From IMG/VR virus record IMGVR_UViG_3300022700_000278, positions 1 to 64,000 of that record: a stretch of DNA of 64,000 nt, one strand, 5' to 3'. A program made the translations under genes and the position numbers. The stretch is from a virus. The notes under the pieces are model-generated. The model made no database searches. It was not told the origin of the DNA and worked only from the letters and a program-made list of their open reading frames with translations. Positions 1 through 64,000 of this stretch are shown in pieces; the stretch's first letter is position 1; each line of letters begins with the position of its first letter.

Positions 1-435
1 GACTTTGGTCTTGCCGAAAACCTCGGCATTGCCGCAGACCTTGGCCTCGCCGGAGACCACGGTCTTGCCGGCGACCTTGGCATTGCCGAAGACCTCGGCG
101 TTGCCGAAGACCTTGGCATTGTCGAAGACCTCGGCGTTGCCGTAGACCTTGGCATTGCCGAAGACCTCGGTCTCGCCGCAGATCACGGCTTTGCCGGAGA
201 CCAAGGCGCCGCCGTAGATCTTAGCGCTGTCGCAGATCACGGCTCTGCCGGAGACCGTGGCTTCGCCGGCGATTTTGGCATTGCCGCAGATCTTGGCATT
301 GCCGGAGACCACGGCGTTGGGGCCGACTGTCGCGTTCGGCCCAACCCAGCCACCGAGCGAGCTGTCTTTCAGCTCCACTCGGTGGAGCGTCTCTCCCTTC
401 CAGGAGAGAGCGGGCAAGTCTTTTCGAACCTTCAT
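1..435 (-). CDS. Hexapeptide-repeat left-handed beta-helix protein (partial, 3' end outside window)
   Basis: Read on the minus strand from an ATG at 433-435, preceded by a strong AGGAGGA ribosome binding site, the frame stays open for 145 codons to the window edge. About 30 unique residues are followed by some 17 tandem hexapeptides of the form V-x-G-N-A-K, for example VFGNAKVYGNAEVF. This pattern is typical of left-handed parallel beta-helices such as YdcK-like or polymer-forming proteins, with a small hydrophobic residue pointing inward on each short strand. No catalytic residue can be recognised. In phages such proteins are usually uncharacterised; a structural or scaffold role is inference. 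The underlying DNA is itself a degenerate 18-bp repeat, so copy number may vary. Codons are GC-rich, like the neighbouring leftward genes and unlike the rightward virion genes. The 63-aa plus-strand frame at 257-448 is its shadow. Confidence 0.85.
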   Translation of the reverse strand, partial: MKVRKDLPALSWKGETLHRVELKDSSLGGWVGPNATVGPNAVVSGNAKICGNAKIAGEATVSGRAVICDSAKIYGGALVSGKAVICGETEVFGNAKVYGNAEVFDNAKVFGNAEVFGNAKVAGKTVVSGEAKVCGNAEVFGKTKV

Positions 436-642
436 CGCTTCCTCCTAGAGAGGGGGGACGAGATCATTGGCCCTCGTCCTTTGGCCAGCGCCGGTTTGGT
501 TACCGGCACGCCCCATTAAGCCCGACTTGCACGGGCATCTGAAGTTATGTCACCTTGTGTGATATATCTTCAGACGGGACGACTCCTTTTTGTTCCCCGT
601 GGAGTCAGAGGACTAGAGGTTTTGGGTAATCTTTGAGAGCCT
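436..642 (-). other. Structured leader upstream of the beta-helix gene
   Basis: This 207-bp gap on the leftward transcript holds no ORF but at least five stem-loops: CTAGAGG/CCTCTAG (613-619 with 640-646, overlapping the upstream stop codon); a long imperfect hairpin at 539-573 closed by CTGAAG/CTTCAG; GCCCG/CGGGC (520-536); GCCGGT/ACCGGC (490-507); and GGACGAG/CTCGTCC (456-479). The last lies just before the AGGAGGA of the beta-helix gene. No T-loop sequence like that of the neighbouring tRNA-like elements is present. It could be a processed or regulatory leader; no known riboswitch class was recognised. Confidence 0.5.
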
Positions 643-795
643 CTAGGTTTCCTTTTTAAGGCGTATCGCCCGGAAATCTCTCAAAGCGGCCCATCTACAA
701 TAGCCTAAGCTATTGCCACCGGCTGGGCTTTCTCCTATGTGGAGGTGTGGTGCGGGGCTGGGTTCCCATCCCAGCTTACCGCTAAGAACAATCAT
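643..795 (-). CDS. Small hypothetical protein (50 aa)
   Basis: A short leftward frame starting at ATG 793-795, directly behind a good ribosome binding site (AAGGAGG, about 8 bases upstream), and ending with TAG at 643-645. The product begins MIVLSGKLGWEPSP and ends in a basic tail, RLKKET. No domain or membrane segment is recognised. A longer reading from TTG at 846 would begin inside the tRNA-like element and is unlikely. The gene is the last of three tiny ORFs that each follow a tRNA-like element plus a hairpin. That repeated arrangement and the strong ribosome binding site are the main reasons to accept it as real. Confidence 0.55.
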   Translation of the reverse strand: MIVLSGKLGWEPSPAPHLHIGESPAGGNSLGYCRWAALRDFRAIRLKKET

Positions 796-819
796 TCCTT
801 TTTCCTCCTTGGAACATGA

Positions 820-833
820 GGGCAGAGTTGCCC
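820..833 (-). other. 3' hairpin of tRNA-like cassette 1
   Basis: A 5-bp hairpin, GGGCA/TGCCC with a 4-base loop, three bases after the 3' side of tRNA-like element 1 on the minus strand. The corresponding hairpins of cassettes 2 and 3 occupy the same position but have different sequences, so structure rather than sequence appears to be kept. Confidence 0.5.
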
Positions 834-836
834 TAT

Positions 837-884
837 AGGACCGCAAGGAATCGAACCTTGCTAGACGGCACCAGCCGCGGCCCT
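837..884 (-). ncRNA. Compact tRNA-like element 1 (48 nt)
   Basis: Minus strand. The 7-base ends AGGGCCG and CGGTCCT pair as an acceptor stem with one G-U. Next to it is a canonical T-arm, CAAGG TTCGATT CCTTG. Between acceptor and T-arm there are only 17 bases: a 4-bp hairpin CGGC/GCCG with loop TGGT, then TCTAG. There is no anticodon arm and no encoded CCA (the sequence continues ATAGG). It is identical to element 2 except for one base, which changes an A-U acceptor pair to G-U and so keeps the fold. An acceptor/T-arm minihelix is the part of tRNA recognised by RNase P, RNase Z and CCA-adding enzyme (established), so a role as an RNA-processing signal is a reasonable inference. It is not a normal tRNA. 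Confidence 0.7.
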
Positions 885-1022
885 CATATTATGTAGCCTT
901 CCCAAGAGAGAAGGCGGAAGTTCCCTTCCTCCTTATACGGGTCTAGGATTTCGCCTCGTTGCATGCACGGGTAATGCATGCGAGGTTACTTCCCGATTTC
1001 AGAGGCGATGACGGAAGAGGAA
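885..1022 (-). other. Spacer with a hairpin and an orphan Shine-Dalgarno-like site
   Basis: Between small genes on the leftward transcript. It contains a 6-bp hairpin GCCTTC/GAAGGC (896-915), immediately upstream of tRNA-like element 1, in the position where cassettes 2 and 3 have a GAGCA/TGCTC hairpin. It also contains an AAGGAGGAAGG stretch that has no convincing ORF behind it. A GCATGCA motif occurs twice near 961-980. Confidence 0.4.
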
Positions 1023-1229
1023 CTAGTCCTCCTTCGTCATCTTGTCCACCAGCTTGCCGACGTACTGGTCGAAGGCAAGCTGTTGGTCGATGACCTGCCC
1101 GGCGAGCTGGGCCGAACGCTTCCGCTCGGCCGCCAGCTCGCGCTCCAGGACCTCGATCTCGCCGACCAACTTTTCAGCCGGCCGACGCAGTCGGATCTGG
1201 TGGTACAGGTCCTCGCTGCTTCTCCGCAT
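1023..1229 (-). CDS. Small charged helical protein (68 aa)
   Basis: Starts at ATG 1227-1229 with AAAGGGGA upstream and ends with TAG at 1023-1025. The product begins MRRSSEDLYHQIRL and is rich in Glu, Arg, Lys and Leu. Residues about 18-65 have heptad-like spacing (EKLVGEIEVLERELAAERKR), which suggests one long helix or a short coiled coil. No known domain. A longer frame from 1310 would start inside the tRNA-like element and is rejected. Codon use is strongly GC-ending (CTG, GAG, CGC), unlike the virion genes. It sits downstream of tRNA-like element 2 and its hairpin. Overlapping plus-strand frames here (978-1328, 1042-1302) have no ribosome binding site. Confidence 0.65.
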   Translation of the reverse strand: MRRSSEDLYHQIRLRRPAEKLVGEIEVLERELAAERKRSAQLAGQVIDQQLAFDQYVGKLVDKMTKED

Positions 1230-1281
1230 GCGAGTCCCCTTTCTGCCCCTATGTCCTGCCTTGTCAGGAGGGGCCTTGATG

Positions 1282-1297
1282 GGTGCAATATTGCACC
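1282..1297 (-). other. 3' hairpin/palindrome of tRNA-like cassette 2
   Basis: A perfect 16-bp palindrome, GGTGCAATATTGCACC, three bases 3' of tRNA-like element 2 on the minus strand. It could form a hairpin in RNA or act as a dimeric protein operator in DNA. A near copy occupies the same place after element 3. Confidence 0.55.
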
Positions 1298-1300
1298 TAT

Positions 1301-1348
1301 AGGACCGCAAGGAATCGAACCTTGCTAGACGGCACCAGCCGCGGTCCT
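1301..1348 (-). ncRNA. Compact tRNA-like element 2 (48 nt)
   Basis: Minus strand. The acceptor stem AGGACCG/CGGTCCT is a perfect 7 bp. The insert is CGGC-TGGT-GCCG plus TCTAG, and the T-arm CAAGG TTCGATT CCTTG is the same as in element 1. The whole unit, including the flanking CTATAGG, is a near-exact duplicate of 831-884. D-stem and anticodon arm are absent. It lies between the small genes 1393-1599 and 1023-1229 on the same strand, so it must be part of their transcript if they are co-transcribed. The single base difference from element 1 lies in the acceptor stem and preserves pairing, which argues for RNA-level selection. Confidence 0.72.
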
Positions 1349-1352
1349 TATC

Positions 1353-1378
1353 GAGCAGTATGTTTAATGTCCTTGCTC
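1353..1378 (-). other. Upstream hairpin of tRNA-like cassette 2
   Basis: A GAGCA/TGCTC stem with a 16-base loop, four bases 5' of tRNA-like element 2 on the minus strand. The stem and part of the loop (ACATTAAACA compared with ACACTAAAC) recur upstream of element 3 at 1722-1743, so this is a repeated part of the cassette. Confidence 0.5.
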
Positions 1379-1392
1379 AGAGGACAGGGGGG

Positions 1393-1599
1393 CTAGCGCT
1401 GCTCGACCCAGCAGCGCCAACCCTTCCGGGGGCGCCCGCTATCCCTGACCACCTCACCGGTGGTCAGGTAATAGCGGTCTCCGAACGGGCAGAACTGTGC
1501 GGAGGTCTCCCCCCGCACGACTGCCCCGTCCAGCTCGCCCTTGTAGACGAGCTGGGCCTTGCGGCTGGGCCGCCTCACGAACACGGCGAAGGTTGCCAT
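1393..1599 (-). CDS. Small hypothetical protein (68 aa)
   Basis: Starts at ATG 1597-1599 behind a strong AAGGAGGAAGG site and ends with TAG at 1393-1395. The product begins MATFAVFVRRPSRKAQLVYK and contains FCPFGDRYYLTTGEVV, with a basic Arg/Trp-rich end (RKGWRCWVEQR). The alternating hydrophobic pattern suggests a small beta-rich fold, but no family is recognised. It is the first ORF of the leftward run and follows tRNA-like element 3 and its hairpin. Codons are GC-ending. Apart from the ribosome binding site, the support is position in the repeated cassette. Confidence 0.65.
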   Translation of the reverse strand: MATFAVFVRRPSRKAQLVYKGELDGAVVRGETSAQFCPFGDRYYLTTGEVVRDSGRPRKGWRCWVEQR

Positions 1600-1634
1600 A
1601 ACCTTCCTCCTTGGGGCATATGGCCCCGGTTGGT

Positions 1635-1650
1635 GGTGCGGTATTGCACC
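1635..1650 (-). other. 3' hairpin of tRNA-like cassette 3
   Basis: A hairpin with arms GGTGC and GCACC plus one G-U pair and a GTAT loop, three bases 3' of tRNA-like element 3. It is a degenerate version of the palindrome at 1282-1297. Confidence 0.45.
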
Positions 1651-1653
1651 TAG

Positions 1654-1716
1654 TGCCCAGGTAGGGAATCGAACCCTACATTTTCCTCACCTAGCCTACT
1701 AGGATATCTCTGGGCA
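1654..1716 (-). ncRNA. Compact tRNA-like element 3 (63 nt)
   Basis: Minus strand. The acceptor TGCCCAG/CTGGGCA is a perfect 7 bp, and the T-arm GTAGGG TTCGATT CCCTAC keeps the same TTCGATT loop as elements 1 and 2 although the stem sequences are all different. The 30-base interior contains one 5-bp hairpin CCTAG/CTAGG with loop TAGG, then a purine-rich GAGGAAAA. There is no second arm, so no cloverleaf. Conservation of acceptor, T-loop and one-hairpin architecture with changed stem sequence is covariation-like evidence for the fold. It is the most upstream element of the leftward transcript and leads into the 1393-1599 gene. Confidence 0.62.
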
Positions 1717-1721
1717 GGAGA

Positions 1722-1743
1722 GAGCAGTTTAGTGTCTATGCTC
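1722..1743 (-). other. Upstream hairpin of tRNA-like cassette 3
   Basis: A GAGCA/TGCTC stem with a 12-base loop, five bases 5' of tRNA-like element 3. It shares stem and loop sequence with 1353-1378. Confidence 0.45.
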
Positions 1744-2425
1744 AGGACTGGGGGGTAGCTGTGTGTGACACACGCAGTGCTCCGGTGGGGTTCCACGCTG
1801 ACCTGGGACAGCAGTACTGTCCACTGGCACAGCGCAGTCACACGCAGCTTTTCTTTTCGGCGGGGAGACAACAACGACCACGTAGAATACAGTTACAGAC
1901 AGGGGGCTGTCTGTAGCACACAGTACCTAGTCTTTATGTGGTGCTCTAGGTACTGGCTAGCACGCTGTTCTCAGGACTTCTCCTGCAGGGTGCTAATCTT
2001 CTCATCATAGAGCAGGCCTGTTTTTTTTAGCAGGCGCTAGGCTGTGTATAGCACTGATAACTAGCACGTCCGCAGACAGAGCTATCTCTGTCTGGTCACA
2101 CATGACATGCTGTTACAGGATGAACTTCACATCCTTTCAGTGATGCATACGTGGTCAGTGAGCTTCAACTTCAACTTCAGCTTCAGATGTAGATGTGATG
2201 TAGATGTAACTGTAACGTTGGAACAAATATCTCTAGCCCAGGTGTCTCTCTGCCCAGACAGCAGAGACCTGAGAGATATTCGTTATCTCACTTTTCTTTT
2301 TTCTCGCTGCGTATCCATCAGTGAGTACGGATACTGTCGGAGCGCACCAGGACTGGGTCGCACAGCGACCCCCCGGGCTCCGAACGCGAGAAGACATCCT
2401 TGCGGACATCATTACTACTAGGTCA
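1744..2425. other. Non-coding hairpin array between divergent transcription units
   Basis: No supported gene. Perfect or near-perfect inverted repeats follow one another: GGACAG/CTGTCC (1806-1822); TACAGACAG/CTGTCTGTA with loop GGGG (1894-1915); a 10-bp stem CAGTACCTAG/CTAGGTACTG (1921-1955); CAGACAGAG/CTCTGTCTG with loop CTAT (2073-2094); AGGATG/CATCCT (2117-2135); a long three-part hairpin closed by AATATCTC/GAGATATT (2226-2280); GTATCC/GGATAC (2311-2334); GGGTCGC/GCGACCC with loop ACA (2355-2371). Open frames here (1765-2010, 2107-2421) lack ribosome binding sites and run through the hairpins. Possible roles are a structured RNA, a replication origin, or protein-binding sites; none can be chosen from sequence alone. 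Confidence 0.6.
2163..2209 (+). repeat. Short hexamer repeats
   Basis: Four tandem CTTCAR hexamers (2163-2186) are followed by three or four ATGTRR-type units (2187-2209). This is simple-sequence DNA inside the hairpin array; length variation would be expected. Confidence 0.6.
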
Positions 2426-2508
2426 TGAAAATATAATTTTTTGGTTTTATTTTTGTGAAAATATAATTTTTTGGTTTTATTTTTGTGAAAATATAATTTT
2501 TTGGTTTT
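2426..2508 (+). repeat. Three tandem 30-bp AT-rich repeats
   Basis: The unit runs TGAAAATATAATTTTTTGG followed by TTTTATTTTTG. Copies 1 and 2 (2426-2455, 2456-2485) are identical and copy 3 (2486-about 2508) is truncated and diverges at its end. Exactly 30-bp spacing places the TATAAT of each copy nearly three helical turns apart, on the same face of the helix. They lie between the hairpin array and the rightward promoter. Iterons or a DNA-unwinding element of an origin, or tandem promoter -10 boxes, are possible; no good -35 accompanies the TATAAT boxes. These are not CRISPR repeats because there are no spacers. Confidence 0.9.
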
Positions 2509-2682
2509 TTATTGCAGAATATGCTCTTTTTTTTTTGGGGGGAGCGTAGTTTTATAGGGGTTTTCATAGAGATATATTTTTCTTGAACTTCTTTTTATAG
2601 GCTTTTTTTATATATTTTTTTTTGCGCGCGCTGGTTTATAGGGGGTATTTTTTCTTCTTGTGGTGTATTTTTGCTGGATTAG
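2509..2682 (+). other. AT-rich non-coding tract with three TTTATAGG motifs
   Basis: Very T-rich on the plus strand and without an ORF. The motif TTTATAG(G) occurs at 2551, 2594 and 2635, at 43- and 41-bp spacing (about four helical turns). A GCGCGCGC run at 2624-2631 interrupts the AT tract. The spacing suggests operator or phage-specific promoter sites ahead of the rightward operon, or an origin-unwinding region. Confidence 0.5.
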
Positions 2683-2711
2683 TTGACAGGAGGATAGGCG
2701 GAGGTTATATT
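2683..2711 (+). promoter_or_regulatory. Sigma70-type rightward promoter
   Basis: A perfect -35 TTGACA (2683-2688), a 17-bp spacer and a -10 TATATT (2706-2711), so a start near 2718 is expected. It points into the heat-shock gene at 2773. It is the only consensus-quality bacterial promoter seen in the window and may drive much of the rightward virion operon. Confidence 0.8.
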
Positions 2712-2728
2712 AAGAGCAAGATAACCGA

Positions 2729-2750
2729 GCCACGTTATATGAAGCGTGGC
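2729..2750 (+). promoter_or_regulatory. 5'-UTR hairpin before the heat-shock gene
   Basis: GCCACG/CGTGGC with a 10-base loop lies within the first 35 bases of the predicted transcript and about 11 bases before the AAGGAGGGAG site of the Hsp20 gene. It could stabilise the mRNA 5' end. A thermosensor role is only speculation, because the stem does not cover the ribosome binding site. Confidence 0.5.
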
Positions 2751-2772
2751 CCTTGATGACAAGGAGGGAGTT

Positions 2773-3189
2773 ATGTTTTTAGAGACGTTTGTTCCAAGCC
2801 GACCTGCTTCCAGTTCTTACCTTAACCTTATGGATTTTCTTTTTTATCATTGGCCCAAGGAGGATCCCAAGCCTCCTGCGGCCTGGCGCCCCAAGAAAAA
2901 TAGCCAAGGAGAAGTTGTGGGGGCGGAGATCCAGCTTGCGCTGGCTGGGTTCAAGGAGGAAGATCTATCTGTGTATGCCAGCGGGCGCCAATTGGTAGTC
3001 GAGGGAAGCAACATGGACAGAGAGGACGTAAACTTAAAGTGGAGAGCGGAGTTCTCCAAGAAGTTTTCTCTCCAGGAGCGGCTTGACATCAAGAACGCGG
3101 AAGTAGAATTTTATGATGGGCTTTTGTCTATCAGCATTCCGCTAGAGGAGTCGGCAAAGAAGGCTATTCCGTTGTTTGGAAAGAAATGA
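2773..3189 (+). CDS. Small heat-shock protein (Hsp20/alpha-crystallin family)
   Basis: 138 aa from ATG 2773, chosen over the upstream GTG at 2746 because AAGGAGGGAG lies 3-12 bases before it. Residues about 45-130 form an alpha-crystallin domain: a start like AEIQLALAGFKEEDLSVY, a middle LVVEGS strand, an FSKKFSLQERLD segment, and YDGLLSISIPL near the end, which matches the G-x-L signature of the family. A short tail AIPLF resembles the C-terminal anchor motif. Small heat-shock proteins hold unfolding proteins in an ATP-independent way (established); several tailed phages carry one, probably to aid virion assembly (inference). It is the first gene after the sigma70 promoter. Confidence 0.88.
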   Translation: MFLETFVPSRPASSSYLNLMDFLFYHWPKEDPKPPAAWRPKKNSQGEVVGAEIQLALAGFKEEDLSVYASGRQLVVEGSNMDREDVNLKWRAEFSKKFSLQERLDIKNAEVEFYDGLLSISIPLEESAKKAIPLFGKK

Positions 3190-3230
3190 TAAAATAGGAC
3201 ACAGAACGATAACAGAGAAAGGATGGTTCT

Positions 3231-3563
3231 GTGTCGATAAAGAAGAAAGCTCCTTCAAGTTCCCAGTCCTTTCTTTATGTGAACCATGCCAAGTGGATGG
3301 CCATCGTTTTGACCATGATAGGGATGGTGGCTGCTGCTCTTGTATGGGCGTCTGACGAGCATCTTTCGATAAAAGATTTTGCTGCGGAGAAGGCAATAGA
3401 AGCCAGACGCGAAGCAACGGAGCAAGCGAGAGACAGGTGTTCGACGAAGGAAAGGGTTTCTAGGATAGAAACTTGCCAAGAGATCTTGGTAAAAAAGATA
3501 GACGTGATAGAGAGCCAGGTCAATGACATTCACAAGTTATTGATCAAAGGGAAGAACAAATGA
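3231..3563 (+). CDS. Small single-pass membrane protein with coiled coil
   Basis: 110 aa from GTG 3231, with a GAAAGGA site about 8 bases upstream; an ATG at 3223 is in a frame that stops after five codons. Residues about 21-41 (MAIVLTMIGMVAAALVW) form a single hydrophobic helix behind a Lys-rich N-terminus, so an N-in, C-out orientation is likely. The remainder is charged and helical, ending in a heptad-like stretch (VSRIETCQEILVKKIDVI). The two cysteines at about 70 and 81 could form a disulphide outside the membrane. The architecture is compatible with a holin or spanin-like lysis accessory protein, but no lysis gene lies beside it and the call is uncertain. It overlaps the next gene by ATGA. 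Confidence 0.8.
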   Translation: MSIKKKAPSSSQSFLYVNHAKWMAIVLTMIGMVAAALVWASDEHLSIKDFAAEKAIEARREATEQARDRCSTKERVSRIETCQEILVKKIDVIESQVNDIHKLLIKGKNK

Positions 3564-3829
3564 CAGACGATCCGCTGTTGGTGTTACATCAGCTAAAGAA
3601 AGAGCTATCTTCTTTTATGCGCCCGCAGGTGCTGGAAAAAGCGGCAGATTTGCTGGAGGCGTTGGGAGAGGGAGGATACCTGGACAGGTATGAATATTTC
3701 ATCAAGCACAGCAGGTTCAAGGAAGACTGCAGGTACACTCAGCTTTCGAAAGAGTTGTTTTTGAAGGAAGATGCGCCGACGGCGAAGGAGCTCGTCGCGT
3801 GGCTATATAAAAACTGGGTCCAAGGCTAG
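3560..3829 (+). CDS. Hypothetical protein (89 aa)
   Basis: Starts at ATG 3560, overlapping the stop of the preceding gene (ATGA), with an AAAGGGAAG site upstream. The product is mostly helical and mildly acidic (MTDDPLLVLHQLKKELSSF...), ends WLYKNWVQG, and has no recognised domain. Tight coupling to both neighbours shows that it belongs to the rightward operon. No function proposed. Confidence 0.8.
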   Translation: MTDDPLLVLHQLKKELSSFMRPQVLEKAADLLEALGEGGYLDRYEYFIKHSRFKEDCRYTQLSKELFLKEDAPTAKELVAWLYKNWVQG

Positions 3830-3843
3830 TCTTCGAGGACAAT

Positions 3844-4602
3844 ATGGGCGGAAAAGGTTCTGGAAAAATAGAGAAGGAGGCCTTGGTAGGCCTAGACGGA
3901 AAGATTTTTCATTCCGACGGGACTATTACGAAGACAGAGATGTTCGAGTTCCTCGAAGTGGACTTGGACGATTACGGCGACATCCAGATGACCTCGGAAG
4001 AGGCACAGCGCTTCGTAAACCACGTAAAGCGAATGAAAACTGGAGTAGCTGCATTTGTTCCAAAGCTATGTCCGGGAAACAAAAAATGTCCTCTTGGAGA
4101 CAGGTGTCCGTTTACGGAGAGGTTTCCTCTTGGCCGTCCTTGTCCTCTCGAAGTAAACTATATAAAGGCGCGAACGAAGAACTATATAGAGACTCTAGAG
4201 GTAGAGCCAGATAATGCATTCGAGATGTCTCTGGTGAATACGCTCGTAGAGTGTGATTTATTTGAGTATAGAGTAAATATAGCATTGGCGGGGGACGAGG
4301 ATGCTTCGATGTCATTGCTAGAAAAAGCTATTATGCAAAACGAAAATGGAACGGAGACGGAGATGGTCCGCCCTCATTCTCTGCTTTCTGTGAAGGAAAC
4401 GCTGCATAGAAAAAGATCCAAGATCTTGGAGATGTTTGCTGTGACGAGACAGCAGGAATACAAAAAGGCAGCGGCGCTGGGAAAAGAGACAAAAACGGAT
4501 GCTTCGAATCAGATGTCCAAGATGAGAGAGCTAGCGGACAAGCTGATAAGAGTAAGCGAAGTCAACCCTGCTGGCCTGGACGACGAGCTAGAAGAGAAGT
4601 GA
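3844..4602 (+). CDS. Cys-cluster protein, possible terminase small subunit
   Basis: 252 aa from ATG 3844. The N-terminal half contains four cysteines, each followed by proline, in a tight cluster (Cys76, Cys82, Cys88, Cys100: CPGNKKCP, CPLGDRCP, then RPCPLE). They could bind zinc or an iron-sulphur cluster. The C-terminal half is helical and basic (HRKRSKILEMFAVTRQQEYKK) and looks able to bind DNA. The position, ahead of injected-protein-like genes and the large terminase, and the predicted helical DNA-binding half make a terminase small subunit possible, but the usual helix-turn-helix is not obvious and the terminase itself is 6.4 kb away. A regulatory DNA-binding protein is the main alternative. 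Confidence 0.85.
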   Translation: MGGKGSGKIEKEALVGLDGKIFHSDGTITKTEMFEFLEVDLDDYGDIQMTSEEAQRFVNHVKRMKTGVAAFVPKLCPGNKKCPLGDRCPFTERFPLGRPCPLEVNYIKARTKNYIETLEVEPDNAFEMSLVNTLVECDLFEYRVNIALAGDEDASMSLLEKAIMQNENGTETEMVRPHSLLSVKETLHRKRSKILEMFAVTRQQEYKKAAALGKETKTDASNQMSKMRELADKLIRVSEVNPAGLDDELEEK

Positions 4603-4608
4603 TGTTAT

Positions 4609-7600
4609 TTGTCCTTTATGGGAAAGGCTGAAGAGCGGTTCTTTCGCTACGTAGAATCTCTAGAAAAAGAGCTAGAGAACAAGCCTGCGTTCCAGGACTA
4701 TAGGAGAGAGGTATCGGAGTACCTGGTAAGGCACTCTGATTCTATTGCGGCATACTCTCCGGAACAACTCATATCAGAAGCGTCGTCTTTCGAGGAGCTT
4801 CTTGCTCTTCGGGGGTTTCTGCGAGACAAGTTTGGAAACGAACAGGGCTGGTGGAGCTATTATCACGAGAAGAGAAGAGAGCTTGCCACGGCGCCCAGTT
4901 ACTATGGAAAAGGAAAGTTTGGAGTCCCGGTAAATCCGCAGGTTTTTCATAGACACTGGGGAAAGGGACAGCAGTCGGCGATAATACAAAGAGATCTGCT
5001 TCCTCAGCAGTTATCCTATACTCAAATAACGGGACGAGAGCCTCTGTGGCATGCAAAAGAGGGGAGGATACCGAAAGGATTTTCTCAGCCTCTTTCTTTC
5101 AAGCCGAGCCGAGCAGACAAGTATTTTTCTTTTGATATAGAAACGACGGGCCTGCTACATCAGCTAAGAAGCCCAAAAACGGGCTCTCAAAGAGGGCTTT
5201 ATTCTATAGGCTGGGTTTCGGAAGAAGGAACTGGAGAGTGGTTCCAGCGACAGCTTGCGCCAAGAGCAAAAGGAAAATGGGCGGGACAGCCTGGGACGAG
5301 ACCGTTCTACGGATATGAAGTAGAAGAGATCGTCTCCAAAGGACAGAAGGTTGCGGCTTCTCTTCCAATGGAGGTCCAGGAGGTAGCAGGAGAGAAAGAA
5401 CTTCTGGCAGGATTCTTGAAGAGCTTGAAGAAACAACCCAAGGATAGGGTGCTTCTCGGGTTCAACATAGAGAAGTTCGACATTCCATTCCTGAAGGCAA
5501 TCGCTTATCGTCATGGCCGAGAAAAAGAGCTAGAGGCTGCGTTAAAAGGAAGAAAAGTTGTTGATGTAGCAGAAGAGACGAAGGGGTTCTTGTCTCAGCA
5601 GCTCTCTGGTAAATATCTTGGCTGGCAGCGCTCTATGTTCGAAGACATGGGGCTCTCTCCAAAGGGATGGACGCTGGAGTCTATCGCGCACGCCCTGGGG
5701 TACCAAGCCAAAGAAGGGGCGGTAGCCCATACCCCAAAAACAGACGCCTCTATGGCTGCTTTTGTCCACGAAACTTTATCGGACGAGAGAAAAGCTAAAA
5801 AGATATGGAGAGCAGGCGGAGAACAAAGGTATTTGAAGTTCCTCGCAGAAAGAGGGACAACCCTTACTCCGTTGTCTGCCATAGAAGACATGACAGAGGT
5901 CCGGGCCGGAGGCGTGTATATGAAGCCCCAGGCCGCCCTGTCTCCCGAAACCTATGAGACTCCTCTTCTCTCTAGGTTGTCGGCCAAGTACGGAGCTCGA
6001 GATCCCAGCCCTCTTCCCGTCCCGGTAGCCGAGCCGGCGAGCCCTAAAACGTTTGCTGTCTCTCCTCGTGTGAAAAAGGCGGCAAGGATTGGGGCAAAGG
6101 GACTAAAGTATCTTGGCGCGACAGCTCTTCTCGGAGCAGCTCTGCCTGGCCAAGGAACTAGCAACTTCTTTGGCGCTGGAGCTTCTATTGCATCGTGGAA
6201 GCTCGTCGCGAAACAAAAGGGGAACATTGCTACGAGAGCCCTCGCCGCGGGTGTTTCGTATGCGGCAGTAAAAGGCCTGGCTCCGGGATCCTTTGACAGC
6301 ATGTCCAAGGGAGGAATGTCTGAGGCGATAAGACACTATCAGACAGACTTTGGCTCTCCCTGGCAGGGCCCCAAGGTTTCTGGTCCGCTATCTATTAGCT
6401 TGATGGCAGGGGCCGGGCTTGCTCTTGGTACTGGAGCTGCCATTCTGGCATTTTCCTCTGTTGAAGGAGAGGAGCCGCCGAAACAAGAAAAAGTCCATGG
6501 TCAATACATTGATCCGGAGATCATGGAGTTCAGAAAGAAGTGGATCAAAGCGCCGGGAAAACGAAGAGAGCTGGAGAGGATAAAGGATGAAGCTTATGAG
6601 CCGATGCAGCCCGGAGATCTGGAGGACTGGAGGCTAAAAGATAAAAGAGGAAAGCTGGCTCGGGTAGATCTGAGTGGACTCACCCCTGTGTGGGAGGACG
6701 TGGACACGCTTCTTCTGGAGCAGCCTTGGTACAAGCCGTGGAAGAGAGACATCGGTATTCGCCTAACCGGCATAGATGCCCCAGAGATCGAGCACCCAGA
6801 CGATCCTGTTCCGTGGACAAGAAGAAAGCAGTCGCAGCCCTTTGGAAAAGAAAGCGTCGAAAAGCTAAAAGAGCTTATTGGAGACGAAAAACTAGAAGTA
6901 TATGTGGCCTCTGACCCAGATCAGAGAACGTATAAAAGATATCTTGGTGCGATCTTCAGAGAAGGCTCTGAGGTTCCACTCAATGTCGAGGCTGTTCAAA
7001 GAGGACTTGCTGCGGCGTTGCCCTGGGGGGAGTCTGGGACAGACATAATTCCTCGAGAACAGCTTATCCGAGAAGAACAAGAAGCTGCTTTTGCTCGCCG
7101 AGGGATGTGGAAGGAAGAGTTCTGGCAGAGATACCTGGATCTGTCTGTTGGAGCGGGCCGAAGAGTAACTTTTACGTCATTCTCTGACCTGTCTAGGCTA
7201 GCAGCTAACTTACACCTTGCTGCGGCAGAAGAGTTAATGAGCAGGGACGATATCGAGTATCAGCCTTGGATGGGAAGGTATATCGGCGGAAAGCTAAACG
7301 TCAACTATTCCGGCAGCGCAAGTTCTGGTACGAGAAACAAAATAGACGCTCTTCACTATGGTTCTACGAATAGCATGGGTGCCTTATCTATGAAGGCGCA
7401 TTCTGACTTTGGTTCTGGTGTGGTCAAGGGAGCGTTGAAGAGGACGGGTTCCTGGTTTAAATCCATGTGGGAAAGAGTCAGGGGCATCAAGAAAAAAGGA
7501 GGAACGCTTACAGAGAAAGGGGCTATTCTAAAGGGAGAGAGGGCGTTTGCCGAGATGAAGCGCAGAGGCCTTTTCTCAAAAAAAGCTCAAGAACGGGAGC

Positions 7601-8991
7601 TGGCTTATGCTGATACCATATTGGCAAGCCAAGAAGAGCTGGCCGATACCGTAATTGACAAGCCTCCTGGAAGAGAGACCGTTGATTTAAAAAATCCAAA
7701 CTGGATGTTTCCGGAGATTCCTACTCCGAAGCATGGAGTGTTTGATCCGTATACGAGAGGAAAGCTTGCAAACCATATTTATGCGGGCCCTCTTCCAAAG
7801 ATTAGGGACGGAGTTAGCGGTGAAAACTTTTCTGTTACGCGAGAGTTCTCTTTGGCCGAGAAAGAAAACGTGTTCTTGCAGGCTGCAAAGAAGAGGGGCC
7901 TCGAGTTCTCTGAGACACCAGATTTAAGCGGAGAGTCTTTTGCGACCAAGATTCGAAGCATGCTGAACGAGGCAGAAAAACCTCCTGGAAGAGAGACGGT
8001 CGATTTGAAAAATCCGGGTTGGGTTTTTCCGGAAGTTCCCGTCCCGAAACAAGGAGAGTTTGATCAATATACGAAAAACAATCTTTCAAAACACCTTCAT
8101 GCAGCTCCTCTTCCAAAGATTAGAGATGGGGTTAGTGCCGGGGATTCTTTTGTTACGCGAGAGTTTTCTTTGGCTGAGAAAGAAGAAGTGTTCTTGCGGG
8201 CGGCAAAGAAGAAGGGCCTCGAGTTTTCTGTCATGCCCAACCTTAAAGAGGGGTCCCTTCCTGCCAGGGTTCGAGACGTTCTGGATGTGGGAAAGAAGCC
8301 TCCTGGGCGAGAGACTGTCCAGCTAAAAAATCCGGCTTGGATGTTCCCAGAGGTTCCTGCTCCGAAACACGGAGAGTTTGACCCGTATACGAAAAACAAC
8401 CTTTCAAAGCACGTCTATGCGGGCCCTCTTCCAAAGATTAGGGATGGGGTTAGCGATGAAAACTTCTCTGTTACGAGAGAGTTTTCTTTGGCCGAGAAAG
8501 AAGAGGTGTTTTTGCGGGCTGCGGAGAAAAAAGGACTCAAGTTTTCTGCGATGCCAGATCTAGGCGAGGGGTCTTTTGCAGCCAGGATCCGAGAATTGTT
8601 GACGGAGTTCAAAGGAGACTTTGAGTCTAGGTGGGAGAAGTTTAAGCATCTTGCTTCCGGTCTTTTTAGGAAAGACGAGTCTAGTGCTGTGCTTAGGGGA
8701 GGCGTGGGAAAGGCTTCGCGGACTGATTTTGATCTTGCCTGGCAAGCAGGCTCGACAGGAGTGGAAAGAGAACGGCTGGCAGAACAGGCTGGTTCTTTGG
8801 TAGACGAGAGGCTCTCGTTGCTGGAGAGACAGAAAGAAAAAGGTTTTGTTCCAAGGGGTGTCGACAGGGGAAGAGCGGCGGCGAAGCTTCGAGAGCAAGA
8901 AGAAAAGATTCCTAGTGTTGCTGTCCCCCATGTCTCGGCAAAAGAAGCGTCGAGAAGACACAAGTGGAGCGCAAACAAAGGTTTTTTATAA
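4609..8991 (+). CDS. DEDDh exonuclease / staphylococcal-nuclease fusion with 106-aa repeats (1460 aa)
   Basis: Domains in order. Residues 170-385 form a DEDDh (DnaQ-like) 3'-5' exonuclease with FDIETTG (D176, E178), GFNIEKFD (D291) and HTPKTD (H374, D379). About 490-640 are glycine/alanine-rich hydrophobic segments. About 690-840 form a staphylococcal-nuclease domain that keeps the catalytic set D699, R718, D723, E726 and R777. Residues 1018-1335 hold three tandem 106-aa repeats starting KPPGRETV. The tail is basic and helical. Both nucleases look active. The hydrophobic stretches and the neighbouring glycine-zipper genes suggest a virion or injected protein that could attack host DNA or trim phage DNA; this is inference. 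The start is TTG 4609 (ATG 4618 is the alternative); an ATG at 4602 is out of frame. Confidence 0.88.
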   Translation: MSFMGKAEERFFRYVESLEKELENKPAFQDYRREVSEYLVRHSDSIAAYSPEQLISEASSFEELLALRGFLRDKFGNEQGWWSYYHEKRRELATAPSYYGKGKFGVPVNPQVFHRHWGKGQQSAIIQRDLLPQQLSYTQITGREPLWHAKEGRIPKGFSQPLSFKPSRADKYFSFDIETTGLLHQLRSPKTGSQRGLYSIGWVSEEGTGEWFQRQLAPRAKGKWAGQPGTRPFYGYEVEEIVSKGQKVAASLPMEVQEVAGEKELLAGFLKSLKKQPKDRVLLGFNIEKFDIPFLKAIAYRHGREKELEAALKGRKVVDVAEETKGFLSQQLSGKYLGWQRSMFEDMGLSPKGWTLESIAHALGYQAKEGAVAHTPKTDASMAAFVHETLSDERKAKKIWRAGGEQRYLKFLAERGTTLTPLSAIEDMTEVRAGGVYMKPQAALSPETYETPLLSRLSAKYGARDPSPLPVPVAEPASPKTFAVSPRVKKAARIGAKGLKYLGATALLGAALPGQGTSNFFGAGASIASWKLVAKQKGNIATRALAAGVSYAAVKGLAPGSFDSMSKGGMSEAIRHYQTDFGSPWQGPKVSGPLSISLMAGAGLALGTGAAILAFSSVEGEEPPKQEKVHGQYIDPEIMEFRKKWIKAPGKRRELERIKDEAYEPMQPGDLEDWRLKDKRGKLARVDLSGLTPVWEDVDTLLLEQPWYKPWKRDIGIRLTGIDAPEIEHPDDPVPWTRRKQSQPFGKESVEKLKELIGDEKLEVYVASDPDQRTYKRYLGAIFREGSEVPLNVEAVQRGLAAALPWGESGTDIIPREQLIREEQEAAFARRGMWKEEFWQRYLDLSVGAGRRVTFTSFSDLSRLAANLHLAAAEELMSRDDIEYQPWMGRYIGGKLNVNYSGSASSGTRNKIDALHYGSTNSMGALSMKAHSDFGSGVVKGALKRTGSWFKSMWERVRGIKKKGGTLTEKGAILKGERAFAEMKRRGLFSKKAQERELAYADTILASQEELADTVIDKPPGRETVDLKNPNWMFPEIPTPKHGVFDPYTRGKLANHIYAGPLPKIRDGVSGENFSVTREFSLAEKENVFLQAAKKRGLEFSETPDLSGESFATKIRSMLNEAEKPPGRETVDLKNPGWVFPEVPVPKQGEFDQYTKNNLSKHLHAAPLPKIRDGVSAGDSFVTREFSLAEKEEVFLRAAKKKGLEFSVMPNLKEGSLPARVRDVLDVGKKPPGRETVQLKNPAWMFPEVPAPKHGEFDPYTKNNLSKHVYAGPLPKIRDGVSDENFSVTREFSLAEKEEVFLRAAEKKGLKFSAMPDLGEGSFAARIRELLTEFKGDFESRWEKFKHLASGLFRKDESSAVLRGGVGKASRTDFDLAWQAGSTGVERERLAEQAGSLVDERLSLLERQKEKGFVPRGVDRGRAAAKLREQEEKIPSVAVPHVSAKEASRRHKWSANKGFL
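7660..8613 (+). repeat. Three tandem 318-bp coding repeats
   Basis: Units begin at 7660, 7978 and 8296, exactly 318 bp (106 codons) apart. Each encodes KPPGRETV, then a W-[MV]-FPE motif, LPKIRDGVS and TREFSLAEKE. DNA identity is visibly high, including silent positions, which indicates fairly recent duplication or gene conversion inside the nuclease fusion gene. Confidence 0.92.
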
Positions 8992-9044
8992 TGGTGTGTT
9001 AAAATAAGAGCAGAAACCTCTTTTGCTAGGAGGGGCGATATACA

Positions 9045-9533
9045 ATGAGTATTTTTGGAGCATTCGGTAATTTTGCGCGGTCTTCTGGCGGCAAGGCTGC
9101 TGGGATGGCGGGAAAGGCGCCTGGGTGGTTTGGCGGCTTGTCGCCTACTGCGAAGAGCTCGCTAATTGGAGCTGCTACAGGCGGCATGACCGGCGCTTTT
9201 GGAATGAACCCAATGAACCCCATGCCTGTGGTGGGCGACGTAGATGCGGGAGGGTTTTTTGGCGGAGCGCTTGCAGGCGCGGGTGCAGGGGCTTTGTACG
9301 GAAAGTTTGGTGCGGGTAGAAACCTTATGCGGAAACCGGTGTTGGCGGCAAATCGTGGCCTTCGGGGACTTTCTGCGAGATCTGGCGGAAATATGGTTGG
9401 GCGTGGCGCAGACTTTGCTAGAGGAGCCCTGCTGAAGACAAACAAGTACGGCGATGTGGTAGCGGCGGGAATGGCAGCCGGTGCTGCTGGGCTTATCGGC
9501 GGAAGCGTACTTAGCACAAACAGTTCGTATTAG
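9045..9533 (+). CDS. Glycine-zipper protein, probable injected virion protein
   Basis: 162 aa from ATG 9045 behind TAGGAGGGG. It is dominated by Gly and Ala with several glycine-zipper segments (GAATGGMTGAFGM, GGFFGGALAGAGAGALYGKF, VVAAGMAAGAAGLIGG), which pack as helices in membranes. Basic patches separate them. Proteins of this type in other phages form internal core or membrane-channel structures used in DNA ejection (general knowledge of Gly-zipper virion proteins); that role is inferred here from composition and from the two similar genes that follow. It follows the nuclease fusion after a 53-bp gap. Confidence 0.82.
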   Translation: MSIFGAFGNFARSSGGKAAGMAGKAPGWFGGLSPTAKSSLIGAATGGMTGAFGMNPMNPMPVVGDVDAGGFFGGALAGAGAGALYGKFGAGRNLMRKPVLAANRGLRGLSARSGGNMVGRGADFARGALLKTNKYGDVVAAGMAAGAAGLIGGSVLSTNSSY

Positions 9534-9544
9534 GAGTCTGTTCG

Positions 9545-10246
9545 GTGAGTCTTTTAAAGGCAGGAATCGGAGGGGCGCTGGGTGGTGCGGCGATTGGCGG
9601 CGTTGTCGGTGGCGCAGCGAAACATCCCTGGGAAGACTATTCTAGTACGGTGGCAGAAGGAGCCTTGTGGGGAGCGGGGATCGGTGGAGTTGGTACTGCG
9701 GGGATGTGGGGGCTTGGCAGGAAGGCTGTTGGGGCGGCGAAGAGAGGGGTTTCTGTAGCGGAAGAGGGGTTGAATCGAGCTGCTGGAACAGTTCCGGAAG
9801 AAGAGCTTATGACTCCTTTTGGGGCGAAGCTTATGGCAAAAGGCGGTGCGCGTGCGGCAAAAAGAGAAGCGAAAGTAATGAGAAGAGCTGCCAAAATACG
9901 AAAAAGAGCGGGGGGAAGTTGGCGAAAACAGGGTGAGCTTTCTGGTTTAAATTCTGGGCGATCTGACAAGGGGGCAATTGGAAGGGCCAAGAGAAGAGCC
10001 AAGGCATATTCTCGCTTGTGGAGGAGACGCAGGAGAGAAAAAATGACCAGCGAAATGTCCTTCCCGAGCGTCTCTGATGTACCAAGCCGGCCGCCTCTTG
10101 CTCGTGTTTTCGCCGGTGATAATGTTGCTAGCGGTGGGTATGAGGGAGCGAATCCGCTTTCTACTGGGCAGTGGGCGCGAACAAGGCTAATGGACATAAG
10201 TAGAACAGGAAATGTTGGCAGGGGATGGACTGGTCTCTATGGCTGA
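9545..10246 (+). CDS. Glycine-zipper protein with basic C-terminal half
   Basis: 233 aa from GTG 9545, with TAGGAG about 8 bases upstream. The N-terminal 60 residues are a glycine zipper (IGGALGGAAIGGVVGGAA, then GALWGAGIGGVGTAGMWGLG). The middle is strongly basic (KREAKVMRRAAKIRKRAGG), and the C-terminus is a mixed soluble tail ending RGWTGLYG. A membrane-active head plus a nucleic-acid-binding body fits a protein packaged with the genome, but this is inference. Its last codons overlap the start of the next gene. Confidence 0.8.
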   Translation: MSLLKAGIGGALGGAAIGGVVGGAAKHPWEDYSSTVAEGALWGAGIGGVGTAGMWGLGRKAVGAAKRGVSVAEEGLNRAAGTVPEEELMTPFGAKLMAKGGARAAKREAKVMRRAAKIRKRAGGSWRKQGELSGLNSGRSDKGAIGRAKRRAKAYSRLWRRRRREKMTSEMSFPSVSDVPSRPPLARVFAGDNVASGGYEGANPLSTGQWARTRLMDISRTGNVGRGWTGLYG

Positions 10247-11033
10247 GGTTGGGTTTTGGCAAACTGCTAGACAAGGGGTCTCCTCTTATGCGCGGGGTGT
10301 CCGCGCGTCTAATCAAGCGTTTAATCGTGTCGCGGCTACTACCTTTGCGAAGAGCTATGCACATGGTGGGTTGACCTCAAGGCTAGTTCCGGTTCAAGGG
10401 CTTCGCCTTGAATCTAGGGGGTTGTTTGGCGGCGGAGTAGGGACGTGGTCTCCTGCGTATATGCGCAATCTTCAGAAAATGCAGGCGCATGGTGGAGATA
10501 TTGGCGCAGCGGCTTCTAACCTACTAGGCAAGGCTCCTGGCAAATCGGTAACGCGCAAGAGCATGTTTCGAGCAGCTCCTGGGGCAGTAATGGGAACGGC
10601 TCTCATTGCTGGGTTGCCTGCTGTGTTAGCAGAGGGTGGTGCGGGAGAAAGGATGGCAGCGGCGGCTGGCGGTGTTGGGTCGGAGGTGGGGGCTCGAGCT
10701 GGCGGTCTCTTTGGCCTCAAGGCTGGAGCGGCGCTTGGCTCTTCTATCTTGCCAGGCATTGGTTCTGTTGTGGGTGGCGCCATAGGAGGCCTTGTTGGTC
10801 TGTTCGGAGGCGGAGCGGCAGGCTGGGGTGCTGGTCAGAGTGGTTTCGGTGTTCTGAATGCAGTGGCAGAGAGAGGAAAAAGAGCTAGAACGTCAAATTG
10901 GATCAACGATACAAGCGCCTTCACTACTCGTCGAGCAAAAACCATGCGACAAGCTTCTTTGCAAATGATGAACAGCGGGATGATGACGGCGAGAAATTCT
11001 CTTGGCCATGAGGGCGTTCAGCTACATAGGTAG
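10239..11033 (+). CDS. Glycine-zipper protein, third in cluster
   Basis: 264 aa from ATG 10239, overlapping the stop of the preceding gene by 8 bases; an in-frame ATG at 10212 would add nine residues but has a poorly spaced ribosome binding site. Residues about 110-215 are a long Gly/Ala region (VMGTALIAGLPAVLAEGG, then IGSVVGGAIGGLVGLFGGG) with probable hairpin membrane insertion. The flanks are basic. It ends seven bases before the terminase large subunit and completes a trio of related low-complexity proteins. Probably a virion internal protein (inference). Confidence 0.78.
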   Translation: MAEVGFWQTARQGVSSYARGVRASNQAFNRVAATTFAKSYAHGGLTSRLVPVQGLRLESRGLFGGGVGTWSPAYMRNLQKMQAHGGDIGAAASNLLGKAPGKSVTRKSMFRAAPGAVMGTALIAGLPAVLAEGGAGERMAAAAGGVGSEVGARAGGLFGLKAGAALGSSILPGIGSVVGGAIGGLVGLFGGGAAGWGAGQSGFGVLNAVAERGKRARTSNWINDTSAFTTRRAKTMRQASLQMMNSGMMTARNSLGHEGVQLHR

Positions 11034-11039
11034 GTTTTA

Positions 11040-12992
11040 ATGAGAGGCGAGCCAGGATCAGAACGCTATGAAGGCGAAGATTTTTCAGATCTCATTGCTC
11101 TAGATCTTCCTTTTGATGTAAGAACAGCTCACCCAACTTGTTTGAAGTGTGTCAGGCGACAGCTTGACAAGTACAAGAACGAGATGGTTGGCGGTAAGTC
11201 TCTTGCTGATAAGTTTCAGATATGTTGTAAAGGAATCCCGAAAGACCCGATTCCTCTTAGCGTCAGAAAGATGTATTCTCCAGAAGAAGTTGCGGAGCTG
11301 GAAAGGATTTACGATCCAGTTAAGTGGGCTGCACATTATCTCAAGCAGCCGAACAATAAACCTTGGGTGGCAAGGGAATATCAGGCAGAAATTTTGCGGT
11401 GTACAGGAGATCGTCGGGTAATCAGAATTGCTCGACGTACAGGAAAGACAGACGTTATTGCTGTTGAAGTTTTGTGGAAGATGTTCCGACAAGGTAGTCG
11501 GCGAATTATTATTGCTGGCCCACAGAAGGTCCATGTAGATCTGATTTTCAAGCGGATCCGCGGCTTTATGTCTAGAAGTCCTATTTTGGCTAACGCGATA
11601 ACAAAAAACATTTCATCTCCCATACACGAGCTGCGGCTAAACAACGAATCTTATGTCATGGGTTTTGCCGTGGGAACAAAAGGGAATACTGAGGGGGTTT
11701 CTGTTCGAGGACAAGATGGCGACGATGTATATGTTGACGAGACGGCATACGTAGACACAGAGGCTATGCAGGGGGCGGTTTTGCCTATTTTGCAAACCAC
11801 AGACAGTACGACAATGGCCGCCTTTTCCACCCCAACCGGGTTCAAAGATGTTTATTACTCGATGTGTCTGGAGTCTGTGCGGTATAGAGAGTTTCATTAT
11901 AACTACAAAATTCTTGATCACTGGAGAAGAATCGAGGGAGAGAGATCGCAATACCCCCAGGCCAAGTGGGAACACGAAATCTTGGCGGAGTTTGGTAGTT
12001 CTGATGAGGGAGTATACAAGCCAAGCTATGTTGATCGCGCGATAGAAACATATTCTTATGCAGAGCAGCACCCAGACCCACGGTGTAGGTATATCGTTGG
12101 GGTAGACTGGAACGAGAAGCATGGAGCCGAAATAGCAGTTGTGTCGCAGAACAAGATTACTGGCATGCATAGGGTTGTTGAGGCGTATTGCGTAGAGAAG
12201 GCTGACTTTACTCAGCTTGCTGGGGTGCAGGCTGTTGTCGAGATAAACAGGAAGTGGAAGCCTGTCTATATATATATCGACGCTGGTGGAGGAAGCACAA
12301 ACTATGATCTCTTGCGCAAGCTTAGTTATGAGGCCCGTGGAAGAGGCTCGGACCCAGACACAGCTCGTATTCTGGACATTCTAAAGAAATACGACTCTGG
12401 CTCGTCGATACAAGCCAAAGATCCGGTTACCGGAGAACCACAAAAACAGCCAGCCAAGCCGTATATGATCAATGCGTCTGTGCGTGTTTTTGAAAATGGT
12501 CTTATAGAAATTTCTGCGGAAGACAAGGTTCTTGAGGCTCAGCTTCGCAACTATATCATTGAAAGGTTCTCTCCTACCGGGAATCCGGTATACGGCTTAA
12601 AAGACAAAAAGGTATTAGATCACCGTCTTGACGCTTTTAATCTAGCCATGGTAGCATTTCATATAGAGTTTGGCGAGCTTAGGCCAAAGTTGTCTTATAC
12701 TAAAATGTTAGCTGCGCCAAGCCCAATGCAAAAAGTTGTCTCTTCTCAAAGGTCCGGTGTCCAGCGGGAGGCGTACACAGAAAGAAACATTGAGCGTGTT
12801 ATAGAGAGGTCCCCCACAGGGCATGGAGGGGTGACGTTGCCTGCTGTTATTGACAGGCCGCGTGTTTCGTCTAGCAGGCCAGGTTGGGACTCTGATTTAG
12901 AAGATGTCTATGAAAGAAGATATCAGCAGAGGAAGCGTTCTTTTTCTCGCCGAAAGGATGCAAGAAGAAGGATTGGGAGGAGTAATATTTAA
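11040..12992 (+). CDS. terL: Terminase large subunit
   Basis: 650 aa from ATG 11040 with AGGTAGG upstream. It is the ATPase-nuclease motor that packages DNA into the prohead through the portal. Motifs seen: Walker A ARRTGKT (131-137), Walker B YVDE (D233, E234), and a coupling region FSTPTG further on. The RNase H-like nuclease acidic residues are D356 (VGVDW), D414 (YIDAGG) and D527/D531 (DHRLDAF). The C-terminus (about 570-650) is basic and probably disordered. Length is normal for the family. It overlaps the next start by one base (TAATG). Packaging type (headful or cohesive ends) cannot be decided. Confidence 0.95.
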   Translation: MRGEPGSERYEGEDFSDLIALDLPFDVRTAHPTCLKCVRRQLDKYKNEMVGGKSLADKFQICCKGIPKDPIPLSVRKMYSPEEVAELERIYDPVKWAAHYLKQPNNKPWVAREYQAEILRCTGDRRVIRIARRTGKTDVIAVEVLWKMFRQGSRRIIIAGPQKVHVDLIFKRIRGFMSRSPILANAITKNISSPIHELRLNNESYVMGFAVGTKGNTEGVSVRGQDGDDVYVDETAYVDTEAMQGAVLPILQTTDSTTMAAFSTPTGFKDVYYSMCLESVRYREFHYNYKILDHWRRIEGERSQYPQAKWEHEILAEFGSSDEGVYKPSYVDRAIETYSYAEQHPDPRCRYIVGVDWNEKHGAEIAVVSQNKITGMHRVVEAYCVEKADFTQLAGVQAVVEINRKWKPVYIYIDAGGGSTNYDLLRKLSYEARGRGSDPDTARILDILKKYDSGSSIQAKDPVTGEPQKQPAKPYMINASVRVFENGLIEISAEDKVLEAQLRNYIIERFSPTGNPVYGLKDKKVLDHRLDAFNLAMVAFHIEFGELRPKLSYTKMLAAPSPMQKVVSSQRSGVQREAYTERNIERVIERSPTGHGGVTLPAVIDRPRVSSSRPGWDSDLEDVYERRYQQRKRSFSRRKDARRRIGRSNI

Positions 12993-13453
12993 TGGGGCTT
13001 AAGTTGTATTATAAAGACTCGGGAAGCTTTGTTGAAATGAGTACCGGGGGAGACATGACCTCCCCTCTTTCTACGGTCCACGATGGAAAGACAGGGGAGG
13101 ACGTGTCTGTTTGCTTGTATATTCGCAACGACGACCCCCTGAAGTGGTTTTCTAATATAGAAGTTTTTCCGTTTGATAAGGCTGTGGGGCTTATTGGTGG
13201 CGGCGATGTGGGATACGATGATACGGGCTGGGGGGTAAAGCTTTCTCTTGGTTCGGTGGAGCCTTCGGCGGCCGAATGGGATGATATTGACTGGGGAGAG
13301 TCTCTGCTTCTTTCAAACATTGGAAGTAGTGGTTCGCCTGACACTACCCAGTACCATCCTTTCTGGTGTTTGCTTTCTTGCCCTCCAAATCATAAAGCGA
13401 CGACAAAAGAAAACCTTTCTTTTCGAGTCGAATACACAGAGAGCGCGGTATAA
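12992..13453 (+). CDS. Hypothetical beta-rich protein, similar to the last gene of the window
   Basis: 153 aa from ATG 12992, overlapping the terminase stop. Sequence is beta-rich with few helices. The stretch VSVCLYIRNDDPLKWFSNIEV and a later GWGVKLSLG resemble VSLYIRHDAAVWQITDCAF and GWGDATIALNP in the partial gene at 63749, so the two are probable paralogues. One copy lies next to the terminase and the other after the fibre genes, which suggests a small virion surface or decoration domain. No catalytic motif. Function not assigned. Confidence 0.85.
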   Translation: MGLKLYYKDSGSFVEMSTGGDMTSPLSTVHDGKTGEDVSVCLYIRNDDPLKWFSNIEVFPFDKAVGLIGGGDVGYDDTGWGVKLSLGSVEPSAAEWDDIDWGESLLLSNIGSSGSPDTTQYHPFWCLLSCPPNHKATTKENLSFRVEYTESAV

Positions 13454-13878
13454 TGAGCACAAAAAAGTCTAGACTTTTGACCGACAAAGACAGGCGGCTT
13501 CTTGCTGCTACTTCAAAGTCTACTTGGGCTCCTCCAGATCCGATAGATTTGATTGTTCCCTTTTCTAGAAAAGACGAGGTTGAGGAGGAGACAGATCTAG
13601 AGAAGAGGAGAAGAAAGTCAAGAGAGGTCCTCGAGGGATATCAACGATTAGAGGCGCGCTGCAAAGAAGCGAGAGAAGAGTTGTCTAAGAAGTGTAAGAA
13701 TGTGTCTGTAGAGATAGATCCAGAAGTTAACAGAGATATTCTTGTCGCTGCAAGGCGTATTTTCAAAAGAGATGTCAGAGAGATTACTTTTGAGATGTAT
13801 AAGCAACTGGTACACACGATGGCAGAAGTTGGAAACGATCTCGTGCCAGATTCTGCGAAGGGAAGGAGGCTTGTCTAA
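13453..13878 (+). CDS. Hypothetical charged helical protein (141 aa)
   Basis: Starts at ATG 13453 (TAATG overlap). Acidic and basic residues are interleaved; residues about 45-85 (EVEEETDLEKRRRKSREVLEG and following) look like a long helix or coiled coil. The tail includes a compact helical part (AARRIFKRDVREITFEMYK). No family is recognised. Co-translation with its neighbours between terminase and portal suggests a role in head assembly, without further evidence. Confidence 0.82.
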   Translation: MSTKKSRLLTDKDRRLLAATSKSTWAPPDPIDLIVPFSRKDEVEEETDLEKRRRKSREVLEGYQRLEARCKEAREELSKKCKNVSVEIDPEVNRDILVAARRIFKRDVREITFEMYKQLVHTMAEVGNDLVPDSAKGRRLV

Positions 13879-14210
13879 TGGCCCCTGCGCTTGAGTCGGT
13901 TTTAAACAAGGTAGATCCTGCTCAGATTGAAAAGTTCCAGATTGAATCTACGTATGGAAAGCTTTTCCCTCTTATGGTAAAGGATTTTAGAGAGCTTCGA
14001 GATTGCGTCTCGATCCACAGGCCACAAAACATGAAGGTTACTGGAAGTGCTGGGCCGGTGCCACTAAGCGGTTGTTTTGTTTCTGGGTATATAACTGCTT
14101 TTCCGATAAACGAAAAGTGGCATCCTAATGCGGATGCAAAGAGAGCAGAGAACAAGGCGAAGGTAAAGGCGGGAGAAGCTGGAGTTACGGCAGTAGAGGA
14201 ACTTGTCTAG
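13878..14210 (+). CDS. Hypothetical protein (110 aa)
   Basis: Starts at ATG 13878 and overlaps both neighbours by one base (TAATG, TAGTG). The middle (VTGSAGPVPLSGCFVSGYITAF) is beta-like, and the C-terminus is Lys/Ala/Glu-rich and helical. No domain is recognised. It is conserved in place only by its translational coupling. Confidence 0.8.
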   Translation: MAPALESVLNKVDPAQIEKFQIESTYGKLFPLMVKDFRELRDCVSIHRPQNMKVTGSAGPVPLSGCFVSGYITAFPINEKWHPNADAKRAENKAKVKAGEAGVTAVEELV

Positions 14211-16309
14211 TGGGGTTTGTTGACGACAAGACCGTCAAGACTGGCGGGCCTGGCCACGAAGACGCAGCGAATGATCTTTCTTTTAGTGGGGTAACGAAGT
14301 ATGTACCCGGGAAAGATTCGCCTACTTTTCCAGGAGACGCACAAGTAGTAATACATTTTTTTGAGGTAGAGGCTTCTCAGTGGCGAGAGGAGGATTATGC
14401 CTGGGCTCCTCATTACAGAGACGTGTATGGGACGGAGAACTTTTCCCAGCGCGTCAGGGAGCAGATGAACTCATATCCCGGCATGCATAACTCGGACATG
14501 GGGCCGAAGTCTCCTTATACAGGAGATCCATATGCTGAAGATCCATGGAAGAAACATGGGGAGGATATGGGAGAGTCTCAGATGAGCTATTGGAATGCGG
14601 CCATGGACAACCCTCAGGCTTTTATGTCTGGGTTAAAGGGCAGGCAGCAAGACTTTAGCTATTCTGAGATGTTTAAGAGCAAAGATGATTTTAAGAAAAA
14701 CATGGCCGCAATGATTACTGAGTGTGTTCCGTGTTTTGATAGGCTTTTTGACGGTTCGCAGTTGTTGCCCGATGCTGACATCCTGGAAGTTCATTTGCTC
14801 AACATAAATCTTCGCCTAGATCTCATTGACAAGCTAAGAGAGCTTTTTAAAGATCCTGGCCTGAACATAGACATTTGTGAGCTTTTAAAGCTTCTTTCTC
14901 ACATGTGTCCGCAGGATCTTTTGGCAATGATAGCTCTTTTGAGTCAATATCTTGCGAAACTAAACTTAGATTTTAAGTTTAACTTAGACTTGGTGATAGA
15001 GCTTGTCGGTCCAATCCTAAGTCCGTTTCTGGATTCTTTGAGTGATTGGCTGGATAAGTGGGTGCAGATGATTCTTGCTCCTGTGATTTGCGTGGTAGAT
15101 CACATTAATATGACCATGTATTTGGCACAACAGGTTAGGTTGCCTCTTTCTGAGGCCGAGGTTAACCTCGGACACGACGTTGGGCTTGCTGGGCCAAACA
15201 TTATTGGAGAAGCGAAGGATTGGCTGTCTGACGGAGACTCTTCAAAGGCCAGTCATGGGTTCAGCGACTGGATGTGGGAGCACGGCAGGAGTCGTGGCGG
15301 ACTTCATTTTGGGATGAACCCGGAGGGACCGGATCACTACAACCCATATGCTGCTGGGGCACACCAAAGTGAGCTTTTCGACACTCCAGAGGCCGAGAAG
15401 TACAACCCCGATCCTCCTGATCTGCCAGAAGAAGAGCTTGAGTATAGTTTGGCAGCGGCAGGAGTCGGCAAATATGTTGACGAAACTGGATACGATCTTT
15501 TGTCGGAAGAAGAGCGAGAGTCTATTTTCTTGGGGCTACAAAAGAAAAGAAGGCAACAAGAAATAGACAAAATGTACGGGACCAACTCTCCTCCGAACAG
15601 ACCTCCGAAAAGCGATGGTTCCAGGTGGAGCTCGAGCGATATTCCTGTTTCCGAGAAGAAATTTGCAAGTCAAGGATTTTCCAAAGGACAAGTTCCTGCT
15701 AACAACCAGGCCCCCAAACAAGCGGACGACTATGCTTATCTGAGTGCGGATGTGGTTGTCGAGCCTATCGTTCAGATGAGAAACATTATTCAGGGAGCTA
15801 TCGCATACATACAAGACTGGTTTGATTATGTCGTACAGTTGATTTACGATCTTCTTGGAACAGATTTCGGATGGATGTATAAAAAGATGGACCAAACCAT
15901 GTTGAAATCTAGAATCATTCAGATGATTTACATGTTATTGGCCATTATAGATGCAGTCAGGAATACCGATCTTCGATGTGGCAAAAACACAAATGTCAAT
16001 GCCGAACATATTGATTATATGCTTGGCGTGGCGATGAACAAGCTGACGCCTTTTACGTTCGTAAAGCGGCCGGACGGCTCTTTTGAGATGTTGCCTCCTG
16101 GAGAAGAAAAGACGCAGAGAGATCCACAAGAGTTAATGAAAAAGGCAGAGGCTGCAATTGACGGCGAAGAAGAAAAGGTTACCGACGAGCAAAAAGCAGC
16201 GAAGTCAGGTATTATTATAAAGAACTGTTTGCGAGAGGTAAAAACAAGTGAACTAGAAAAGGTTAGGGGCTGGATTGCAGACTTTGATAGGAAAGCTACT
16301 TCTGGTTAA
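14210..16309 (+). CDS. Large hypothetical protein between terminase and portal (699 aa)
   Basis: GTG start at 14210, overlapping the preceding TAG. The N-terminal 130 residues are aromatic and charged. Residues about 185-310 are amphipathic, Leu-rich helices (LLNINLRLDLIDKLRELF, LLAMIALLSQYLAKLNLDF, WVQMILAPVICVVDHINM). A proline- and glutamate-rich linker covers about 380-500. A second helical block spans about 515-590. C-terminal residues 640-699 are charged. No known motif. Size and position suggest a structural head or portal-associated protein; the Leu-rich blocks could contact membrane or assemble as helical bundles. No function is assigned. Confidence 0.85.
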   Translation: MGFVDDKTVKTGGPGHEDAANDLSFSGVTKYVPGKDSPTFPGDAQVVIHFFEVEASQWREEDYAWAPHYRDVYGTENFSQRVREQMNSYPGMHNSDMGPKSPYTGDPYAEDPWKKHGEDMGESQMSYWNAAMDNPQAFMSGLKGRQQDFSYSEMFKSKDDFKKNMAAMITECVPCFDRLFDGSQLLPDADILEVHLLNINLRLDLIDKLRELFKDPGLNIDICELLKLLSHMCPQDLLAMIALLSQYLAKLNLDFKFNLDLVIELVGPILSPFLDSLSDWLDKWVQMILAPVICVVDHINMTMYLAQQVRLPLSEAEVNLGHDVGLAGPNIIGEAKDWLSDGDSSKASHGFSDWMWEHGRSRGGLHFGMNPEGPDHYNPYAAGAHQSELFDTPEAEKYNPDPPDLPEEELEYSLAAAGVGKYVDETGYDLLSEEERESIFLGLQKKRRQQEIDKMYGTNSPPNRPPKSDGSRWSSSDIPVSEKKFASQGFSKGQVPANNQAPKQADDYAYLSADVVVEPIVQMRNIIQGAIAYIQDWFDYVVQLIYDLLGTDFGWMYKKMDQTMLKSRIIQMIYMLLAIIDAVRNTDLRCGKNTNVNAEHIDYMLGVAMNKLTPFTFVKRPDGSFEMLPPGEEKTQRDPQELMKKAEAAIDGEEEKVTDEQKAAKSGIIIKNCLREVKTSELEKVRGWIADFDRKATSG

Positions 16310-16317
16310 GGGGACTT

Positions 16318-18570
16318 ATGGACAAGGGCTTGAACAAGAAATCTAACGAGTCAAATGGGATGCGGAGCAATTCGTTTGTCGTCAAGTCGGTTCCCTCTCC
16401 GGTAAAGGTATACTCTCAAAATATCGGTCGGAAGAGGGCTCCTTCTCTTATGTGGGAGCCCCCAGAGTGGGACCTTGCTGAATGTAGCAGGATTGCAAAT
16501 ACCGAATCATATGTCCGGAGAGCGTTCGCAATAAAAGAGTCCCTCTTTAAGAAAGAAGGATATCGTTTTGTTGGAAAGAATCCTGTTCGGGTAAAGTATA
16601 TAAAAGAACGAATTAAACAAATGGAGCAGGCGGGGGGAACCCCTTTTAATCTGCTTATGTCCAAAACAATCAGCTCTCTTACTTGGCTGAACAATGCCTT
16701 TTGGGTTAAAAAGAGAAATTACAAAGCGTCTGGAGGAAGAAAAAGAGAGAAAGACGGAAAGGTTCTTTCTCCAACGGCTGCTTATTTCTTTCTTCCTGCG
16801 GAAACGGTTCGCTTTAAGAGAGATGAGTATGGGAAGGTAAAGAAAGTTCAGCAGAAGATTGGCAATAAAGAACCAGTTGATTTCTCTCCTGATGACGTTG
16901 TCCATTTTTATTTTGACCGGCAAGAGGGCTTCTCTGTTGGCACTCCTCGTATTGTTCCGGTAAAAGATGACATTCGAGCGTTGCGTAGGATTGAAGAAAA
17001 CCTAGAGCTTCTTGTCTACCAGCATCTTTTCCCGACTTTTCACTATCAGGTTGGCACTGAGAACGCCCCAGCCGCAACGCTGCCTGATGGGCGCGATGAA
17101 GTTGAGGTTGTCAGGGATGGCGTCGAAGCAATGCCTGCAGATGGGTGTTGGGTTACGCCAGAAAGACACACGATTAACGTGTTGGGGGCAGAGGGAGAGG
17201 CGCTAAAAGTTGATGAAATCATTGATCATTTCAAAGAGAGAATTTTTATCGGGCTAGGAGTCAGCTCTGTTGACATGGGTATTGGGGGAACCTCAAATCG
17301 TAGCACAGCGCAAACGATGTCTATGAATCTTATCAACCAGATTAAAGCGGAACAGATTGAGTTTGCTGAGTTTTTGAATGCCTATGTTGTGAACGATCTC
17401 TTAGAAGAGAGTACTTTCCGAGAAGACACTTTGGGAGCAGAAGAAAATGCGGTTTCTGTAGAGTTCAAGGAGATTGATCAGGAGAGTCGAATTGCTCTGG
17501 AAAACCACCTCTCTCAGATGTATATGCAAAACTACCATACTCATGACGAGATGCGCATTGCAGGTGGGGAGGAGCCTTGGACAGAAGAGGACTGGAAGAG
17601 TTCTTATTGGACACAAATAGACGAGCCTACCAAGATGATGCAGTCTCTTGACGAGCCGTACAGTCCTCTTTCCAAGGCGGTTGCCAGGGCGAACACCACT
17701 GCTGTGGAAGAGGGCGATAGGGCAGAGGCAGAAGCGAAGGCAGAAAAAGAAAGAAAAGAAGAGGTTGGTGCTAAAAAGGTTCAACTTAAGCCACAAGCTA
17801 CAAAAACCAGATCTAGTTCTTTGCCCAAGAACAAAAGCGGAAATAACAGAAATCAACCCGAGAACCAACATGGCAAGAGAAAAGCGCCTAAACACAACAA
17901 GGATGTTTTTGTAGACTATCCGTCCGACAATCCGGTTGTCTTGGCTACGTCCATGGGGACGTTGTTTGGGCGGACGCCTCCGGTTCAGCAAACATACGAA
18001 GATGTGAAAGGGTCGGTTATAAGAAAGATCAAATTAGACGGATGGGAGAAAGAGGCGATCGGTGCTGTTTTGGGGATGGCGTTTGAGGAGGCCAAGGACA
18101 AGCTGGTCTCTAGAGCAAGAAGAGCCTATCGTTTTGGGATAGAAGACGCTGGTGCTGACATTACAGAAGTCTTGCCGAGTCGAAGAGACGGGGAGATTGC
18201 TAGGCATGCGACTAGGTATTGTGACAGATTAAGAGACGAGCTGATTAAACATTTCGAGGACAATCTTGTTCCTGGAAAGTATTTAAACAATGAAAATGCG
18301 ACACTGGCAAGGTTGGTTTTTGATGCGTTGGCATCTCGTTCTAAAATGATTGATGAGAGTGAGCCAATGAGGGCGTATAATGCTGGGCTTGCTGATTCAT
18401 ATAGAAGAAAAGGAGCCGAAGTAATCGTCCCGTTTACAACGAGCGTGCAACCTTGCGAAACTTGTAAACAATCCTCTTTGCGGTGGACGAAGGCAGATGG
18501 TATACTTTATGAAGAATTGCCTCCGCTTCACCCTGGGTGCTCGTGCATGGTTGAAGTTGATGCGAGTTAA
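16318..18570 (+). CDS. Portal protein fused to MuF-like head morphogenesis domain
   Basis: 750 aa from ATG 16318 with AAGGGGA upstream. Residues about 30-440 look like an HK97/SPP1-type portal: a conserved early helix region, a middle DDVVHFYFDR segment, and IFIGLGVSSVDMGIGGTSNRS, typical of the stem/clip portion. Then comes a low-complexity Lys/Glu/Asn linker (about 470-540). C-terminal residues about 560-750 match MuF-type minor head proteins, ending in the CETCKQS and HPGCSCMVEV cysteine signature. The portal is the dodecameric ring through which DNA enters. Fusion of portal and MuF into one chain is known in some phages but not common. Confidence 0.9.
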   Translation: MDKGLNKKSNESNGMRSNSFVVKSVPSPVKVYSQNIGRKRAPSLMWEPPEWDLAECSRIANTESYVRRAFAIKESLFKKEGYRFVGKNPVRVKYIKERIKQMEQAGGTPFNLLMSKTISSLTWLNNAFWVKKRNYKASGGRKREKDGKVLSPTAAYFFLPAETVRFKRDEYGKVKKVQQKIGNKEPVDFSPDDVVHFYFDRQEGFSVGTPRIVPVKDDIRALRRIEENLELLVYQHLFPTFHYQVGTENAPAATLPDGRDEVEVVRDGVEAMPADGCWVTPERHTINVLGAEGEALKVDEIIDHFKERIFIGLGVSSVDMGIGGTSNRSTAQTMSMNLINQIKAEQIEFAEFLNAYVVNDLLEESTFREDTLGAEENAVSVEFKEIDQESRIALENHLSQMYMQNYHTHDEMRIAGGEEPWTEEDWKSSYWTQIDEPTKMMQSLDEPYSPLSKAVARANTTAVEEGDRAEAEAKAEKERKEEVGAKKVQLKPQATKTRSSSLPKNKSGNNRNQPENQHGKRKAPKHNKDVFVDYPSDNPVVLATSMGTLFGRTPPVQQTYEDVKGSVIRKIKLDGWEKEAIGAVLGMAFEEAKDKLVSRARRAYRFGIEDAGADITEVLPSRRDGEIARHATRYCDRLRDELIKHFEDNLVPGKYLNNENATLARLVFDALASRSKMIDESEPMRAYNAGLADSYRRKGAEVIVPFTTSVQPCETCKQSSLRWTKADGILYEELPPLHPGCSCMVEVDAS

Positions 18571-18588
18571 TTTGGAGGCCTTAGTAAA

Positions 18589-20622
18589 ATGCCGAAGATT
18601 GAATTTAGAGATTCTTTCAAGCTTGTTCTTCCAGAAGAAGAGCAGCTAAAAGAGTTCAAGGACTTTTCTGGTGACTCTGGGCCGAAGAAAAAGCTCAGGG
18701 TTGCTATAGATGCTACGCATGCTGGAATTACAAACCTTAATTCTCGGTTTTATATTCCGTCTTTTATGGAAGACGGGGTCGACAGGCTTTCTAAGGGGAA
18801 GCCTCGTCCTATACTAAAACATCACAAGGGTGATCAGGATCCAGTTGGCAAGTTAGTGGGAGCAGAATATGTTCATACTGTCCCAAATGAGCTGGCTGAT
18901 GTCGCGCCTGAGGTGGCTTCTCTAGTTGACCAGACGGCTTCTTTAAAGAAGAAGGTCCGTTCGGCAAGAAAGTTTATTAAGAGAGGAGTTGCGGCTGCAG
19001 AGGATTGGAAGGGGCTTGGCTATGCAAGGCTTTACGCCGACATTTCAGACGACAAGGCCGTAGATCAGTTAGAAAAAGGTTTGTTTGATTCTGTGTCTGT
19101 TGGGTTCACTTCCGATCATGCCTTCTGCAGTATTTGTGGGGCAGATTGGCTTGATGACGAAGATGGGTTCTGCGAGCATTTCCCGCCAGGTGGGGTTTAT
19201 GAAAACGAAGATGGGGAAAAAGAAAAACAATATATAATTCCTGGCAAGATGGACATTAAAGAATGTAGTCTTGTTAACTTCGACGCAGATCCACTTACAA
19301 ACATTTCTATTGAGGGCTATGACTTCGGAGACGTTGACGATAAGGAGATCTCTCAGGATTGTCTTTTCGATAGTAAATCAACGTGGAGCGTGCAGGATTC
19401 TAAGGAGGAGTCGAGCATGAAGCTCACTGTTAACGGAGAAAAAATTGAGCTTACTGATCGAGCGGCAGAGGTTTTCAAACTGTTAAAGAAAAAGTTTGAG
19501 TCTGACGCAGACAGTTATGTTTTAGAAGCCACAAAGAAGATTTTGTCGGATACAGAAGATGTTTCTGATGAAAAAGCGGCTGAGTCTTACGAGAACAGTC
19601 GCGCAGAAGATCAGAAGGTGGGAGCCTATGCTTCTGTAGAAGAAGAGATTGACAAGATGGTGTCAGACGGAGAGCTGACCGAGGAAGAAGCGAAGGATGC
19701 AAAGCTTTCTTCCAAGGAGAGAAAAGGACTGCCAGAGAGCGTGTTCTGTGGTCCCGATCGTTCGTTTCCTGTGAACGACAAGGCTCATTGCACAGCAGCA
19801 AGAAGACTTATTGGTCGATACAAGGGGCCGGGAGATAAGAGCAAAATCAAAGCTTGTATTGAGCGAAAGTGCAAGGCGCTTGGGGTTGACGACAGCGACA
19901 CGGACACCAGAAGCTCTGCGCCATGTCCTGCCGAGAAGCAGGAGGGAAAGAGCAACGATGATCTTCTGGCTGACTTTTACGCAACAGAGGCAGAGGTAAT
20001 CCGACGCGGCTTAAAGCCGGAGAGGCCCTGTAGTCAATGTGCAGACAACATGAAAAAGGCTGACGAAGCGTTGTCGGAGATTGGCGGCGTTAGGGAAAAG
20101 CTTGAGGATGCGGAAAAGACACTGGGTGTGCTGCGTGACGAATTGCGTCTTTGCAGTGCAGACATGCGCTCTGCTGTTAACGAAAGCATTGATGTTCGGC
20201 AAGAGTTGGATCTTATGAAGAAGGACTATGCTAGTTTGCTGGCGGTTTTGAACAAGGACAAAGACTCTTTAGAACAGGCAAAGGCTTTCTTTGACGAAGT
20301 AGAAGACTTTGAGAAGGAATACAAAAAGCTTACTGATTCTTTTGACTTGGATGGCTTTGTGGTAAACTTTTCAAGTGGGATGGATCACAAACCAGAGGGA
20401 ATGGTGAAAACTCCGCTTGTTAGTGGCGACCTCGACAACAGTCAAAAGCCTTCTGGGCTGTCAAAGCCAGCCCAGGCTGCTATCCAGACAATTAAGGACT
20501 TTGTGAGTGATGGAAACAAAGACCGCGCGCTGGCTCTCTTTAACAAGATGCGTGTTTTCGGGGTCTTTGCAGACGACGTGAAATTTGAGGATTTAATCGA
20601 CAGCACCAATGCTGACGAATAA
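18589..20622 (+). CDS. Prohead protease with zinc-finger insertion and C-terminal scaffold
   Basis: 677 aa from ATG 18589 with TTGGAGG upstream. Residues about 35-250 form a herpes/HK97-type prohead protease: a HHKGDQDPVGKLVG segment (H78/H79 candidate histidines) and SVSVGF (S170, candidate catalytic serine). Just after the serine a probable zinc-binding insertion appears (FCSICGADW, then GFCEHFPPG). Residues about 285-677 are acidic, helical and coiled-coil-rich, as in capsid scaffolds, with a small Cys/Arg region (CIERKCKALGV) between. The protein should template the prohead and then cleave scaffold and capsid. It directly precedes the capsid genes. Confidence 0.85.
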   Translation: MPKIEFRDSFKLVLPEEEQLKEFKDFSGDSGPKKKLRVAIDATHAGITNLNSRFYIPSFMEDGVDRLSKGKPRPILKHHKGDQDPVGKLVGAEYVHTVPNELADVAPEVASLVDQTASLKKKVRSARKFIKRGVAAAEDWKGLGYARLYADISDDKAVDQLEKGLFDSVSVGFTSDHAFCSICGADWLDDEDGFCEHFPPGGVYENEDGEKEKQYIIPGKMDIKECSLVNFDADPLTNISIEGYDFGDVDDKEISQDCLFDSKSTWSVQDSKEESSMKLTVNGEKIELTDRAAEVFKLLKKKFESDADSYVLEATKKILSDTEDVSDEKAAESYENSRAEDQKVGAYASVEEEIDKMVSDGELTEEEAKDAKLSSKERKGLPESVFCGPDRSFPVNDKAHCTAARRLIGRYKGPGDKSKIKACIERKCKALGVDDSDTDTRSSAPCPAEKQEGKSNDDLLADFYATEAEVIRRGLKPERPCSQCADNMKKADEALSEIGGVREKLEDAEKTLGVLRDELRLCSADMRSAVNESIDVRQELDLMKKDYASLLAVLNKDKDSLEQAKAFFDEVEDFEKEYKKLTDSFDLDGFVVNFSSGMDHKPEGMVKTPLVSGDLDNSQKPSGLSKPAQAAIQTIKDFVSDGNKDRALALFNKMRVFGVFADDVKFEDLIDSTNADE

Positions 20623-20647
20623 GAAAGATTACTAGGAGGTTAGGACT

Positions 20648-22078
20648 ATGGCAATTGATCGAGGATACACTGCCACTCATAAGTTCTATGATGAGATGGG
20701 GCGAATCACTCCCAACTGGGAATGGTCGGAGTCTCATCGTCCGCATTTTGAGGGGCAAGTGGCGCAGTGGCTTCCTGTCGTTCGGTATGAGAGGGAGCTT
20801 AATAGTTGGTTCGTGGTTAGTGCTGGTAAGCCAGTGGCTTATGACCGTGCCGGACATTTAGTTCTTGCTGGTTACCGCAAGGCTTTCGCCCAAGGCGAGT
20901 CCGACGTGCTTACGTATACTTCTGACGATTACGAGGCAGGTACAATTGACCTGACTACGGGAGAAGCGTACGACACGAACGGCACCACCAACTATGACAC
21001 TTCTGACATTACAACCGCCCTTCGTGCTCGTGGTCTGATTCGGGAGTCCGAGTATGCCATGGACTTCATTTCGAAGCCAATCGGGTTTGCGTCTTACAAC
21101 TATTACCAGGCAGCGGGGAGCGATGTTCGCAACCCAACCACGTACACGTACCACAACTTCAAGCCACAAGAGCTTGTTGCTATCACGTGTGACTACACGG
21201 CGATTGTGCCGCTGCTTCCTGCAAAGGTAGCTAGCGAGACCATGAACACAGACAATACCGGCGGTGCGGTTGGCGACCTGACTTCAAACGGTCTCGGTAC
21301 CGGGGGCTGGTACAATGCTGAGCAGATTAACAACTTCACTCGGTATTCAAACAGCGTTTCTGCTTCGGATGATCTTGTGTGTTACGTCATGGAGTATTAC
21401 CCCATCGCACACAACACGAGCGACACACCTATTTCGGTGACAACGGTTGGAGCAGGGGCTCTCACCACAGAGAAGAGCAAGCTTTCGGACGTTACTTCGG
21501 CAGGAGATTACTACATCGACTACGATGCTGGTGTTCTTTTCCTATATGAGGATGGCGGAGACGGCATCCCAACTGGATGGTCAGTGGCCGATACTATCTC
21601 ATACTACCACTATGAGAGCGGGGTGTCTGCAGGAGCGAGCAGAGTGTCTTCTTACTTCTGCGCGACTGGGGACGTTAAGCTTGGCGACTTTGTCACCTAT
21701 AACGCAGACAGCAACCTCATCCCGGCAGAGCTAGATATTGCTGACGCCGAGGGATACAACGCTGGTGGTAGTGCGTACAGTGCCGATCCAGAATATGACA
21801 GTGGAAACGATGCTGTGGTTTCTCTGCAGCTAGAGCAGGCTGTCATGAATTATCAAAACGGAATCGTTGGGCAGGTTATTGGCGAGGTTACCTATCCTCG
21901 CGATGCCCTGGAAAGGGTTCGCACTGCTTTTGAGAGCGGGACGTCGCCTAACATCCACACTGGTATGACCAATGCAATTATGAAGGCTCCTGGGAGTGCT
22001 ACTGGTGGTCGCTCTGACCAACTGACTTATGCTAATGCTGGAGAAAAACTCCTTATCGTGAACTTAATTCACCGATAA
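20648..22078 (+). CDS. Probable capsid accessory/decoration protein (476 aa)
   Basis: ATG 20648 with ACTAGGAGG upstream, directly before the major capsid gene. Low in Cys and Lys, rich in Tyr, Asp, Thr and Gly, with beta-strand-like segments throughout; begins MAIDRGYTATHKFYDEMGR. A compact end (LEQAVMNYQNGIVGQVIGEV) suggests a folded C-terminal domain. Adjacency to the capsid gene, strong translation signals and virion-like composition point to an abundant capsid-associated protein such as a decoration protein. No specific family is recognised. Confidence 0.8.
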   Translation: MAIDRGYTATHKFYDEMGRITPNWEWSESHRPHFEGQVAQWLPVVRYERELNSWFVVSAGKPVAYDRAGHLVLAGYRKAFAQGESDVLTYTSDDYEAGTIDLTTGEAYDTNGTTNYDTSDITTALRARGLIRESEYAMDFISKPIGFASYNYYQAAGSDVRNPTTYTYHNFKPQELVAITCDYTAIVPLLPAKVASETMNTDNTGGAVGDLTSNGLGTGGWYNAEQINNFTRYSNSVSASDDLVCYVMEYYPIAHNTSDTPISVTTVGAGALTTEKSKLSDVTSAGDYYIDYDAGVLFLYEDGGDGIPTGWSVADTISYYHYESGVSAGASRVSSYFCATGDVKLGDFVTYNADSNLIPAELDIADAEGYNAGGSAYSADPEYDSGNDAVVSLQLEQAVMNYQNGIVGQVIGEVTYPRDALERVRTAFESGTSPNIHTGMTNAIMKAPGSATGGRSDQLTYANAGEKLLIVNLIHR

Positions 22079-22099
22079 GCCTTGAGGAGGGTTAAGAAT

Positions 22100-23353
22100 A
22101 TGACTATGATGGAAGAGCGGCTAAGCAAGGCATTCGGCGAGGATCCAAAAAACCACAAGCTGTATGCCGACGCTTGGATGAACAACGGATGGAGTGATAC
22201 TCTGGGTGGACGCCTAGAGTTCAAAGACTTCATGGCGACTTCGAATGCTCAATATTGGCTGCCGAAGACCGTAGAGGAAATTGTTCGCGAACCCGTAGAG
22301 CCTCTTACAATTATTCCAAAGATCATGGATAGAGTAGAGGCTCGGAATGGGGCGAGAATTACGTTCCCGGCCGTTGGTAGCCTGGTAGCTTACGACCTTG
22401 CTGAGGGTCAGGCATACCCCGAGCAGCAGCTAAACATCTCTCCCGGGACCATGACGGTAAACATCGGGAAAACCGGTCTTGCTTTCAAGATCTCAGAGGA
22501 GATGCGTAGAAACAGTCAGTTTGACGTGATCAACATGCATCTGCGGCAGGCACGTCAGGCGCTGGATCGTCACAAAGAGGTTAAGGGGATGAACATGATT
22601 TCGGGCATGGGGACTACCCTGTTCGACAACAAGACTCCCGCAACCGCTGTTTATGGCGTATGCACTGGCCGAGACATTACCGGTAGTGGAAACGGTTCTT
22701 GTACGATGGAGGATCTTGTCAAGGCATATTCCTTCATCATGATGCAGGGTTTCCGTCCCGACACGATTCTTGTTAATCCAATGACGTGGTCGATGTGGAT
22801 GGCGGATCCTTTAATGCAGGCTATCGTCAAGAACACTGGTCGTGGCAACTGGTTCCAGCCCACGAACATGCCACAGTCTAGTAGGCCGTGGGACAATGCC
22901 AGCCAGGGTGGCCTAGGCAAGTCTTCTGGTCGCCAGTACACCCCTGGTAACAATGCGGCAAGTGCAAGCGCTTCTTCTGGCTCGGACATCGACCAGACAC
23001 TTACAAGCGCGCCGCAGATTCCTGGGTATTTCCCAGAGCCGCTTAACGTCATTGTGTCGCCATTCGTGCCTTATGATTATGACAATGACCTGGCGGACAT
23101 CATGCTTTTTGACTCGAAGAACCTTGGTGCTCTTCTTGTTGAAGAAGATGTTATGATGGACGAGTGGGAAGACAAGTCGGTAGACTTAACCAAGATTAAG
23201 CTTCGTGAGCGGTATGACTTCGGCATCTATCACGATGGTCTTGGTATCGGCGTGCTGCGGAACGTGCCAACTGAGCCAAACCGCATTGCCATGCCGGTTG
23301 AGCCTACGGTTACTGGTCTGAGCGAGATTTCGAGCACCAGTTCGGTACTGTAA
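22100..23353 (+). CDS. Major capsid protein (HK97 fold)
   Basis: 417 aa from ATG 22100, chosen over TTG 22082 because AGGAGGG lies about 8 bases before it. The pattern fits HK97-like capsid proteins: an N-terminal helical arm; an E-loop-like stretch (ARITFPAVGSLVAYDLAEGQ); a long spine helix region (EEMRRNSQFDVINMHLRQAR); FRPDTILVNPMTWSMWM, as in many HK97-type capsids; and a C-terminal P-domain-like end with LRERYDFGIYHDGLGIGVLR. A Gly/Ala/Ser-rich loop at about 278-305 could be exposed on the surface. It follows the protease-scaffold and accessory genes and is followed by a strong terminator. Confidence 0.88.
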   Translation: MTMMEERLSKAFGEDPKNHKLYADAWMNNGWSDTLGGRLEFKDFMATSNAQYWLPKTVEEIVREPVEPLTIIPKIMDRVEARNGARITFPAVGSLVAYDLAEGQAYPEQQLNISPGTMTVNIGKTGLAFKISEEMRRNSQFDVINMHLRQARQALDRHKEVKGMNMISGMGTTLFDNKTPATAVYGVCTGRDITGSGNGSCTMEDLVKAYSFIMMQGFRPDTILVNPMTWSMWMADPLMQAIVKNTGRGNWFQPTNMPQSSRPWDNASQGGLGKSSGRQYTPGNNAASASASSGSDIDQTLTSAPQIPGYFPEPLNVIVSPFVPYDYDNDLADIMLFDSKNLGALLVEEDVMMDEWEDKSVDLTKIKLRERYDFGIYHDGLGIGVLRNVPTEPNRIAMPVEPTVTGLSEISSTSSVL

Positions 23354-23380
23354 GGCTGGGCTGCTGATTGATTAGCGGAT

Positions 23381-23422
23381 AAGAAAGGGGCGGGGCCCTA
23401 GTCGCCCTGCCCCTTTCTTTTT
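23381..23422 (+). terminator. Intrinsic terminator after the capsid gene
   Basis: A 16-bp stem (arms AAGAAAGGGGCGGGGC and GCCCTGCCCCTTTCTT, one G-U pair) with a 7-base loop, followed by TTT-G-TTT; the T-run continues from the stem. It starts 28 bases after the capsid stop codon. Downstream virion genes continue on the same strand with no clear promoter in the gap, so it is probably an attenuator that keeps capsid mRNA in excess. Confidence 0.92.
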
Positions 23423-23450
23423 GTTTGGTTTCTATAGAAGGGAACATGCA

Positions 23451-24074
23451 ATGCGTGTTGTGAAGATCAGGCTGGTTAAATCGAATAGCTTTTGGTTTTT
23501 AAACAACCTGCAGCTTGGGCCAGAAAATTCAGTTAGTGAGCCAATAGATCTGGATTCTGTTGACAGCACCGTAATGGCCAAAATAAAGTCGGCGGAAGAA
23601 ACCTTTGGTTTAATTCGTCTTGTGCCCCAGCCAGAGGGGGTAAAGCCAACGTTTGTGATAGAAAAATCTAAACCAGCGAGTTATGTATTCCCTCGACATC
23701 GGCCAATCAAGAAGATCATAAAAGACAAAGCGTCTGTTGCGTCGAAAGAAATTTTAACTCGACAAGAAGAGAACAAAGAAGACGTTCCAGAGGTACAGAG
23801 TGTTACTGTTGAGAGTGTTCCAGATGTCGAGGAGTTGCCTGGTCAAGAGGAACCCGAAATACAGAAGGTTGAGCCGTTAGAAGAAGACTTTGAAGAGGCC
23901 GAGCTTATTTTGAAGCAGAATGGCAACACGGTAAAGAGAATTGTTAAAAACCTACACAGGCCGGAAGAAGAAACTCGGCGTCTTTTGCTGGCGTGTTTAG
24001 AGGTAGAGAAGAAGAACAAAAAGCGAAAAGGCACTGTTGCTGCTTTAGAAGAAGCCTATCTCGAGGTGAGCTAA
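23451..24074 (+). CDS. Hypothetical protein, head-tail region (207 aa)
   Basis: ATG 23451, with GAAGGGA 9 bases upstream, is preferred to TTG 23421, which lies in the terminator tail. Residues 1-75 are beta-rich (FWFLNNLQLGPENSVSEPI), 90-160 are an acidic Glu/Val-rich linker, and 165-205 are helical and basic (ILKQNGNTVKRIVKNLHRPE) with a possible DNA-binding or winged-helix flavour. No family is recognised. Its place right after the capsid gene matches small head-completion proteins. Confidence 0.82.
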   Translation: MRVVKIRLVKSNSFWFLNNLQLGPENSVSEPIDLDSVDSTVMAKIKSAEETFGLIRLVPQPEGVKPTFVIEKSKPASYVFPRHRPIKKIIKDKASVASKEILTRQEENKEDVPEVQSVTVESVPDVEELPGQEEPEIQKVEPLEEDFEEAELILKQNGNTVKRIVKNLHRPEEETRRLLLACLEVEKKNKKRKGTVAALEEAYLEVS

Positions 24075-25832
24075 TTGGCGACCGTTCCTAGTGTTGTTAG
24101 CGTATATCCCGCCCCTGGTGCTCGGGGGGTTATTCTCAAAGACCAAGTCAAGGTTCTGTTTGATCAGGAGATGGACGAGACCAGTATCAATGCTGGTTCG
24201 TTTGTTCTTACCGGGCCGGATGAGGATTTTGTTTTTGGGCCAGACTATAATCCGTTAGACAGGCCTGGGATAGAGGACGAGGGAATTTTAAACTCTCCTT
24301 ATTATCCTGGGTTTGTTAAGGGAGAAATTACTTTCCAAAGAATAGATTTGTACGGATCTGAAACAGATGCTGTTGACTATGACGGAGAAGGCAATAAATA
24401 CAGAACGCTTGCTATATTTACACCAGATCAGCCTTTAGCTCCCGGAGTAGAATATACAGCTATTTTAGCTGGCGACGAAAACACCAGCGACGATTACGAC
24501 ACAGGAGCGAGAACCAGGACCGTATTTGACACGCAAGAGGTGAGCGTGTCCGGGTCTGGTTCTGTGAGCTTTGGTGGCGGATATGCCGGAGACAATGAGG
24601 AAACATACTTTTTAGAGATTACGTCTGGTGGGTCGACTGGTGGTGCAGAATATATTTGGTGGAAAGAGTCTGCTCCGCTAGATACTTTCCCCGGGCTTAC
24701 CACTACAGGGCGAAGAGAGATTGAGGAAGGGCTTTGGGTAGAGTGTGCTGCGGACGGAAACTTTTCCGTCGGAGATCAGTTTAAAGTAGTTTGTCTTCCT
24801 TCTTATGTCCTGGAAGACAACTATAGGTGGTCATTTACAACGGGCAGTGGTTCTATACAAACGCCTCCGTCTTCATATTCTACTTCTGGAATAGTAGACG
24901 TTGGGGGCAGTACCGCGGCTGGGGCTTCTGGTGCTGCTTTCTCTGTATCAAGCATAACGCCATCAAGCCGCTCTTACGAAGTAAGCACCGACCTGTCTTC
25001 GATAGTGATAGAGCTTTCTGAGACACCAGATTCGGCCACGATTTCTGACAGTGATTTTTCTATATATTCCATGCCTGTAAATGGAGACCCGTATCTAGAT
25101 GCTCAAGGAGACATCTCTTTTTCTGTTTCCGTTAGTGGCAGCACCGTGACTTTAGAGTTAGATCCAGATCAGTTACAGGCAAATGAGCTTATCCAGATAG
25201 AAGTTAGTGGGATACAAGACGCGGACGACGGAACGGAGTTGACTGAGTTTTCTTCTTTCTTCACCACAACATATAGTCCTATGTATACCAGCATCAGGTT
25301 GATTCGTCTCGATCTGGGTCCGATTATCTCTTCTGTGCCAAACGAAACGGTTATGCTTGCAGCTTTTGAGGGGAGTCTCTTTGTTGATGCGGTGTCGTTT
25401 AAATCTCCGGCCGGGAATCCAGAATTCTTGGCGATGGCGAAAAAGCGATTAGCTACCTGTATGGCAGAACTCATTCTTCTTAGGGGGGCGGTCGGTCTTA
25501 GCCTTGGTCAGAACATGAGCAAAACTTTGGCCGATTTAAAGGTTTCTCGAGGAGGCGGAGACATAGATGCAACCAGGAAGCTTGATGACCTAGAAGAATG
25601 TATTGCCAGGTGGCGAGTCCCGGTGGAGACCGGAGGAGAGGTTTCTTCCGACGGCAGTCTCCTTCCTATGTATGCCGTGAAAGGCTCCAAAGCCGAGGAT
25701 GCTGTTGGAGTGGGAAGAGAGTGGGAGCCCACTTCTGGTATTGGTGTCGACAGCACGCCTGCTGCCAATGCGTTTAGGCGTTCTACAAGTCGCCGTTGGA
25801 TCAGGACGTACAAGAAGCGGAGAAACAGATGA
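24075..25832 (+). CDS. Ig-like (SbsA/Big_5-type) domain protein in head-tail region
   Basis: 585 aa from TTG 24075, which directly follows the preceding TAA and has GAGGTGAG upstream. Residues 1-60 (VVSVYPAPGARGVILKDQVKV, then FDQEMDETSI) match the SbsA-type Ig-like fold, and a second copy lies near 295-400 (ITPSSRSYEVSTDLSSIVI, then ELSETPDSATI). The C-terminal 150 residues are helical and basic and end RRWIRTYKKRRNR, suggesting contact with DNA or a neighbouring ring. It may be a connector-associated protein with surface Ig-like domains. Translation is coupled to the next gene by ATGA. Confidence 0.82.
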   Translation: MATVPSVVSVYPAPGARGVILKDQVKVLFDQEMDETSINAGSFVLTGPDEDFVFGPDYNPLDRPGIEDEGILNSPYYPGFVKGEITFQRIDLYGSETDAVDYDGEGNKYRTLAIFTPDQPLAPGVEYTAILAGDENTSDDYDTGARTRTVFDTQEVSVSGSGSVSFGGGYAGDNEETYFLEITSGGSTGGAEYIWWKESAPLDTFPGLTTTGRREIEEGLWVECAADGNFSVGDQFKVVCLPSYVLEDNYRWSFTTGSGSIQTPPSSYSTSGIVDVGGSTAAGASGAAFSVSSITPSSRSYEVSTDLSSIVIELSETPDSATISDSDFSIYSMPVNGDPYLDAQGDISFSVSVSGSTVTLELDPDQLQANELIQIEVSGIQDADDGTELTEFSSFFTTTYSPMYTSIRLIRLDLGPIISSVPNETVMLAAFEGSLFVDAVSFKSPAGNPEFLAMAKKRLATCMAELILLRGAVGLSLGQNMSKTLADLKVSRGGGDIDATRKLDDLEECIARWRVPVETGGEVSSDGSLLPMYAVKGSKAEDAVGVGREWEPTSGIGVDSTPAANAFRRSTSRRWIRTYKKRRNR

Positions 25833-26431
25833 CGCTGGATCCTTGGCACACATTATACCTAGACTCCAGTAGCAATCGGGGCACGGTGTCTTCTCCGTGG
25901 TCCTCTGACTCTTCTGGCGGAATAGAGTTGGATCTTCGCAAAGAGATGAAAGAGTTTTTGCATGGATCTGCAGGCGAAATTGCCAAGGGCAGAACCGGTC
26001 TTCTAAGAAGAATCAGAACAGACTCTGGCGGAGAAAAAGTTAAATGTCCTTGCAGGGATACAGTAACCGACGAGCCAGATCGAGACTATTACTGCCGTCA
26101 ATGTAACGGGACGGGATATCTTTGGGATGAGCGCGAATTAGTGTATTATAAAGATGATGGTTCTTTGGAATTAGAAGAAGAAGTATTGTTCTATGTGGAG
26201 TATTTTGTAGAGCCGGCTAAAGAAGACTATGTTGTTGAGTTAACAAGAGATATTGACGGCAGCATAGTTTCTAACAAAGAAAGAAGGCTTTACAAAATAA
26301 CAGAGGCCGAACCCTTTCGTTCAGATAACGGAAGGGTAGAGTATTGGCGTTGCAGAACCAAATATATGAGGGAATGGTCAGTCTGGTATGGTGTCCCGAG
26401 TAGACAACACGAACCTACCACCGAATCTTGA
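25829..26431 (+). CDS. Zinc-ribbon head-tail connector-like protein (200 aa)
   Basis: ATG 25829 overlaps the preceding TGA; an upstream TTG at 25796 is less likely. Residues 73-98 hold a zinc ribbon: C73-P-C75 and C89-R-Q-C92 followed by NGTGY, like a single CxxCxGxG unit. The rest is beta-rich and acidic. Small zinc-ribbon proteins of this size between capsid and sheath often act as neck proteins (inference from position). The next gene starts inside its last 44 bases in another frame. Confidence 0.8.
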   Translation: MTLDPWHTLYLDSSSNRGTVSSPWSSDSSGGIELDLRKEMKEFLHGSAGEIAKGRTGLLRRIRTDSGGEKVKCPCRDTVTDEPDRDYYCRQCNGTGYLWDERELVYYKDDGSLELEEEVLFYVEYFVEPAKEDYVVELTRDIDGSIVSNKERRLYKITEAEPFRSDNGRVEYWRCRTKYMREWSVWYGVPSRQHEPTTES

Positions 26432-27083
26432 GGAAGCGGATTCGCTTCAACTTGTTAAGTGGTATCAGACTCGGTTTATAAAAGAAAACCGAGTAACGTC
26501 TAAGTTTCCGAAGGGAAGGGACGTTAATGAGTTTTTTCCTTTGGTTCACAAGGCCCTATTGTCTAGAGAGAGAACAGACAACATAAAAGAGGGAAAAGAA
26601 CTTCTGTTCGTAGAGGAGGATCCCCCCGAGGACCTGGATACGGAGGCAATTACTTTTAGGATTCAGTCTAGGTCTCCTGGACAGTTTTCGCAGGGGCCTG
26701 CTGGCGCGGGGACGCACAAAGAAGTTCGGCACCACATCAGGAACGTTGAAGAGCACCCAGAGCATGCAACGGAGAAGCTAATTACACTTGGAAAGTTTTA
26801 TGACAACCAAATTAGATTCAATGTGTATGCCAGGACAAACAAGCGGGCGAGAGAGCGCTTGCTGTGGTTTACATCAACAATGGATTCGTATCTCTGGTAC
26901 TTTGCTTTGAATGGATTTAGGGTCATAGAAAATGGCACTGGAGACAGGGAGAGGCCAGAAATAGGAGGACTGACTGTCGTTAGATATCCGGTTTCATATT
27001 ATGTGAGATCAGAAGATGTTCGACATTTAGGGACTCAGGAAATAAAGAGAATATTACTTACTTTAGACGTAGACTCAGAGTAA
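26388..27083 (+). CDS. Putative neck / tail-terminator protein (231 aa)
   Basis: ATG 26388 (GTG 26391 is also possible), overlapping the previous gene by 44 bases; GAGGGA lies about 15 bases upstream. The C-terminal half has FYDNQIRFNVYARTNKRARE and WYFALNGFRVIENGTGD, a pattern resembling neck or tail-completion proteins of contractile-tail phages. It sits immediately before the sheath gene, where a tail terminator is expected. Assignment is by position and pattern, not by a diagnostic motif. Confidence 0.78.
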   Translation: MVSRVDNTNLPPNLEEADSLQLVKWYQTRFIKENRVTSKFPKGRDVNEFFPLVHKALLSRERTDNIKEGKELLFVEEDPPEDLDTEAITFRIQSRSPGQFSQGPAGAGTHKEVRHHIRNVEEHPEHATEKLITLGKFYDNQIRFNVYARTNKRARERLLWFTSTMDSYLWYFALNGFRVIENGTGDRERPEIGGLTVVRYPVSYYVRSEDVRHLGTQEIKRILLTLDVDSE

Positions 27084-27106
27084 GTATGATTAGGAGGTAG
27101 CTGATA

Positions 27107-29011
27107 ATGTCTAATACCATCCCTACTTTTGATAACTTACCAGGGACCTTTCTGGTAAAGAACGATGGCGGGCTGGCCCCTGAGGCTGGAAGCCCTGCTC
27201 CTCGTGCTTTGGTTATTGGGACTGCCGCGAAAGGTCAAAGCAACCCATATGTGGTTCGTACTACCGGCCTTGCGAAGGGCGAGTTTGGGACCAATGGAAC
27301 GTTGCTGAGAGGAATGTACGAGGCAAAGAGTTCTGGGGCCGAGGAAATCGTACTGTATCGCATTGGAGCAACGGCTGCTGTTCTAGAAGGTGTTGGTGGC
27401 GACGCCACGTCTGGCACAGGATATACCATTACAACTATCTTAAAAGACGATTCTGCTGGTGAAACATATTCGGTTTATTACGACGATGCTTCGGATCGCC
27501 TGATTGTTACGAACGAAGACGACGAGCTTGTTGTCTATGACAACGACGACACAGATCCAATTGACCGGTTCGAGGTTGTTGTCAGTGGTTACCGCGACAA
27601 TGCTGGTGGCGGCGGTACAGACATCGGCACAGCAAGTTCTCCTGTAGCAATGGAAGATGTTGTTGCCGCAGGTACAAGTTATACGGCAGGCACAGATGGT
27701 ACCAATCTGTCTCGCATGGAGCTTTACGAGGCGCTCTACAACGCCTATAAGCTTTTGATTGAGTATGATTTCAATGTTGTGATTCCCATGGACGTCTATG
27801 CAGACGACTACAACTGTGTTGATCAGGGGAACAACGAACAAACACCCGAAACAGACAATGGCGCAAACAGTTATCCAACCGCGGGAGACTTTTCTCCCGG
27901 AAGCTCTGTTGATGCTTTGGGTAAGTGCTATGTAGAGGAATATGAGGGTCGCTATTACTTCTGGTGGAACTTTAGCGGCTCTGGTGCTACTGCAGACATT
28001 TGGCCTGCAGGCGTGGGAACCGCCTCTGGCACTACAAAGATTGATGGAACCGCGCTTGCTGCCAGCGATTTCCACGAAGTTAACTTTGCATACCAGCTCG
28101 CCTACTTCTTGTTTGATTATTCAACAAACAACGTAGACGCAACTGGCGTGATTGGCACACGGCCATTTAGTGATTATTCCTTAGAGGGCATCTCGACCTG
28201 GATTGGTACCGAGCCGACCTATACGCTGAACACTTCCACGGGGAATTATTATGTTGATTCTGCGTCTGATAATGGCGACGGTCTTCTGGGGTTCAAGTTC
28301 ATGGCTGGTCGCGATGATTATCGTAGCGGTGCTTACGGAGGTGGGTTCATTGCTACATCTACTGGCTGGCTAGACAGCGGCGACGAACTTGTTGACGACA
28401 ATGACTACCCTGTAGATCTGGGCAAATATATCAGCGTGATTGTCGACTGGCCAATTTTGACAAATAGCTATGGTCGTCTAACCGGTGTAGGAAATTATAT
28501 CGCGTCTTACGCCGCTAGTTATGGTGGCTTTTATCTGTCGCTGCCGCCAAACAGTGCGCCCACGAACAAAAGAGTGACTGGTTCGTCTCTGTACTACAAG
28601 GTCGGCGTGCGAAAGATGGACAAGCTTGCCGGGCGTGGTTACGTCGTGCTTCGTGAGAAGCCGCAGGGCCTGGTGGTTGCCGATGCGCCTACGGCTTCCC
28701 TGCCAGCCTCTGACTATAAGCGTCTGTCAACGGTTCGCATTGTAGAGGCGCTTTCTAATGCAATCAGAAATGTTCTCGAACCGTATATTGGAGAGGCAAC
28801 AGACGATGCAGTATTAGCTTCCATGAAAAACGCCGTGGATCAGGAGCTGTTGAAGGCGAAGAAGAGCAAGTACCTGAAACGGTATGATTCGTCACAAATT
28901 ATCCAAACTCCTGACATGGCCATCATTGGTGACGTAGACGTTGGTCTCGTGGTTGTCCCAGCGTTTGAGACACGTCAGATCAACGTGACGATTTCTCTTG
29001 CGAAAGAGTAA
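27107..29011 (+). CDS. Contractile tail sheath protein
   Basis: 634 aa from ATG 27107 behind TTAGGAGGT. The N-terminus (FLVKNDGGLAPEAGSPAPRA, then LVIGTAAKG) and the C-terminal domain (VRIVEALSNAIRNVLEPYIG, then VVVPAFETRQINVTISLAKE) match the conserved core of phage sheath proteins. The large Asp/Gly/Tyr-rich middle (about 100-450) is probably surface-exposed insert domains. It polymerises around the tube and contracts during infection. This gene establishes myovirus morphology. Confidence 0.92.
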   Translation: MSNTIPTFDNLPGTFLVKNDGGLAPEAGSPAPRALVIGTAAKGQSNPYVVRTTGLAKGEFGTNGTLLRGMYEAKSSGAEEIVLYRIGATAAVLEGVGGDATSGTGYTITTILKDDSAGETYSVYYDDASDRLIVTNEDDELVVYDNDDTDPIDRFEVVVSGYRDNAGGGGTDIGTASSPVAMEDVVAAGTSYTAGTDGTNLSRMELYEALYNAYKLLIEYDFNVVIPMDVYADDYNCVDQGNNEQTPETDNGANSYPTAGDFSPGSSVDALGKCYVEEYEGRYYFWWNFSGSGATADIWPAGVGTASGTTKIDGTALAASDFHEVNFAYQLAYFLFDYSTNNVDATGVIGTRPFSDYSLEGISTWIGTEPTYTLNTSTGNYYVDSASDNGDGLLGFKFMAGRDDYRSGAYGGGFIATSTGWLDSGDELVDDNDYPVDLGKYISVIVDWPILTNSYGRLTGVGNYIASYAASYGGFYLSLPPNSAPTNKRVTGSSLYYKVGVRKMDKLAGRGYVVLREKPQGLVVADAPTASLPASDYKRLSTVRIVEALSNAIRNVLEPYIGEATDDAVLASMKNAVDQELLKAKKSKYLKRYDSSQIIQTPDMAIIGDVDVGLVVVPAFETRQINVTISLAKE

Positions 29012-29032
29012 CTGAGGAGGGAAGAACAAATC

Positions 29033-29698
29033 ATGCCAAATACGCCTATGCAAAGCGAATACACCAGGGGCTATAATAGCTTTAGTGGTGTAGACATTAA
29101 GGCGGTGTTCGGATCTAAGAGCATTGGTACCTTGCAGGGAATCAGCTATTCTGTGTCTAGGGAGAAGGCCCCTATCTACACCATGGGTAGTGCCGACATG
29201 CGAGGAGTGGCCAGAGGCAAGCGTGGCATCGCGGGTAGCCTGGTCTTCATTCAGTTTGATACTGAGCCACTAATCGATGAGCTTGGTGGGATGCTCTTTA
29301 TGTCTGACATTGACGACCTTAGGCCCGAGTATCAAATGCAGGGGGAGACAAACGTTACGGCTGCGACACAGGCCGTCTCTGCTCCCGGCAGTCAGAATGC
29401 TCCGGGAGTGCCGGCTGCAAACCAGGAGAGCGACCTGACAACGATCTCGTCTGATCAGGAACCAGCTTATCCTTGGTATGCGGATCAGATTCTGCCGTTT
29501 GATGTTCATCTCGCTGCTGCGAACGAATATGGTGCGGTTGCGTCTATGCAGATTCTTGGTCTCGAGCTTTTAAACTCTGGCTACGGAGTTAGTATTGACG
29601 ACATCATGTCTGAGCATAGCTACACCTACATTGCGCATGGCATGTTGCCATGGCGCTTTGAGAACGACAGAAACAGCGAGCTAGGGTTCCAGGGATAA
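29033..29698 (+). CDS. Tail tube protein
   Basis: 221 aa from ATG 29033 behind GAGGAGGGAA. The N-terminal part (FSGVDIKAVFGSKSIGTLQG, then ISYSVSREKAPIYTMGSADMR) and GIAGSLVFIQFD are characteristic of gp19/XkdM-like tube folds. It directly follows the sheath gene as usual. Residues about 100-140 are an Ala/Gln/Ser-rich loop. It forms stacked hexameric rings through which DNA passes. Two related genes follow. Confidence 0.88.
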   Translation: MPNTPMQSEYTRGYNSFSGVDIKAVFGSKSIGTLQGISYSVSREKAPIYTMGSADMRGVARGKRGIAGSLVFIQFDTEPLIDELGGMLFMSDIDDLRPEYQMQGETNVTAATQAVSAPGSQNAPGVPAANQESDLTTISSDQEPAYPWYADQILPFDVHLAAANEYGAVASMQILGLELLNSGYGVSIDDIMSEHSYTYIAHGMLPWRFENDRNSELGFQG

Positions 29699-29743
29699 TT
29701 TCTGGTGCTTTAGGTTCGTGAGACTCTCCTCAAAGGAAAAAAC

Positions 29744-30703
29744 ATGCCGATAGGAACTGCCACTGGAGCGACCCAGTCTTCTGGCGGGAAAATTGCTACC
29801 GGGGGACAAGGAAGAAACGTCGTTGGGAAAAATACCTTTGAACAGGCATTCGGCTCTGCGTTTTCTAGTGGCAGTTTCAGCGGCGTAGACATTAAGGTAT
29901 ATCTTAATTATCCGATAAACGAAGCAACGGCAGCGACTCAAATTACTACTTTGAAAGAGCAGCAGCAAGAGATAGAGGAACAACTAGATGCGCTTGCTGC
30001 CGCAGACTGGATGGACCCGAACTCTCCTTATTACAAGGGGTCTTCTGTGGTAATTGCGAAGACTAATACTTTGCAAAACGCCAGAGAAGCTCTTCTTCGC
30101 AAGATATCTTTTTTTGAAAAGTGGCAGGGACGAGCAAACATAATGTCTGCCAGCATGGCAATAGCAGACATGCAGACCCTGTCTTGGTCTATATATAGAG
30201 AAAAGAATCCTTTTAGAGCGCTAGGATCTGTGTATCCTAGGAGCTATGTTCGTGGTCCTCGCACAATAGCGGGGACCATGATTTTTACCTTGTTTGACAA
30301 AAGTGCTTTGCACGATCTGTTAGTTCTGGGCCTAAACCCATATAGCACAGGCACCAAGGCAGACAGGGACTATTATAAAGACACCACAGCTTTGCTAGAT
30401 CAGCTTCCTCCTCTTGATTTTACTATTATTGGCGATAACGAATATGGCAAGAGGATGTATATGAATCTGTGGGGAGTGGATTTCATGAATGACGGAGGAA
30501 CGTTCTCCATAGAAGATCTTTATACAGAAACAGTGGTACAATATGTAGCGAGGGATATAGATTTGCCCAGACCAGGAGAAAGCAGAGAGATAGATACGTT
30601 GACAAATTTGCTTACCGGACAGCCAAAGACAGCCTCTGAGCTTTACAGAAACTCTCTTACTGCAGAAGAGAGAGCAGCAAAAAGACGGAACCCGTATATT
30701 TAG
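29744..30703 (+). CDS. Tail-tube-like paralogue with coiled-coil insertion (319 aa)
   Basis: ATG 29744 with AAAGGAAAA upstream. It shares FSGVDIKVYL and a later MQTLSWSIYREKNPFRALGS / GPRTIAGTMIFTLFD with the tube protein, but about 90 residues (EQQQEIEEQLDALAAADWMD and following) are inserted between the first two strands, probably as a helical hairpin or coiled coil. It could be a tube initiator or terminator ring, or a minor tube protein. A full role cannot be set from sequence. Confidence 0.82.
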   Translation: MPIGTATGATQSSGGKIATGGQGRNVVGKNTFEQAFGSAFSSGSFSGVDIKVYLNYPINEATAATQITTLKEQQQEIEEQLDALAAADWMDPNSPYYKGSSVVIAKTNTLQNAREALLRKISFFEKWQGRANIMSASMAIADMQTLSWSIYREKNPFRALGSVYPRSYVRGPRTIAGTMIFTLFDKSALHDLLVLGLNPYSTGTKADRDYYKDTTALLDQLPPLDFTIIGDNEYGKRMYMNLWGVDFMNDGGTFSIEDLYTETVVQYVARDIDLPRPGESREIDTLTNLLTGQPKTASELYRNSLTAEERAAKRRNPYI

Positions 30704-30717
30704 TTGGGACAAGGACG

Positions 30718-31566
30718 ATGCCTGAGTTTCCATATACTCCTAGAGAATCTATGGATCCACATAGCGGTCTGGTTACCTATGAGACAGACTACTATTCTGG
30801 CAGTCAGGTTCAGGTCATGATCGGAGACGTGTTGGTTGACAATGCGGTAAGTGTGTCTTTTCAGTCTATGCAGAGTCGGTCTCCCATCCACGGATATGCT
30901 TCTCCATACTTTGACTTTGTTGCCGAAGGGCCGATTCTGGTAAGAGGATCTCTTGTTGTGGGGTTTAAAGAATCTGGGCAGTTGTTAATGTCTTTGCAGC
31001 GATTCCACAACACACAGGGCAATAGCGTTCGGTATGTCGAAGACGAATATGGTCGAAGAGTACCTGCAAAGACTGCCGGCAAGTTGTTGAGTGCTGCTGG
31101 ACACGGAGATTTGGGCAACAAGGGAAGAGTTGCGTATCGAAATATTGAACAAATAAGACAGGCAGCGGTTGACAGCGGAAACAGACTGGCATATTCTGAT
31201 TTAGTGACGTCTCTTCATGCCTTGACAGATACTGAGTTTGAAGATGCAGCAGAGGTTTTTGAAGATGTATTGTGGACCGGAGCTAGCAGAAGCACAGGTA
31301 CAAGAGACTCTATGTATTCTAGGAACTTATCGGAGGACCCAGCAGACAAAATTTCGCGCAACCAGGCCCTTGGTCGCCGTAGAGCAGACCAATACCCGCC
31401 CTGTGATATTTGGGTTACGTACGGAGACATGAGAGCACCCGATGGGATAAACCATACTGTGGTAAAGTTGCTTGATGTCTATTTCGAGGGGCAATCGCAA
31501 ACAATTACTTCAAACGGAGAACCCGTGTATGAGGAACTTCCATTCTTGGCGCGGAATCGCGTCTGA
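30718..31566 (+). CDS. Tail-tube-like paralogue 2 (282 aa)
   Basis: ATG 30718. It resembles the previous two genes in VQVMIGDVLVDNAVSVSFQS, ILVRGSLVVGF and a closing CDIWVTYGD / LLDVYFEGQSQTI, with a helical insertion between about 100 and 200. Three tube-fold genes in a row suggest a main tube plus specialised rings at the tail ends. It could also be a baseplate tube-like protein. Confidence 0.8.
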   Translation: MPEFPYTPRESMDPHSGLVTYETDYYSGSQVQVMIGDVLVDNAVSVSFQSMQSRSPIHGYASPYFDFVAEGPILVRGSLVVGFKESGQLLMSLQRFHNTQGNSVRYVEDEYGRRVPAKTAGKLLSAAGHGDLGNKGRVAYRNIEQIRQAAVDSGNRLAYSDLVTSLHALTDTEFEDAAEVFEDVLWTGASRSTGTRDSMYSRNLSEDPADKISRNQALGRRRADQYPPCDIWVTYGDMRAPDGINHTVVKLLDVYFEGQSQTITSNGEPVYEELPFLARNRV

Positions 31567-31619
31567 TATTTTAATTGGCTATATGGCCACAAACGGTTTT
31601 GAAAAGAAAGGAGATCTCA

Positions 31620-32321
31620 ATGCCTGACTTTAGCAAGCCAGCAGAGAAGATTAACCCACAAGATCCAGAGGCTCTCAAAAAGGCGGGATTTGGCAATCCT
31701 GAAGCTAAGTTCAACCCAGAGGCTGAGATGGCAGAAGTTGCTGCAGACGCAGCCATAGTAGAAGCAGTCAACCAAGCACACGAGGTTTCTGAAAAGCCAG
31801 TTTCTTCTCCCAACAAGAAAAAGGCGAGGAAAAAGAATTTAAAGACAAAGAAAGCTCCTGTGCAAGATCCCCCTGAAAAGCATGAAGACGAAGAGCCAAA
31901 AGACGAAGTAGAAGAAAATGAGGAGGGGCTTTCGGACGATCCTGCAGAGCGCCTGAAGCAGGTTGGCAAAATGATTCAGGAAGAGTATGGCGGCAATGCT
32001 CCTGGTCCGGAGCAGCTATTCCAGTGGAAGCAACAGAGCGGTGACATTTTTGTTCTTCCTCTTGGAGAGAGAACTTTTGTTTACAGGTATCTCAAGCGGG
32101 CGGAATGGAATAAGATTCAGGCTGATGAGTCTATGCAAAGAATGACGGAGTTGCAGCTAGACGATTATCTGTTTGACCGCTGTGTGTTGTGGCCAAGACT
32201 ATCTGTGCAAGAGAAGGCTTTCCTGCCGGCTGGGTTGATCGGTGCAGTTTGTGAGCAGATTAGAATTAATAGTGTTTTTGTGCCTCCAGAGCGACTGGCT
32301 CAGTTCACCATTAAGCTATAG
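31620..32321 (+). CDS. Tail assembly chaperone 1
   Basis: 233 aa from ATG 31620 behind AAAGGAGAT (the TTG at 31575 is rejected). The N-terminal half is a disordered Glu/Lys/Pro-rich region. The C-terminal 110 residues (RTFVYRYLKRAEWNKIQ, then YLFDRCVLWPRLSVQEKAFL and PAGLIGAVCEQI) fit tail assembly chaperones such as XkdN/gpG-like proteins, which bind tape-measure protein before tube polymerisation. Location between the tube and tape-measure genes supports this. Confidence 0.78.
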   Translation: MPDFSKPAEKINPQDPEALKKAGFGNPEAKFNPEAEMAEVAADAAIVEAVNQAHEVSEKPVSSPNKKKARKKNLKTKKAPVQDPPEKHEDEEPKDEVEENEEGLSDDPAERLKQVGKMIQEEYGGNAPGPEQLFQWKQQSGDIFVLPLGERTFVYRYLKRAEWNKIQADESMQRMTELQLDDYLFDRCVLWPRLSVQEKAFLPAGLIGAVCEQIRINSVFVPPERLAQFTIKL

Positions 32322-32327
32322 TCTTCG

Positions 32328-33053
32328 ATGAACCTTGCGTATCTCCAGAAACAGGGAGGAAACGGCCATCTGTTTGTGGCTGAAATCCCTGGGTGGGGAG
32401 ACGTCCCCTTCAAGCTGCCTTCGGTAAGAAGGGCCCAAGAATATTCTGCTGCTCTTGCTTTGGTTGATAAAACCAGGTCTTCTGGTTCTATCATACTGGA
32501 GCAAATTTTTAGAGAGTGTGTGGTAGACGAAGATCTTGCTTTTCATCGGCAAGATATCCCGGCAGGGATTGTAGATAGCGTGGCGAAAGAAATTCTTTTA
32601 CTGTCTGGTGTGTCTGAAGAAATCGTAGAGTACACACAGGGGCTGTTTCAAACTTATCGAACGCAGGCACAGACAATGTTGCCCACAATGAAAAGGGTTA
32701 TTTGTTCTGTGTTTGGTGGGTATACCTTAGAAACAGTAGGCGAATTAGACTATCAAACGGTTTGTGAAAACTTCATACAAGCAGAAACGGCTCTTATTGA
32801 TGGCGGGGTAATAGAGGGGCCTTTCTCTTTCGGCGACCAACAGGGTCAGGAGTTGGACTTTACCAAGGAGGGGGCAGCACAGCAGGCTGCTCTTGATGGC
32901 CGAGATCCTTCTGTCGCCACGAGCCCAGAGAAGCAGCGTATTTTCCGTGAAGCCAAAAAGAATACTGTCTTGGACAAACGAATACAACAGATAAAAGAAC
33001 AAAAGCTTCGCGAAGCAAGGGAAAAGAGCGCAAAAAAATACAGAAGGGGCTGA
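32328..33053 (+). CDS. Tail assembly chaperone 2 (paralogous domain)
   Basis: 241 aa from ATG 32328, six bases after the first chaperone. FRECVVDEDLAFHRQDIPAG and IVDSVAKEILLLSG parallel FDRCVLWPRLS and PAGLIGAVCEQIRINS of chaperone 1, so it probably carries the same fold. It is a separate gene rather than an obvious frameshift extension: there is a stop between them and no clear slippery site at the junction. The C-terminus is a charged helix (IQQIKEQKLREAREK). Confidence 0.68.
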   Translation: MNLAYLQKQGGNGHLFVAEIPGWGDVPFKLPSVRRAQEYSAALALVDKTRSSGSIILEQIFRECVVDEDLAFHRQDIPAGIVDSVAKEILLLSGVSEEIVEYTQGLFQTYRTQAQTMLPTMKRVICSVFGGYTLETVGELDYQTVCENFIQAETALIDGGVIEGPFSFGDQQGQELDFTKEGAAQQAALDGRDPSVATSPEKQRIFREAKKNTVLDKRIQQIKEQKLREAREKSAKKYRRG

Positions 33054-33059
33054 TGCTTT

Positions 33060-36000
33060 TTGCCCCTAAAGAACGACAACTCGTTTCTACTGTCTGGCTC
33101 ACAGCCACAAGACCCAACTGAATCTTCTGGAGCATTCGGGGTAGCTGGAGCAAGTCTTGCTGGCATTGGCCTTTCTGGTATGGTGCCGATTGGCCAAAAG
33201 AGGCTGTGGGACTATTATTTAAGCGGCATTAAGGCCGTAGAGACGGGGTTCCCTGGCGCTGTCTTAAGAACCTTTCGGGTATCAGAAACTCTTTCTCCTC
33301 TGGAGACATGGTCTAAGTTTGACCTGTCTCAAAAAATTATAGAAAGTAGGAGTCTGTACGGCCAGTATCTACGCCGGATGCTGGGCGAACAGACGTTGTC
33401 TGCCACGATCTCTCGGGGCACGGGAGTTTTTGGCGAGGTCGTAGACAAACAAGGAAAGACAATTGGTCTTGCCGCTAGCGTTGCGTCTGGCACGCAACGA
33501 GGCGAGACGATAGCTGACTATTACGCCAGGCTTGCCGGCGTTCCTGTTGACGAAGGCCTTTCTATTAGAGAAGGTGCGCTGAGATCAAGGTGGCAAGCAG
33601 AGGGTGCTGGCGTTCCCTATAAGAAGTGGGTAGACAAGCTTTCGTTCTCTGAGCGACAGCCTTCTATTCCTTTAATTGCTCCGTTTAGGAAAGAAGTCGA
33701 GTTTCTAGGAAAGAAGATTAGTCTTGGATCGTCTGCACAGCGAGCAGTTGCCAGAGCAGAAATCTTTCAGCGGTTTGTTCGGGCTAAAACAGCCACGACA
33801 GTAGGCCGACTCAATACGCTATTGCGCAAGCCTTTCGAGATGCCTGGCATCGGGAAGGCTTTGAAAAAAATACCGCTCATTAGTGGTATTGGGATGACAC
33901 CAGGCCCGGCTTCTTCAATGGTAGGAGGCTATGTCCGAAGGGGGATAGTTGCTGGCGGCGTCATGACCGCCTTGTCGTATTATGACTATCTCAGAAGCCA
34001 GGGAGGTCCTTCCTCTTTTGTCGCCGGTCCTGCTCTTGGCGGTGTTCTTGGCGGACTGTTGTCAAAAAAACATGGACGGCCAATTTCGGTAAAAGGAGCA
34101 ACTATTGGAGCGGCTGTCGGACTGGCGACGGCAATTTCTCCGCGTTTCCAAGAAGGTTTGTTCCATGGTGCTCTTTCACTTGTCGCAGATCTAAACCTTG
34201 CCAGGGCTGAAGTTTCCCAGAAACTTGGGTTGCAAAAAGCCGTTAGCCGCCAAGAAGAAATAACTCCTGGTCTATTGTCGGTTAAAACAGCAGCCGGATT
34301 TGCCGGTGTTGGTGCTCTTGGTGCCGGAATGGCTGGCTATGGAAAGCTTTTGGGCGTTGCAGCCAAAGAAAAGATGGCAACCAAAAGGCCATTTGAAGAG
34401 ATCTTTTCCCGTCTTAGAAGCGAATGGTATGGCGAAGGAGAAGAAATAGGTCGAGCAGGGGACTGGATTCAGCAAAAGATTGGTCGCCGACTAAAAGGTG
34501 TTCCGCTTGTTGGGAAGCGCCTCTCTAAAATAAAAAGCCCGATGGCGATGGGGGCCGTCGGGGGTGCTGCTCTCTGGTTAGTTGCCTCCACAGGCCTTCC
34601 TCTGTTGTCTGGAAACATAGGAGCTGCAATACCGGGAGCTAACCTGTTGGCGACAAAGGAAACTCCAGAAGAGTTGAGGCAGATATATTCTGGCGAGAAG
34701 GAGATTCCTGTAAGAAAAGGAAGGTTTTGGGAGATGGGTCGTTCCACCCCATACGAAGGTGGGCGTATCCAGTATTACAGAAAGCATGCTTTAGAGCGCC
34801 TTAGAGCTAGGGCATACCAGAAGGGTGTGTGGGGCGACGAAGAAGAAAAATGGGCCCACTCTCCCTTGCTGCATCCTTTCAAGGCTGTTTTTGGAAGTGA
34901 CGAGTGGAAGTATCACTATGAGATAAAACACCAATATGATCGGCCTGCTCCTTATTCTGGGACATACGGAGAGGATGTGCCCTTCATAGGTCCTCTAGTT
35001 GCTGCTACGGTAGGAAAACTATTGAAGCCGCGAAAGTATGTTCGTCCAGAAGAATGGATGGGAGAAAACGGGTACAGACATATACCTGGAGAAGAAGAGC
35101 CTGCGTATGAGCTTGGGGGTCTTCCACCAGGGGCCCCGGTTGCTCCCGAGGAAACTTCTCAGTTGCTTAATGAATTAATGTATAGGCGGCGAGAAGCGGT
35201 CGGTCTTGTTGGTTTTGCCGAGGGTGCTATTCAGGAAGCTATAACTGGGCGAGAAGAATACTTCCCCAACCTGACTACCATGGCCACGATGGGAGAAGAA
35301 ACTTCTTCTGAATATTGGTTGTGGGAGCACCTGAACCTGGGTGGTGCGCTTGCAACCTCTGAGGTTGTTAGGCGGTTTGTTCCTCATGAAAGAAGATATT
35401 TAGAAAAATACAATCCTTTGGCACGACAGGCTCCTTCTTGGATGCCAGAAGATTACTTCATAGACTTAAAGCGGGGCAATCCATTTGAAGAAATACCAGA
35501 AGCAGAGCTTCGTTTTCCTGGGGCGGGATATGCATCTTTGCATCCAGAAGTAGAGGGGTTGTCTCCCGAAGAATATCCGCTGGCTCATCGTCTTAAAATT
35601 CTTGGTGACGTCGCCTATTGGAGTCCCGAATATAGAAGCTTGGCGAAGGTTGCTCGCAAGGGACTGGGAGGTATGTCTCCAGAGCACCAAAGAATGGTTG
35701 ACCAAACAATAGAGCAGGTAAAAGAGAAAAAGCGGAGAAGAACATTCGACGAGTATCGTTTTCGCGACGAAGAGCTATCGGAAATGATGCTCACGATAAG
35801 GGGTGTCTTGTCTCCAAGAGAAGTGGTCACAAAAGAGCTTGGTCCTATGAAAGTATCGTTGCGTGGAGTTGGGGCAACTAGAGGGAATATGGACGAAGCA
35901 TTGGCTGCTGCAGAAGAAGCTCTTCTTGGCAAGAAAGTTTCTGTCATGACGCCTTCTTTGGAAGGTCGGCGCTATGATATCGTCTCGTCCGGTCCAAGAA

Positions 36001-37256
36001 TGAAGGGCGTCGCCATGTTAGACGACATCCCGTATGGCAGGTGGATGGCCGAGCAGGGATACACAGAAGAAAAGCCACTAGAGGGTGAGTTTGAGCAGCT
36101 CCAATATGATACGACGGCTAGAGTAGCCGGAGGGATTTGGGAGAACTTATCCCGTGCCATAGAGACTCCTTTTGAGGCTCTTACTCCGTTTTCCCCCGCA
36201 GCCAAGCTTATTAGAAAAAGATCTGCAATAGAAGAGTATGCCAAAACAGAAGCTATAAGCACCGAAGCTTCTTTCTGGAACAAGCCCTTGGAAAATTTTA
36301 TTTTCCCTGCCATGGAAGAGATGGAATATGCTCTTGGTGACGAAGAGATTCCTCAGCCAGTTCAAGAGAAAAGAAGAGCTGAAGAATACTTCGACATGTT
36401 GCAGTGGGAAAAGCAAAGAAGGCTTGCTGCGACAGCAGAAACGCCAGGAGATAAAGGCCGGGCATTAGCGCTGCAACGCAATACCATGTTTGGGGCCGAC
36501 CCATTTGGAAGTCCAGTTGGTGTTATGAGGTCGTTGCCCAGGACTTCAAGAGACTTCTTTCAGGCATTTTCAGAAGCAGAGACGCTTCGAGATAGGCAAA
36601 AAATTATGTCTCTTGTGTCAGAACAAGAAAGACGTGTTTATCTTGCTCAGTGGATGCGACAGCAACAGGTTGCTTTAGAGGCAAAGAAAATGGCCAGGTT
36701 GATGACCCGTCAGGACGCGATGAACCTTAATCGTATTTTGATGGCGCGTCGTTCCGAAGGATATGGATACACCTCCTCTGATCTGGAAGAGTGGGAGGCG
36801 GAAAGAAGCAGAGGTATTGCTTTCGACGATTGGCTTAGAGACAAGAAGGCCAAAGAATATTGGGACACACACTCCTTGCCTGGGGCCGATTGGATCGGCT
36901 GGCACCCCTCGGTCGACTTAGAAGATACACAAGCCCGATATCTTGAGCAGGAGGGGTTTGATCATCATGACTTTGACATCTGGGGAGATAAGATGCGCTC
37001 TCTTGCTAGAAAACCATATATAGATCAGGCCGCAGTCTCTTCTCTGAATCCCTTTGCCAATTCGCCTAGGGATTCTGTTGCTCAGGCCGCGCTGACCAAA
37101 TACAACATGAAGGCTCTGCAAAGTTCTTTGGGTGCTGATAATTCTAGGATAGAAATATCGAATATTGAAACGCCAGGAGTAAGCAGATACAATATAGATA
37201 TAAAAGATGAAAGATCTAGTTTGATAGAGGATCTAATGAAGGAGCTTGGTCTGTAG
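33060..37256 (+). CDS. Giant tail protein, candidate tape measure 1 (1398 aa)
   Basis: TTG 33060 with AGAAGGGG about 10 bases upstream; an ATG at 33053 is out of frame and stops after 22 codons. Residues about 25-520 contain repeated Gly/Ala-rich hydrophobic segments (AGASLAGIGLSGMV, VAGGVMTALSYYDYL, VAGPALGGVLGGLL, GAAVGLATAI, AVGGAALWLVA), as in tape-measure proteins that insert into the host membrane. The remainder is charged, helical and Tyr/Glu-rich. Position after the chaperones supports a tape measure. At roughly 1.5 angstrom per residue it would specify a tail of about 210 nm. Confidence 0.75.
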   Translation: MPLKNDNSFLLSGSQPQDPTESSGAFGVAGASLAGIGLSGMVPIGQKRLWDYYLSGIKAVETGFPGAVLRTFRVSETLSPLETWSKFDLSQKIIESRSLYGQYLRRMLGEQTLSATISRGTGVFGEVVDKQGKTIGLAASVASGTQRGETIADYYARLAGVPVDEGLSIREGALRSRWQAEGAGVPYKKWVDKLSFSERQPSIPLIAPFRKEVEFLGKKISLGSSAQRAVARAEIFQRFVRAKTATTVGRLNTLLRKPFEMPGIGKALKKIPLISGIGMTPGPASSMVGGYVRRGIVAGGVMTALSYYDYLRSQGGPSSFVAGPALGGVLGGLLSKKHGRPISVKGATIGAAVGLATAISPRFQEGLFHGALSLVADLNLARAEVSQKLGLQKAVSRQEEITPGLLSVKTAAGFAGVGALGAGMAGYGKLLGVAAKEKMATKRPFEEIFSRLRSEWYGEGEEIGRAGDWIQQKIGRRLKGVPLVGKRLSKIKSPMAMGAVGGAALWLVASTGLPLLSGNIGAAIPGANLLATKETPEELRQIYSGEKEIPVRKGRFWEMGRSTPYEGGRIQYYRKHALERLRARAYQKGVWGDEEEKWAHSPLLHPFKAVFGSDEWKYHYEIKHQYDRPAPYSGTYGEDVPFIGPLVAATVGKLLKPRKYVRPEEWMGENGYRHIPGEEEPAYELGGLPPGAPVAPEETSQLLNELMYRRREAVGLVGFAEGAIQEAITGREEYFPNLTTMATMGEETSSEYWLWEHLNLGGALATSEVVRRFVPHERRYLEKYNPLARQAPSWMPEDYFIDLKRGNPFEEIPEAELRFPGAGYASLHPEVEGLSPEEYPLAHRLKILGDVAYWSPEYRSLAKVARKGLGGMSPEHQRMVDQTIEQVKEKKRRRTFDEYRFRDEELSEMMLTIRGVLSPREVVTKELGPMKVSLRGVGATRGNMDEALAAAEEALLGKKVSVMTPSLEGRRYDIVSSGPRMKGVAMLDDIPYGRWMAEQGYTEEKPLEGEFEQLQYDTTARVAGGIWENLSRAIETPFEALTPFSPAAKLIRKRSAIEEYAKTEAISTEASFWNKPLENFIFPAMEEMEYALGDEEIPQPVQEKRRAEEYFDMLQWEKQRRLAATAETPGDKGRALALQRNTMFGADPFGSPVGVMRSLPRTSRDFFQAFSEAETLRDRQKIMSLVSEQERRVYLAQWMRQQQVALEAKKMARLMTRQDAMNLNRILMARRSEGYGYTSSDLEEWEAERSRGIAFDDWLRDKKAKEYWDTHSLPGADWIGWHPSVDLEDTQARYLEQEGFDHHDFDIWGDKMRSLARKPYIDQAAVSSLNPFANSPRDSVAQAALTKYNMKALQSSLGADNSRIEISNIETPGVSRYNIDIKDERSSLIEDLMKELGL

Positions 37257-40200
37257 TGCCTGATTATCGAGAAGAACGTTCTCCGCTGTGGGGATTAGCA
37301 GCAACGGGTGCTTTTGCTGGTGGGACTGCATATGGTTTGCAGGGTCGTTGGCAAGAGCTTTTTCGAGCGACTCAGTCGGCGAATACGAGACAATATTCGG
37401 CGGCCGAGCAAGCTGTCGGAGGCATGGCTCGTTTTGCAGAATCAGCCAACGCCACGGGCTTAGGTTTGTTAAGAGACTTCGCTGGGACAGAAGTAGCTGC
37501 AGCAGATGCGCCTGCGTTTAAAAGAGATGTCGCTATAAGCGCCTACGAGGCCATTCTGAAGGGCAAAGGACAGACTGGTCATGAGGAGGCCTATTCTGTT
37601 TTTCAAGAGGTTGTGGGGGCATCTGATGCGACACAGGCTGCTTCTGTTGCCCAAAGAGAACTAGACCGGTTGGGTGGGGATGTTGGTCTTTTCTCGAAAA
37701 GAGTAGAACAGTTTTTCCCCGGCGGGGCCTATGAGGGACTCGCCAAAGACATGGGAGAATTCTCTGGGATGGTTCTCTCTGATCCCAAGACAGAGATCCC
37801 GTTTACGGCGCTATCTACACAGAGTCGCTCCGTAGCAGAAGAGACACAGGCTCGCTTGGGGAGAATTTTTAAGGATAGGTCGGTTGCCTGGTCTCCAAGC
37901 TATCACAAGGTTGGGGAGCAAGAAATCTTAAGTGCGACCATTAGCACGCCAGGTCGCCCCACTCACTTAAACATTCCTCTTAGATCCGATGTGGGAGAGA
38001 CATATGCTGGTCCCGGGTTTAGAAACAAATATATAACCAGAGGAGCTTGGGAGATAACCCCACAGGGGGTTCGGCAAAAAAGCATTTCTCAGCTTTATCT
38101 GGATACGCTAGAGACAGAAGCCTCTATGGCAGAAAGTTCTGTCGGGCTTGCTCGAGCTGTTGAAAGAGCCAAGACTACGGTTCAAGAAAAAACAATGGTC
38201 TGGAGTCCGTCCGAAGAGATGCTTACAACAGGGGACCGGTTGCGTCAAAGAATCACAGCGTCCCAGAGAGCATATGTCGGCAAAGACATTTCACCTGCGA
38301 CAATTCGAGCAGGCATAGAGGCAGGGGGGTTGCCGCTTGGATCTCCTGCTCAAGTTGCCAAGGGAGTGTTGACGGACGTGGACTGGCAGAAAGAGTTGCT
38401 TGGTCCGCTGGGAGAGTTGATGCCCGCTCACAGAAGACCCTTGCAGTTTATTCGGGAGGGATGGCAGCTTTCTGATATAGCAAGAACAGAGCAAGGGGGG
38501 ACTTATGCTCGTGAGGGTGCCCTGGGAGAGCTGGCTTCCAGGTTTTCTCCTGCGGTAGCACCTGGGTTCGAGGAAGCAACAAGGGGGCATGTGGCGCCTG
38601 CGGCATCAACGTTTTATTTGAAGCCTGGTGCTACGGACTACTCGAAACAGTTAGCAGAAGAAATGGGAATCATGTCTCGAGAGGCTGCTGCTTTGCAAAA
38701 GTGGGAGAGGGTCTCTTCTCAAAAGCTACGGGTCGCCGAAGGAATGCCTTTGACAAACGAAATCAAGCAGCATATGGAGAAAGAAACCTTAGAGCTGGGG
38801 AAGCCCTATCTTTTTGACCAGCCAGTTCCTCTTGAGCCTGGCCAGGGCCTTGGCATCGGAGACAAGGGGCAAATAGCAAAAATTCGCCGCAAACGAGGGG
38901 TACAGCAGTTTCTTATGGGATATGAGGTATTGGATGCCGGAAGAATAAAGGCCAATATCAAAGAGGTCGTCCACATGAGAGATGGCGATGTGCAAAAATT
39001 CTTCTCTGCTGGATCCGACATTAAGCACACCATCAAGAGAGCGGATCCACAGGAGTTTTTGAGAACGCTGGGAGTAAGCACAGCCCCCGTCGATGTTGTG
39101 GTGCCCGGAGAGAGATTGACAAAAACCCCATATGCGTTGTTTTCTCAGCAGATAAGTGGAATGCAAGAATTTGCCGCCAAAAGAATAGATGCTGTGAGGG
39201 CGAAGGGAATCATCTCGGACATTTCTGGACTAGAAGAGTACGTGAAAGATCCTCTTCGTTCCCTTGGCTTAACAGAGGATTTCCTTGGCAGCAAGAAGAT
39301 TCAAAAGACGGGACAGCTTTCCAGTGCGATTCAAAACAGAATTGTTTTAGGTGCCGAGCGCCTTGGTCTAATGAGAAGCAAGATTGCTCCAGAAATTTTT
39401 GGGATGATGGATCCGGCAGACGTCGACCGAATGATAGATGTGGCAGAGGACCTCTCTGAAGAAGTTGTTTCTGTTGAGACCAAAGAAAAGCTTATGCGGG
39501 CAATAGGTGCTTCCAAGGGCGTCCGTGGTTCTTCTCATATGTTTCTTGGAGATCTCATAGCAGAGGGCGGAACAGGGAACATGGCCAAGTGGGAGCCTTC
39601 TTTGTTCCATTGGTTGACGAAAGGTGGCCCCCCTGGTCTTGGTGCCAAATGGGCAACTGACATAGAGAGAAGGCTTGTTGGCCAGGAGGGTGCCGAAGAT
39701 ACAGTAAGAGAAATGACTAGGATGCAAAAAAGCCTCTTGGGAGAGGGGAGCTTTGTAGAAAGAGTTAAGGCTGGTTTCTTAGACGAGGAAGACTTTTTGT
39801 CTTTGGGAAAAGACGACCTGGTGAAGGCTCAGGGAAGATGGGTCAATCTTGGACAGAGCGTTGACGAGTTTGGCGGCAAAAGAATTTTTATTCCTGGGCA
39901 CGAGGCTGCCCCGCAACTGGGGTCTCTCAAAACAGATACGGGAGAGCTTGTCCGGTCTGAATTTGAAAATGCTTTGTTTGACTTGCAGTCCTCTTTAAAA
40001 GATCAGTCGGAGAACGCAGAAAGAAAGATATTAGAATCTGCAAGAAACTTGAGAGCAATTGGACACGCACAGTGGAGTGGCGCTGTTACAATGAGAGAGC
40101 GTGCATATGGTACCAGAATGCTCGCTGCTCAACGTTTGCAGATGATAGACGAGGCCGAGGATCTTGCTGATAACGTGGCAAAGTATACTCACAAAATAAG

Positions 40201-41737
40201 CTCTCGTACTGCGACAGACATGTTTGAAGAAATGCAGGCAGCAGCACCAGACGAAACAACCAGAGCCTTTCTTTCTGCTCAACAAGAGGCTTTTGAACAG
40301 GGAGAAAGAATTCCAGGGCTTGTCGGAAGATATCCTGCTGTGGGTCCTTATAGCGTTCAGCCAACATTCTTTCAAAAGGCCGACGACGCGTTAGACGAAG
40401 CAGTGTACTCTCCAGACATCGACGACGAAATCACAATTGCTGGCGAAGGAATTCGCGGAACAAGCAAAAAAGTCAGCGTTGGCCAAGGGGTCGGACAGAG
40501 ACTAGACTATGACCTTGACCGACAAATTATTTCTTTTCTGTCTGATCAAGAAACTTCTTCAAAGACGTCGCGTTATTTGTCGGGACAGCTTGCAGGAGAT
40601 TACGAAGAATTTCTTGGAAGGCACTATGGCCTACAGCAATTGTTTGAAGAAAACAAGCCAGCAGGTGTTGATGTTGCAAGAGGCATACAGGAAAGGCTTG
40701 ATAGTGGAGCAAAACACTATATTGGGCAAATGGGAATTGGCAAAACAAATGTTGCGTTAGAAAAATTTCGTCGGGCCTCTGCTTTGAGAGGCGCTGACTT
40801 CCAGGCAAAATACGAACCCCTGCTTTGGCATATGGAGGAAACGGCTACTATTATGGCAAAGCATGGTGGCGCTCACGCTGCAGAAGAGCTCTATTCTAAA
40901 TATGGACGAGCAACTGCAGCAATAGAGAGAGGAAGAGTAGATGAAGGCGCAAGGCTTCTGCAAGAAACCATCGAAGCGCTGGGCGGAAAGGAATCTGCTA
41001 GGCTAAGTGTGTCCTTTGCCAGAACGGGCAGAGAGGTTGCGTATGATTACGATCCTTCTTCGATGGCACAGGATCTGTCTAGTGCATACGCAGAAACACA
41101 CGATGAAATTCGGCCTGCCATGGACATTAGTCGACAAAGCAAACGGGCTGCCGTAAACCTTTCGGAAGAAGAGATTAAAAAACAAATCAGCTTGTTAGAA
41201 AGTCGAGTGCAGGTTGATGCAGCACAAGTGATTCGAGCACAAAGAACAATGGGATCAGCTAGCATAGGGGCGAGAACACAGAGAGCTGCGACTGTCGCAA
41301 GGAGTCGGTATAGGGCAATAGGCAATGTGTTAAAGAAGGGTAAGGGGCCAATGGCCTTGGGTGCTGCTGCGGCGGCTGGTATATTATTAGCATCACCACC
41401 TGTGTCTGGCACCATACCTGCCAATCCAAACATAGAGGGTGCTGCTGGTGGGAGAAATATTAATCCAGAAGATTCTATCCCACCGTCTGGGCCGGGCATG
41501 AGGCCTCCAAGGTCTGGAATGAGAGCCTCTCCAAAAGCTTACCTCCAGAAAGAAGGGTCTACGATGGCGAACATGAGAGCAACTTCTTCTGATTTTGGAG
41601 CGGAAAGGGTTTCGGAGACTCTAAGGCAAATGAGAGAATTGGAGTCAACAAGGATGCGCTCTAGAATAAAAATATCTGACAATCGAGAATCTCTAGATTC
41701 GAGAATGTTGGCAGACAAAATTTACCGGAGTATGTAA
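37256..41737 (+). CDS. Giant tail protein, candidate tape measure 2 (1493 aa)
   Basis: GTG 37256 overlaps the preceding TAG. It is mostly helical, rich in Glu, Ala and Arg, with one short hydrophobic N-terminal stretch (GLAATGAFAGGTAYGL) and one near 1360-1385 (MALGAAAAAGILLASPPVSG). No enzymatic motif was found. Length and helical content fit a tape measure as well as the previous gene does, so the tape-measure role may be divided between the two proteins or one may be an injected protein. Which one sets tail length cannot be decided. Confidence 0.72.
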   Translation: MPDYREERSPLWGLAATGAFAGGTAYGLQGRWQELFRATQSANTRQYSAAEQAVGGMARFAESANATGLGLLRDFAGTEVAAADAPAFKRDVAISAYEAILKGKGQTGHEEAYSVFQEVVGASDATQAASVAQRELDRLGGDVGLFSKRVEQFFPGGAYEGLAKDMGEFSGMVLSDPKTEIPFTALSTQSRSVAEETQARLGRIFKDRSVAWSPSYHKVGEQEILSATISTPGRPTHLNIPLRSDVGETYAGPGFRNKYITRGAWEITPQGVRQKSISQLYLDTLETEASMAESSVGLARAVERAKTTVQEKTMVWSPSEEMLTTGDRLRQRITASQRAYVGKDISPATIRAGIEAGGLPLGSPAQVAKGVLTDVDWQKELLGPLGELMPAHRRPLQFIREGWQLSDIARTEQGGTYAREGALGELASRFSPAVAPGFEEATRGHVAPAASTFYLKPGATDYSKQLAEEMGIMSREAAALQKWERVSSQKLRVAEGMPLTNEIKQHMEKETLELGKPYLFDQPVPLEPGQGLGIGDKGQIAKIRRKRGVQQFLMGYEVLDAGRIKANIKEVVHMRDGDVQKFFSAGSDIKHTIKRADPQEFLRTLGVSTAPVDVVVPGERLTKTPYALFSQQISGMQEFAAKRIDAVRAKGIISDISGLEEYVKDPLRSLGLTEDFLGSKKIQKTGQLSSAIQNRIVLGAERLGLMRSKIAPEIFGMMDPADVDRMIDVAEDLSEEVVSVETKEKLMRAIGASKGVRGSSHMFLGDLIAEGGTGNMAKWEPSLFHWLTKGGPPGLGAKWATDIERRLVGQEGAEDTVREMTRMQKSLLGEGSFVERVKAGFLDEEDFLSLGKDDLVKAQGRWVNLGQSVDEFGGKRIFIPGHEAAPQLGSLKTDTGELVRSEFENALFDLQSSLKDQSENAERKILESARNLRAIGHAQWSGAVTMRERAYGTRMLAAQRLQMIDEAEDLADNVAKYTHKISSRTATDMFEEMQAAAPDETTRAFLSAQQEAFEQGERIPGLVGRYPAVGPYSVQPTFFQKADDALDEAVYSPDIDDEITIAGEGIRGTSKKVSVGQGVGQRLDYDLDRQIISFLSDQETSSKTSRYLSGQLAGDYEEFLGRHYGLQQLFEENKPAGVDVARGIQERLDSGAKHYIGQMGIGKTNVALEKFRRASALRGADFQAKYEPLLWHMEETATIMAKHGGAHAAEELYSKYGRATAAIERGRVDEGARLLQETIEALGGKESARLSVSFARTGREVAYDYDPSSMAQDLSSAYAETHDEIRPAMDISRQSKRAAVNLSEEEIKKQISLLESRVQVDAAQVIRAQRTMGSASIGARTQRAATVARSRYRAIGNVLKKGKGPMALGAAAAAGILLASPPVSGTIPANPNIEGAAGGRNINPEDSIPPSGPGMRPPRSGMRASPKAYLQKEGSTMANMRATSSDFGAERVSETLRQMRELESTRMRSRIKISDNRESLDSRMLADKIYRSM

Positions 41738-42342
41738 TGCCTACAAAACAGCAAACACAATCTGGCGAAGGAAGTCAGAAAAAGCAAGTGAAGAAAACGC
41801 AAGAAAGCGTTGTTGTTGCTAGACAAAAGGATGTTAGAGAAGAGTTCTCTGACTTGCCGGCAGATGTTTTGGTTATAAATGATATTTTGTTTAGAGATGT
41901 TCCGATGACGGCTATTTCTATAGAGAACGAAGCAGACATAGCGGTGACAGAGACTCTTAGGACAGAGGCTCCTCATATTCAACCAAAAGGCCGAGACTCC
42001 GCAGTGGTTTCATTGCAGTTGATGTTTAGAGAGGGGCATGAGCAAACAGTAACATTGCGTAGGCTGATGGCAGAGCTACAACATAGTCCGTTTGTGTTTT
42101 TAGAAAACAATAAAGTGCGACAAACTCTTTTTGCTTCGCGCGCAGGCAAGACAGGCCCTGTTTTAGAAACGATGGCTTTTGTTGTGCATTTCGGCTCTCT
42201 TTCTATTAGCCAACAACTACCAGGCACGATTGTGTTGGATCTTCAGTTGTCCGAGTTTAACTACAAGCCATTTTCTGAGCATTTTTGGTATAGCAGTACA
42301 ATAGCGGGCATCCCTACAGAGATGCGAGGAGCGAGATCTTAA
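41737..42342 (+). CDS. Small baseplate/tube-proximal protein (201 aa)
   Basis: ATG 41737 overlaps the previous stop. After a charged 40-residue tail, a beta-rich domain follows (AISIENEADIAVTETLRTEA, GRDSAVVSLQLMF, TIVLDLQLSEFNYKPFS). A similar arrangement, including GRDSGAVSMQ and a closing strand with EFLSRDFIEPTF, appears inside the hub protein at roughly residues 530-690, suggesting a shared fold. It is probably a baseplate-tube junction protein (inference). Confidence 0.75.
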   Translation: MPTKQQTQSGEGSQKKQVKKTQESVVVARQKDVREEFSDLPADVLVINDILFRDVPMTAISIENEADIAVTETLRTEAPHIQPKGRDSAVVSLQLMFREGHEQTVTLRRLMAELQHSPFVFLENNKVRQTLFASRAGKTGPVLETMAFVVHFGSLSISQQLPGTIVLDLQLSEFNYKPFSEHFWYSSTIAGIPTEMRGARS

Positions 42343-42343
42343 T

Positions 42344-45300
42344 ATGCCCCGTCGAAACATTTCCGTTTGGTCTGATTATTCTCGAGAGAAGTTTTTAACA
42401 GACACTTCTGCTGCAGAGGCGTCTCTGTCTTCTAAGAGTAAGTATGGAGCAGAAGATACTCCTACGGTTTTCCCTGCTAACTCTGGTGCGTGGATGTATT
42501 ATGCCAACCACCTAGAAGGGAAGATGCCAGTACTTTCTGAGCGAAACACAGAGTATGTTGAGTTTGAATATAGAGAGTATGACATAAAGATTCCTCCAGA
42601 AGAAGCAAGAGCAGACTTGTCTTCTCTTGAAAAGTTCTTTGGGAAAACACCATCGTGGTGGGGAGACAAGACAAAGGATCCTCTCGCACAAGAGGTTCCT
42701 AACATCCCAAGCGGAACAAGTGCTCAGAAATATGCCAGCGATGTTTTGCAGCAAGGTGGCGGCAAGATGGCCGCTCGTTTTACTGCAAACAATGGCGCTA
42801 GCTATGTGATGGGACCAAGAGATCGCTTGTGGTTGGCGCGGATATTGTATGGGGAGCTTCGGATTCACAACAACAAGACCTTTAGCCATCTTGGCGGAGA
42901 TGCTTCCGATAGCGAAGTCGTTATGCATGCTTGGATGGTAATGAATCTTTTGATGACGAAATACCATGGCGGATCTTTGCGAAAAGCTGCGAAGGCATAT
43001 TCCGAAGCGCTACAAGGCAAGACTGGCAACTTAAAAGACTATGCCCAATATGGTTCTTGGCAGAAAGCAAAGAAGACATACGAAAACAACTATGGAAAGA
43101 ACACAAATAAGTTCAAGAAGGCTAAAAGAAGATTTTTCCAGGCCAGAAATCAATATATGGCAAATGTCGCCATTTGGCCAGGAGCAGAAGAGTTTTATTC
43201 TACGGGCGCCCACGTCAGTCCGACCGGAAAGCCTATCTTGATTCCAACCAAGTTGGCTGATTTTGTTAATAGGTTTGCGGCCGGGGAAATTCCAAAACCA
43301 AGCGGAATTCCTGGCAAAATATTTGATATTTCCGCAAACAGAAATAGTATTGCTTGGGGTTCGGGCAAAACCTATGGCATCAAAGTAGAAGGAGTGAAGT
43401 GGCAAAATGGCACTTCTGCTCCAGGATTCCCCTACACCGACCTTTCTCCTCCTGGGTTTGCTTTTAGAAAAGAAGCCAAGGGTTTTTGGGGTGGCGTAGC
43501 TTTCCGGCCCAACAAACATTCTGGAAAGGGTACGTCAAACAACCTGTATGTGCGCCGCAGGTCTGTTTCGGAAGATCTTTTGCGGAGTATTTCTGCAGAC
43601 AAGATTGACACGGGGATATACGCAGACGGTGTGCCCGTTGAAGAGGGTGGTATTGAGCGCCAGGCGTTGTTTGGTCAGTCTATGAGCGACCTGGCTGGCT
43701 ATCAGGGTCAGTCTGTAGATAGTTCTTTGCTGCAAGAAACGGAGAGACAAGAGAATAGCGATCAACAAAAGACAACAGAGTTGCCCAGAGAAGAATCAGA
43801 GGGGACCCTTATAAAACAGGCTCAAGATGCAAACAAGAAGCAACAAAATAGAGCTGACTGGATAAACGATCTTGCCAGGAACGGGTGGAGATACGAAGGC
43901 ATCACAGACAACAGAGAAACTTTCAAAAATATATTTTCGCAAGCCAAAAGAATTCGCATCGGCGGAAGAGATAGCGGTGCAGTCTCAATGCAGAATGTTG
44001 TTCCCGTTGCAGCAAGCGTTCAGTTTGGACATAGGCTTGCTGAGCAAAAATTACTGGGGCAGAAAACGTCTACATTCCAGTTTTTAGGCGCCGGAAACAA
44101 GTCTGGAATTATTGTTTTGTCTGCTGCTGGAGAAGCCGGCAGGCGAGCGCTTCAAGCCGTCAAGAGAATGTATGCCACTCTTAGCTATAACGCTAGACAG
44201 ATGGGCGATTTCAGAGAGGCATCTGCTGCGAAAATTAATATTGTTGCTCCAGATGGAGCCAAGAACAACATCTTTGCTTTGTTGGATATAAACAAAATCA
44301 GTATTTCTAATGTAACAGACGAGGCGACTGTACAAGACGGCGTAGACATATATAAAATGACCATAGAGTTTTTGTCTCGTGACTTCATAGAGCCCACGTT
44401 TAAACCCAAGACCGTTTTTTCGGAAGAGTTAAAACGTCAAATTGTTTCTCGTATGCTGAAGGATCTCCAGGTTCAGGAGGTAAGTTCGTTCGACAAGGTG
44501 GCTTCTGAATCTCCTGTTTCTACCACACTAGCAAACGTTGCATTTTCTCTCAGAAAAAACTTTGAGATTGGGCTGGAGTTTATATCCAACATTCCTGCCT
44601 CTCTTGCAAGTTCTTCCGTAGCAGACGAAAACAGAAGACGCTATGATCGAATGTCCAAATACGCAGATAACATCGACTTGTTCTTAAGAGCAAGCTTGCA
44701 ACATGTAATTTTCCCGTCCAAAGATATTGCTTATGTGCCGGGATACAGCAATGCAGCTCCTCTCGTAGCTGGGGTTTACGCCCCCAGTAGCTGGGGAGGA
44801 TCGGTAGGCGGAGCCGTGTCTGGTTTTGCTGAAGGTGCCCTTTCAGGACAGAGGAAAGACATTGCGTACATGTTTAAGGCGAGAGAGTCGTCTGGGAAGC
44901 CCCAGTGGTATGTTGACCTGCTGGCCAGGTTAGCTGCTGACATAAAGGGTATTTCTTCTAGGTTCCCCTTGTTAAACACCCCCGTCGGGGTTCGGCCAAT
45001 AGAAACTATTTCGATCAGGAATGCTCTTGATCAGAAATGGGAAGGAGAGAAGACCTGGGGGGATCGCTTACGAATATTTGGCAATCAGCTAGGAGGGGTG
45101 GGGCAAAAGCTGGTTTCTCTTGTTGGTGGAGAGGGGGTTTCTGTTGAAGGAGAGAGGGTGAGGGGGTTTTATGTTGCAGACTCTCCTGACGAAGCTTCCA
45201 GGATTGGTGCACAGCAGTTTGCTTCGCTGACAGCAATTTTCAATCAAGTTGCTGTGCAGGCCCTACAAAGAGCAAATGACGGAGAGGGCTTCGCAAATGT

Positions 45301-48300
45301 TTTTGGAAAAGAAGTTGCCGATCAGGTACTTGAGTTGTCTGTTGCTGAATATGGCTCTTGTTATCCTGATCTAGACTTGCCGAACATAGCAAACACCAAA
45401 ATAAAAACAATGCCAAGCTTTTTCATGTACGAGGACGCTCTTGAAAGTCCTGGTTTGGCGCAAATCAACAATGATGCCGGCGTGCTAGATCAGCTTGTGT
45501 CTAGACACCTAGAAAATTCTGCGAAAAGCGTTTCGAGGTTTATTGGAAAGGGAGGCGCCAGCAAATTATTTGCAACTAAAAACGCAGACTATTTGCAACA
45601 GGCAAGAAAACAATATGATGAAATAGATAAAAAGGAAAAAGCATATAACGGAGAGCATGGTGCTTTTGCGGCTGATGGCAATGGGGCAGAAAATCCAGTA
45701 TCTGAATCTGCGAAAGTAAAAGATGCGATAGGATACAGGAGCGACAAGTATGCTGGCAATCCGACTGGTCCTGGCGAGACAACGAAACAACAACTTGCTA
45801 AGGTGTTCGGGAAAGAAGCGTCGAACGCTCTTTTGCGATTGCTGAAAGACGACAAGGCAACTTCGGTAAAAGATGCTTTCTTTACGGCAGTGGTGTCGTC
45901 TTCTTACTTAAACAAATTTGTGGATGGGCAAATAACTGGAATCGACCCGGACTTTGAAGACGAAAATGAGCTTTTTGCTAGGGCAAGAGATTTCTATTTT
46001 GCCGATGCGGAAGGCAAGCTTCCAGACAAGATATATGTAGGACCAGATGGCACACAGGCTAAAATGGATGCCGCTTGGGATGGAGATATGGGTGGCGGTT
46101 CTCCTCTGGGTGGCGACGCCAAGTCTGATCAAACCTCGCCTCAAGGGGGCTTGCCTTCTGCTTCTGCCCCAGATGGTGCTGCAGTAGGCGGAGTAAACTT
46201 TGGGGAACAACAGTCTTCTAGCGAATGGGAGGAAGATTATTTTGAGCCTTCTGCAGTAGAGCCGCCGCAAACAATTGATTATGAAGCAGCGGAAAACATT
46301 GCTGAATACAACAATCTTTTGTCGAAAATCCAAGCGACACAAGGAGCAGAGGCTCTTGGAAGATCGGTAGCAAGCGGCATTCGAGATCGTTTTAAGAGAG
46401 ACTTTAGTCTTGTCCGGGCCTTCCCCACCTTCAAGATTTTTTTTATTGACGAAGATAGCGACGAAGAGATTGGAGAGTTTCATGCTTTTGATGACTTCTA
46501 CAGCTATTCTGCCGTACAAGAAATTCGAATAACTCGGTCTAGGAAAATTGCGGCCGATCTGGCTGTGTTACGAATAACAGATGTCGCACACAAACTGACC
46601 AGGGGCAGGTTCTCTGATGTAGACTTGTCAACAGGTGACGTCAAAAACGAAGACTCGCTGGGATGGTGGGCAGAGACACAAAAAGAAAATCCATTTAACA
46701 ACAGGATTCTTCGAGAGGGGGTAAAGGTGCAGATCCGTTTAGGATATGCGCCAGAACCAGATCAGCTTGAAACTGTTTTCTTGGGGCAAATCACAGAGGT
46801 TGCTCCTTCGGAGGGAGGAAAAATACTTGAGATCGTCTGCCAAGGGTATGGGGCAGAGTTAGAGGCTGCGTCCATGAACGCCGCAGACAACGACGTAGTG
46901 TATTACTCTCCCCAGCACGCTCTTTGTGCCGCAATTCTACAGCCCTTTATTAAAAACTTTGGCCATTGGAGTTTTAATCAATTTTACAACCCTGCACAAA
47001 TCAGAAGAAAGTATCATGATTTTTGGGGATCTAATCTAGGAACAATCGATCAGCTTTTTGCGGCCTATCAGAGAACGCAAAGAGAGATGTTTTTCCACAT
47101 CCTTCGTTTGGTGAACTTCAGAAACGATCCACAGGATGATAATATTTTTGCTCCACCTCCATTTTTATACGAAGGCAGTGATCTGACGACTAGAATCTGG
47201 AACAACGCCAACGCTTATCACCCCTTTATGAATACTCCGTGGGAGGTTTTTAAAGAACACGAGCTTCGGTTCCCAGGGTATGCTGCGCTGCCGCTTCCTT
47301 ATGGACACGAGCCCAGAATGACTATGTTTTTTGGGATGCGCGGTCAACGATATTGGTCGAGCCCATGTTCTAAAGCACAGGCGTTCATAGCCAAGTATTG
47401 GACAGATTTGGTTCAGGCAGCGGGGGTGGGAAAGGATGGAGCTGAAAAATTAGCTTCAGATCCAAGAGCTAGGGCTGGGTTGCAGTATTTGAAACAAGCG
47501 AATCCGGGTCTATACAATGCGATAGCAAAAGAATTGTTTGGCCAGTCCAACTCAATTGGTCGATATATCGGAGAGGTGTCTGGTCGCTATCGTCCATTTA
47601 GGAACCACCACATATTTACTTCTGATCGCCACATCATAAAGAATGGCATTCGCACCAACGCAAGCAAAACGTTTAATGCAGTCCAGCTCTTTTATGCCGA
47701 TGACGAAGATCAATTAGACGTAGAAGAAATAGAAGAAGTTATAGAGTCGATGAAAGAAACATCGGAAGGAAAGGGCGGCGTGTATACCGCCAGACTAAGT
47801 GATAACATTCCAGACTGGCAGGTTCGAACATATGAAGACTCCTTTCCGTCTTGTGTGTCTTCTTATATGGCAAAACGATATGCTCACGGGCTGTTTTTAG
47901 AAGGCGTCAAACAAAGCTATGGAGGAGAGCTTGTCGTTACTGGTGAAGAGACCATAAAGCCATATGACGTGGTAATGATACAAGATCACATATCAGACAT
48001 GTATGGTCCTGTCGAGGTAGAGTCTGTCACGCATATATTCAACCAAGACACTGGGTTCGTGTCTGTCATTAACCCAAACATGCTTGTAGACTCAAATGAC
48101 ATGTGGTCAAAGGGCATAACAAGTGCGGTAACCCAGTCGCTTTCTCTTACAATGCTTGCGGCTCGTCAAAATGAAACTTCTAGCCAGCACAGGGCAGACG
48201 TTACCTCTACTGGGCTCTCTTTTGATAGCTTTTTGGCTAAGCTTGGGGCGTTTCATTTTGTTCATTGGGCCCAGACGGCAAGTCCTGTTATTTGTACTCC

Positions 48301-48511
48301 GCTTACGCATGGCGGCAAGCCGATGACAAGCATGTATACCGGAGAGAAATATTCGGCAATGTTCTCTGACATATGGGGAGAATGGCACCAGTGGTGGGAA
48401 GACTTCAACACGGGACTGGAAAAGGGAGCAATGTCTGAAGAATTCTTTAAGGCTGGCGACAGCTTGTTCCTTGATATAATGGACTTTTTCGGTCATGATG
48501 TAGGAATTTAA
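42344..48511 (+). CDS. Multidomain baseplate hub with possible cell-wall hydrolase (2055 aa)
   Basis: ATG 42344. Residues about 155-330 contain RLWLARILYGEL with E171 and a later VVMHAWMVMNLLM, resembling SleB-type cell-wall hydrolases in which the Glu is catalytic; this is suggestive, not proven. About 530-690 hold a beta-rich domain like that of the preceding gene. A Gly/Ser/Asp-rich linker covers about 1240-1330. From about 1353 a gpD/late-control-type hub begins (FPTFKIFFIDEDS, then VQIRLGYAPEPDQ and VFLGQITEVAPSEGG), continuing to KPYDVVMIQDHISDMYGPVE. The hub trimer joins the tube to the spike and probably carries its own wall-degrading activity. Confidence 0.8.
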   Translation: MPRRNISVWSDYSREKFLTDTSAAEASLSSKSKYGAEDTPTVFPANSGAWMYYANHLEGKMPVLSERNTEYVEFEYREYDIKIPPEEARADLSSLEKFFGKTPSWWGDKTKDPLAQEVPNIPSGTSAQKYASDVLQQGGGKMAARFTANNGASYVMGPRDRLWLARILYGELRIHNNKTFSHLGGDASDSEVVMHAWMVMNLLMTKYHGGSLRKAAKAYSEALQGKTGNLKDYAQYGSWQKAKKTYENNYGKNTNKFKKAKRRFFQARNQYMANVAIWPGAEEFYSTGAHVSPTGKPILIPTKLADFVNRFAAGEIPKPSGIPGKIFDISANRNSIAWGSGKTYGIKVEGVKWQNGTSAPGFPYTDLSPPGFAFRKEAKGFWGGVAFRPNKHSGKGTSNNLYVRRRSVSEDLLRSISADKIDTGIYADGVPVEEGGIERQALFGQSMSDLAGYQGQSVDSSLLQETERQENSDQQKTTELPREESEGTLIKQAQDANKKQQNRADWINDLARNGWRYEGITDNRETFKNIFSQAKRIRIGGRDSGAVSMQNVVPVAASVQFGHRLAEQKLLGQKTSTFQFLGAGNKSGIIVLSAAGEAGRRALQAVKRMYATLSYNARQMGDFREASAAKINIVAPDGAKNNIFALLDINKISISNVTDEATVQDGVDIYKMTIEFLSRDFIEPTFKPKTVFSEELKRQIVSRMLKDLQVQEVSSFDKVASESPVSTTLANVAFSLRKNFEIGLEFISNIPASLASSSVADENRRRYDRMSKYADNIDLFLRASLQHVIFPSKDIAYVPGYSNAAPLVAGVYAPSSWGGSVGGAVSGFAEGALSGQRKDIAYMFKARESSGKPQWYVDLLARLAADIKGISSRFPLLNTPVGVRPIETISIRNALDQKWEGEKTWGDRLRIFGNQLGGVGQKLVSLVGGEGVSVEGERVRGFYVADSPDEASRIGAQQFASLTAIFNQVAVQALQRANDGEGFANVFGKEVADQVLELSVAEYGSCYPDLDLPNIANTKIKTMPSFFMYEDALESPGLAQINNDAGVLDQLVSRHLENSAKSVSRFIGKGGASKLFATKNADYLQQARKQYDEIDKKEKAYNGEHGAFAADGNGAENPVSESAKVKDAIGYRSDKYAGNPTGPGETTKQQLAKVFGKEASNALLRLLKDDKATSVKDAFFTAVVSSSYLNKFVDGQITGIDPDFEDENELFARARDFYFADAEGKLPDKIYVGPDGTQAKMDAAWDGDMGGGSPLGGDAKSDQTSPQGGLPSASAPDGAAVGGVNFGEQQSSSEWEEDYFEPSAVEPPQTIDYEAAENIAEYNNLLSKIQATQGAEALGRSVASGIRDRFKRDFSLVRAFPTFKIFFIDEDSDEEIGEFHAFDDFYSYSAVQEIRITRSRKIAADLAVLRITDVAHKLTRGRFSDVDLSTGDVKNEDSLGWWAETQKENPFNNRILREGVKVQIRLGYAPEPDQLETVFLGQITEVAPSEGGKILEIVCQGYGAELEAASMNAADNDVVYYSPQHALCAAILQPFIKNFGHWSFNQFYNPAQIRRKYHDFWGSNLGTIDQLFAAYQRTQREMFFHILRLVNFRNDPQDDNIFAPPPFLYEGSDLTTRIWNNANAYHPFMNTPWEVFKEHELRFPGYAALPLPYGHEPRMTMFFGMRGQRYWSSPCSKAQAFIAKYWTDLVQAAGVGKDGAEKLASDPRARAGLQYLKQANPGLYNAIAKELFGQSNSIGRYIGEVSGRYRPFRNHHIFTSDRHIIKNGIRTNASKTFNAVQLFYADDEDQLDVEEIEEVIESMKETSEGKGGVYTARLSDNIPDWQVRTYEDSFPSCVSSYMAKRYAHGLFLEGVKQSYGGELVVTGEETIKPYDVVMIQDHISDMYGPVEVESVTHIFNQDTGFVSVINPNMLVDSNDMWSKGITSAVTQSLSLTMLAARQNETSSQHRADVTSTGLSFDSFLAKLGAFHFVHWAQTASPVICTPLTHGGKPMTSMYTGEKYSAMFSDIWGEWHQWWEDFNTGLEKGAMSEEFFKAGDSLFLDIMDFFGHDVGI

Positions 48512-48512
48512 A

Positions 48513-48968
48513 ATGACTATACTAAAGGGAACAATTCGCGGACCGTCTAAAACCCAGTTTGGGAAGAGTCATGAAGAAACGCGAAGTCAGACGAACAAAA
48601 ACTCTACAGACAAACATACTGCTAAGGGAAGAAAACACAAAGCAATCTTGTCTAGGGTTTTGTCGAGAGACATGGAGGGAGAAAAAATATTATTTCCTTA
48701 CGCACAAGTAAAGCTTTTGGTCAGACGGGGCAAGCGTTATAGTATTGTAGAGTGGCCGTATTGGCTTAGAATTACAAACCCTCCAGACGAGATTGATGCT
48801 ATCCACGGCGGGCTACAGAATGTCAGCGAGACACATCCTCTCGTAACAGTAGAGTTTACCGGAAAGTCTCAAAAGAAAGGTACAGTCATACTAGGTTCTT
48901 TGAGTGCCGACGTAGACGATTATGGCGGCGGGGAAATAAAAGAATACGATGGTCTTATGATAGTCTGA
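48513..48968 (+). CDS. OB-fold baseplate protein, probable spike base (151 aa)
   Basis: ATG 48513, one base after the hub stop codon. A basic N-terminal tail is followed by AQVKLLVRRGKRYSIVEW, PLVTVEFTGKSQKKGTVIL and GSLSADVDDYGGG. This is the usual layout of the small OB-fold domain that links a hub to a membrane-piercing spike (gp5/gpV-type). No beta-helical spike follows in the same chain; the next gene may supply the tip. Confidence 0.6.
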   Translation: MTILKGTIRGPSKTQFGKSHEETRSQTNKNSTDKHTAKGRKHKAILSRVLSRDMEGEKILFPYAQVKLLVRRGKRYSIVEWPYWLRITNPPDEIDAIHGGLQNVSETHPLVTVEFTGKSQKKGTVILGSLSADVDDYGGGEIKEYDGLMIV

Positions 48969-49002
48969 GAAATGCTATAATATTCAAGAGAAAGGGTTTT
49001 TT

Positions 49003-49371
49003 ATGGCAGGAGCAAAATATAAATATCTCATGGCGAATAAAGACGCCTCTGCTGGTGTTCTGGTAGCCCAAAACAAGGCACGACTAAAGGGCAACAAGAC
49101 CAACCACGTAACGGCTGACGAAACTGCCGTGCATCTTTGTGGTACGGTTGCGCTGCATGCACAGAAGGTTAAATACGCCTCTATGTTTGCTTTGCAAAAG
49201 CCGATGAAGGCCATCATCCCTTCTTGTTTGGGAACGCCCGTTCCAATGGCAGAGATTGACATGCCAGAGGCGTTTCTAGAACATATTGCTGCTGGTGCTG
49301 CGGAGATGGCGGCGCTAACTGGGTTGATGGCAACTGCTGCGGCCGGCGGAAGTATTCCAGCGGGCGTTTAA
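49003..49371 (+). CDS. Small protein, possible PAAR-like spike tip (122 aa)
   Basis: ATG 49003 with AAAGGG upstream. Short beta segments with conserved-looking His and Cys (HVTADETAVHLCG, then IIPSCLGTPVPM) and an Ala/Gly-rich end are compatible with PAAR-like proteins that cap spikes, and its place between the OB-fold and gp25-like genes agrees. The match is weak; it could be an unrelated small baseplate protein. Confidence 0.72.
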   Translation: MAGAKYKYLMANKDASAGVLVAQNKARLKGNKTNHVTADETAVHLCGTVALHAQKVKYASMFALQKPMKAIIPSCLGTPVPMAEIDMPEAFLEHIAAGAAEMAALTGLMATAAAGGSIPAGV

Positions 49372-49374
49372 ATA

Positions 49375-49812
49375 ATGCCAAGAAATTACGACAAGGTTGA
49401 TTTCTATTGGACCTTTGACGGAGATGTTATTGTCGGGCCAAGTGGCGACCTGCATGATACGGCCGACGATCCCCTTCGCTCCCTTGTACAGGAGATTAAA
49501 ACCCGATTGATGAGCGATCAGCAAGATTGGTTGATTTTTCCCCGGGTGGGAGCCGGACTTTCTGCTTTGGTTGGACAGCCAAACAACAAAGAAACTGCAG
49601 AAGAGGGAAAGGCAAAAATAATTTCAGCACTTTCGAGAGATGGCCTGGTTAGTCCCGGTGACATTACGGTTAAATATCTTCCGGTTTCTAGAGAAGCCAT
49701 TATGTATAGGTTGGTGATTGCTGTTGCGGGTACGGCGGGGAACCGCAACACACAATATGTAAAGATCAACCTGCTATATAGTTATACTGATAACAATATA
49801 CACTTCGCCTAG
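49375..49812 (+). CDS. gp25/W-like baseplate wedge protein
   Basis: 145 aa from ATG 49375. SGDLHDTADDPLRSLVQEIK, then RLMSDQQDWLIFPRVGAGLS, then VSREAIMYRLVIAV follow the compact gp25-like fold found in all contractile injection systems, where it forms the wedge core around the hub. Length is typical. It is followed directly by a J-like partner, the normal order. Confidence 0.85.
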   Translation: MPRNYDKVDFYWTFDGDVIVGPSGDLHDTADDPLRSLVQEIKTRLMSDQQDWLIFPRVGAGLSALVGQPNNKETAEEGKAKIISALSRDGLVSPGDITVKYLPVSREAIMYRLVIAVAGTAGNRNTQYVKINLLYSYTDNNIHFA

Positions 49813-49823
49813 GAGTGAGTCGT

Positions 49824-51098
49824 ATGCCGTTTTTCCCAAAAGACTATGAGAAAATGGTTTCTTCTGGCCTGCAACGTTTGCAAGCCAACACCGTTGTTTC
49901 TCAGATGTCTCCAGGGGCTAAAGCCAGGTTCTTGCTAGAGTCTGTTTTGACAGAGCAAGCTAGCCTGCACAGCCAATTTGACACAAACCTGATGCAGGCC
50001 TTTGTCAGGTGGGCGGAGGGCCGCTTCTTAGACTTCGTTGGCGATGTGATGCATGTGCCGAGATGGCTTCCCAGCACAGCCTCTGCAGATACCAGTCACG
50101 AAAACTTCATGTTTTATTTAGAGAGCGGAACATTCGGTGATGTTAACAATGGGATGGATTTTGTAATTCCTTCTGGGACCGTTGTCTCTACTGCTGATTT
50201 TGACGTAGAGCTAACACAGGCCCCAGGAGAGTCCGACTATACCGCCACCTCTAGAACCATTGATAAGATTTCTTACGCAACACAGGGCGATGTGGTTTGT
50301 TCCGCGAATCGCTCACATGTGTATGCTTCTATTAAGGCACAGATAGAAGGAAGAAGCGCTGATGTTCCCAGGAATGCTTTGTTAAAACATGACTTTTCTG
50401 GGTACTCCATGAGTGGTCGCGGGTTGTTAAAATGCAGAAACAAATACTCGATCACGAACGGCAGAGATAGAGAAAGTGATGAGTCCTATCGCTATCGTCT
50501 GATGAATTCTTTCAAGGCGAAAGAACGGGCAAACAGGATGGCCGTTCGGCTGGCTGCGCTAAGTGTTCCTGGAGTGGCTGATACGGTTGAGGTTAATTAC
50601 GAGCAAGGACCAGGTACGTTCTCTTTGTATGTAGAAAGTGTTGGCGCAGCTACAAGCCAGGGCCTCATCAACAGCGTTGCTTCTGCAGTGGAGCCTGTTT
50701 GCTCTCTTGGGGTTAGGCCGTTTGTCCTGGCCCCATTGCCACTGGGACTTTCTTTTGTTGTCGCCTTGAGATGGAGAGACAGAACCACGGAAACACAAAA
50801 AATATTAATACAAGCAAACATTCGAGAGATGATAGAGGGGTTCTTAAATAGTCTCAGCATTGGAGACAATGTGGATCTTGAGGCTCTTGCTTCTGCGGTT
50901 GCAACGACAAGTGAAGAGATAGCGGGACTAGGTTATTTGCGGACTGGCAAGTTTGAGGAAGTCTATGTTCACCGAAGCACCCCGGACGGAGAAGGAGTAA
51001 AGAAAACTTTGTTTGAGGGAGATGTGGTAGACTCTCTTTATAACGAACGCCCCTTGTTGGAAACTTCCACAAGGCATAGAGGAATCCAGTTTTTGTAG
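49824..51098 (+). CDS. Baseplate J-like (gp6-like) wedge protein
   Basis: 424 aa from ATG 49824, eight bases after AGGAG (GTG 49815 would overlap that site). Features of baseplate J proteins: an N-terminal helical region (MSPGAKARFLLESVLTEQAS), FVIPSGTVVST as the usual strand after the linker, RDRESDESYRYRLMNSFKAK, which matches the E-S-D-E-x-Y/F-R-x-R core motif, and GVADTVEVNYEQGPGTF. It forms wedge dimers that ring the hub and trigger sheath contraction. Confidence 0.85.
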   Translation: MPFFPKDYEKMVSSGLQRLQANTVVSQMSPGAKARFLLESVLTEQASLHSQFDTNLMQAFVRWAEGRFLDFVGDVMHVPRWLPSTASADTSHENFMFYLESGTFGDVNNGMDFVIPSGTVVSTADFDVELTQAPGESDYTATSRTIDKISYATQGDVVCSANRSHVYASIKAQIEGRSADVPRNALLKHDFSGYSMSGRGLLKCRNKYSITNGRDRESDESYRYRLMNSFKAKERANRMAVRLAALSVPGVADTVEVNYEQGPGTFSLYVESVGAATSQGLINSVASAVEPVCSLGVRPFVLAPLPLGLSFVVALRWRDRTTETQKILIQANIREMIEGFLNSLSIGDNVDLEALASAVATTSEEIAGLGYLRTGKFEEVYVHRSTPDGEGVKKTLFEGDVVDSLYNERPLLETSTRHRGIQFL

Positions 51099-51113
51099 AG
51101 AAAGGAGACTATA

Positions 51114-51392
51114 GTGTCAGAGTCAAAGGTTAAGCCAGTAGAAAAGAGAGCACAGCGTGTCACCAGTGAAGAGATGTGGCAAATTCGTGCACTAGAGGCA
51201 CAGGGGGGCCGCCTGCAAGCCGAGATGCAACTCAAGCAGGAAAGGCTAGAAAACATCTCCAAAGAAACCCAGCTTCTTCTTTTACAGCTTAGAGAGAAGT
51301 ATGGGGTGTTTACTAGTATTGAACCAGACGGAAGGATTGTTTTTCCTGAGAAGCAGGAATCCGATTCAGCAGAAGACGACAAGGAGAAGTAA
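51114..51392 (+). CDS. Small coiled-coil protein (92 aa)
   Basis: GTG 51114 behind AAAGGAG. Residues about 15-65 form a continuous charged helix (RALEAQGGRLQAEMQLKQER, then LENISKETQLLLLQLREKYG), followed by an acidic tail. It may be a baseplate assembly or bundling helix like the gp7/gp53 accessory helices; no family is recognised. Confidence 0.78.
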   Translation: MSESKVKPVEKRAQRVTSEEMWQIRALEAQGGRLQAEMQLKQERLENISKETQLLLLQLREKYGVFTSIEPDGRIVFPEKQESDSAEDDKEK

Positions 51393-51398
51393 CAAACA

Positions 51399-53033
51399 GT
51401 GACCTCGGTTGCAGGGCAATATAGGAGATCTTGGATCACACAGCGGATCCTTAATAGGGCTCCCGAATGGACACGGGCAAGACGCAGCCCTGTGTCTGTG
51501 GCACAGCAGATATGCAATGTTCCTGCTCTTGAGATTGAAGAAACAAGTAAAAAGTTAGAAGAGGAAAGAGATAACTTTTTCCTATCTACTTGCGATCCCA
51601 CGCTGCTAGACCATGTCTACAAGATAGACCTCCCCGGTAGGTTTGAGTTTAACCAAGAGGAAGATCAAAATCGATGGTCTGTCTATTATTCTCCAAGTGT
51701 TTGGGGGGAGATAGACGGATCCTATGTTTCCATTTCTCAGGCCAATCGGAATAATGTTGAGTCTTTATTTTATGGCGTAGTGCCTACAAGGGTGGGGTAT
51801 GGAGAGCAGTCTGAAGTATGGGAAGAGGTTTTGCCTCCGACGAAAGTTTCTGGGGTCTCTTCTGCTTCTCCAGCAACCATGGTTCTCGAAGGACCTTTAT
51901 ATGTCACCTTGAAAAACAATACGGTTTGGAGCGAGGAATATAACGACATTGTTTATTTTACCAAAGTCCGTTTAAAAGGTACTGGTCTCCTCAGAGAAGA
52001 CATTGAGGAAATCATTCCTCTGAGACTCAACGGAACTTACCAAACGAGAAACCACTGGAAGACACTTGATGAATTTGAGATTTTGCACGCCAGTGAAGAT
52101 GCAACGGTCTCTGTTTCTGTTTTTCCTTTTAGAGAAGCTCCTGTTGCAAACGATCGAGAGATAGCGGTTGGCTCTGATGGGGTAGAGCGCACTCGGTTTT
52201 ATTCTCTTTACTCATATTCCTGGGGATCAACTCTTATTGCAAAAAGATATCTTGTTGATACTGAAGAGCAAGTTAGACTAGGCCTAAACTTAAAGACAAT
52301 TGATTACGAGATGGAATTGCATGATGGAGAACTTGGAAATGTTTCGGCCAGTGCATTTGTGTTTAAGCCCCACTCCGACTGGGTGTATGTTGTAGACGAC
52401 ACTTATTTGTACGTATATGACTATCGGCTGCCGTCACCGAGCACAGAGTACCTGGGAGAAAGCTCTGGCGATAGCAGAATGGCGATTAGGCTTGACAATG
52501 ATAAATATTTCTATACGAGAGAAGATGAGGTATCGTTTTCGTCTCGTGTTTTAGAATATACGTCAATACCGTTTGCTACCAGGTGGACATTGGTTTGGAA
52601 TGACGGAACAGAGTATAGAATTGGACTAGATGGCTCTTTGTGGAGCACCTCTTCTCAAGAAGGCTGGATATATAACGACAATTGGGATAGTGGAAAATGG
52701 GAAGATCAAAAAATTACCTTGTCTTCGGTTGGTCTTCCTGGCACATACGTTATAAAATTAGAAGCAAAGTATGAAGAAAACGATGAGGTCGTTACACGAA
52801 CCACCAAAGAAGCTTTTTCTGTTCCATCCATTGATCCAGAGGCGAAGCTAATGCTTCCCGTAGAACTAAAAGGAGCAAGAGATCTTGGTATAGATGGACA
52901 GGGACGGCTTTGGTTTTATAACGGTACCAGTGTTTTGCTAGCTGATTTGTATTACGACTATTTTATTGTTGATTTCCAAGAAAAGAGAGTTTGGATGAGA
53001 GAGCAATATCCGTCAGTTAGGGTTCGTCCATAA
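51399..53033 (+). CDS. Large beta-rich baseplate/tail protein (544 aa)
   Basis: GTG 51399 with AAGGAGAAG upstream. A helical N-terminus (VAQQICNVPALEIEETSKKL, then EEERDNFFLSTCDPT) resembles wedge-type tail proteins. The rest is beta-rich, with repeated Y-x-Y and W motifs that look like several small all-beta domains (VYVVDDTYLYVYDY, YNDNWDSGKWEDQ). The final third contains Ig-like beta strands. Probably a baseplate arm or fibre-attachment protein; no catalytic site. Confidence 0.82.
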   Translation: MTSVAGQYRRSWITQRILNRAPEWTRARRSPVSVAQQICNVPALEIEETSKKLEEERDNFFLSTCDPTLLDHVYKIDLPGRFEFNQEEDQNRWSVYYSPSVWGEIDGSYVSISQANRNNVESLFYGVVPTRVGYGEQSEVWEEVLPPTKVSGVSSASPATMVLEGPLYVTLKNNTVWSEEYNDIVYFTKVRLKGTGLLREDIEEIIPLRLNGTYQTRNHWKTLDEFEILHASEDATVSVSVFPFREAPVANDREIAVGSDGVERTRFYSLYSYSWGSTLIAKRYLVDTEEQVRLGLNLKTIDYEMELHDGELGNVSASAFVFKPHSDWVYVVDDTYLYVYDYRLPSPSTEYLGESSGDSRMAIRLDNDKYFYTREDEVSFSSRVLEYTSIPFATRWTLVWNDGTEYRIGLDGSLWSTSSQEGWIYNDNWDSGKWEDQKITLSSVGLPGTYVIKLEAKYEENDEVVTRTTKEAFSVPSIDPEAKLMLPVELKGARDLGIDGQGRLWFYNGTSVLLADLYYDYFIVDFQEKRVWMREQYPSVRVRP

Positions 53034-53986
53034 TGCCGTATGGGACGAAAAGTGTTGGTTTTGCTGTTAATGTCAGCAGCGTCTCTGAATATAGAGGCAA
53101 ACCCCAGCGCCATTCTCTTGTCAATAGATTTGACGAACACGGGGACCTGTATTCTTTAGACAGGCTTCCCGGAGAGACCAACACAGCATTTAAGAAGAGG
53201 ATAATGGACCTAACCCTACATCCGGGTGGTCCTAATTATGAAGGACTGTTAAATAACCTTGCTCGAGAACTGGGGTGTCCGAGAGAGCCTGCGTTAACAA
53301 TTGATCTCAAAAGAGATGCCAGTTCAGGTTCTGTTCTTGCCCCAAACCCACGAGTCGACATATTGGCAGACCGGGTTGTCTTGTATTATGACTGGAAAGA
53401 CTATGACAGCTTTTCTGTAGATCGAGAAATTGATTTTTACGACCTTGGTTCTAGCGGGTATTTTTTAAGTGGGCTTATTAACGAGATTAATAAATCCTCT
53501 TACTTTGTCGCTGTTGCAGATCGGGATGTCCGCTTGAGTCTTCATAGCACAAACATAGTTCGAGGCTCTTCTTTTGGTCGCGTCGTTGACGATGTTATCA
53601 AGGCTGATGGCCTGACCATCCTTAGCGCACAAAACATTGTTGAGGGATCAATGTGGTTCTCCGAAAAAGATATTTTTGTGACAGAGGTCCAAAAAGAACC
53701 AAGCACAGACGGAGAATACAGGATAGATTATGCAAATGGCCTGCTGTATACATACTCTCTTCCAAGTGGCAGAGGGTCCTGCGGCTATTATTATGCTGGT
53801 TTTCCAATGGAAGTGGATGCTTCTCTTATTCATGTGTATTCTTTACATGATGATAACTATGTGAAAAAACTTTTTAGGCAAGAAGCTCTTCCTTCTGGCG
53901 ATGAGCAAAACGCTCTTCCCAATACAGAAGGAGCAGAGGTTTTTCACCAACTGTTCAAAGAGACAGAAGTTCTGTGGGGAGAATAA
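53033..53986 (+). CDS. Baseplate/tail protein (317 aa)
   Basis: ATG 53033 overlaps the preceding TAA. SLDRLPGETNTAFKKRIMDL and GGPNYEGLLNNLARELG recall the N-terminal segment of tail-fibre-attaching baseplate proteins, and the remainder is beta-rich. It lies in the run of large surface proteins after the J-like gene. Confidence 0.8.
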   Translation: MPYGTKSVGFAVNVSSVSEYRGKPQRHSLVNRFDEHGDLYSLDRLPGETNTAFKKRIMDLTLHPGGPNYEGLLNNLARELGCPREPALTIDLKRDASSGSVLAPNPRVDILADRVVLYYDWKDYDSFSVDREIDFYDLGSSGYFLSGLINEINKSSYFVAVADRDVRLSLHSTNIVRGSSFGRVVDDVIKADGLTILSAQNIVEGSMWFSEKDIFVTEVQKEPSTDGEYRIDYANGLLYTYSLPSGRGSCGYYYAGFPMEVDASLIHVYSLHDDNYVKKLFRQEALPSGDEQNALPNTEGAEVFHQLFKETEVLWGE

Positions 53987-53989
53987 TTC

Positions 53990-56254
53990 GTGGCTGGATT
54001 AGATAGACCAACTCTGTATTTCGATACCATGCAGTACGTTTACGAACGTGCTAGCGCAAAACCATATGTTGGACACGAGCACCCTACAGACTTACCAGAT
54101 GGTTTTAGTTTCGATGCGAAGAGATGGTGTAGCCCATTTGATCTCAGGCTGCCGTCTTTGCCAAGACTTCTTGACCCGTCGACACAGGGTATAAAGCCGG
54201 AAACTTATTTTAAGTGTGGTGTCGGCAATGAAAAAATAGACTTAATTGTTGATGATATAGAAGAGCACTATCTAGGCCATGAGCGCTTATGGGTTCCAAA
54301 GGTGCGAGACGGGTATTATTACCGGTACAAAACAGATTATTTTTATTATGGCGATAATAGTGTTATCCAGTATTTAGACCCGGCTGACAACAAAGAAGGA
54401 AGGAACTATTTAGAGCTTGCAAAAGAAGAGGCACCTGGAAAACCATTGCTTGCTGCTTCTTTTTCTAGAGACCCAGAGTCCAGGGCCATCACATATGACG
54501 TTAGGGTCAACCATGTTGGGGTCTTTACTGGCAAGTATGAGAATGGAGAAGAAGTCTCGACGTACACTCCTACGACCGAAAAAGTGATATGGTCTGGAGT
54601 AGATACGACAAAGAAAGAATTTGTTGTGGATCGACACGTCGAGGGAGTGACGGCGCTCAAATTCAACAGAAACTACATAGAACATGTTGGAGTTTCGCCA
54701 GGCAGCTTTTCTGATCTCGGCGCATGCGATGTGCTTGGGCAATCTACTGGCGGAGCAGACCAGTTGTTTTACTTGTCGCTCTTCCCTGTCTTGCCTGACA
54801 CTTTCCATTTGTATGTCGTCGACGCAAACAGCGAAGAATGGGAAGAATGGACCAGGGTTGAAACATACCACGAACTCTTATCTTTGATGAACATTGGTCT
54901 TGTACAGCCGTATCTTTACAGTGGAAAATTTTACTTCCTAGACAGAGACTTGGGAATTGTTGTTTTTGGCGATGCTTCCACTGGCATACCGGAAGAAGGC
55001 AAGTGGATTGTAGCAGAATATGACAAAACTCTTCGTATCGAATATGAAGAGGCAGATTTATCAACAAGTGTCACGGCGTGGAAGGCAGACGTTAACCCTG
55101 TCTCTCAGGCCGTGAACGAAGGGTTTGTTTGTATAACTCACGAACCACTTGAAGCAGCAAAGATTTCTCTTGATATCGACAAGGAAGAGCTTTCTTCTGG
55201 GAGTTCGGTGTATGGACCAATACAGGTTGGAAATGACTGGGCTCGTCTGATAGCGAAAGTTTCGACTTTTAGGGATGTTCCCGTACCGAACAAAGAAGTA
55301 ACTTTCCATGCAACTCCGTTGGTTGGAGCGCTTGGGGGAAGCAGCACGGGCAAATCTTTTGGTGCCACAAATTCCGAAGGACTCGCGTACACACACTACC
55401 AACCCCCTCTAGACGCAGACTCGATAGGACACTACGCCTTGTCTAGTGACGCAGTACAGGGAGACTGGTTGAGGCTTGACGAAGAGAATACTGGGCTTAC
55501 GGAAGCAGACGAGGTGTATCTTTATCAGGTGCTAAAAGACGATCCTCTGCTTGGTATGCACAGCTCGTATGTATCGGGTTTTCTGCCTGATCCGCCAGAG
55601 TGGGCAGACCCAGTTTTGAGCCCCGTGCTTTATGAGCAGTGGGTAGAAAATCAGAAGATAGAACTTGGCCTTGAAGATTGGATTATTAACACGGCGACCC
55701 ATAAACCAAACGGCAGAAAAGTTGTTGTGTATCAGTGGGACAGCAGTGCAACGAACCCAATAGACGGCACGAGCGGTGCGTTCTCTCCTGTGCGGCCACT
55801 AGAGGTTAGCAGCGACGGTAGCATGCTGCGGTTCCCCTCTGGATCGCTTTATTCTAGTAACCCTTATGACACCTGTACTTCAAACCCAATGGGCTATGAT
55901 ATTGGTGGCTATTGGGTTGTCGGGTCTTTTTATGTGGACTTTTGGGCAACATGCTGGAGTGCGTATTATAATAGGACGATAGAAAGCAATCGCATTAGGG
56001 CTAAAATTACTTTGCCCCAGTATCTTCTGGGCGAACATGTTAACAACCAGCTTCATAAGTTGCCGTTTGGGTGGAAGCTTTTTAGAAGCACAGAACAGAA
56101 CCACGCGGCTGGGTTGGATGGAGCTACTTTTTTAACTATCAACCCACAAGCTGGACCGTATGAAATATTGACCTGGTACAACGAAGGCTCAACAGGCGAA
56201 TGGGCACAAGCAATAATGTCTGTTGCTTCGTTTAAGGTTACAGTTAACGGCTAG
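53990..56254 (+). CDS. Large beta-rich tail surface protein (754 aa)
   Basis: GTG 53990, three bases after the previous stop. Rich in Tyr, Trp and Asp, with many strands. A central Ig-like region (VPNKEVTFHATPL, then FGATNSEGLAYTHYQPP) matches bacterial Ig-like (Big_1 type) repeats. A compact C-terminal domain ends VASFKVTVNG. Probably a baseplate periphery or fibre protein; no enzymatic motif seen. Confidence 0.82.
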   Translation: MAGLDRPTLYFDTMQYVYERASAKPYVGHEHPTDLPDGFSFDAKRWCSPFDLRLPSLPRLLDPSTQGIKPETYFKCGVGNEKIDLIVDDIEEHYLGHERLWVPKVRDGYYYRYKTDYFYYGDNSVIQYLDPADNKEGRNYLELAKEEAPGKPLLAASFSRDPESRAITYDVRVNHVGVFTGKYENGEEVSTYTPTTEKVIWSGVDTTKKEFVVDRHVEGVTALKFNRNYIEHVGVSPGSFSDLGACDVLGQSTGGADQLFYLSLFPVLPDTFHLYVVDANSEEWEEWTRVETYHELLSLMNIGLVQPYLYSGKFYFLDRDLGIVVFGDASTGIPEEGKWIVAEYDKTLRIEYEEADLSTSVTAWKADVNPVSQAVNEGFVCITHEPLEAAKISLDIDKEELSSGSSVYGPIQVGNDWARLIAKVSTFRDVPVPNKEVTFHATPLVGALGGSSTGKSFGATNSEGLAYTHYQPPLDADSIGHYALSSDAVQGDWLRLDEENTGLTEADEVYLYQVLKDDPLLGMHSSYVSGFLPDPPEWADPVLSPVLYEQWVENQKIELGLEDWIINTATHKPNGRKVVVYQWDSSATNPIDGTSGAFSPVRPLEVSSDGSMLRFPSGSLYSSNPYDTCTSNPMGYDIGGYWVVGSFYVDFWATCWSAYYNRTIESNRIRAKITLPQYLLGEHVNNQLHKLPFGWKLFRSTEQNHAAGLDGATFLTINPQAGPYEILTWYNEGSTGEWAQAIMSVASFKVTVNG

Positions 56255-56266
56255 GAGTGAGGACCT

Positions 56267-59200
56267 GTGACCATTTCAAGTTATGATAGAATGGTTGATG
56301 TTTTTCCAACCGTCTTCGATTTCAAGGTTGGAGAACAACCAAGCAGCAGAAAACTTACCAAGTGGGTAAAGCTAACTGACAATGCTTTCCGTCTTGTTAC
56401 GCAAGCAGTGGGAGACCCGTGGGACTATCAGACTCATGAGGGACAGCTTAGTCCTCAAAAGTTAGGACAAGCAACTATTGCTAGGCTAATTGGGCCGTCT
56501 GATTATGTTGGGCCGCTTGGCGAAACAATCAACTCAGACACCACTTCAGTGGAAGTTTCTTTGTCTGTTGACGGGGCAAGCTCTTGGTATCTAGGGTTTC
56601 CTTTGGTCAAAAAAGCAGGAACGGTCACGCCACAGGTGTTGCCCTCTTGTTTAGAAAGCCTAACGGCATCTGATCTTAGTTTTTCTGGCACTGGCTATTC
56701 AGATTACTTCGTTACGCTCTATTCTGACCCCAGAGACATGAGCCAAAAGGGCGACTATTGTGTTGATTTTGCTAGAGGCGTTATTCAGACATATCTGCCT
56801 ATCGATCCTGGTGATGGCAGCGGGTCGTTAACTGTAACGATAAGCAACCTAAGTTTTGTTGGGGCCGGAGCGCCGTGGGCAACGCACAACGTCATTCCCA
56901 TCTGGGAAGATGGCGGAAATGCTGGAGTAACAATTGTAGAAGCTGCGCTGGGACCAGGGAATTATGAAATTACCCTGCCAGGCAGAGATGCCTCTGGGTA
57001 TTCTAATGATTACCCAAGAGTGGGAGCCGCAGAAGACTCCCCGTCTAACACGATGACCGGTGCGGGATATCCTGAAAGCGATCCTCTTACTGGCGACCGC
57101 CGCCAAGCAACTCTTGCTGTTCGACCAACAGGGAACGTTTCTTATCGATTGCCTTATTCTTTAGAGGCGAACTATTCTAGCGGGGACGTTCTTCCAGGAG
57201 GCACGGTAAAGCTTTGGTGCAACAGCACAAATAGCTTTGTCGCGCTAACTGAGTTTGAGTATGTTAGCCCAACAACCCTAAAGCTAACTTGCCCAACGCT
57301 GTCAGACGTAGATGCGACCGGGAACGAAAACAACTATCGACTTGTTGTGGTTGGGACAAGCTTAGCAGAACAAGTAAGTTATCTTGCTGGCGTAGTGAGA
57401 GAAGGCCAGGGACAAGGGGTCTCTGTTGGTGGCCCCGCCACCTTCCCTAGCATGAGTTTTAGTCCTCCAATGTCGCACGACAGGCTTAGAGATCGCTATG
57501 GCTTTTCGCTAGCAATGGAAGAGAGCGGGGATTTTTCTTCGTGGGCTAGTTCGCACGACAACTGGCAAAGAAGGTTTGCGTTTACAGAGTCTGCTTATCC
57601 GACTAACCCACACCCACAATATTTGCATAGAGCAGGGTATTTGTCTGACGACGAGACAGCAAATACTAGCAACGCCATGCGAGGATGGCTGTGCTTCGCT
57701 GGATACAAGACAGAAACCAGTGGCCACAGCTATGAAAGCTCCAAGTCTAACCCAGGGTTCAACTCTCCCATTGACGAGTGGACTTACGGTGTTGCTTGGG
57801 GTGCTGGAGAATTTGAGAATTCTAGCGGAGATCATCCCAGAGCGTTTTTCGACGGGGGAAAAGAAAAAGAATGGAGCGGTTCTGGTCCGGCGACTAGGTT
57901 GGGATTTGGTCTTTATGGTTCTGATGGCGGGCTTGGGTTTGCAGAATCTTCTTACTATTCAAACTATGGAGCATTGGTTTATGAGGGATTCAGGGGCCAG
58001 CCGTTCTATGTCAGGGGAAGAAAGGGTGCAAGCAGTTCGCTAGATACAAGTGTTCATGGCGGAGCCATCGCCATGGACCTAGGCGATCAGAACGAGATGA
58101 ACTATCTTAAGCTTGTCGGAGGCAGTCGTCCCTCGACAGGAAGTTATGCCGGAGATCCCGCCAACGATCCTGCATGGATAGATGCTTCTTCTTCTGTGTT
58201 TAACACACCGCTGGCAATTACTCCTGGGCTAAGCAAAAGAATCTCTGCAGAACAGACCAGAGAACTTAGGTTTAGAGGCGTCTCTTATAATGAGCTTGTT
58301 CAGAATGCTGAAGATGGTATCGGCTCTCTTTCTACCTACCCCTCTTCTGGAGTACAAAAAACAGCTAATGTAGTATTGCTGGATGCAACGCTTAATTACA
58401 TGGTGTTAGAGGGGAATGTTGCTGGCGACATTCGTATGAATGACACCACGATAACCCTTAGTGGCACTACCAGTGACGGAGACTATCAGATTTCAGATCT
58501 TGCTGATTATGACGCAGTCAACGACCATACGTACCTGACCGTTACTGGTAGCATAAGCAGCAACCAACCTGCTCCTGGTGGAACAGCTACTTGGACTACA
58601 TACGAGTTTAATCGATACTTCAGATCTCCTGGCATTATTGGAGGAGACTTCCTCAACGTATATGGCAATGCAGTCTTTTTCTCTGAAGAAGGAGATGGCA
58701 AAAAGACTTCCTTTACCGACAGAGGAAAGGAATGGCTTACAGATGGCACTACAACGCCTTCTGGCCTGTTTTACGTTCCCGCCGGGACGCTTGGTTCTGC
58801 TTGTGTTTTTGTTGGGTATGAAGGCAGCGGCACTGGCAGCTATGACGGAGCAAAGACGCAAGCTTATTTTGGACACACGAGGGGTTCTTGGGCAAACTCT
58901 ACGCTTGGTGTTAAGCGAGGGCTACAATTTGAGGGCCACGACGACTCCGGCTTGCATGTCGCATATAATACTACCGGCGGGACAACGTACCCTGCTTCTA
59001 ATACAGCAGAGCAGGGGCTATCCTGTATCGTGTACAAGGTGCACGGAGAAAGTTTTTCTGCGGGCGACAACACCATCACCGTTGCAGATTCTTCTTATTT
59101 GCCAAAATGTATTCGTTCCCCAGAAAGCGGATCGGTTTCAGATAACTTTAAGAAAAGAGTTGTGGGGGTGGAAACCTTGGCAAGACAGTCTAGCGGGGAT

Positions 59201-59479
59201 GTGTTTTATCCGTTGTCTTCTGGTTCGCACTTGATTGGAGGACAAAACTATGTTTTTCAGGGGCTCTATTATTATTTAGACGGCAGCAACAACTTGTCTT
59301 TGCATACCATTTTATATGAGTGGGACTTTCTGCATGGAGAGCCAGATCTGTATGCCACTTTTTCTGAGTCGCTAGAGCTTGTTGTAAAAGTTTGGTATCT
59401 TACTAATCGCCCAAGCATTACAGATCTTCCTTATGAGTCAGCGATGAATCCACTAGACGTTGAAATAAACCCCCTCTAA
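56267..59479 (+). CDS. Tail fibre-like protein (1070 aa)
   Basis: GTG 56267 with TAGGAGTGAGG upstream. The N-terminus is helical and the rest is a long beta-rich fibre. Near residue 441 the motif HPQYLHRAGYL is characteristic of phage fibre proteins. Gly/Ser-rich loops, Tyr/Trp-rich sheets and a C-terminal head-like region (about 820-1070) suggest receptor contact. No intramolecular-chaperone peptidase signature was recognised. Confidence 0.85.
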   Translation: MTISSYDRMVDVFPTVFDFKVGEQPSSRKLTKWVKLTDNAFRLVTQAVGDPWDYQTHEGQLSPQKLGQATIARLIGPSDYVGPLGETINSDTTSVEVSLSVDGASSWYLGFPLVKKAGTVTPQVLPSCLESLTASDLSFSGTGYSDYFVTLYSDPRDMSQKGDYCVDFARGVIQTYLPIDPGDGSGSLTVTISNLSFVGAGAPWATHNVIPIWEDGGNAGVTIVEAALGPGNYEITLPGRDASGYSNDYPRVGAAEDSPSNTMTGAGYPESDPLTGDRRQATLAVRPTGNVSYRLPYSLEANYSSGDVLPGGTVKLWCNSTNSFVALTEFEYVSPTTLKLTCPTLSDVDATGNENNYRLVVVGTSLAEQVSYLAGVVREGQGQGVSVGGPATFPSMSFSPPMSHDRLRDRYGFSLAMEESGDFSSWASSHDNWQRRFAFTESAYPTNPHPQYLHRAGYLSDDETANTSNAMRGWLCFAGYKTETSGHSYESSKSNPGFNSPIDEWTYGVAWGAGEFENSSGDHPRAFFDGGKEKEWSGSGPATRLGFGLYGSDGGLGFAESSYYSNYGALVYEGFRGQPFYVRGRKGASSSLDTSVHGGAIAMDLGDQNEMNYLKLVGGSRPSTGSYAGDPANDPAWIDASSSVFNTPLAITPGLSKRISAEQTRELRFRGVSYNELVQNAEDGIGSLSTYPSSGVQKTANVVLLDATLNYMVLEGNVAGDIRMNDTTITLSGTTSDGDYQISDLADYDAVNDHTYLTVTGSISSNQPAPGGTATWTTYEFNRYFRSPGIIGGDFLNVYGNAVFFSEEGDGKKTSFTDRGKEWLTDGTTTPSGLFYVPAGTLGSACVFVGYEGSGTGSYDGAKTQAYFGHTRGSWANSTLGVKRGLQFEGHDDSGLHVAYNTTGGTTYPASNTAEQGLSCIVYKVHGESFSAGDNTITVADSSYLPKCIRSPESGSVSDNFKKRVVGVETLARQSSGDVFYPLSSGSHLIGGQNYVFQGLYYYLDGSNNLSLHTILYEWDFLHGEPDLYATFSESLELVVKVWYLTNRPSITDLPYESAMNPLDVEINPL

Positions 59480-59497
59480 GGAATGACGAATTAACCA

Positions 59498-62116
59498 ATG
59501 CCTGCTAGCAGCAAATCACTGGCTTTTTCTGTTACGGTAACTAACGTATCGAATAAGTCTTTTCAGGCGGATGTCCGTGCTAATGTGAAAAAGCGCATTT
59601 CGGATATTCTTTATCTTGCCTCTCCGCCAGACGATTCTGTTCGCCTAGAATACGTTGGATCGAAAGAGGCAACTTCTTCTACTGCGCTTTTTATTGGCGA
59701 CAGAAGCGACAGGTTGTATCAGAATGTTGATATTGAAGAGGGGAGAGAGCTGATAGTAGAGGGGAGCTCTACTGGCGTCCAGCATAAAAAATTGCTGGTA
59801 ACACAAAAGTTTAAGGAGCGCGCAGGTCAAGCACGGCCGTTATACTATAAGCATGTGTTGCCGGCACAAATTGATCTGGACTCTGTCGCTTTGTTTGACA
59901 AAGATCTAGAAGAGATTGGCAAAGAAAAGTTTAGGGTAGAATTAATACAAGAATATGACGAGGCAACAGGGCAGCCTGCAACGCCGCCAAGCTACTCGTC
60001 TGTATATGTGTTTAACAGTTTAGGAAGTTGGTTTGATGAAAACACAGGAGAGCATGAGGTTTTCTATATTCAGTATATGGACTCAGACAATGTAGTGAAA
60101 ACCGAACTCCTTAGCAACGAGCCAGCTTATACCGAAGCAACTATTGATGATATCTGGTATGTAACAAATGAGCTGAAGCCTTGGTGCTATGCATATATCT
60201 TGGATTCGTCATACACGCTGACTTTGCCAGGCAATGTAGATGCAAAGCATATGGCAATCAAATATCTAGCTCGGTCTAAGATAGAGGTTCACCAGCCTAC
60301 TTTACACGATGACACTTCCCCTTGGTTTCCCAGGGTTTCGAACGGGTCTTTTCGTGATTCTTATGGTGGCTGGTCGTATTATTATGAAGTCTCTGAATTC
60401 AGCAGCCAAGCTTTTAATCCATATGAACCATATAGAATGACAGATCGTGGGTTGGGAACAAAAATATCTAGTAATATACTGAAGCTGCCTCACGAAAACT
60501 TGTACCTAGATGGCTTTGCAAGGGATCTCTCTATTGTTATAGAAAACAACGGTGTTGTTGTAAAAGCTTTAACAAGAGATGCCTCTTTGGTGGGAGACAA
60601 CTATACTACCTTTGATGGCAGCTATGTAAAAGACGAAGATGGAGACTATATAAAGTGGTCTTCGGATGAAATTCTTAGTGTTGATGAGCTTGGCGGGTTC
60701 GTAAAATTAAGTTTTGCGCTAAAAGACTATTGGGATTGCTGGTGTGCTTACACATATGAGGAAAATCTATATGAAGTCTCCAGTCTAAATATGAATCCTA
60801 TTTATGACAGTGAAGCACACAAACAGACTAGAGCGTTATATCTTGTTCCAAAATCTGCTCCCAATGGAAATACGGCGCAAACAAGAGCGGTTCAATATAT
60901 TAAAGTTTCCCCCGGGGGTATTATTCAAAAAGCCAGCCAAGACGGTTCCGGCAACAACAATGATATTTCTGGTGATGCTCAGCTTGGTGATGCCGACGGA
61001 CACTCTATCACAAACATAGTCGGTTTGCATTATAGTTGGAGGGCAGAAACAGATATTCAAGCAAGCTTTCAGTGCGCTCCTGGCTCCGCTGTGTCTGTGG
61101 CGGGCACGGATCGGTTTCCTCGAAGCGGCTGGGTTCGTTTCTTAGACAACAATGACCATTGGGTATATGCTAAATATTCAACAAAGACAAGTAACACACT
61201 TGTTTTTTCAAGTGATTCTGGAGAAACCCCAGACTCTACTCCAACTGTAACTTTTGGGGCTCCATCTTCGGCAAAGCTTCAGGTTGTTAATTTCTTAGAT
61301 CAATATACGACAAGCTCACATTATTCTTTTTCTAGTGAGCTTGTTCATTCCGGGCTTTCTTCTGGGCTTCCAAATTGTTATTCTAGGTTTTTGTTGTTGG
61401 CGGATCTGTCCATTAATCCTCCGCTGGGCATTGGGGATCTTGCAAAGATAGACGTAAGAGAAGAAGGTGGCGGAATCCTTCCTGACAAATACGAGGAAGC
61501 GAAGCTTCTAAACCCAGAGGCTCAGTGGTACCAAGATTTCTTGCGATATGATGGCCAGCCAACTCCGGGCAATGCTGCAGCAGTAATAAAATTGCCGTCA
61601 AAACTTCTCGAGGTATTTTCAAAAGATCAGATAGAAGAAATTGTTGACAACAACATTCCTTACGGAATCAAGCCGCTCATTCGGTATTATGGATACAAAC
61701 CAGAAATTCTATCTATATCAACCACCCCAGATGGACTCCTGGTTTGTTGGGAGCCAATGGGGCCGGACTTTACTTATACCGTATGGTGTTCTTCTAAGCC
61801 AGACGGACCATGGACAAAGCATAACGAAACCCGTCTAACAGATAATTCGCTTGGAAGGTCTTATGTAAAAAATTGCTATCTTGTTGATGGTTTGTCTTCT
61901 GGCGAGGTATACTATGTGAAGGTCACATGTCTTGATAGGTATGGTATGTGGCAGTGTAGCTATGACGGCTACGACTCTGTAGAAGGCGGAGAAGACAGGA
62001 TAGATGATGCTCCGGATCCCCCGTTCGGAAATTCAGTTTCTTTTAAGGTCAGTGTCGATGTTGTGTCTTATGGGTTCGGAGAGGGAGCATTCGGTGAAGA
62101 TGAATTTGGAGGCTAG
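59498..62116 (+). CDS. Large tail protein with C-terminal FN3-like domain (872 aa)
   Basis: ATG 59498. The start (KSLAFSVTVTNVS) and the end (NSVSFKVSVDVVSYGFGEGA) resemble each other in strand pattern. Residues about 733-830 form a fibronectin III-like domain (ILSISTTPDGLLVCWEPMGP, then EVYYVKVTCLDRYG). The interior is beta-rich. Short Gly/Phe/Glu-rich ends (GEGAFGEDEFGG) could anchor neighbouring subunits. Likely a surface fibre or baseplate extension. Confidence 0.82.
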   Translation: MPASSKSLAFSVTVTNVSNKSFQADVRANVKKRISDILYLASPPDDSVRLEYVGSKEATSSTALFIGDRSDRLYQNVDIEEGRELIVEGSSTGVQHKKLLVTQKFKERAGQARPLYYKHVLPAQIDLDSVALFDKDLEEIGKEKFRVELIQEYDEATGQPATPPSYSSVYVFNSLGSWFDENTGEHEVFYIQYMDSDNVVKTELLSNEPAYTEATIDDIWYVTNELKPWCYAYILDSSYTLTLPGNVDAKHMAIKYLARSKIEVHQPTLHDDTSPWFPRVSNGSFRDSYGGWSYYYEVSEFSSQAFNPYEPYRMTDRGLGTKISSNILKLPHENLYLDGFARDLSIVIENNGVVVKALTRDASLVGDNYTTFDGSYVKDEDGDYIKWSSDEILSVDELGGFVKLSFALKDYWDCWCAYTYEENLYEVSSLNMNPIYDSEAHKQTRALYLVPKSAPNGNTAQTRAVQYIKVSPGGIIQKASQDGSGNNNDISGDAQLGDADGHSITNIVGLHYSWRAETDIQASFQCAPGSAVSVAGTDRFPRSGWVRFLDNNDHWVYAKYSTKTSNTLVFSSDSGETPDSTPTVTFGAPSSAKLQVVNFLDQYTTSSHYSFSSELVHSGLSSGLPNCYSRFLLLADLSINPPLGIGDLAKIDVREEGGGILPDKYEEAKLLNPEAQWYQDFLRYDGQPTPGNAAAVIKLPSKLLEVFSKDQIEEIVDNNIPYGIKPLIRYYGYKPEILSISTTPDGLLVCWEPMGPDFTYTVWCSSKPDGPWTKHNETRLTDNSLGRSYVKNCYLVDGLSSGEVYYVKVTCLDRYGMWQCSYDGYDSVEGGEDRIDDAPDPPFGNSVSFKVSVDVVSYGFGEGAFGEDEFGG

Positions 62117-62118
62117 GG

Positions 62119-63018
62119 ATGCCAAACACTCCTAATAGAAGCTGGCCGTATCCAGCAAAGGGCGAAAAACCTTATTTCGCTTCGTTTCAGTCTTTTGCAA
62201 ACGCTATTGATTCGGACGTGCAATCTAATGTAGATGACGTCTCGACCAATACTGGCAATATCAGTAGTCTCCAGACTAGTCTGTCTGGGGTGCAAAGTTT
62301 CATGCCTACTGGAGCACAGAGCTTTGGTGGTGGAGGCGGTCCGTATAGCATAACTACGGGCATGAGCGGGTATTCTATAACCTCTCCTACTAGCGGAGAT
62401 GTTCTGGAGCTTCCTGCTCCTAGTAGTGGTTTGAGTTATTTTATTAGTTGTGCTGGCGCAGGTAGCGACTATGTTGTGTTAGACGCGAGTACAAACGGTG
62501 GGACAATATTTGGGCCGTTCCAAACTTATTCTGGGGGAGGAGCAACTTGGAATAAGATGCGTATATTTGGAATGCCAAATTGGGTTTTTGTCTATGCGGC
62601 TGAGATTTTAGGATCTTGGAACTGGGTGGTCTGGGGCGGAACTGCCAAGATAATGAACGACGATGACACCGAAGAGTGGATGAATCTTTCATTCTATCCA
62701 GAAGAGGCTCTATTAGATCAAGCCTACAGCATTAGTGCAAGTATGACTGGTGCTAGTCGGTATAACTACAAATGGTATAACGTTGTTTTTGTAGATTGTA
62801 GCGGAGGAGCAATAGATGTTGAGATCTCTAGCAACCTAATCGGTATAGATGGCTGGACTTGTACTTTTGTAGACAGTTCAGGAGATGCGGGAGCAAACAA
62901 TATTACTCTTAGCACAGAGGGAGATGAAAAAATTATTGGTCAAGATGAATTTGTCTTGTCTGCTGATTATAACAGCGTCACTCTTGTTGCTAATGGCAAC
63001 AATTTGTTTGTTAAGTAA
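62119..63018 (+). CDS. Tail fibre/tip-like protein (299 aa)
   Basis: ATG 62119 two bases after the previous stop. The N-terminal region (YFASFQSFANAIDSDVQSNV, then SSLQTSLSGVQ) is a short helical collar typical of fibre attachment; the remainder is a Gly/Ser/Tyr-rich beta region (FGGGGGPYSITTGMSGYSIT). It is a probable distal fibre or tip protein, judged from composition and location. Confidence 0.8.
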   Translation: MPNTPNRSWPYPAKGEKPYFASFQSFANAIDSDVQSNVDDVSTNTGNISSLQTSLSGVQSFMPTGAQSFGGGGGPYSITTGMSGYSITSPTSGDVLELPAPSSGLSYFISCAGAGSDYVVLDASTNGGTIFGPFQTYSGGGATWNKMRIFGMPNWVFVYAAEILGSWNWVVWGGTAKIMNDDDTEEWMNLSFYPEEALLDQAYSISASMTGASRYNYKWYNVVFVDCSGGAIDVEISSNLIGIDGWTCTFVDSSGDAGANNITLSTEGDEKIIGQDEFVLSADYNSVTLVANGNNLFVK

Positions 63019-63021
63019 AAC

Positions 63022-63588
63022 ATGCAGGTAGACAAGACAGTACACCCAGCCCTAATCCCTTTGATGGCCGTCTCTAGTATAGTTGGCCTTGTTCTGGTTG
63101 TTCTTGGCATCTTGTATTTAGAGAAGATCGGCTTGTTAGTTGCGGTGTTGGTTGGATCGGTATTCGTGGCTGGGGGGCAAGTTGCTTTTTGGGCAAATTT
63201 TCTTTACAACAAGAATATTTGGGAAAAGTATGTTGTTCGATTTGGGAATGTGTATTGGTTTGATTTTTGTCGCGCACCGAAAGTAAAAAATTTTATTTTT
63301 GAGCTACGATATTTAGAGCGCGAAGTGCAACACTTGCTAGGAAAGTATGGAGAAAGAAAAATTTCCGAACCGCTTTGTTGCTTTGTTATGAATCCGGGAG
63401 AGGTTTTTTGGAAAAACAAACACGCAATGGGGCTGCAACTAAACAACTGGATCAAGATAGAGTGGCGAGGAAGAAGCATTTCTTATAAGCTAGCAAGGCA
63501 TGAAATGATGCACTATTTTCTTTCTAAAGCAATGCCCACTTCTTCTGAGCAAGAGCAACATGAGATTATGAAAAAATGTATCAACTAG
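63022..63588 (+). CDS. Membrane-anchored HExxH metallopeptidase-like protein (188 aa)
   Basis: ATG 63022. Two hydrophobic helices near residues 10-30 (LIPLMAVSSIVGLVLVVLGI) and 34-58 (LLVAVLVGSVFVAGGQVAFW) anchor it. The soluble part contains H160-E161-M-M-H164 (ARHEMMHYF), the zinc-binding HExxH of metallopeptidases, followed by acidic residues at SSEQEQHE that could supply the third ligand. It may act on envelope or virion proteins; no substrate is evident. A membrane peptidase amid fibre genes is unusual. Confidence 0.75.
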   Translation: MQVDKTVHPALIPLMAVSSIVGLVLVVLGILYLEKIGLLVAVLVGSVFVAGGQVAFWANFLYNKNIWEKYVVRFGNVYWFDFCRAPKVKNFIFELRYLEREVQHLLGKYGERKISEPLCCFVMNPGEVFWKNKHAMGLQLNNWIKIEWRGRSISYKLARHEMMHYFLSKAMPTSSEQEQHEIMKKCIN

Positions 63589-63749
63589 ATCGAGAAAATA
63601 TTTATCACAGGACTGCCCCGGGACATTCTGGGCTTGGCTTGGTATCTCCTGGGACAGAAGACTCTGAAGTGTGGGGCGCAAGAACAGAACCAGATGTTAA
63701 GTATATTGTGTTGCCCGAGACAAACAGCTATTACACAGAGGGAGACTAA
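63576..63749 (+). CDS. Short hypothetical protein (57 aa)
   Basis: ATG 63576 lies inside the end of the preceding gene (13-base overlap) and the stop TAA overlaps the next start (TAATG). The product begins MYQLDRENIYHRTAPGHSGL and ends ETNSYYTEGD; it is soluble and without a recognised domain. The gene-packing pattern, rather than composition, supports it as real. Confidence 0.5.
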   Translation: MYQLDRENIYHRTAPGHSGLGLVSPGTEDSEVWGARTEPDVKYIVLPETNSYYTEGD

Positions 63750-64000
63750 TGACTGTTAGCATAACTATTTCTGGAGAATCTGCCGGCAATCCTATTGACG
63801 AGGTAACCGATTCTGGCAGTCTTGATCCCGGCACTGCTGCTGATGCAGTAAGCTTGTATATCCGCCATGATGCTGCAGTGTGGCAAATTACAGACTGTGC
63901 CTTTTATCTGGTTAGATATGTTGGCTCAGAGTCCGGAACACCAGACCAAGATTTTTCCGATATTATAGGGTGGGGAGACGCCACGATTGCGCTTAATCCT
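63749..64000 (+). CDS. Partial gene, paralogue of the gene at 12992
   Basis: ATG 63749 overlaps the preceding TAA; the frame is open for 84 codons to the window edge. VSLYIRHDAAVWQITDCAF and GWGDATIALNP resemble the product encoded at 12992, so it is probably a duplicated small beta-rich virion domain. The remainder lies outside the window. Confidence 0.75.
   Translation, partial: MTVSITISGESAGNPIDEVTDSGSLDPGTAADAVSLYIRHDAAVWQITDCAFYLVRYVGSESGTPDQDFSDIIGWGDATIALNP

Follow-up and report, generated by a model that had tools for sequence, protein, structure and literature searches.

Tiny tRNA mimics lacking an anticodon arm in a phage genome and in a wider class of phages

Three tRNA-like elements and their surroundings

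The window, a stretch of 64,000 nucleotides, corresponds to positions 1 to 64,000 of the IMG/VR virus record IMGVR_UViG_3300022700_000278, which is 114,882 bases long. Its minus strand carries three tRNA-like elements at 837..884 (E1), 1301..1348 (E2) and 1654..1716 (E3), where a preliminary description had placed them. E1 consists of a 7-bp acceptor stem, a D-stem with its loop (GCGGC-UGGU-GCCGU) and a T-arm (CAAGG-TTCGATT-CCTTG), and the outer pairing can alternatively be read as 6 bp of acceptor and 6 bp of T-stem. E2 has the same architecture, and the two 48-nt elements differ only at acceptor pair 4, by a change from A-U to G-U that preserves pairing. E3 has the acceptor TGCCCAG/CTGGGCA, the D-stem CCUAG-UAGG-CUAGG, the T-stem GTAGGG/CCCTAC and the T-loop TTCGATT, followed by CTA; its stems differ in sequence from those of E1 and E2, and the plan is identical. 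The near-duplication of E1 and E2 and the shared architecture of E3 are as reported earlier, and computed folding gives these structures for the three elements (z = -2.8, -4.4 and -2.4). The earlier statement that the elements have no D- or anticodon arm holds for the anticodon arm, which is the sole missing tRNA arm, but not for the D-arm, since a D-arm-like hairpin with GG in its loop (UGGU in E1 and E2, UAGG in E3) lies between the acceptor stem and the T-arm.

ARAGORN found no tRNA or tmRNA gene across the 114,882-base record, Rfam gave nothing at the gathering level for the window, and an Rfam E-value scan of window positions 1-2800 returned sub-threshold matches only. A full-length tRNA or tmRNA was rejected as an explanation, since neither ARAGORN nor Rfam gave one. 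Compared with a canonical tRNA, a cloverleaf of about 70–90 nt with an anticodon arm, E1–E3 have linkers of 17 and 30 nt, and at none of them did ARAGORN or Rfam find the mark of a tmRNA, a tRNA-like domain linked to a reading frame for a tag. A scan of the whole record for T-arm and acceptor pairing found no further element of this kind.

Each element is followed on the minus strand by a small hairpin and then by a short ORF, in agreement with the preliminary description. Downstream of E3, a hairpin at 1635..1650 (GGTGC-AATACC-GCACC) and a second one at 1613-1627 (GGGGC-CATAT-GCCCC) precede a 68-aa ORF at 1393..1599; downstream of E2, a hairpin at 1282..1297 (GGTGCA-ATAT-TGCACC) precedes another 68-aa ORF at 1023..1229; and downstream of E1, a hairpin at 819..834 (AGGGCA-ACTC-TGCCCT) precedes a putative 50-aa ORF at 643..795. 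Neither 68-aa ORF has a Pfam or PHROG match. The Shine-Dalgarno site described for the cassette is good (AAGGAGG) before the 50-aa ORF and the 68-aa ORF after E3, but weak (AAAGGGG) before the 68-aa ORF after E2. The similarity among the cassettes covers the element and the hairpin and excludes the ORFs. Hairpins also lie upstream of E2 at 1353..1378 (GAGCA...TGCTC) and, similar to it, before E3 at 1722-1743.

Two tandem promoter-like sites (TTCACA-18-TATATT), which are consensus matches only, are located at 2430..2489 on the minus strand, 5' of the E3–E1 unit, and the stretch 2430-2540 of the same strand contains three direct repeats rich in AT (CCAAAAAATTATATTTTCA), of which two score as promoter-like. 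About 675 nt directly 5' of E3 (1745-2420, minus strand) are rich in hairpins and contain no evident gene; window positions 1600-2420 have a folding z of -7.8 (20 shuffles) and no Rfam match, and the hairpin-rich stretch is possibly a large structured non-coding RNA. Many short inverted repeats are seen at 436-640 on the minus strand, between the 50-aa ORF and a hexapeptide-repeat gene, and the plus strand encodes an HSP20-family small heat-shock protein at 2746-3189 (Pfam 7e-11).

In BLASTN of window positions 1-2800 against named phages, the best matches fall in the last ~310 bases, the part taken up by the hexapeptide repeats that the leftmost gene encodes. The only close relatives of the phage found are two partial contigs, both without the E1–E3 region, and searches through the HSP20-like gene and a 1460-aa gene found no relatives. 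The best terminase match is in Moorella phage MTATph1 (31% identity), in which neither covariance model R1 nor R2 finds an element.

A class of elements in other phages

The elements are not private to the window. An exact IMG/VR scan for the E1/E2 T-arm revealed unrelated phages with tRNA mimics even shorter than E1 and E2, and a scan of IMG/VR for TGG-N10-GGTTCGATTCC gave at least 120 stretches. Among the matches listed, a perfect 6-bp acceptor stem accompanies the 6-bp T-stem at a linker of 11 nt in 17 of the 63 hits with a full T-stem, whereas other linker lengths give 0–2 perfect acceptors in this register; in the other register, where linker values near 39–41 fit ordinary tRNAs, the count never exceeds 4. 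In the refined linker form, an 11-nt linker (NNUGGWNNNNN) leads from an outer stem of 6 bp to an inner stem of 6 bp with the loop TTCGA[T/C/G]T, and the tail [A/T]-C-[T/A]-A is often present; the reversed-sequence control for this pattern gave no matches. Alignment A1 of 38 such sequences contains 193 double-change cells compared with 49.5 in shuffles; because its rows had been chosen for pairing, the peak in linker offset is cleaner evidence than the covariation. The exact patterns skew the sample toward TTCGATT and GG/CC closing pairs, and a pattern scan without the T-stem constraint returned chance matches, except for two loci already known.

A second form carries a D-stem. In a scan for CTGGTG-N7-12-GGTTCGATTCC, 90 hits had a 5-bp T-stem; an acceptor lies close upstream in 32 of these and ends 0–2 nt 5' of CTGGTG in 29 of the 32. 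The D-stem is usually 3–5 bp long, and its commonest cap is UGGU, the loop of E1 and E2. In alignment A2, whose rows were likewise chosen for pairing, all 15 of the 15 pairs covary, with 71 double-change cells against 19.9. Homologues with compensatory changes, which the preliminary description had proposed to look for with a covariance model, are therefore found, and compensatory change is extensive in both forms. Covariance model R2 was built from 11 phage sequences of the D-stem form, none of them from the window. Over 123,882 bases, its matches were exactly E1 (E = 5.8e-8), E2 (E = 3.5e-9) and E3 (E = 1.4e-7), whose own record accounts for about 115 kb. Since a model made from other phages only picks exactly these three, E1–E3 are beyond chance.

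Pattern scans of IMG/VR followed by structure checks yielded, among the matches listed, 117 non-redundant elements, and most of these come from phages unrelated to one another. They have in common a 12-bp acceptor/T stack and a T-loop, together with either the ~11-nt linker or a short, usually UGGU-capped D-stem. E1–E3 have the 12-bp stack, a loop of the TTCRANY type and the GG-bearing D-stem without an anticodon arm, and they lie between genes, in the same orientation as the genes, with a hairpin just downstream. Judged from their sequences, E1–E3 belong to a widespread, apparently undescribed phage class of tiny tRNA mimics without an anticodon arm.

The isolate Polaribacter phage P12002L (NC_028924) carries the only convincing element among the named phages tested, unannotated and just 5' of gp82 (E=5e-14); it reads GATATG-TTAC-TGGT-GTAA-TTTA-TAAAGG-TTCGATT-CCTTTA-CATATC and has the plan of E1 and E2. 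A match in phi38:1 (5.5e-5) was rejected as an element because it sits on an annotated tRNA-Lys. An unannotated, larger tRNA-like fold (GCCGACG/CGTCGGC acceptor) was seen 5' of gp24 in Salinibacter phage M1EM-1 (NC_042348, ~22,150-22,240, plus strand).

True copies are rare in bacterial genomes. When 257 Gb of bacterial and archaeal genomes were scanned with a specific pattern, there were three hits, each with the structure of an element. They lie in two Bacteroidetes-group MAGs and one Clostridia MAG, and the Clostridia locus has a second element. Apart from the centre genomes, model searches of about 200 genomes per class gave a single true-looking element for the first class and no trusted one for the second, two rates that are not comparable because different models were used. 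Clostridia genome matches near E=1e-6 were rejected as elements since by eye they resemble a full tRNA; a model score alone is thus no proof, and calls rest on architecture together with score.

Position of the elements relative to genes

Placement was scored for the 105 elements with enough flanking sequence, relative to frames of 60 codons or more. Of these elements, 56 begin between -3 and 15 nt from the stop codon of such a frame, where random positions on the same strand would give 5.8. Another count, of elements located within long frames of the same strand, gives 18 where 64 would be expected. A hairpin of at least 5 bp begins 1–7 nt past the acceptor in 41 of the 117 elements, against 8–14 in control windows and 5.3 in shuffles, and the hairpin starts peak 2–4 nt after the acceptor. 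Because hairpin and placement are enriched in this wider sample, the cassette in which a tRNA-like element is followed by a hairpin and an ORF is a recurrent one. C74 is present in 75 of the 117 elements and a full CCA is rare; all of the first 42 elements have C74, about one third of them having been preselected with an ACTAA tail.

Phage G038 has 11 R2 matches, about ten of them at gene junctions; most start where an ORF ends or just past that point, with a short hairpin next and a start codon about 30 nt on, and the match at 15714 falls within a longer frame. In one phage family (L047, L069, L088, L102, L109, L118 and L147), the element follows a ~410-aa gene by about 10 nt, the acceptor is constant and the T-stem varies with compensation; the ~410-aa protein of L047 matches annotated phage major capsid proteins. 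One record (L010/L023) contains a cluster of three elements, each between ORFs. Dense arrays with a spacing of about 100–270 nt and seemingly no long ORFs between the elements are present at L378 (G042 6410-7632) and L379 (G040 58451-59992), and in L379 a conserved GTGAA-bearing hairpin lies 5' of many elements.

Candidate role in mRNA punctuation

The elements can be modelled as a mimic of the top half of tRNA, keeping the acceptor stem, the T-arm and the D-loop or D-arm. The anticodon arm is dispensable for recognition by RNase P. Minimal hairpins of acceptor stem, T-stem and T-loop are cut efficiently by RNase P RNA, as recounted in PMC11143913, and PMC12710915 describes at least one unusual RNase P substrate for which a 3' RCCA motif is important. 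The phage elements have kept the parts that minimal RNase P substrates require. These observations lead to a hypothesis that we consider probable, namely that elements of the E1–E3 class punctuate polycistronic phage mRNA through cleavage, which we infer, by host RNase P and perhaps RNase Z. Located at gene junctions of a polycistronic RNA, an element would be read by host RNase P through its elbow and 12-bp acceptor/T stack and cut on its 5' side, and RNase Z may also cut past the discriminator. The upstream RNA would then be left ending near its own stop codon, and the downstream mRNA would begin with the tRNA-like fold or with a small hairpin a few nucleotides from the new 5' end, which may shield it from 5'-end-dependent RNases; RNase Z cleavage and the stabilising hairpin are plausible second steps. 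In the phage of the window, E3 would part the first ORF from its long structured leader, and the cistrons that follow would be divided by E2 and E1.

Of the readings offered in the preliminary description, RNA punctuation has the best support, which comes from the anatomy of the elements, with their acceptor and T-arm kept and their anticodon arm lost, from about 100 relatives, from their junction placement and from the downstream hairpin. The 11-nt linker peak, the D-stem covariation, the R2 result, the stop-codon placement and the G038 junctions all argue for it. The finding of C74 in 75 of the 117 elements, the rarity of full CCA and the arrays seemingly without long ORFs argue against it, as does the fact that an exact RNase P cut at the acceptor would split some upstream stop codons. 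The elements could instead remain uncut and act in cis, the tRNA-like fold and hairpin tuning translation or stability of the next cistron. The location of the elements tens of nucleotides 5' of start codons, the hairpin that is often part of the cassette and the single leader recurring before most genes in the sampled stretch of G038 agree with this, but it is a rather unlikely explanation, as it does not account for the retention of exactly the features that tRNA-maturation enzymes read (the 12-bp stack, the T-loop, the GG of the D-loop and the frequent C74) while stem sequences are free to vary.

The dense arrays in G040 and G042 would suit small RNAs that are released and act in trans, for example as decoys of host tRNA-processing or tRNA-binding proteins, whereas elements outside arrays lie at ORF junctions and start at stop codons; decoys for anticodon nucleases are impossible since the anticodon arm is absent, and we regard a trans role as improbable. 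The presence of a T-arm and an acceptor, and the known occurrence of tRNA fragments in phages, might suggest that the elements are left over from decayed tRNA genes or integrase target sites. Fixed architecture, several copies per phage and gene-wise orientation speak against this very improbable origin, and the many compensatory changes already disfavour it. The mobile small-gene unit suggested in the preliminary description, taken here as one that carries its own leader, fares equally poorly and is very doubtful: E1 and E2 are near-duplicates and acceptors recur within one phage, but the adjoining ORFs are unrelated both between and within phages, and the similarity within the window stops short of the ORFs.

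Among known systems, plant mitochondrial t-elements are likewise tRNA-like structures at mRNA ends proposed as RNase P substrates for transcript punctuation (Forner 2007, as cited in PMC4368725), and the phage elements share this location at mRNA gene junctions; t-elements, however, are organellar, whereas the phage elements measure 41–63 nt, have no anticodon arm and number several per phage. The tRNA-like domain of tmRNA also has an acceptor, a D-loop and a T-arm and no ordinary anticodon arm, whereas the phage elements are several unrelated copies per genome lying between genes, with no tmRNA found by ARAGORN or Rfam. The mascRNA/menRNA family, a small tRNA-like fold, is processed by RNase P and RNase Z; its Rfam model RF01684 gives 19.1 bits in a shifted register, below the gathering threshold of 42.5. 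The minimal acceptor/T-arm domain recurs in an RNase P model substrate (McClain, in PMC11143913), which is synthetic, whereas in the phages the domain is supplemented with a GG linker or D-stem and forms part of an mRNA. C4 antisense RNA and M3 RNA, listed in PMC11143913, are phage transcripts processed by RNase P, but as listed there they are individual RNAs rather than a repeated intergenic element, and E1–E3 have no Rfam match. As the preliminary description had supposed, no account of the phage elements was found in Rfam, ARAGORN or the searched open-access literature; the novelty is provisional because subscription papers and the supplementary tables of motif surveys (e.g. PMC8040213) lay outside this search.

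If mRNA punctuation is correct, phages would commonly cut their polycistronic RNA by tRNA mimicry, a process known from organelles and, as a general phage device, undescribed in the literature searched. Current annotation misses the elements because, lacking an anticodon arm, they are not reported by ARAGORN; they provide a list of testable candidate RNase P substrates and may be used as a marker of gene junctions in phage sequence. There is an even chance, in our estimate, that this phage class, extending over several host groups, makes the host tRNA maturation machinery a general mRNA processor at gene junctions and brings along a 5' hairpin of its own, and that in some phages it would be the usual leader of operon genes.
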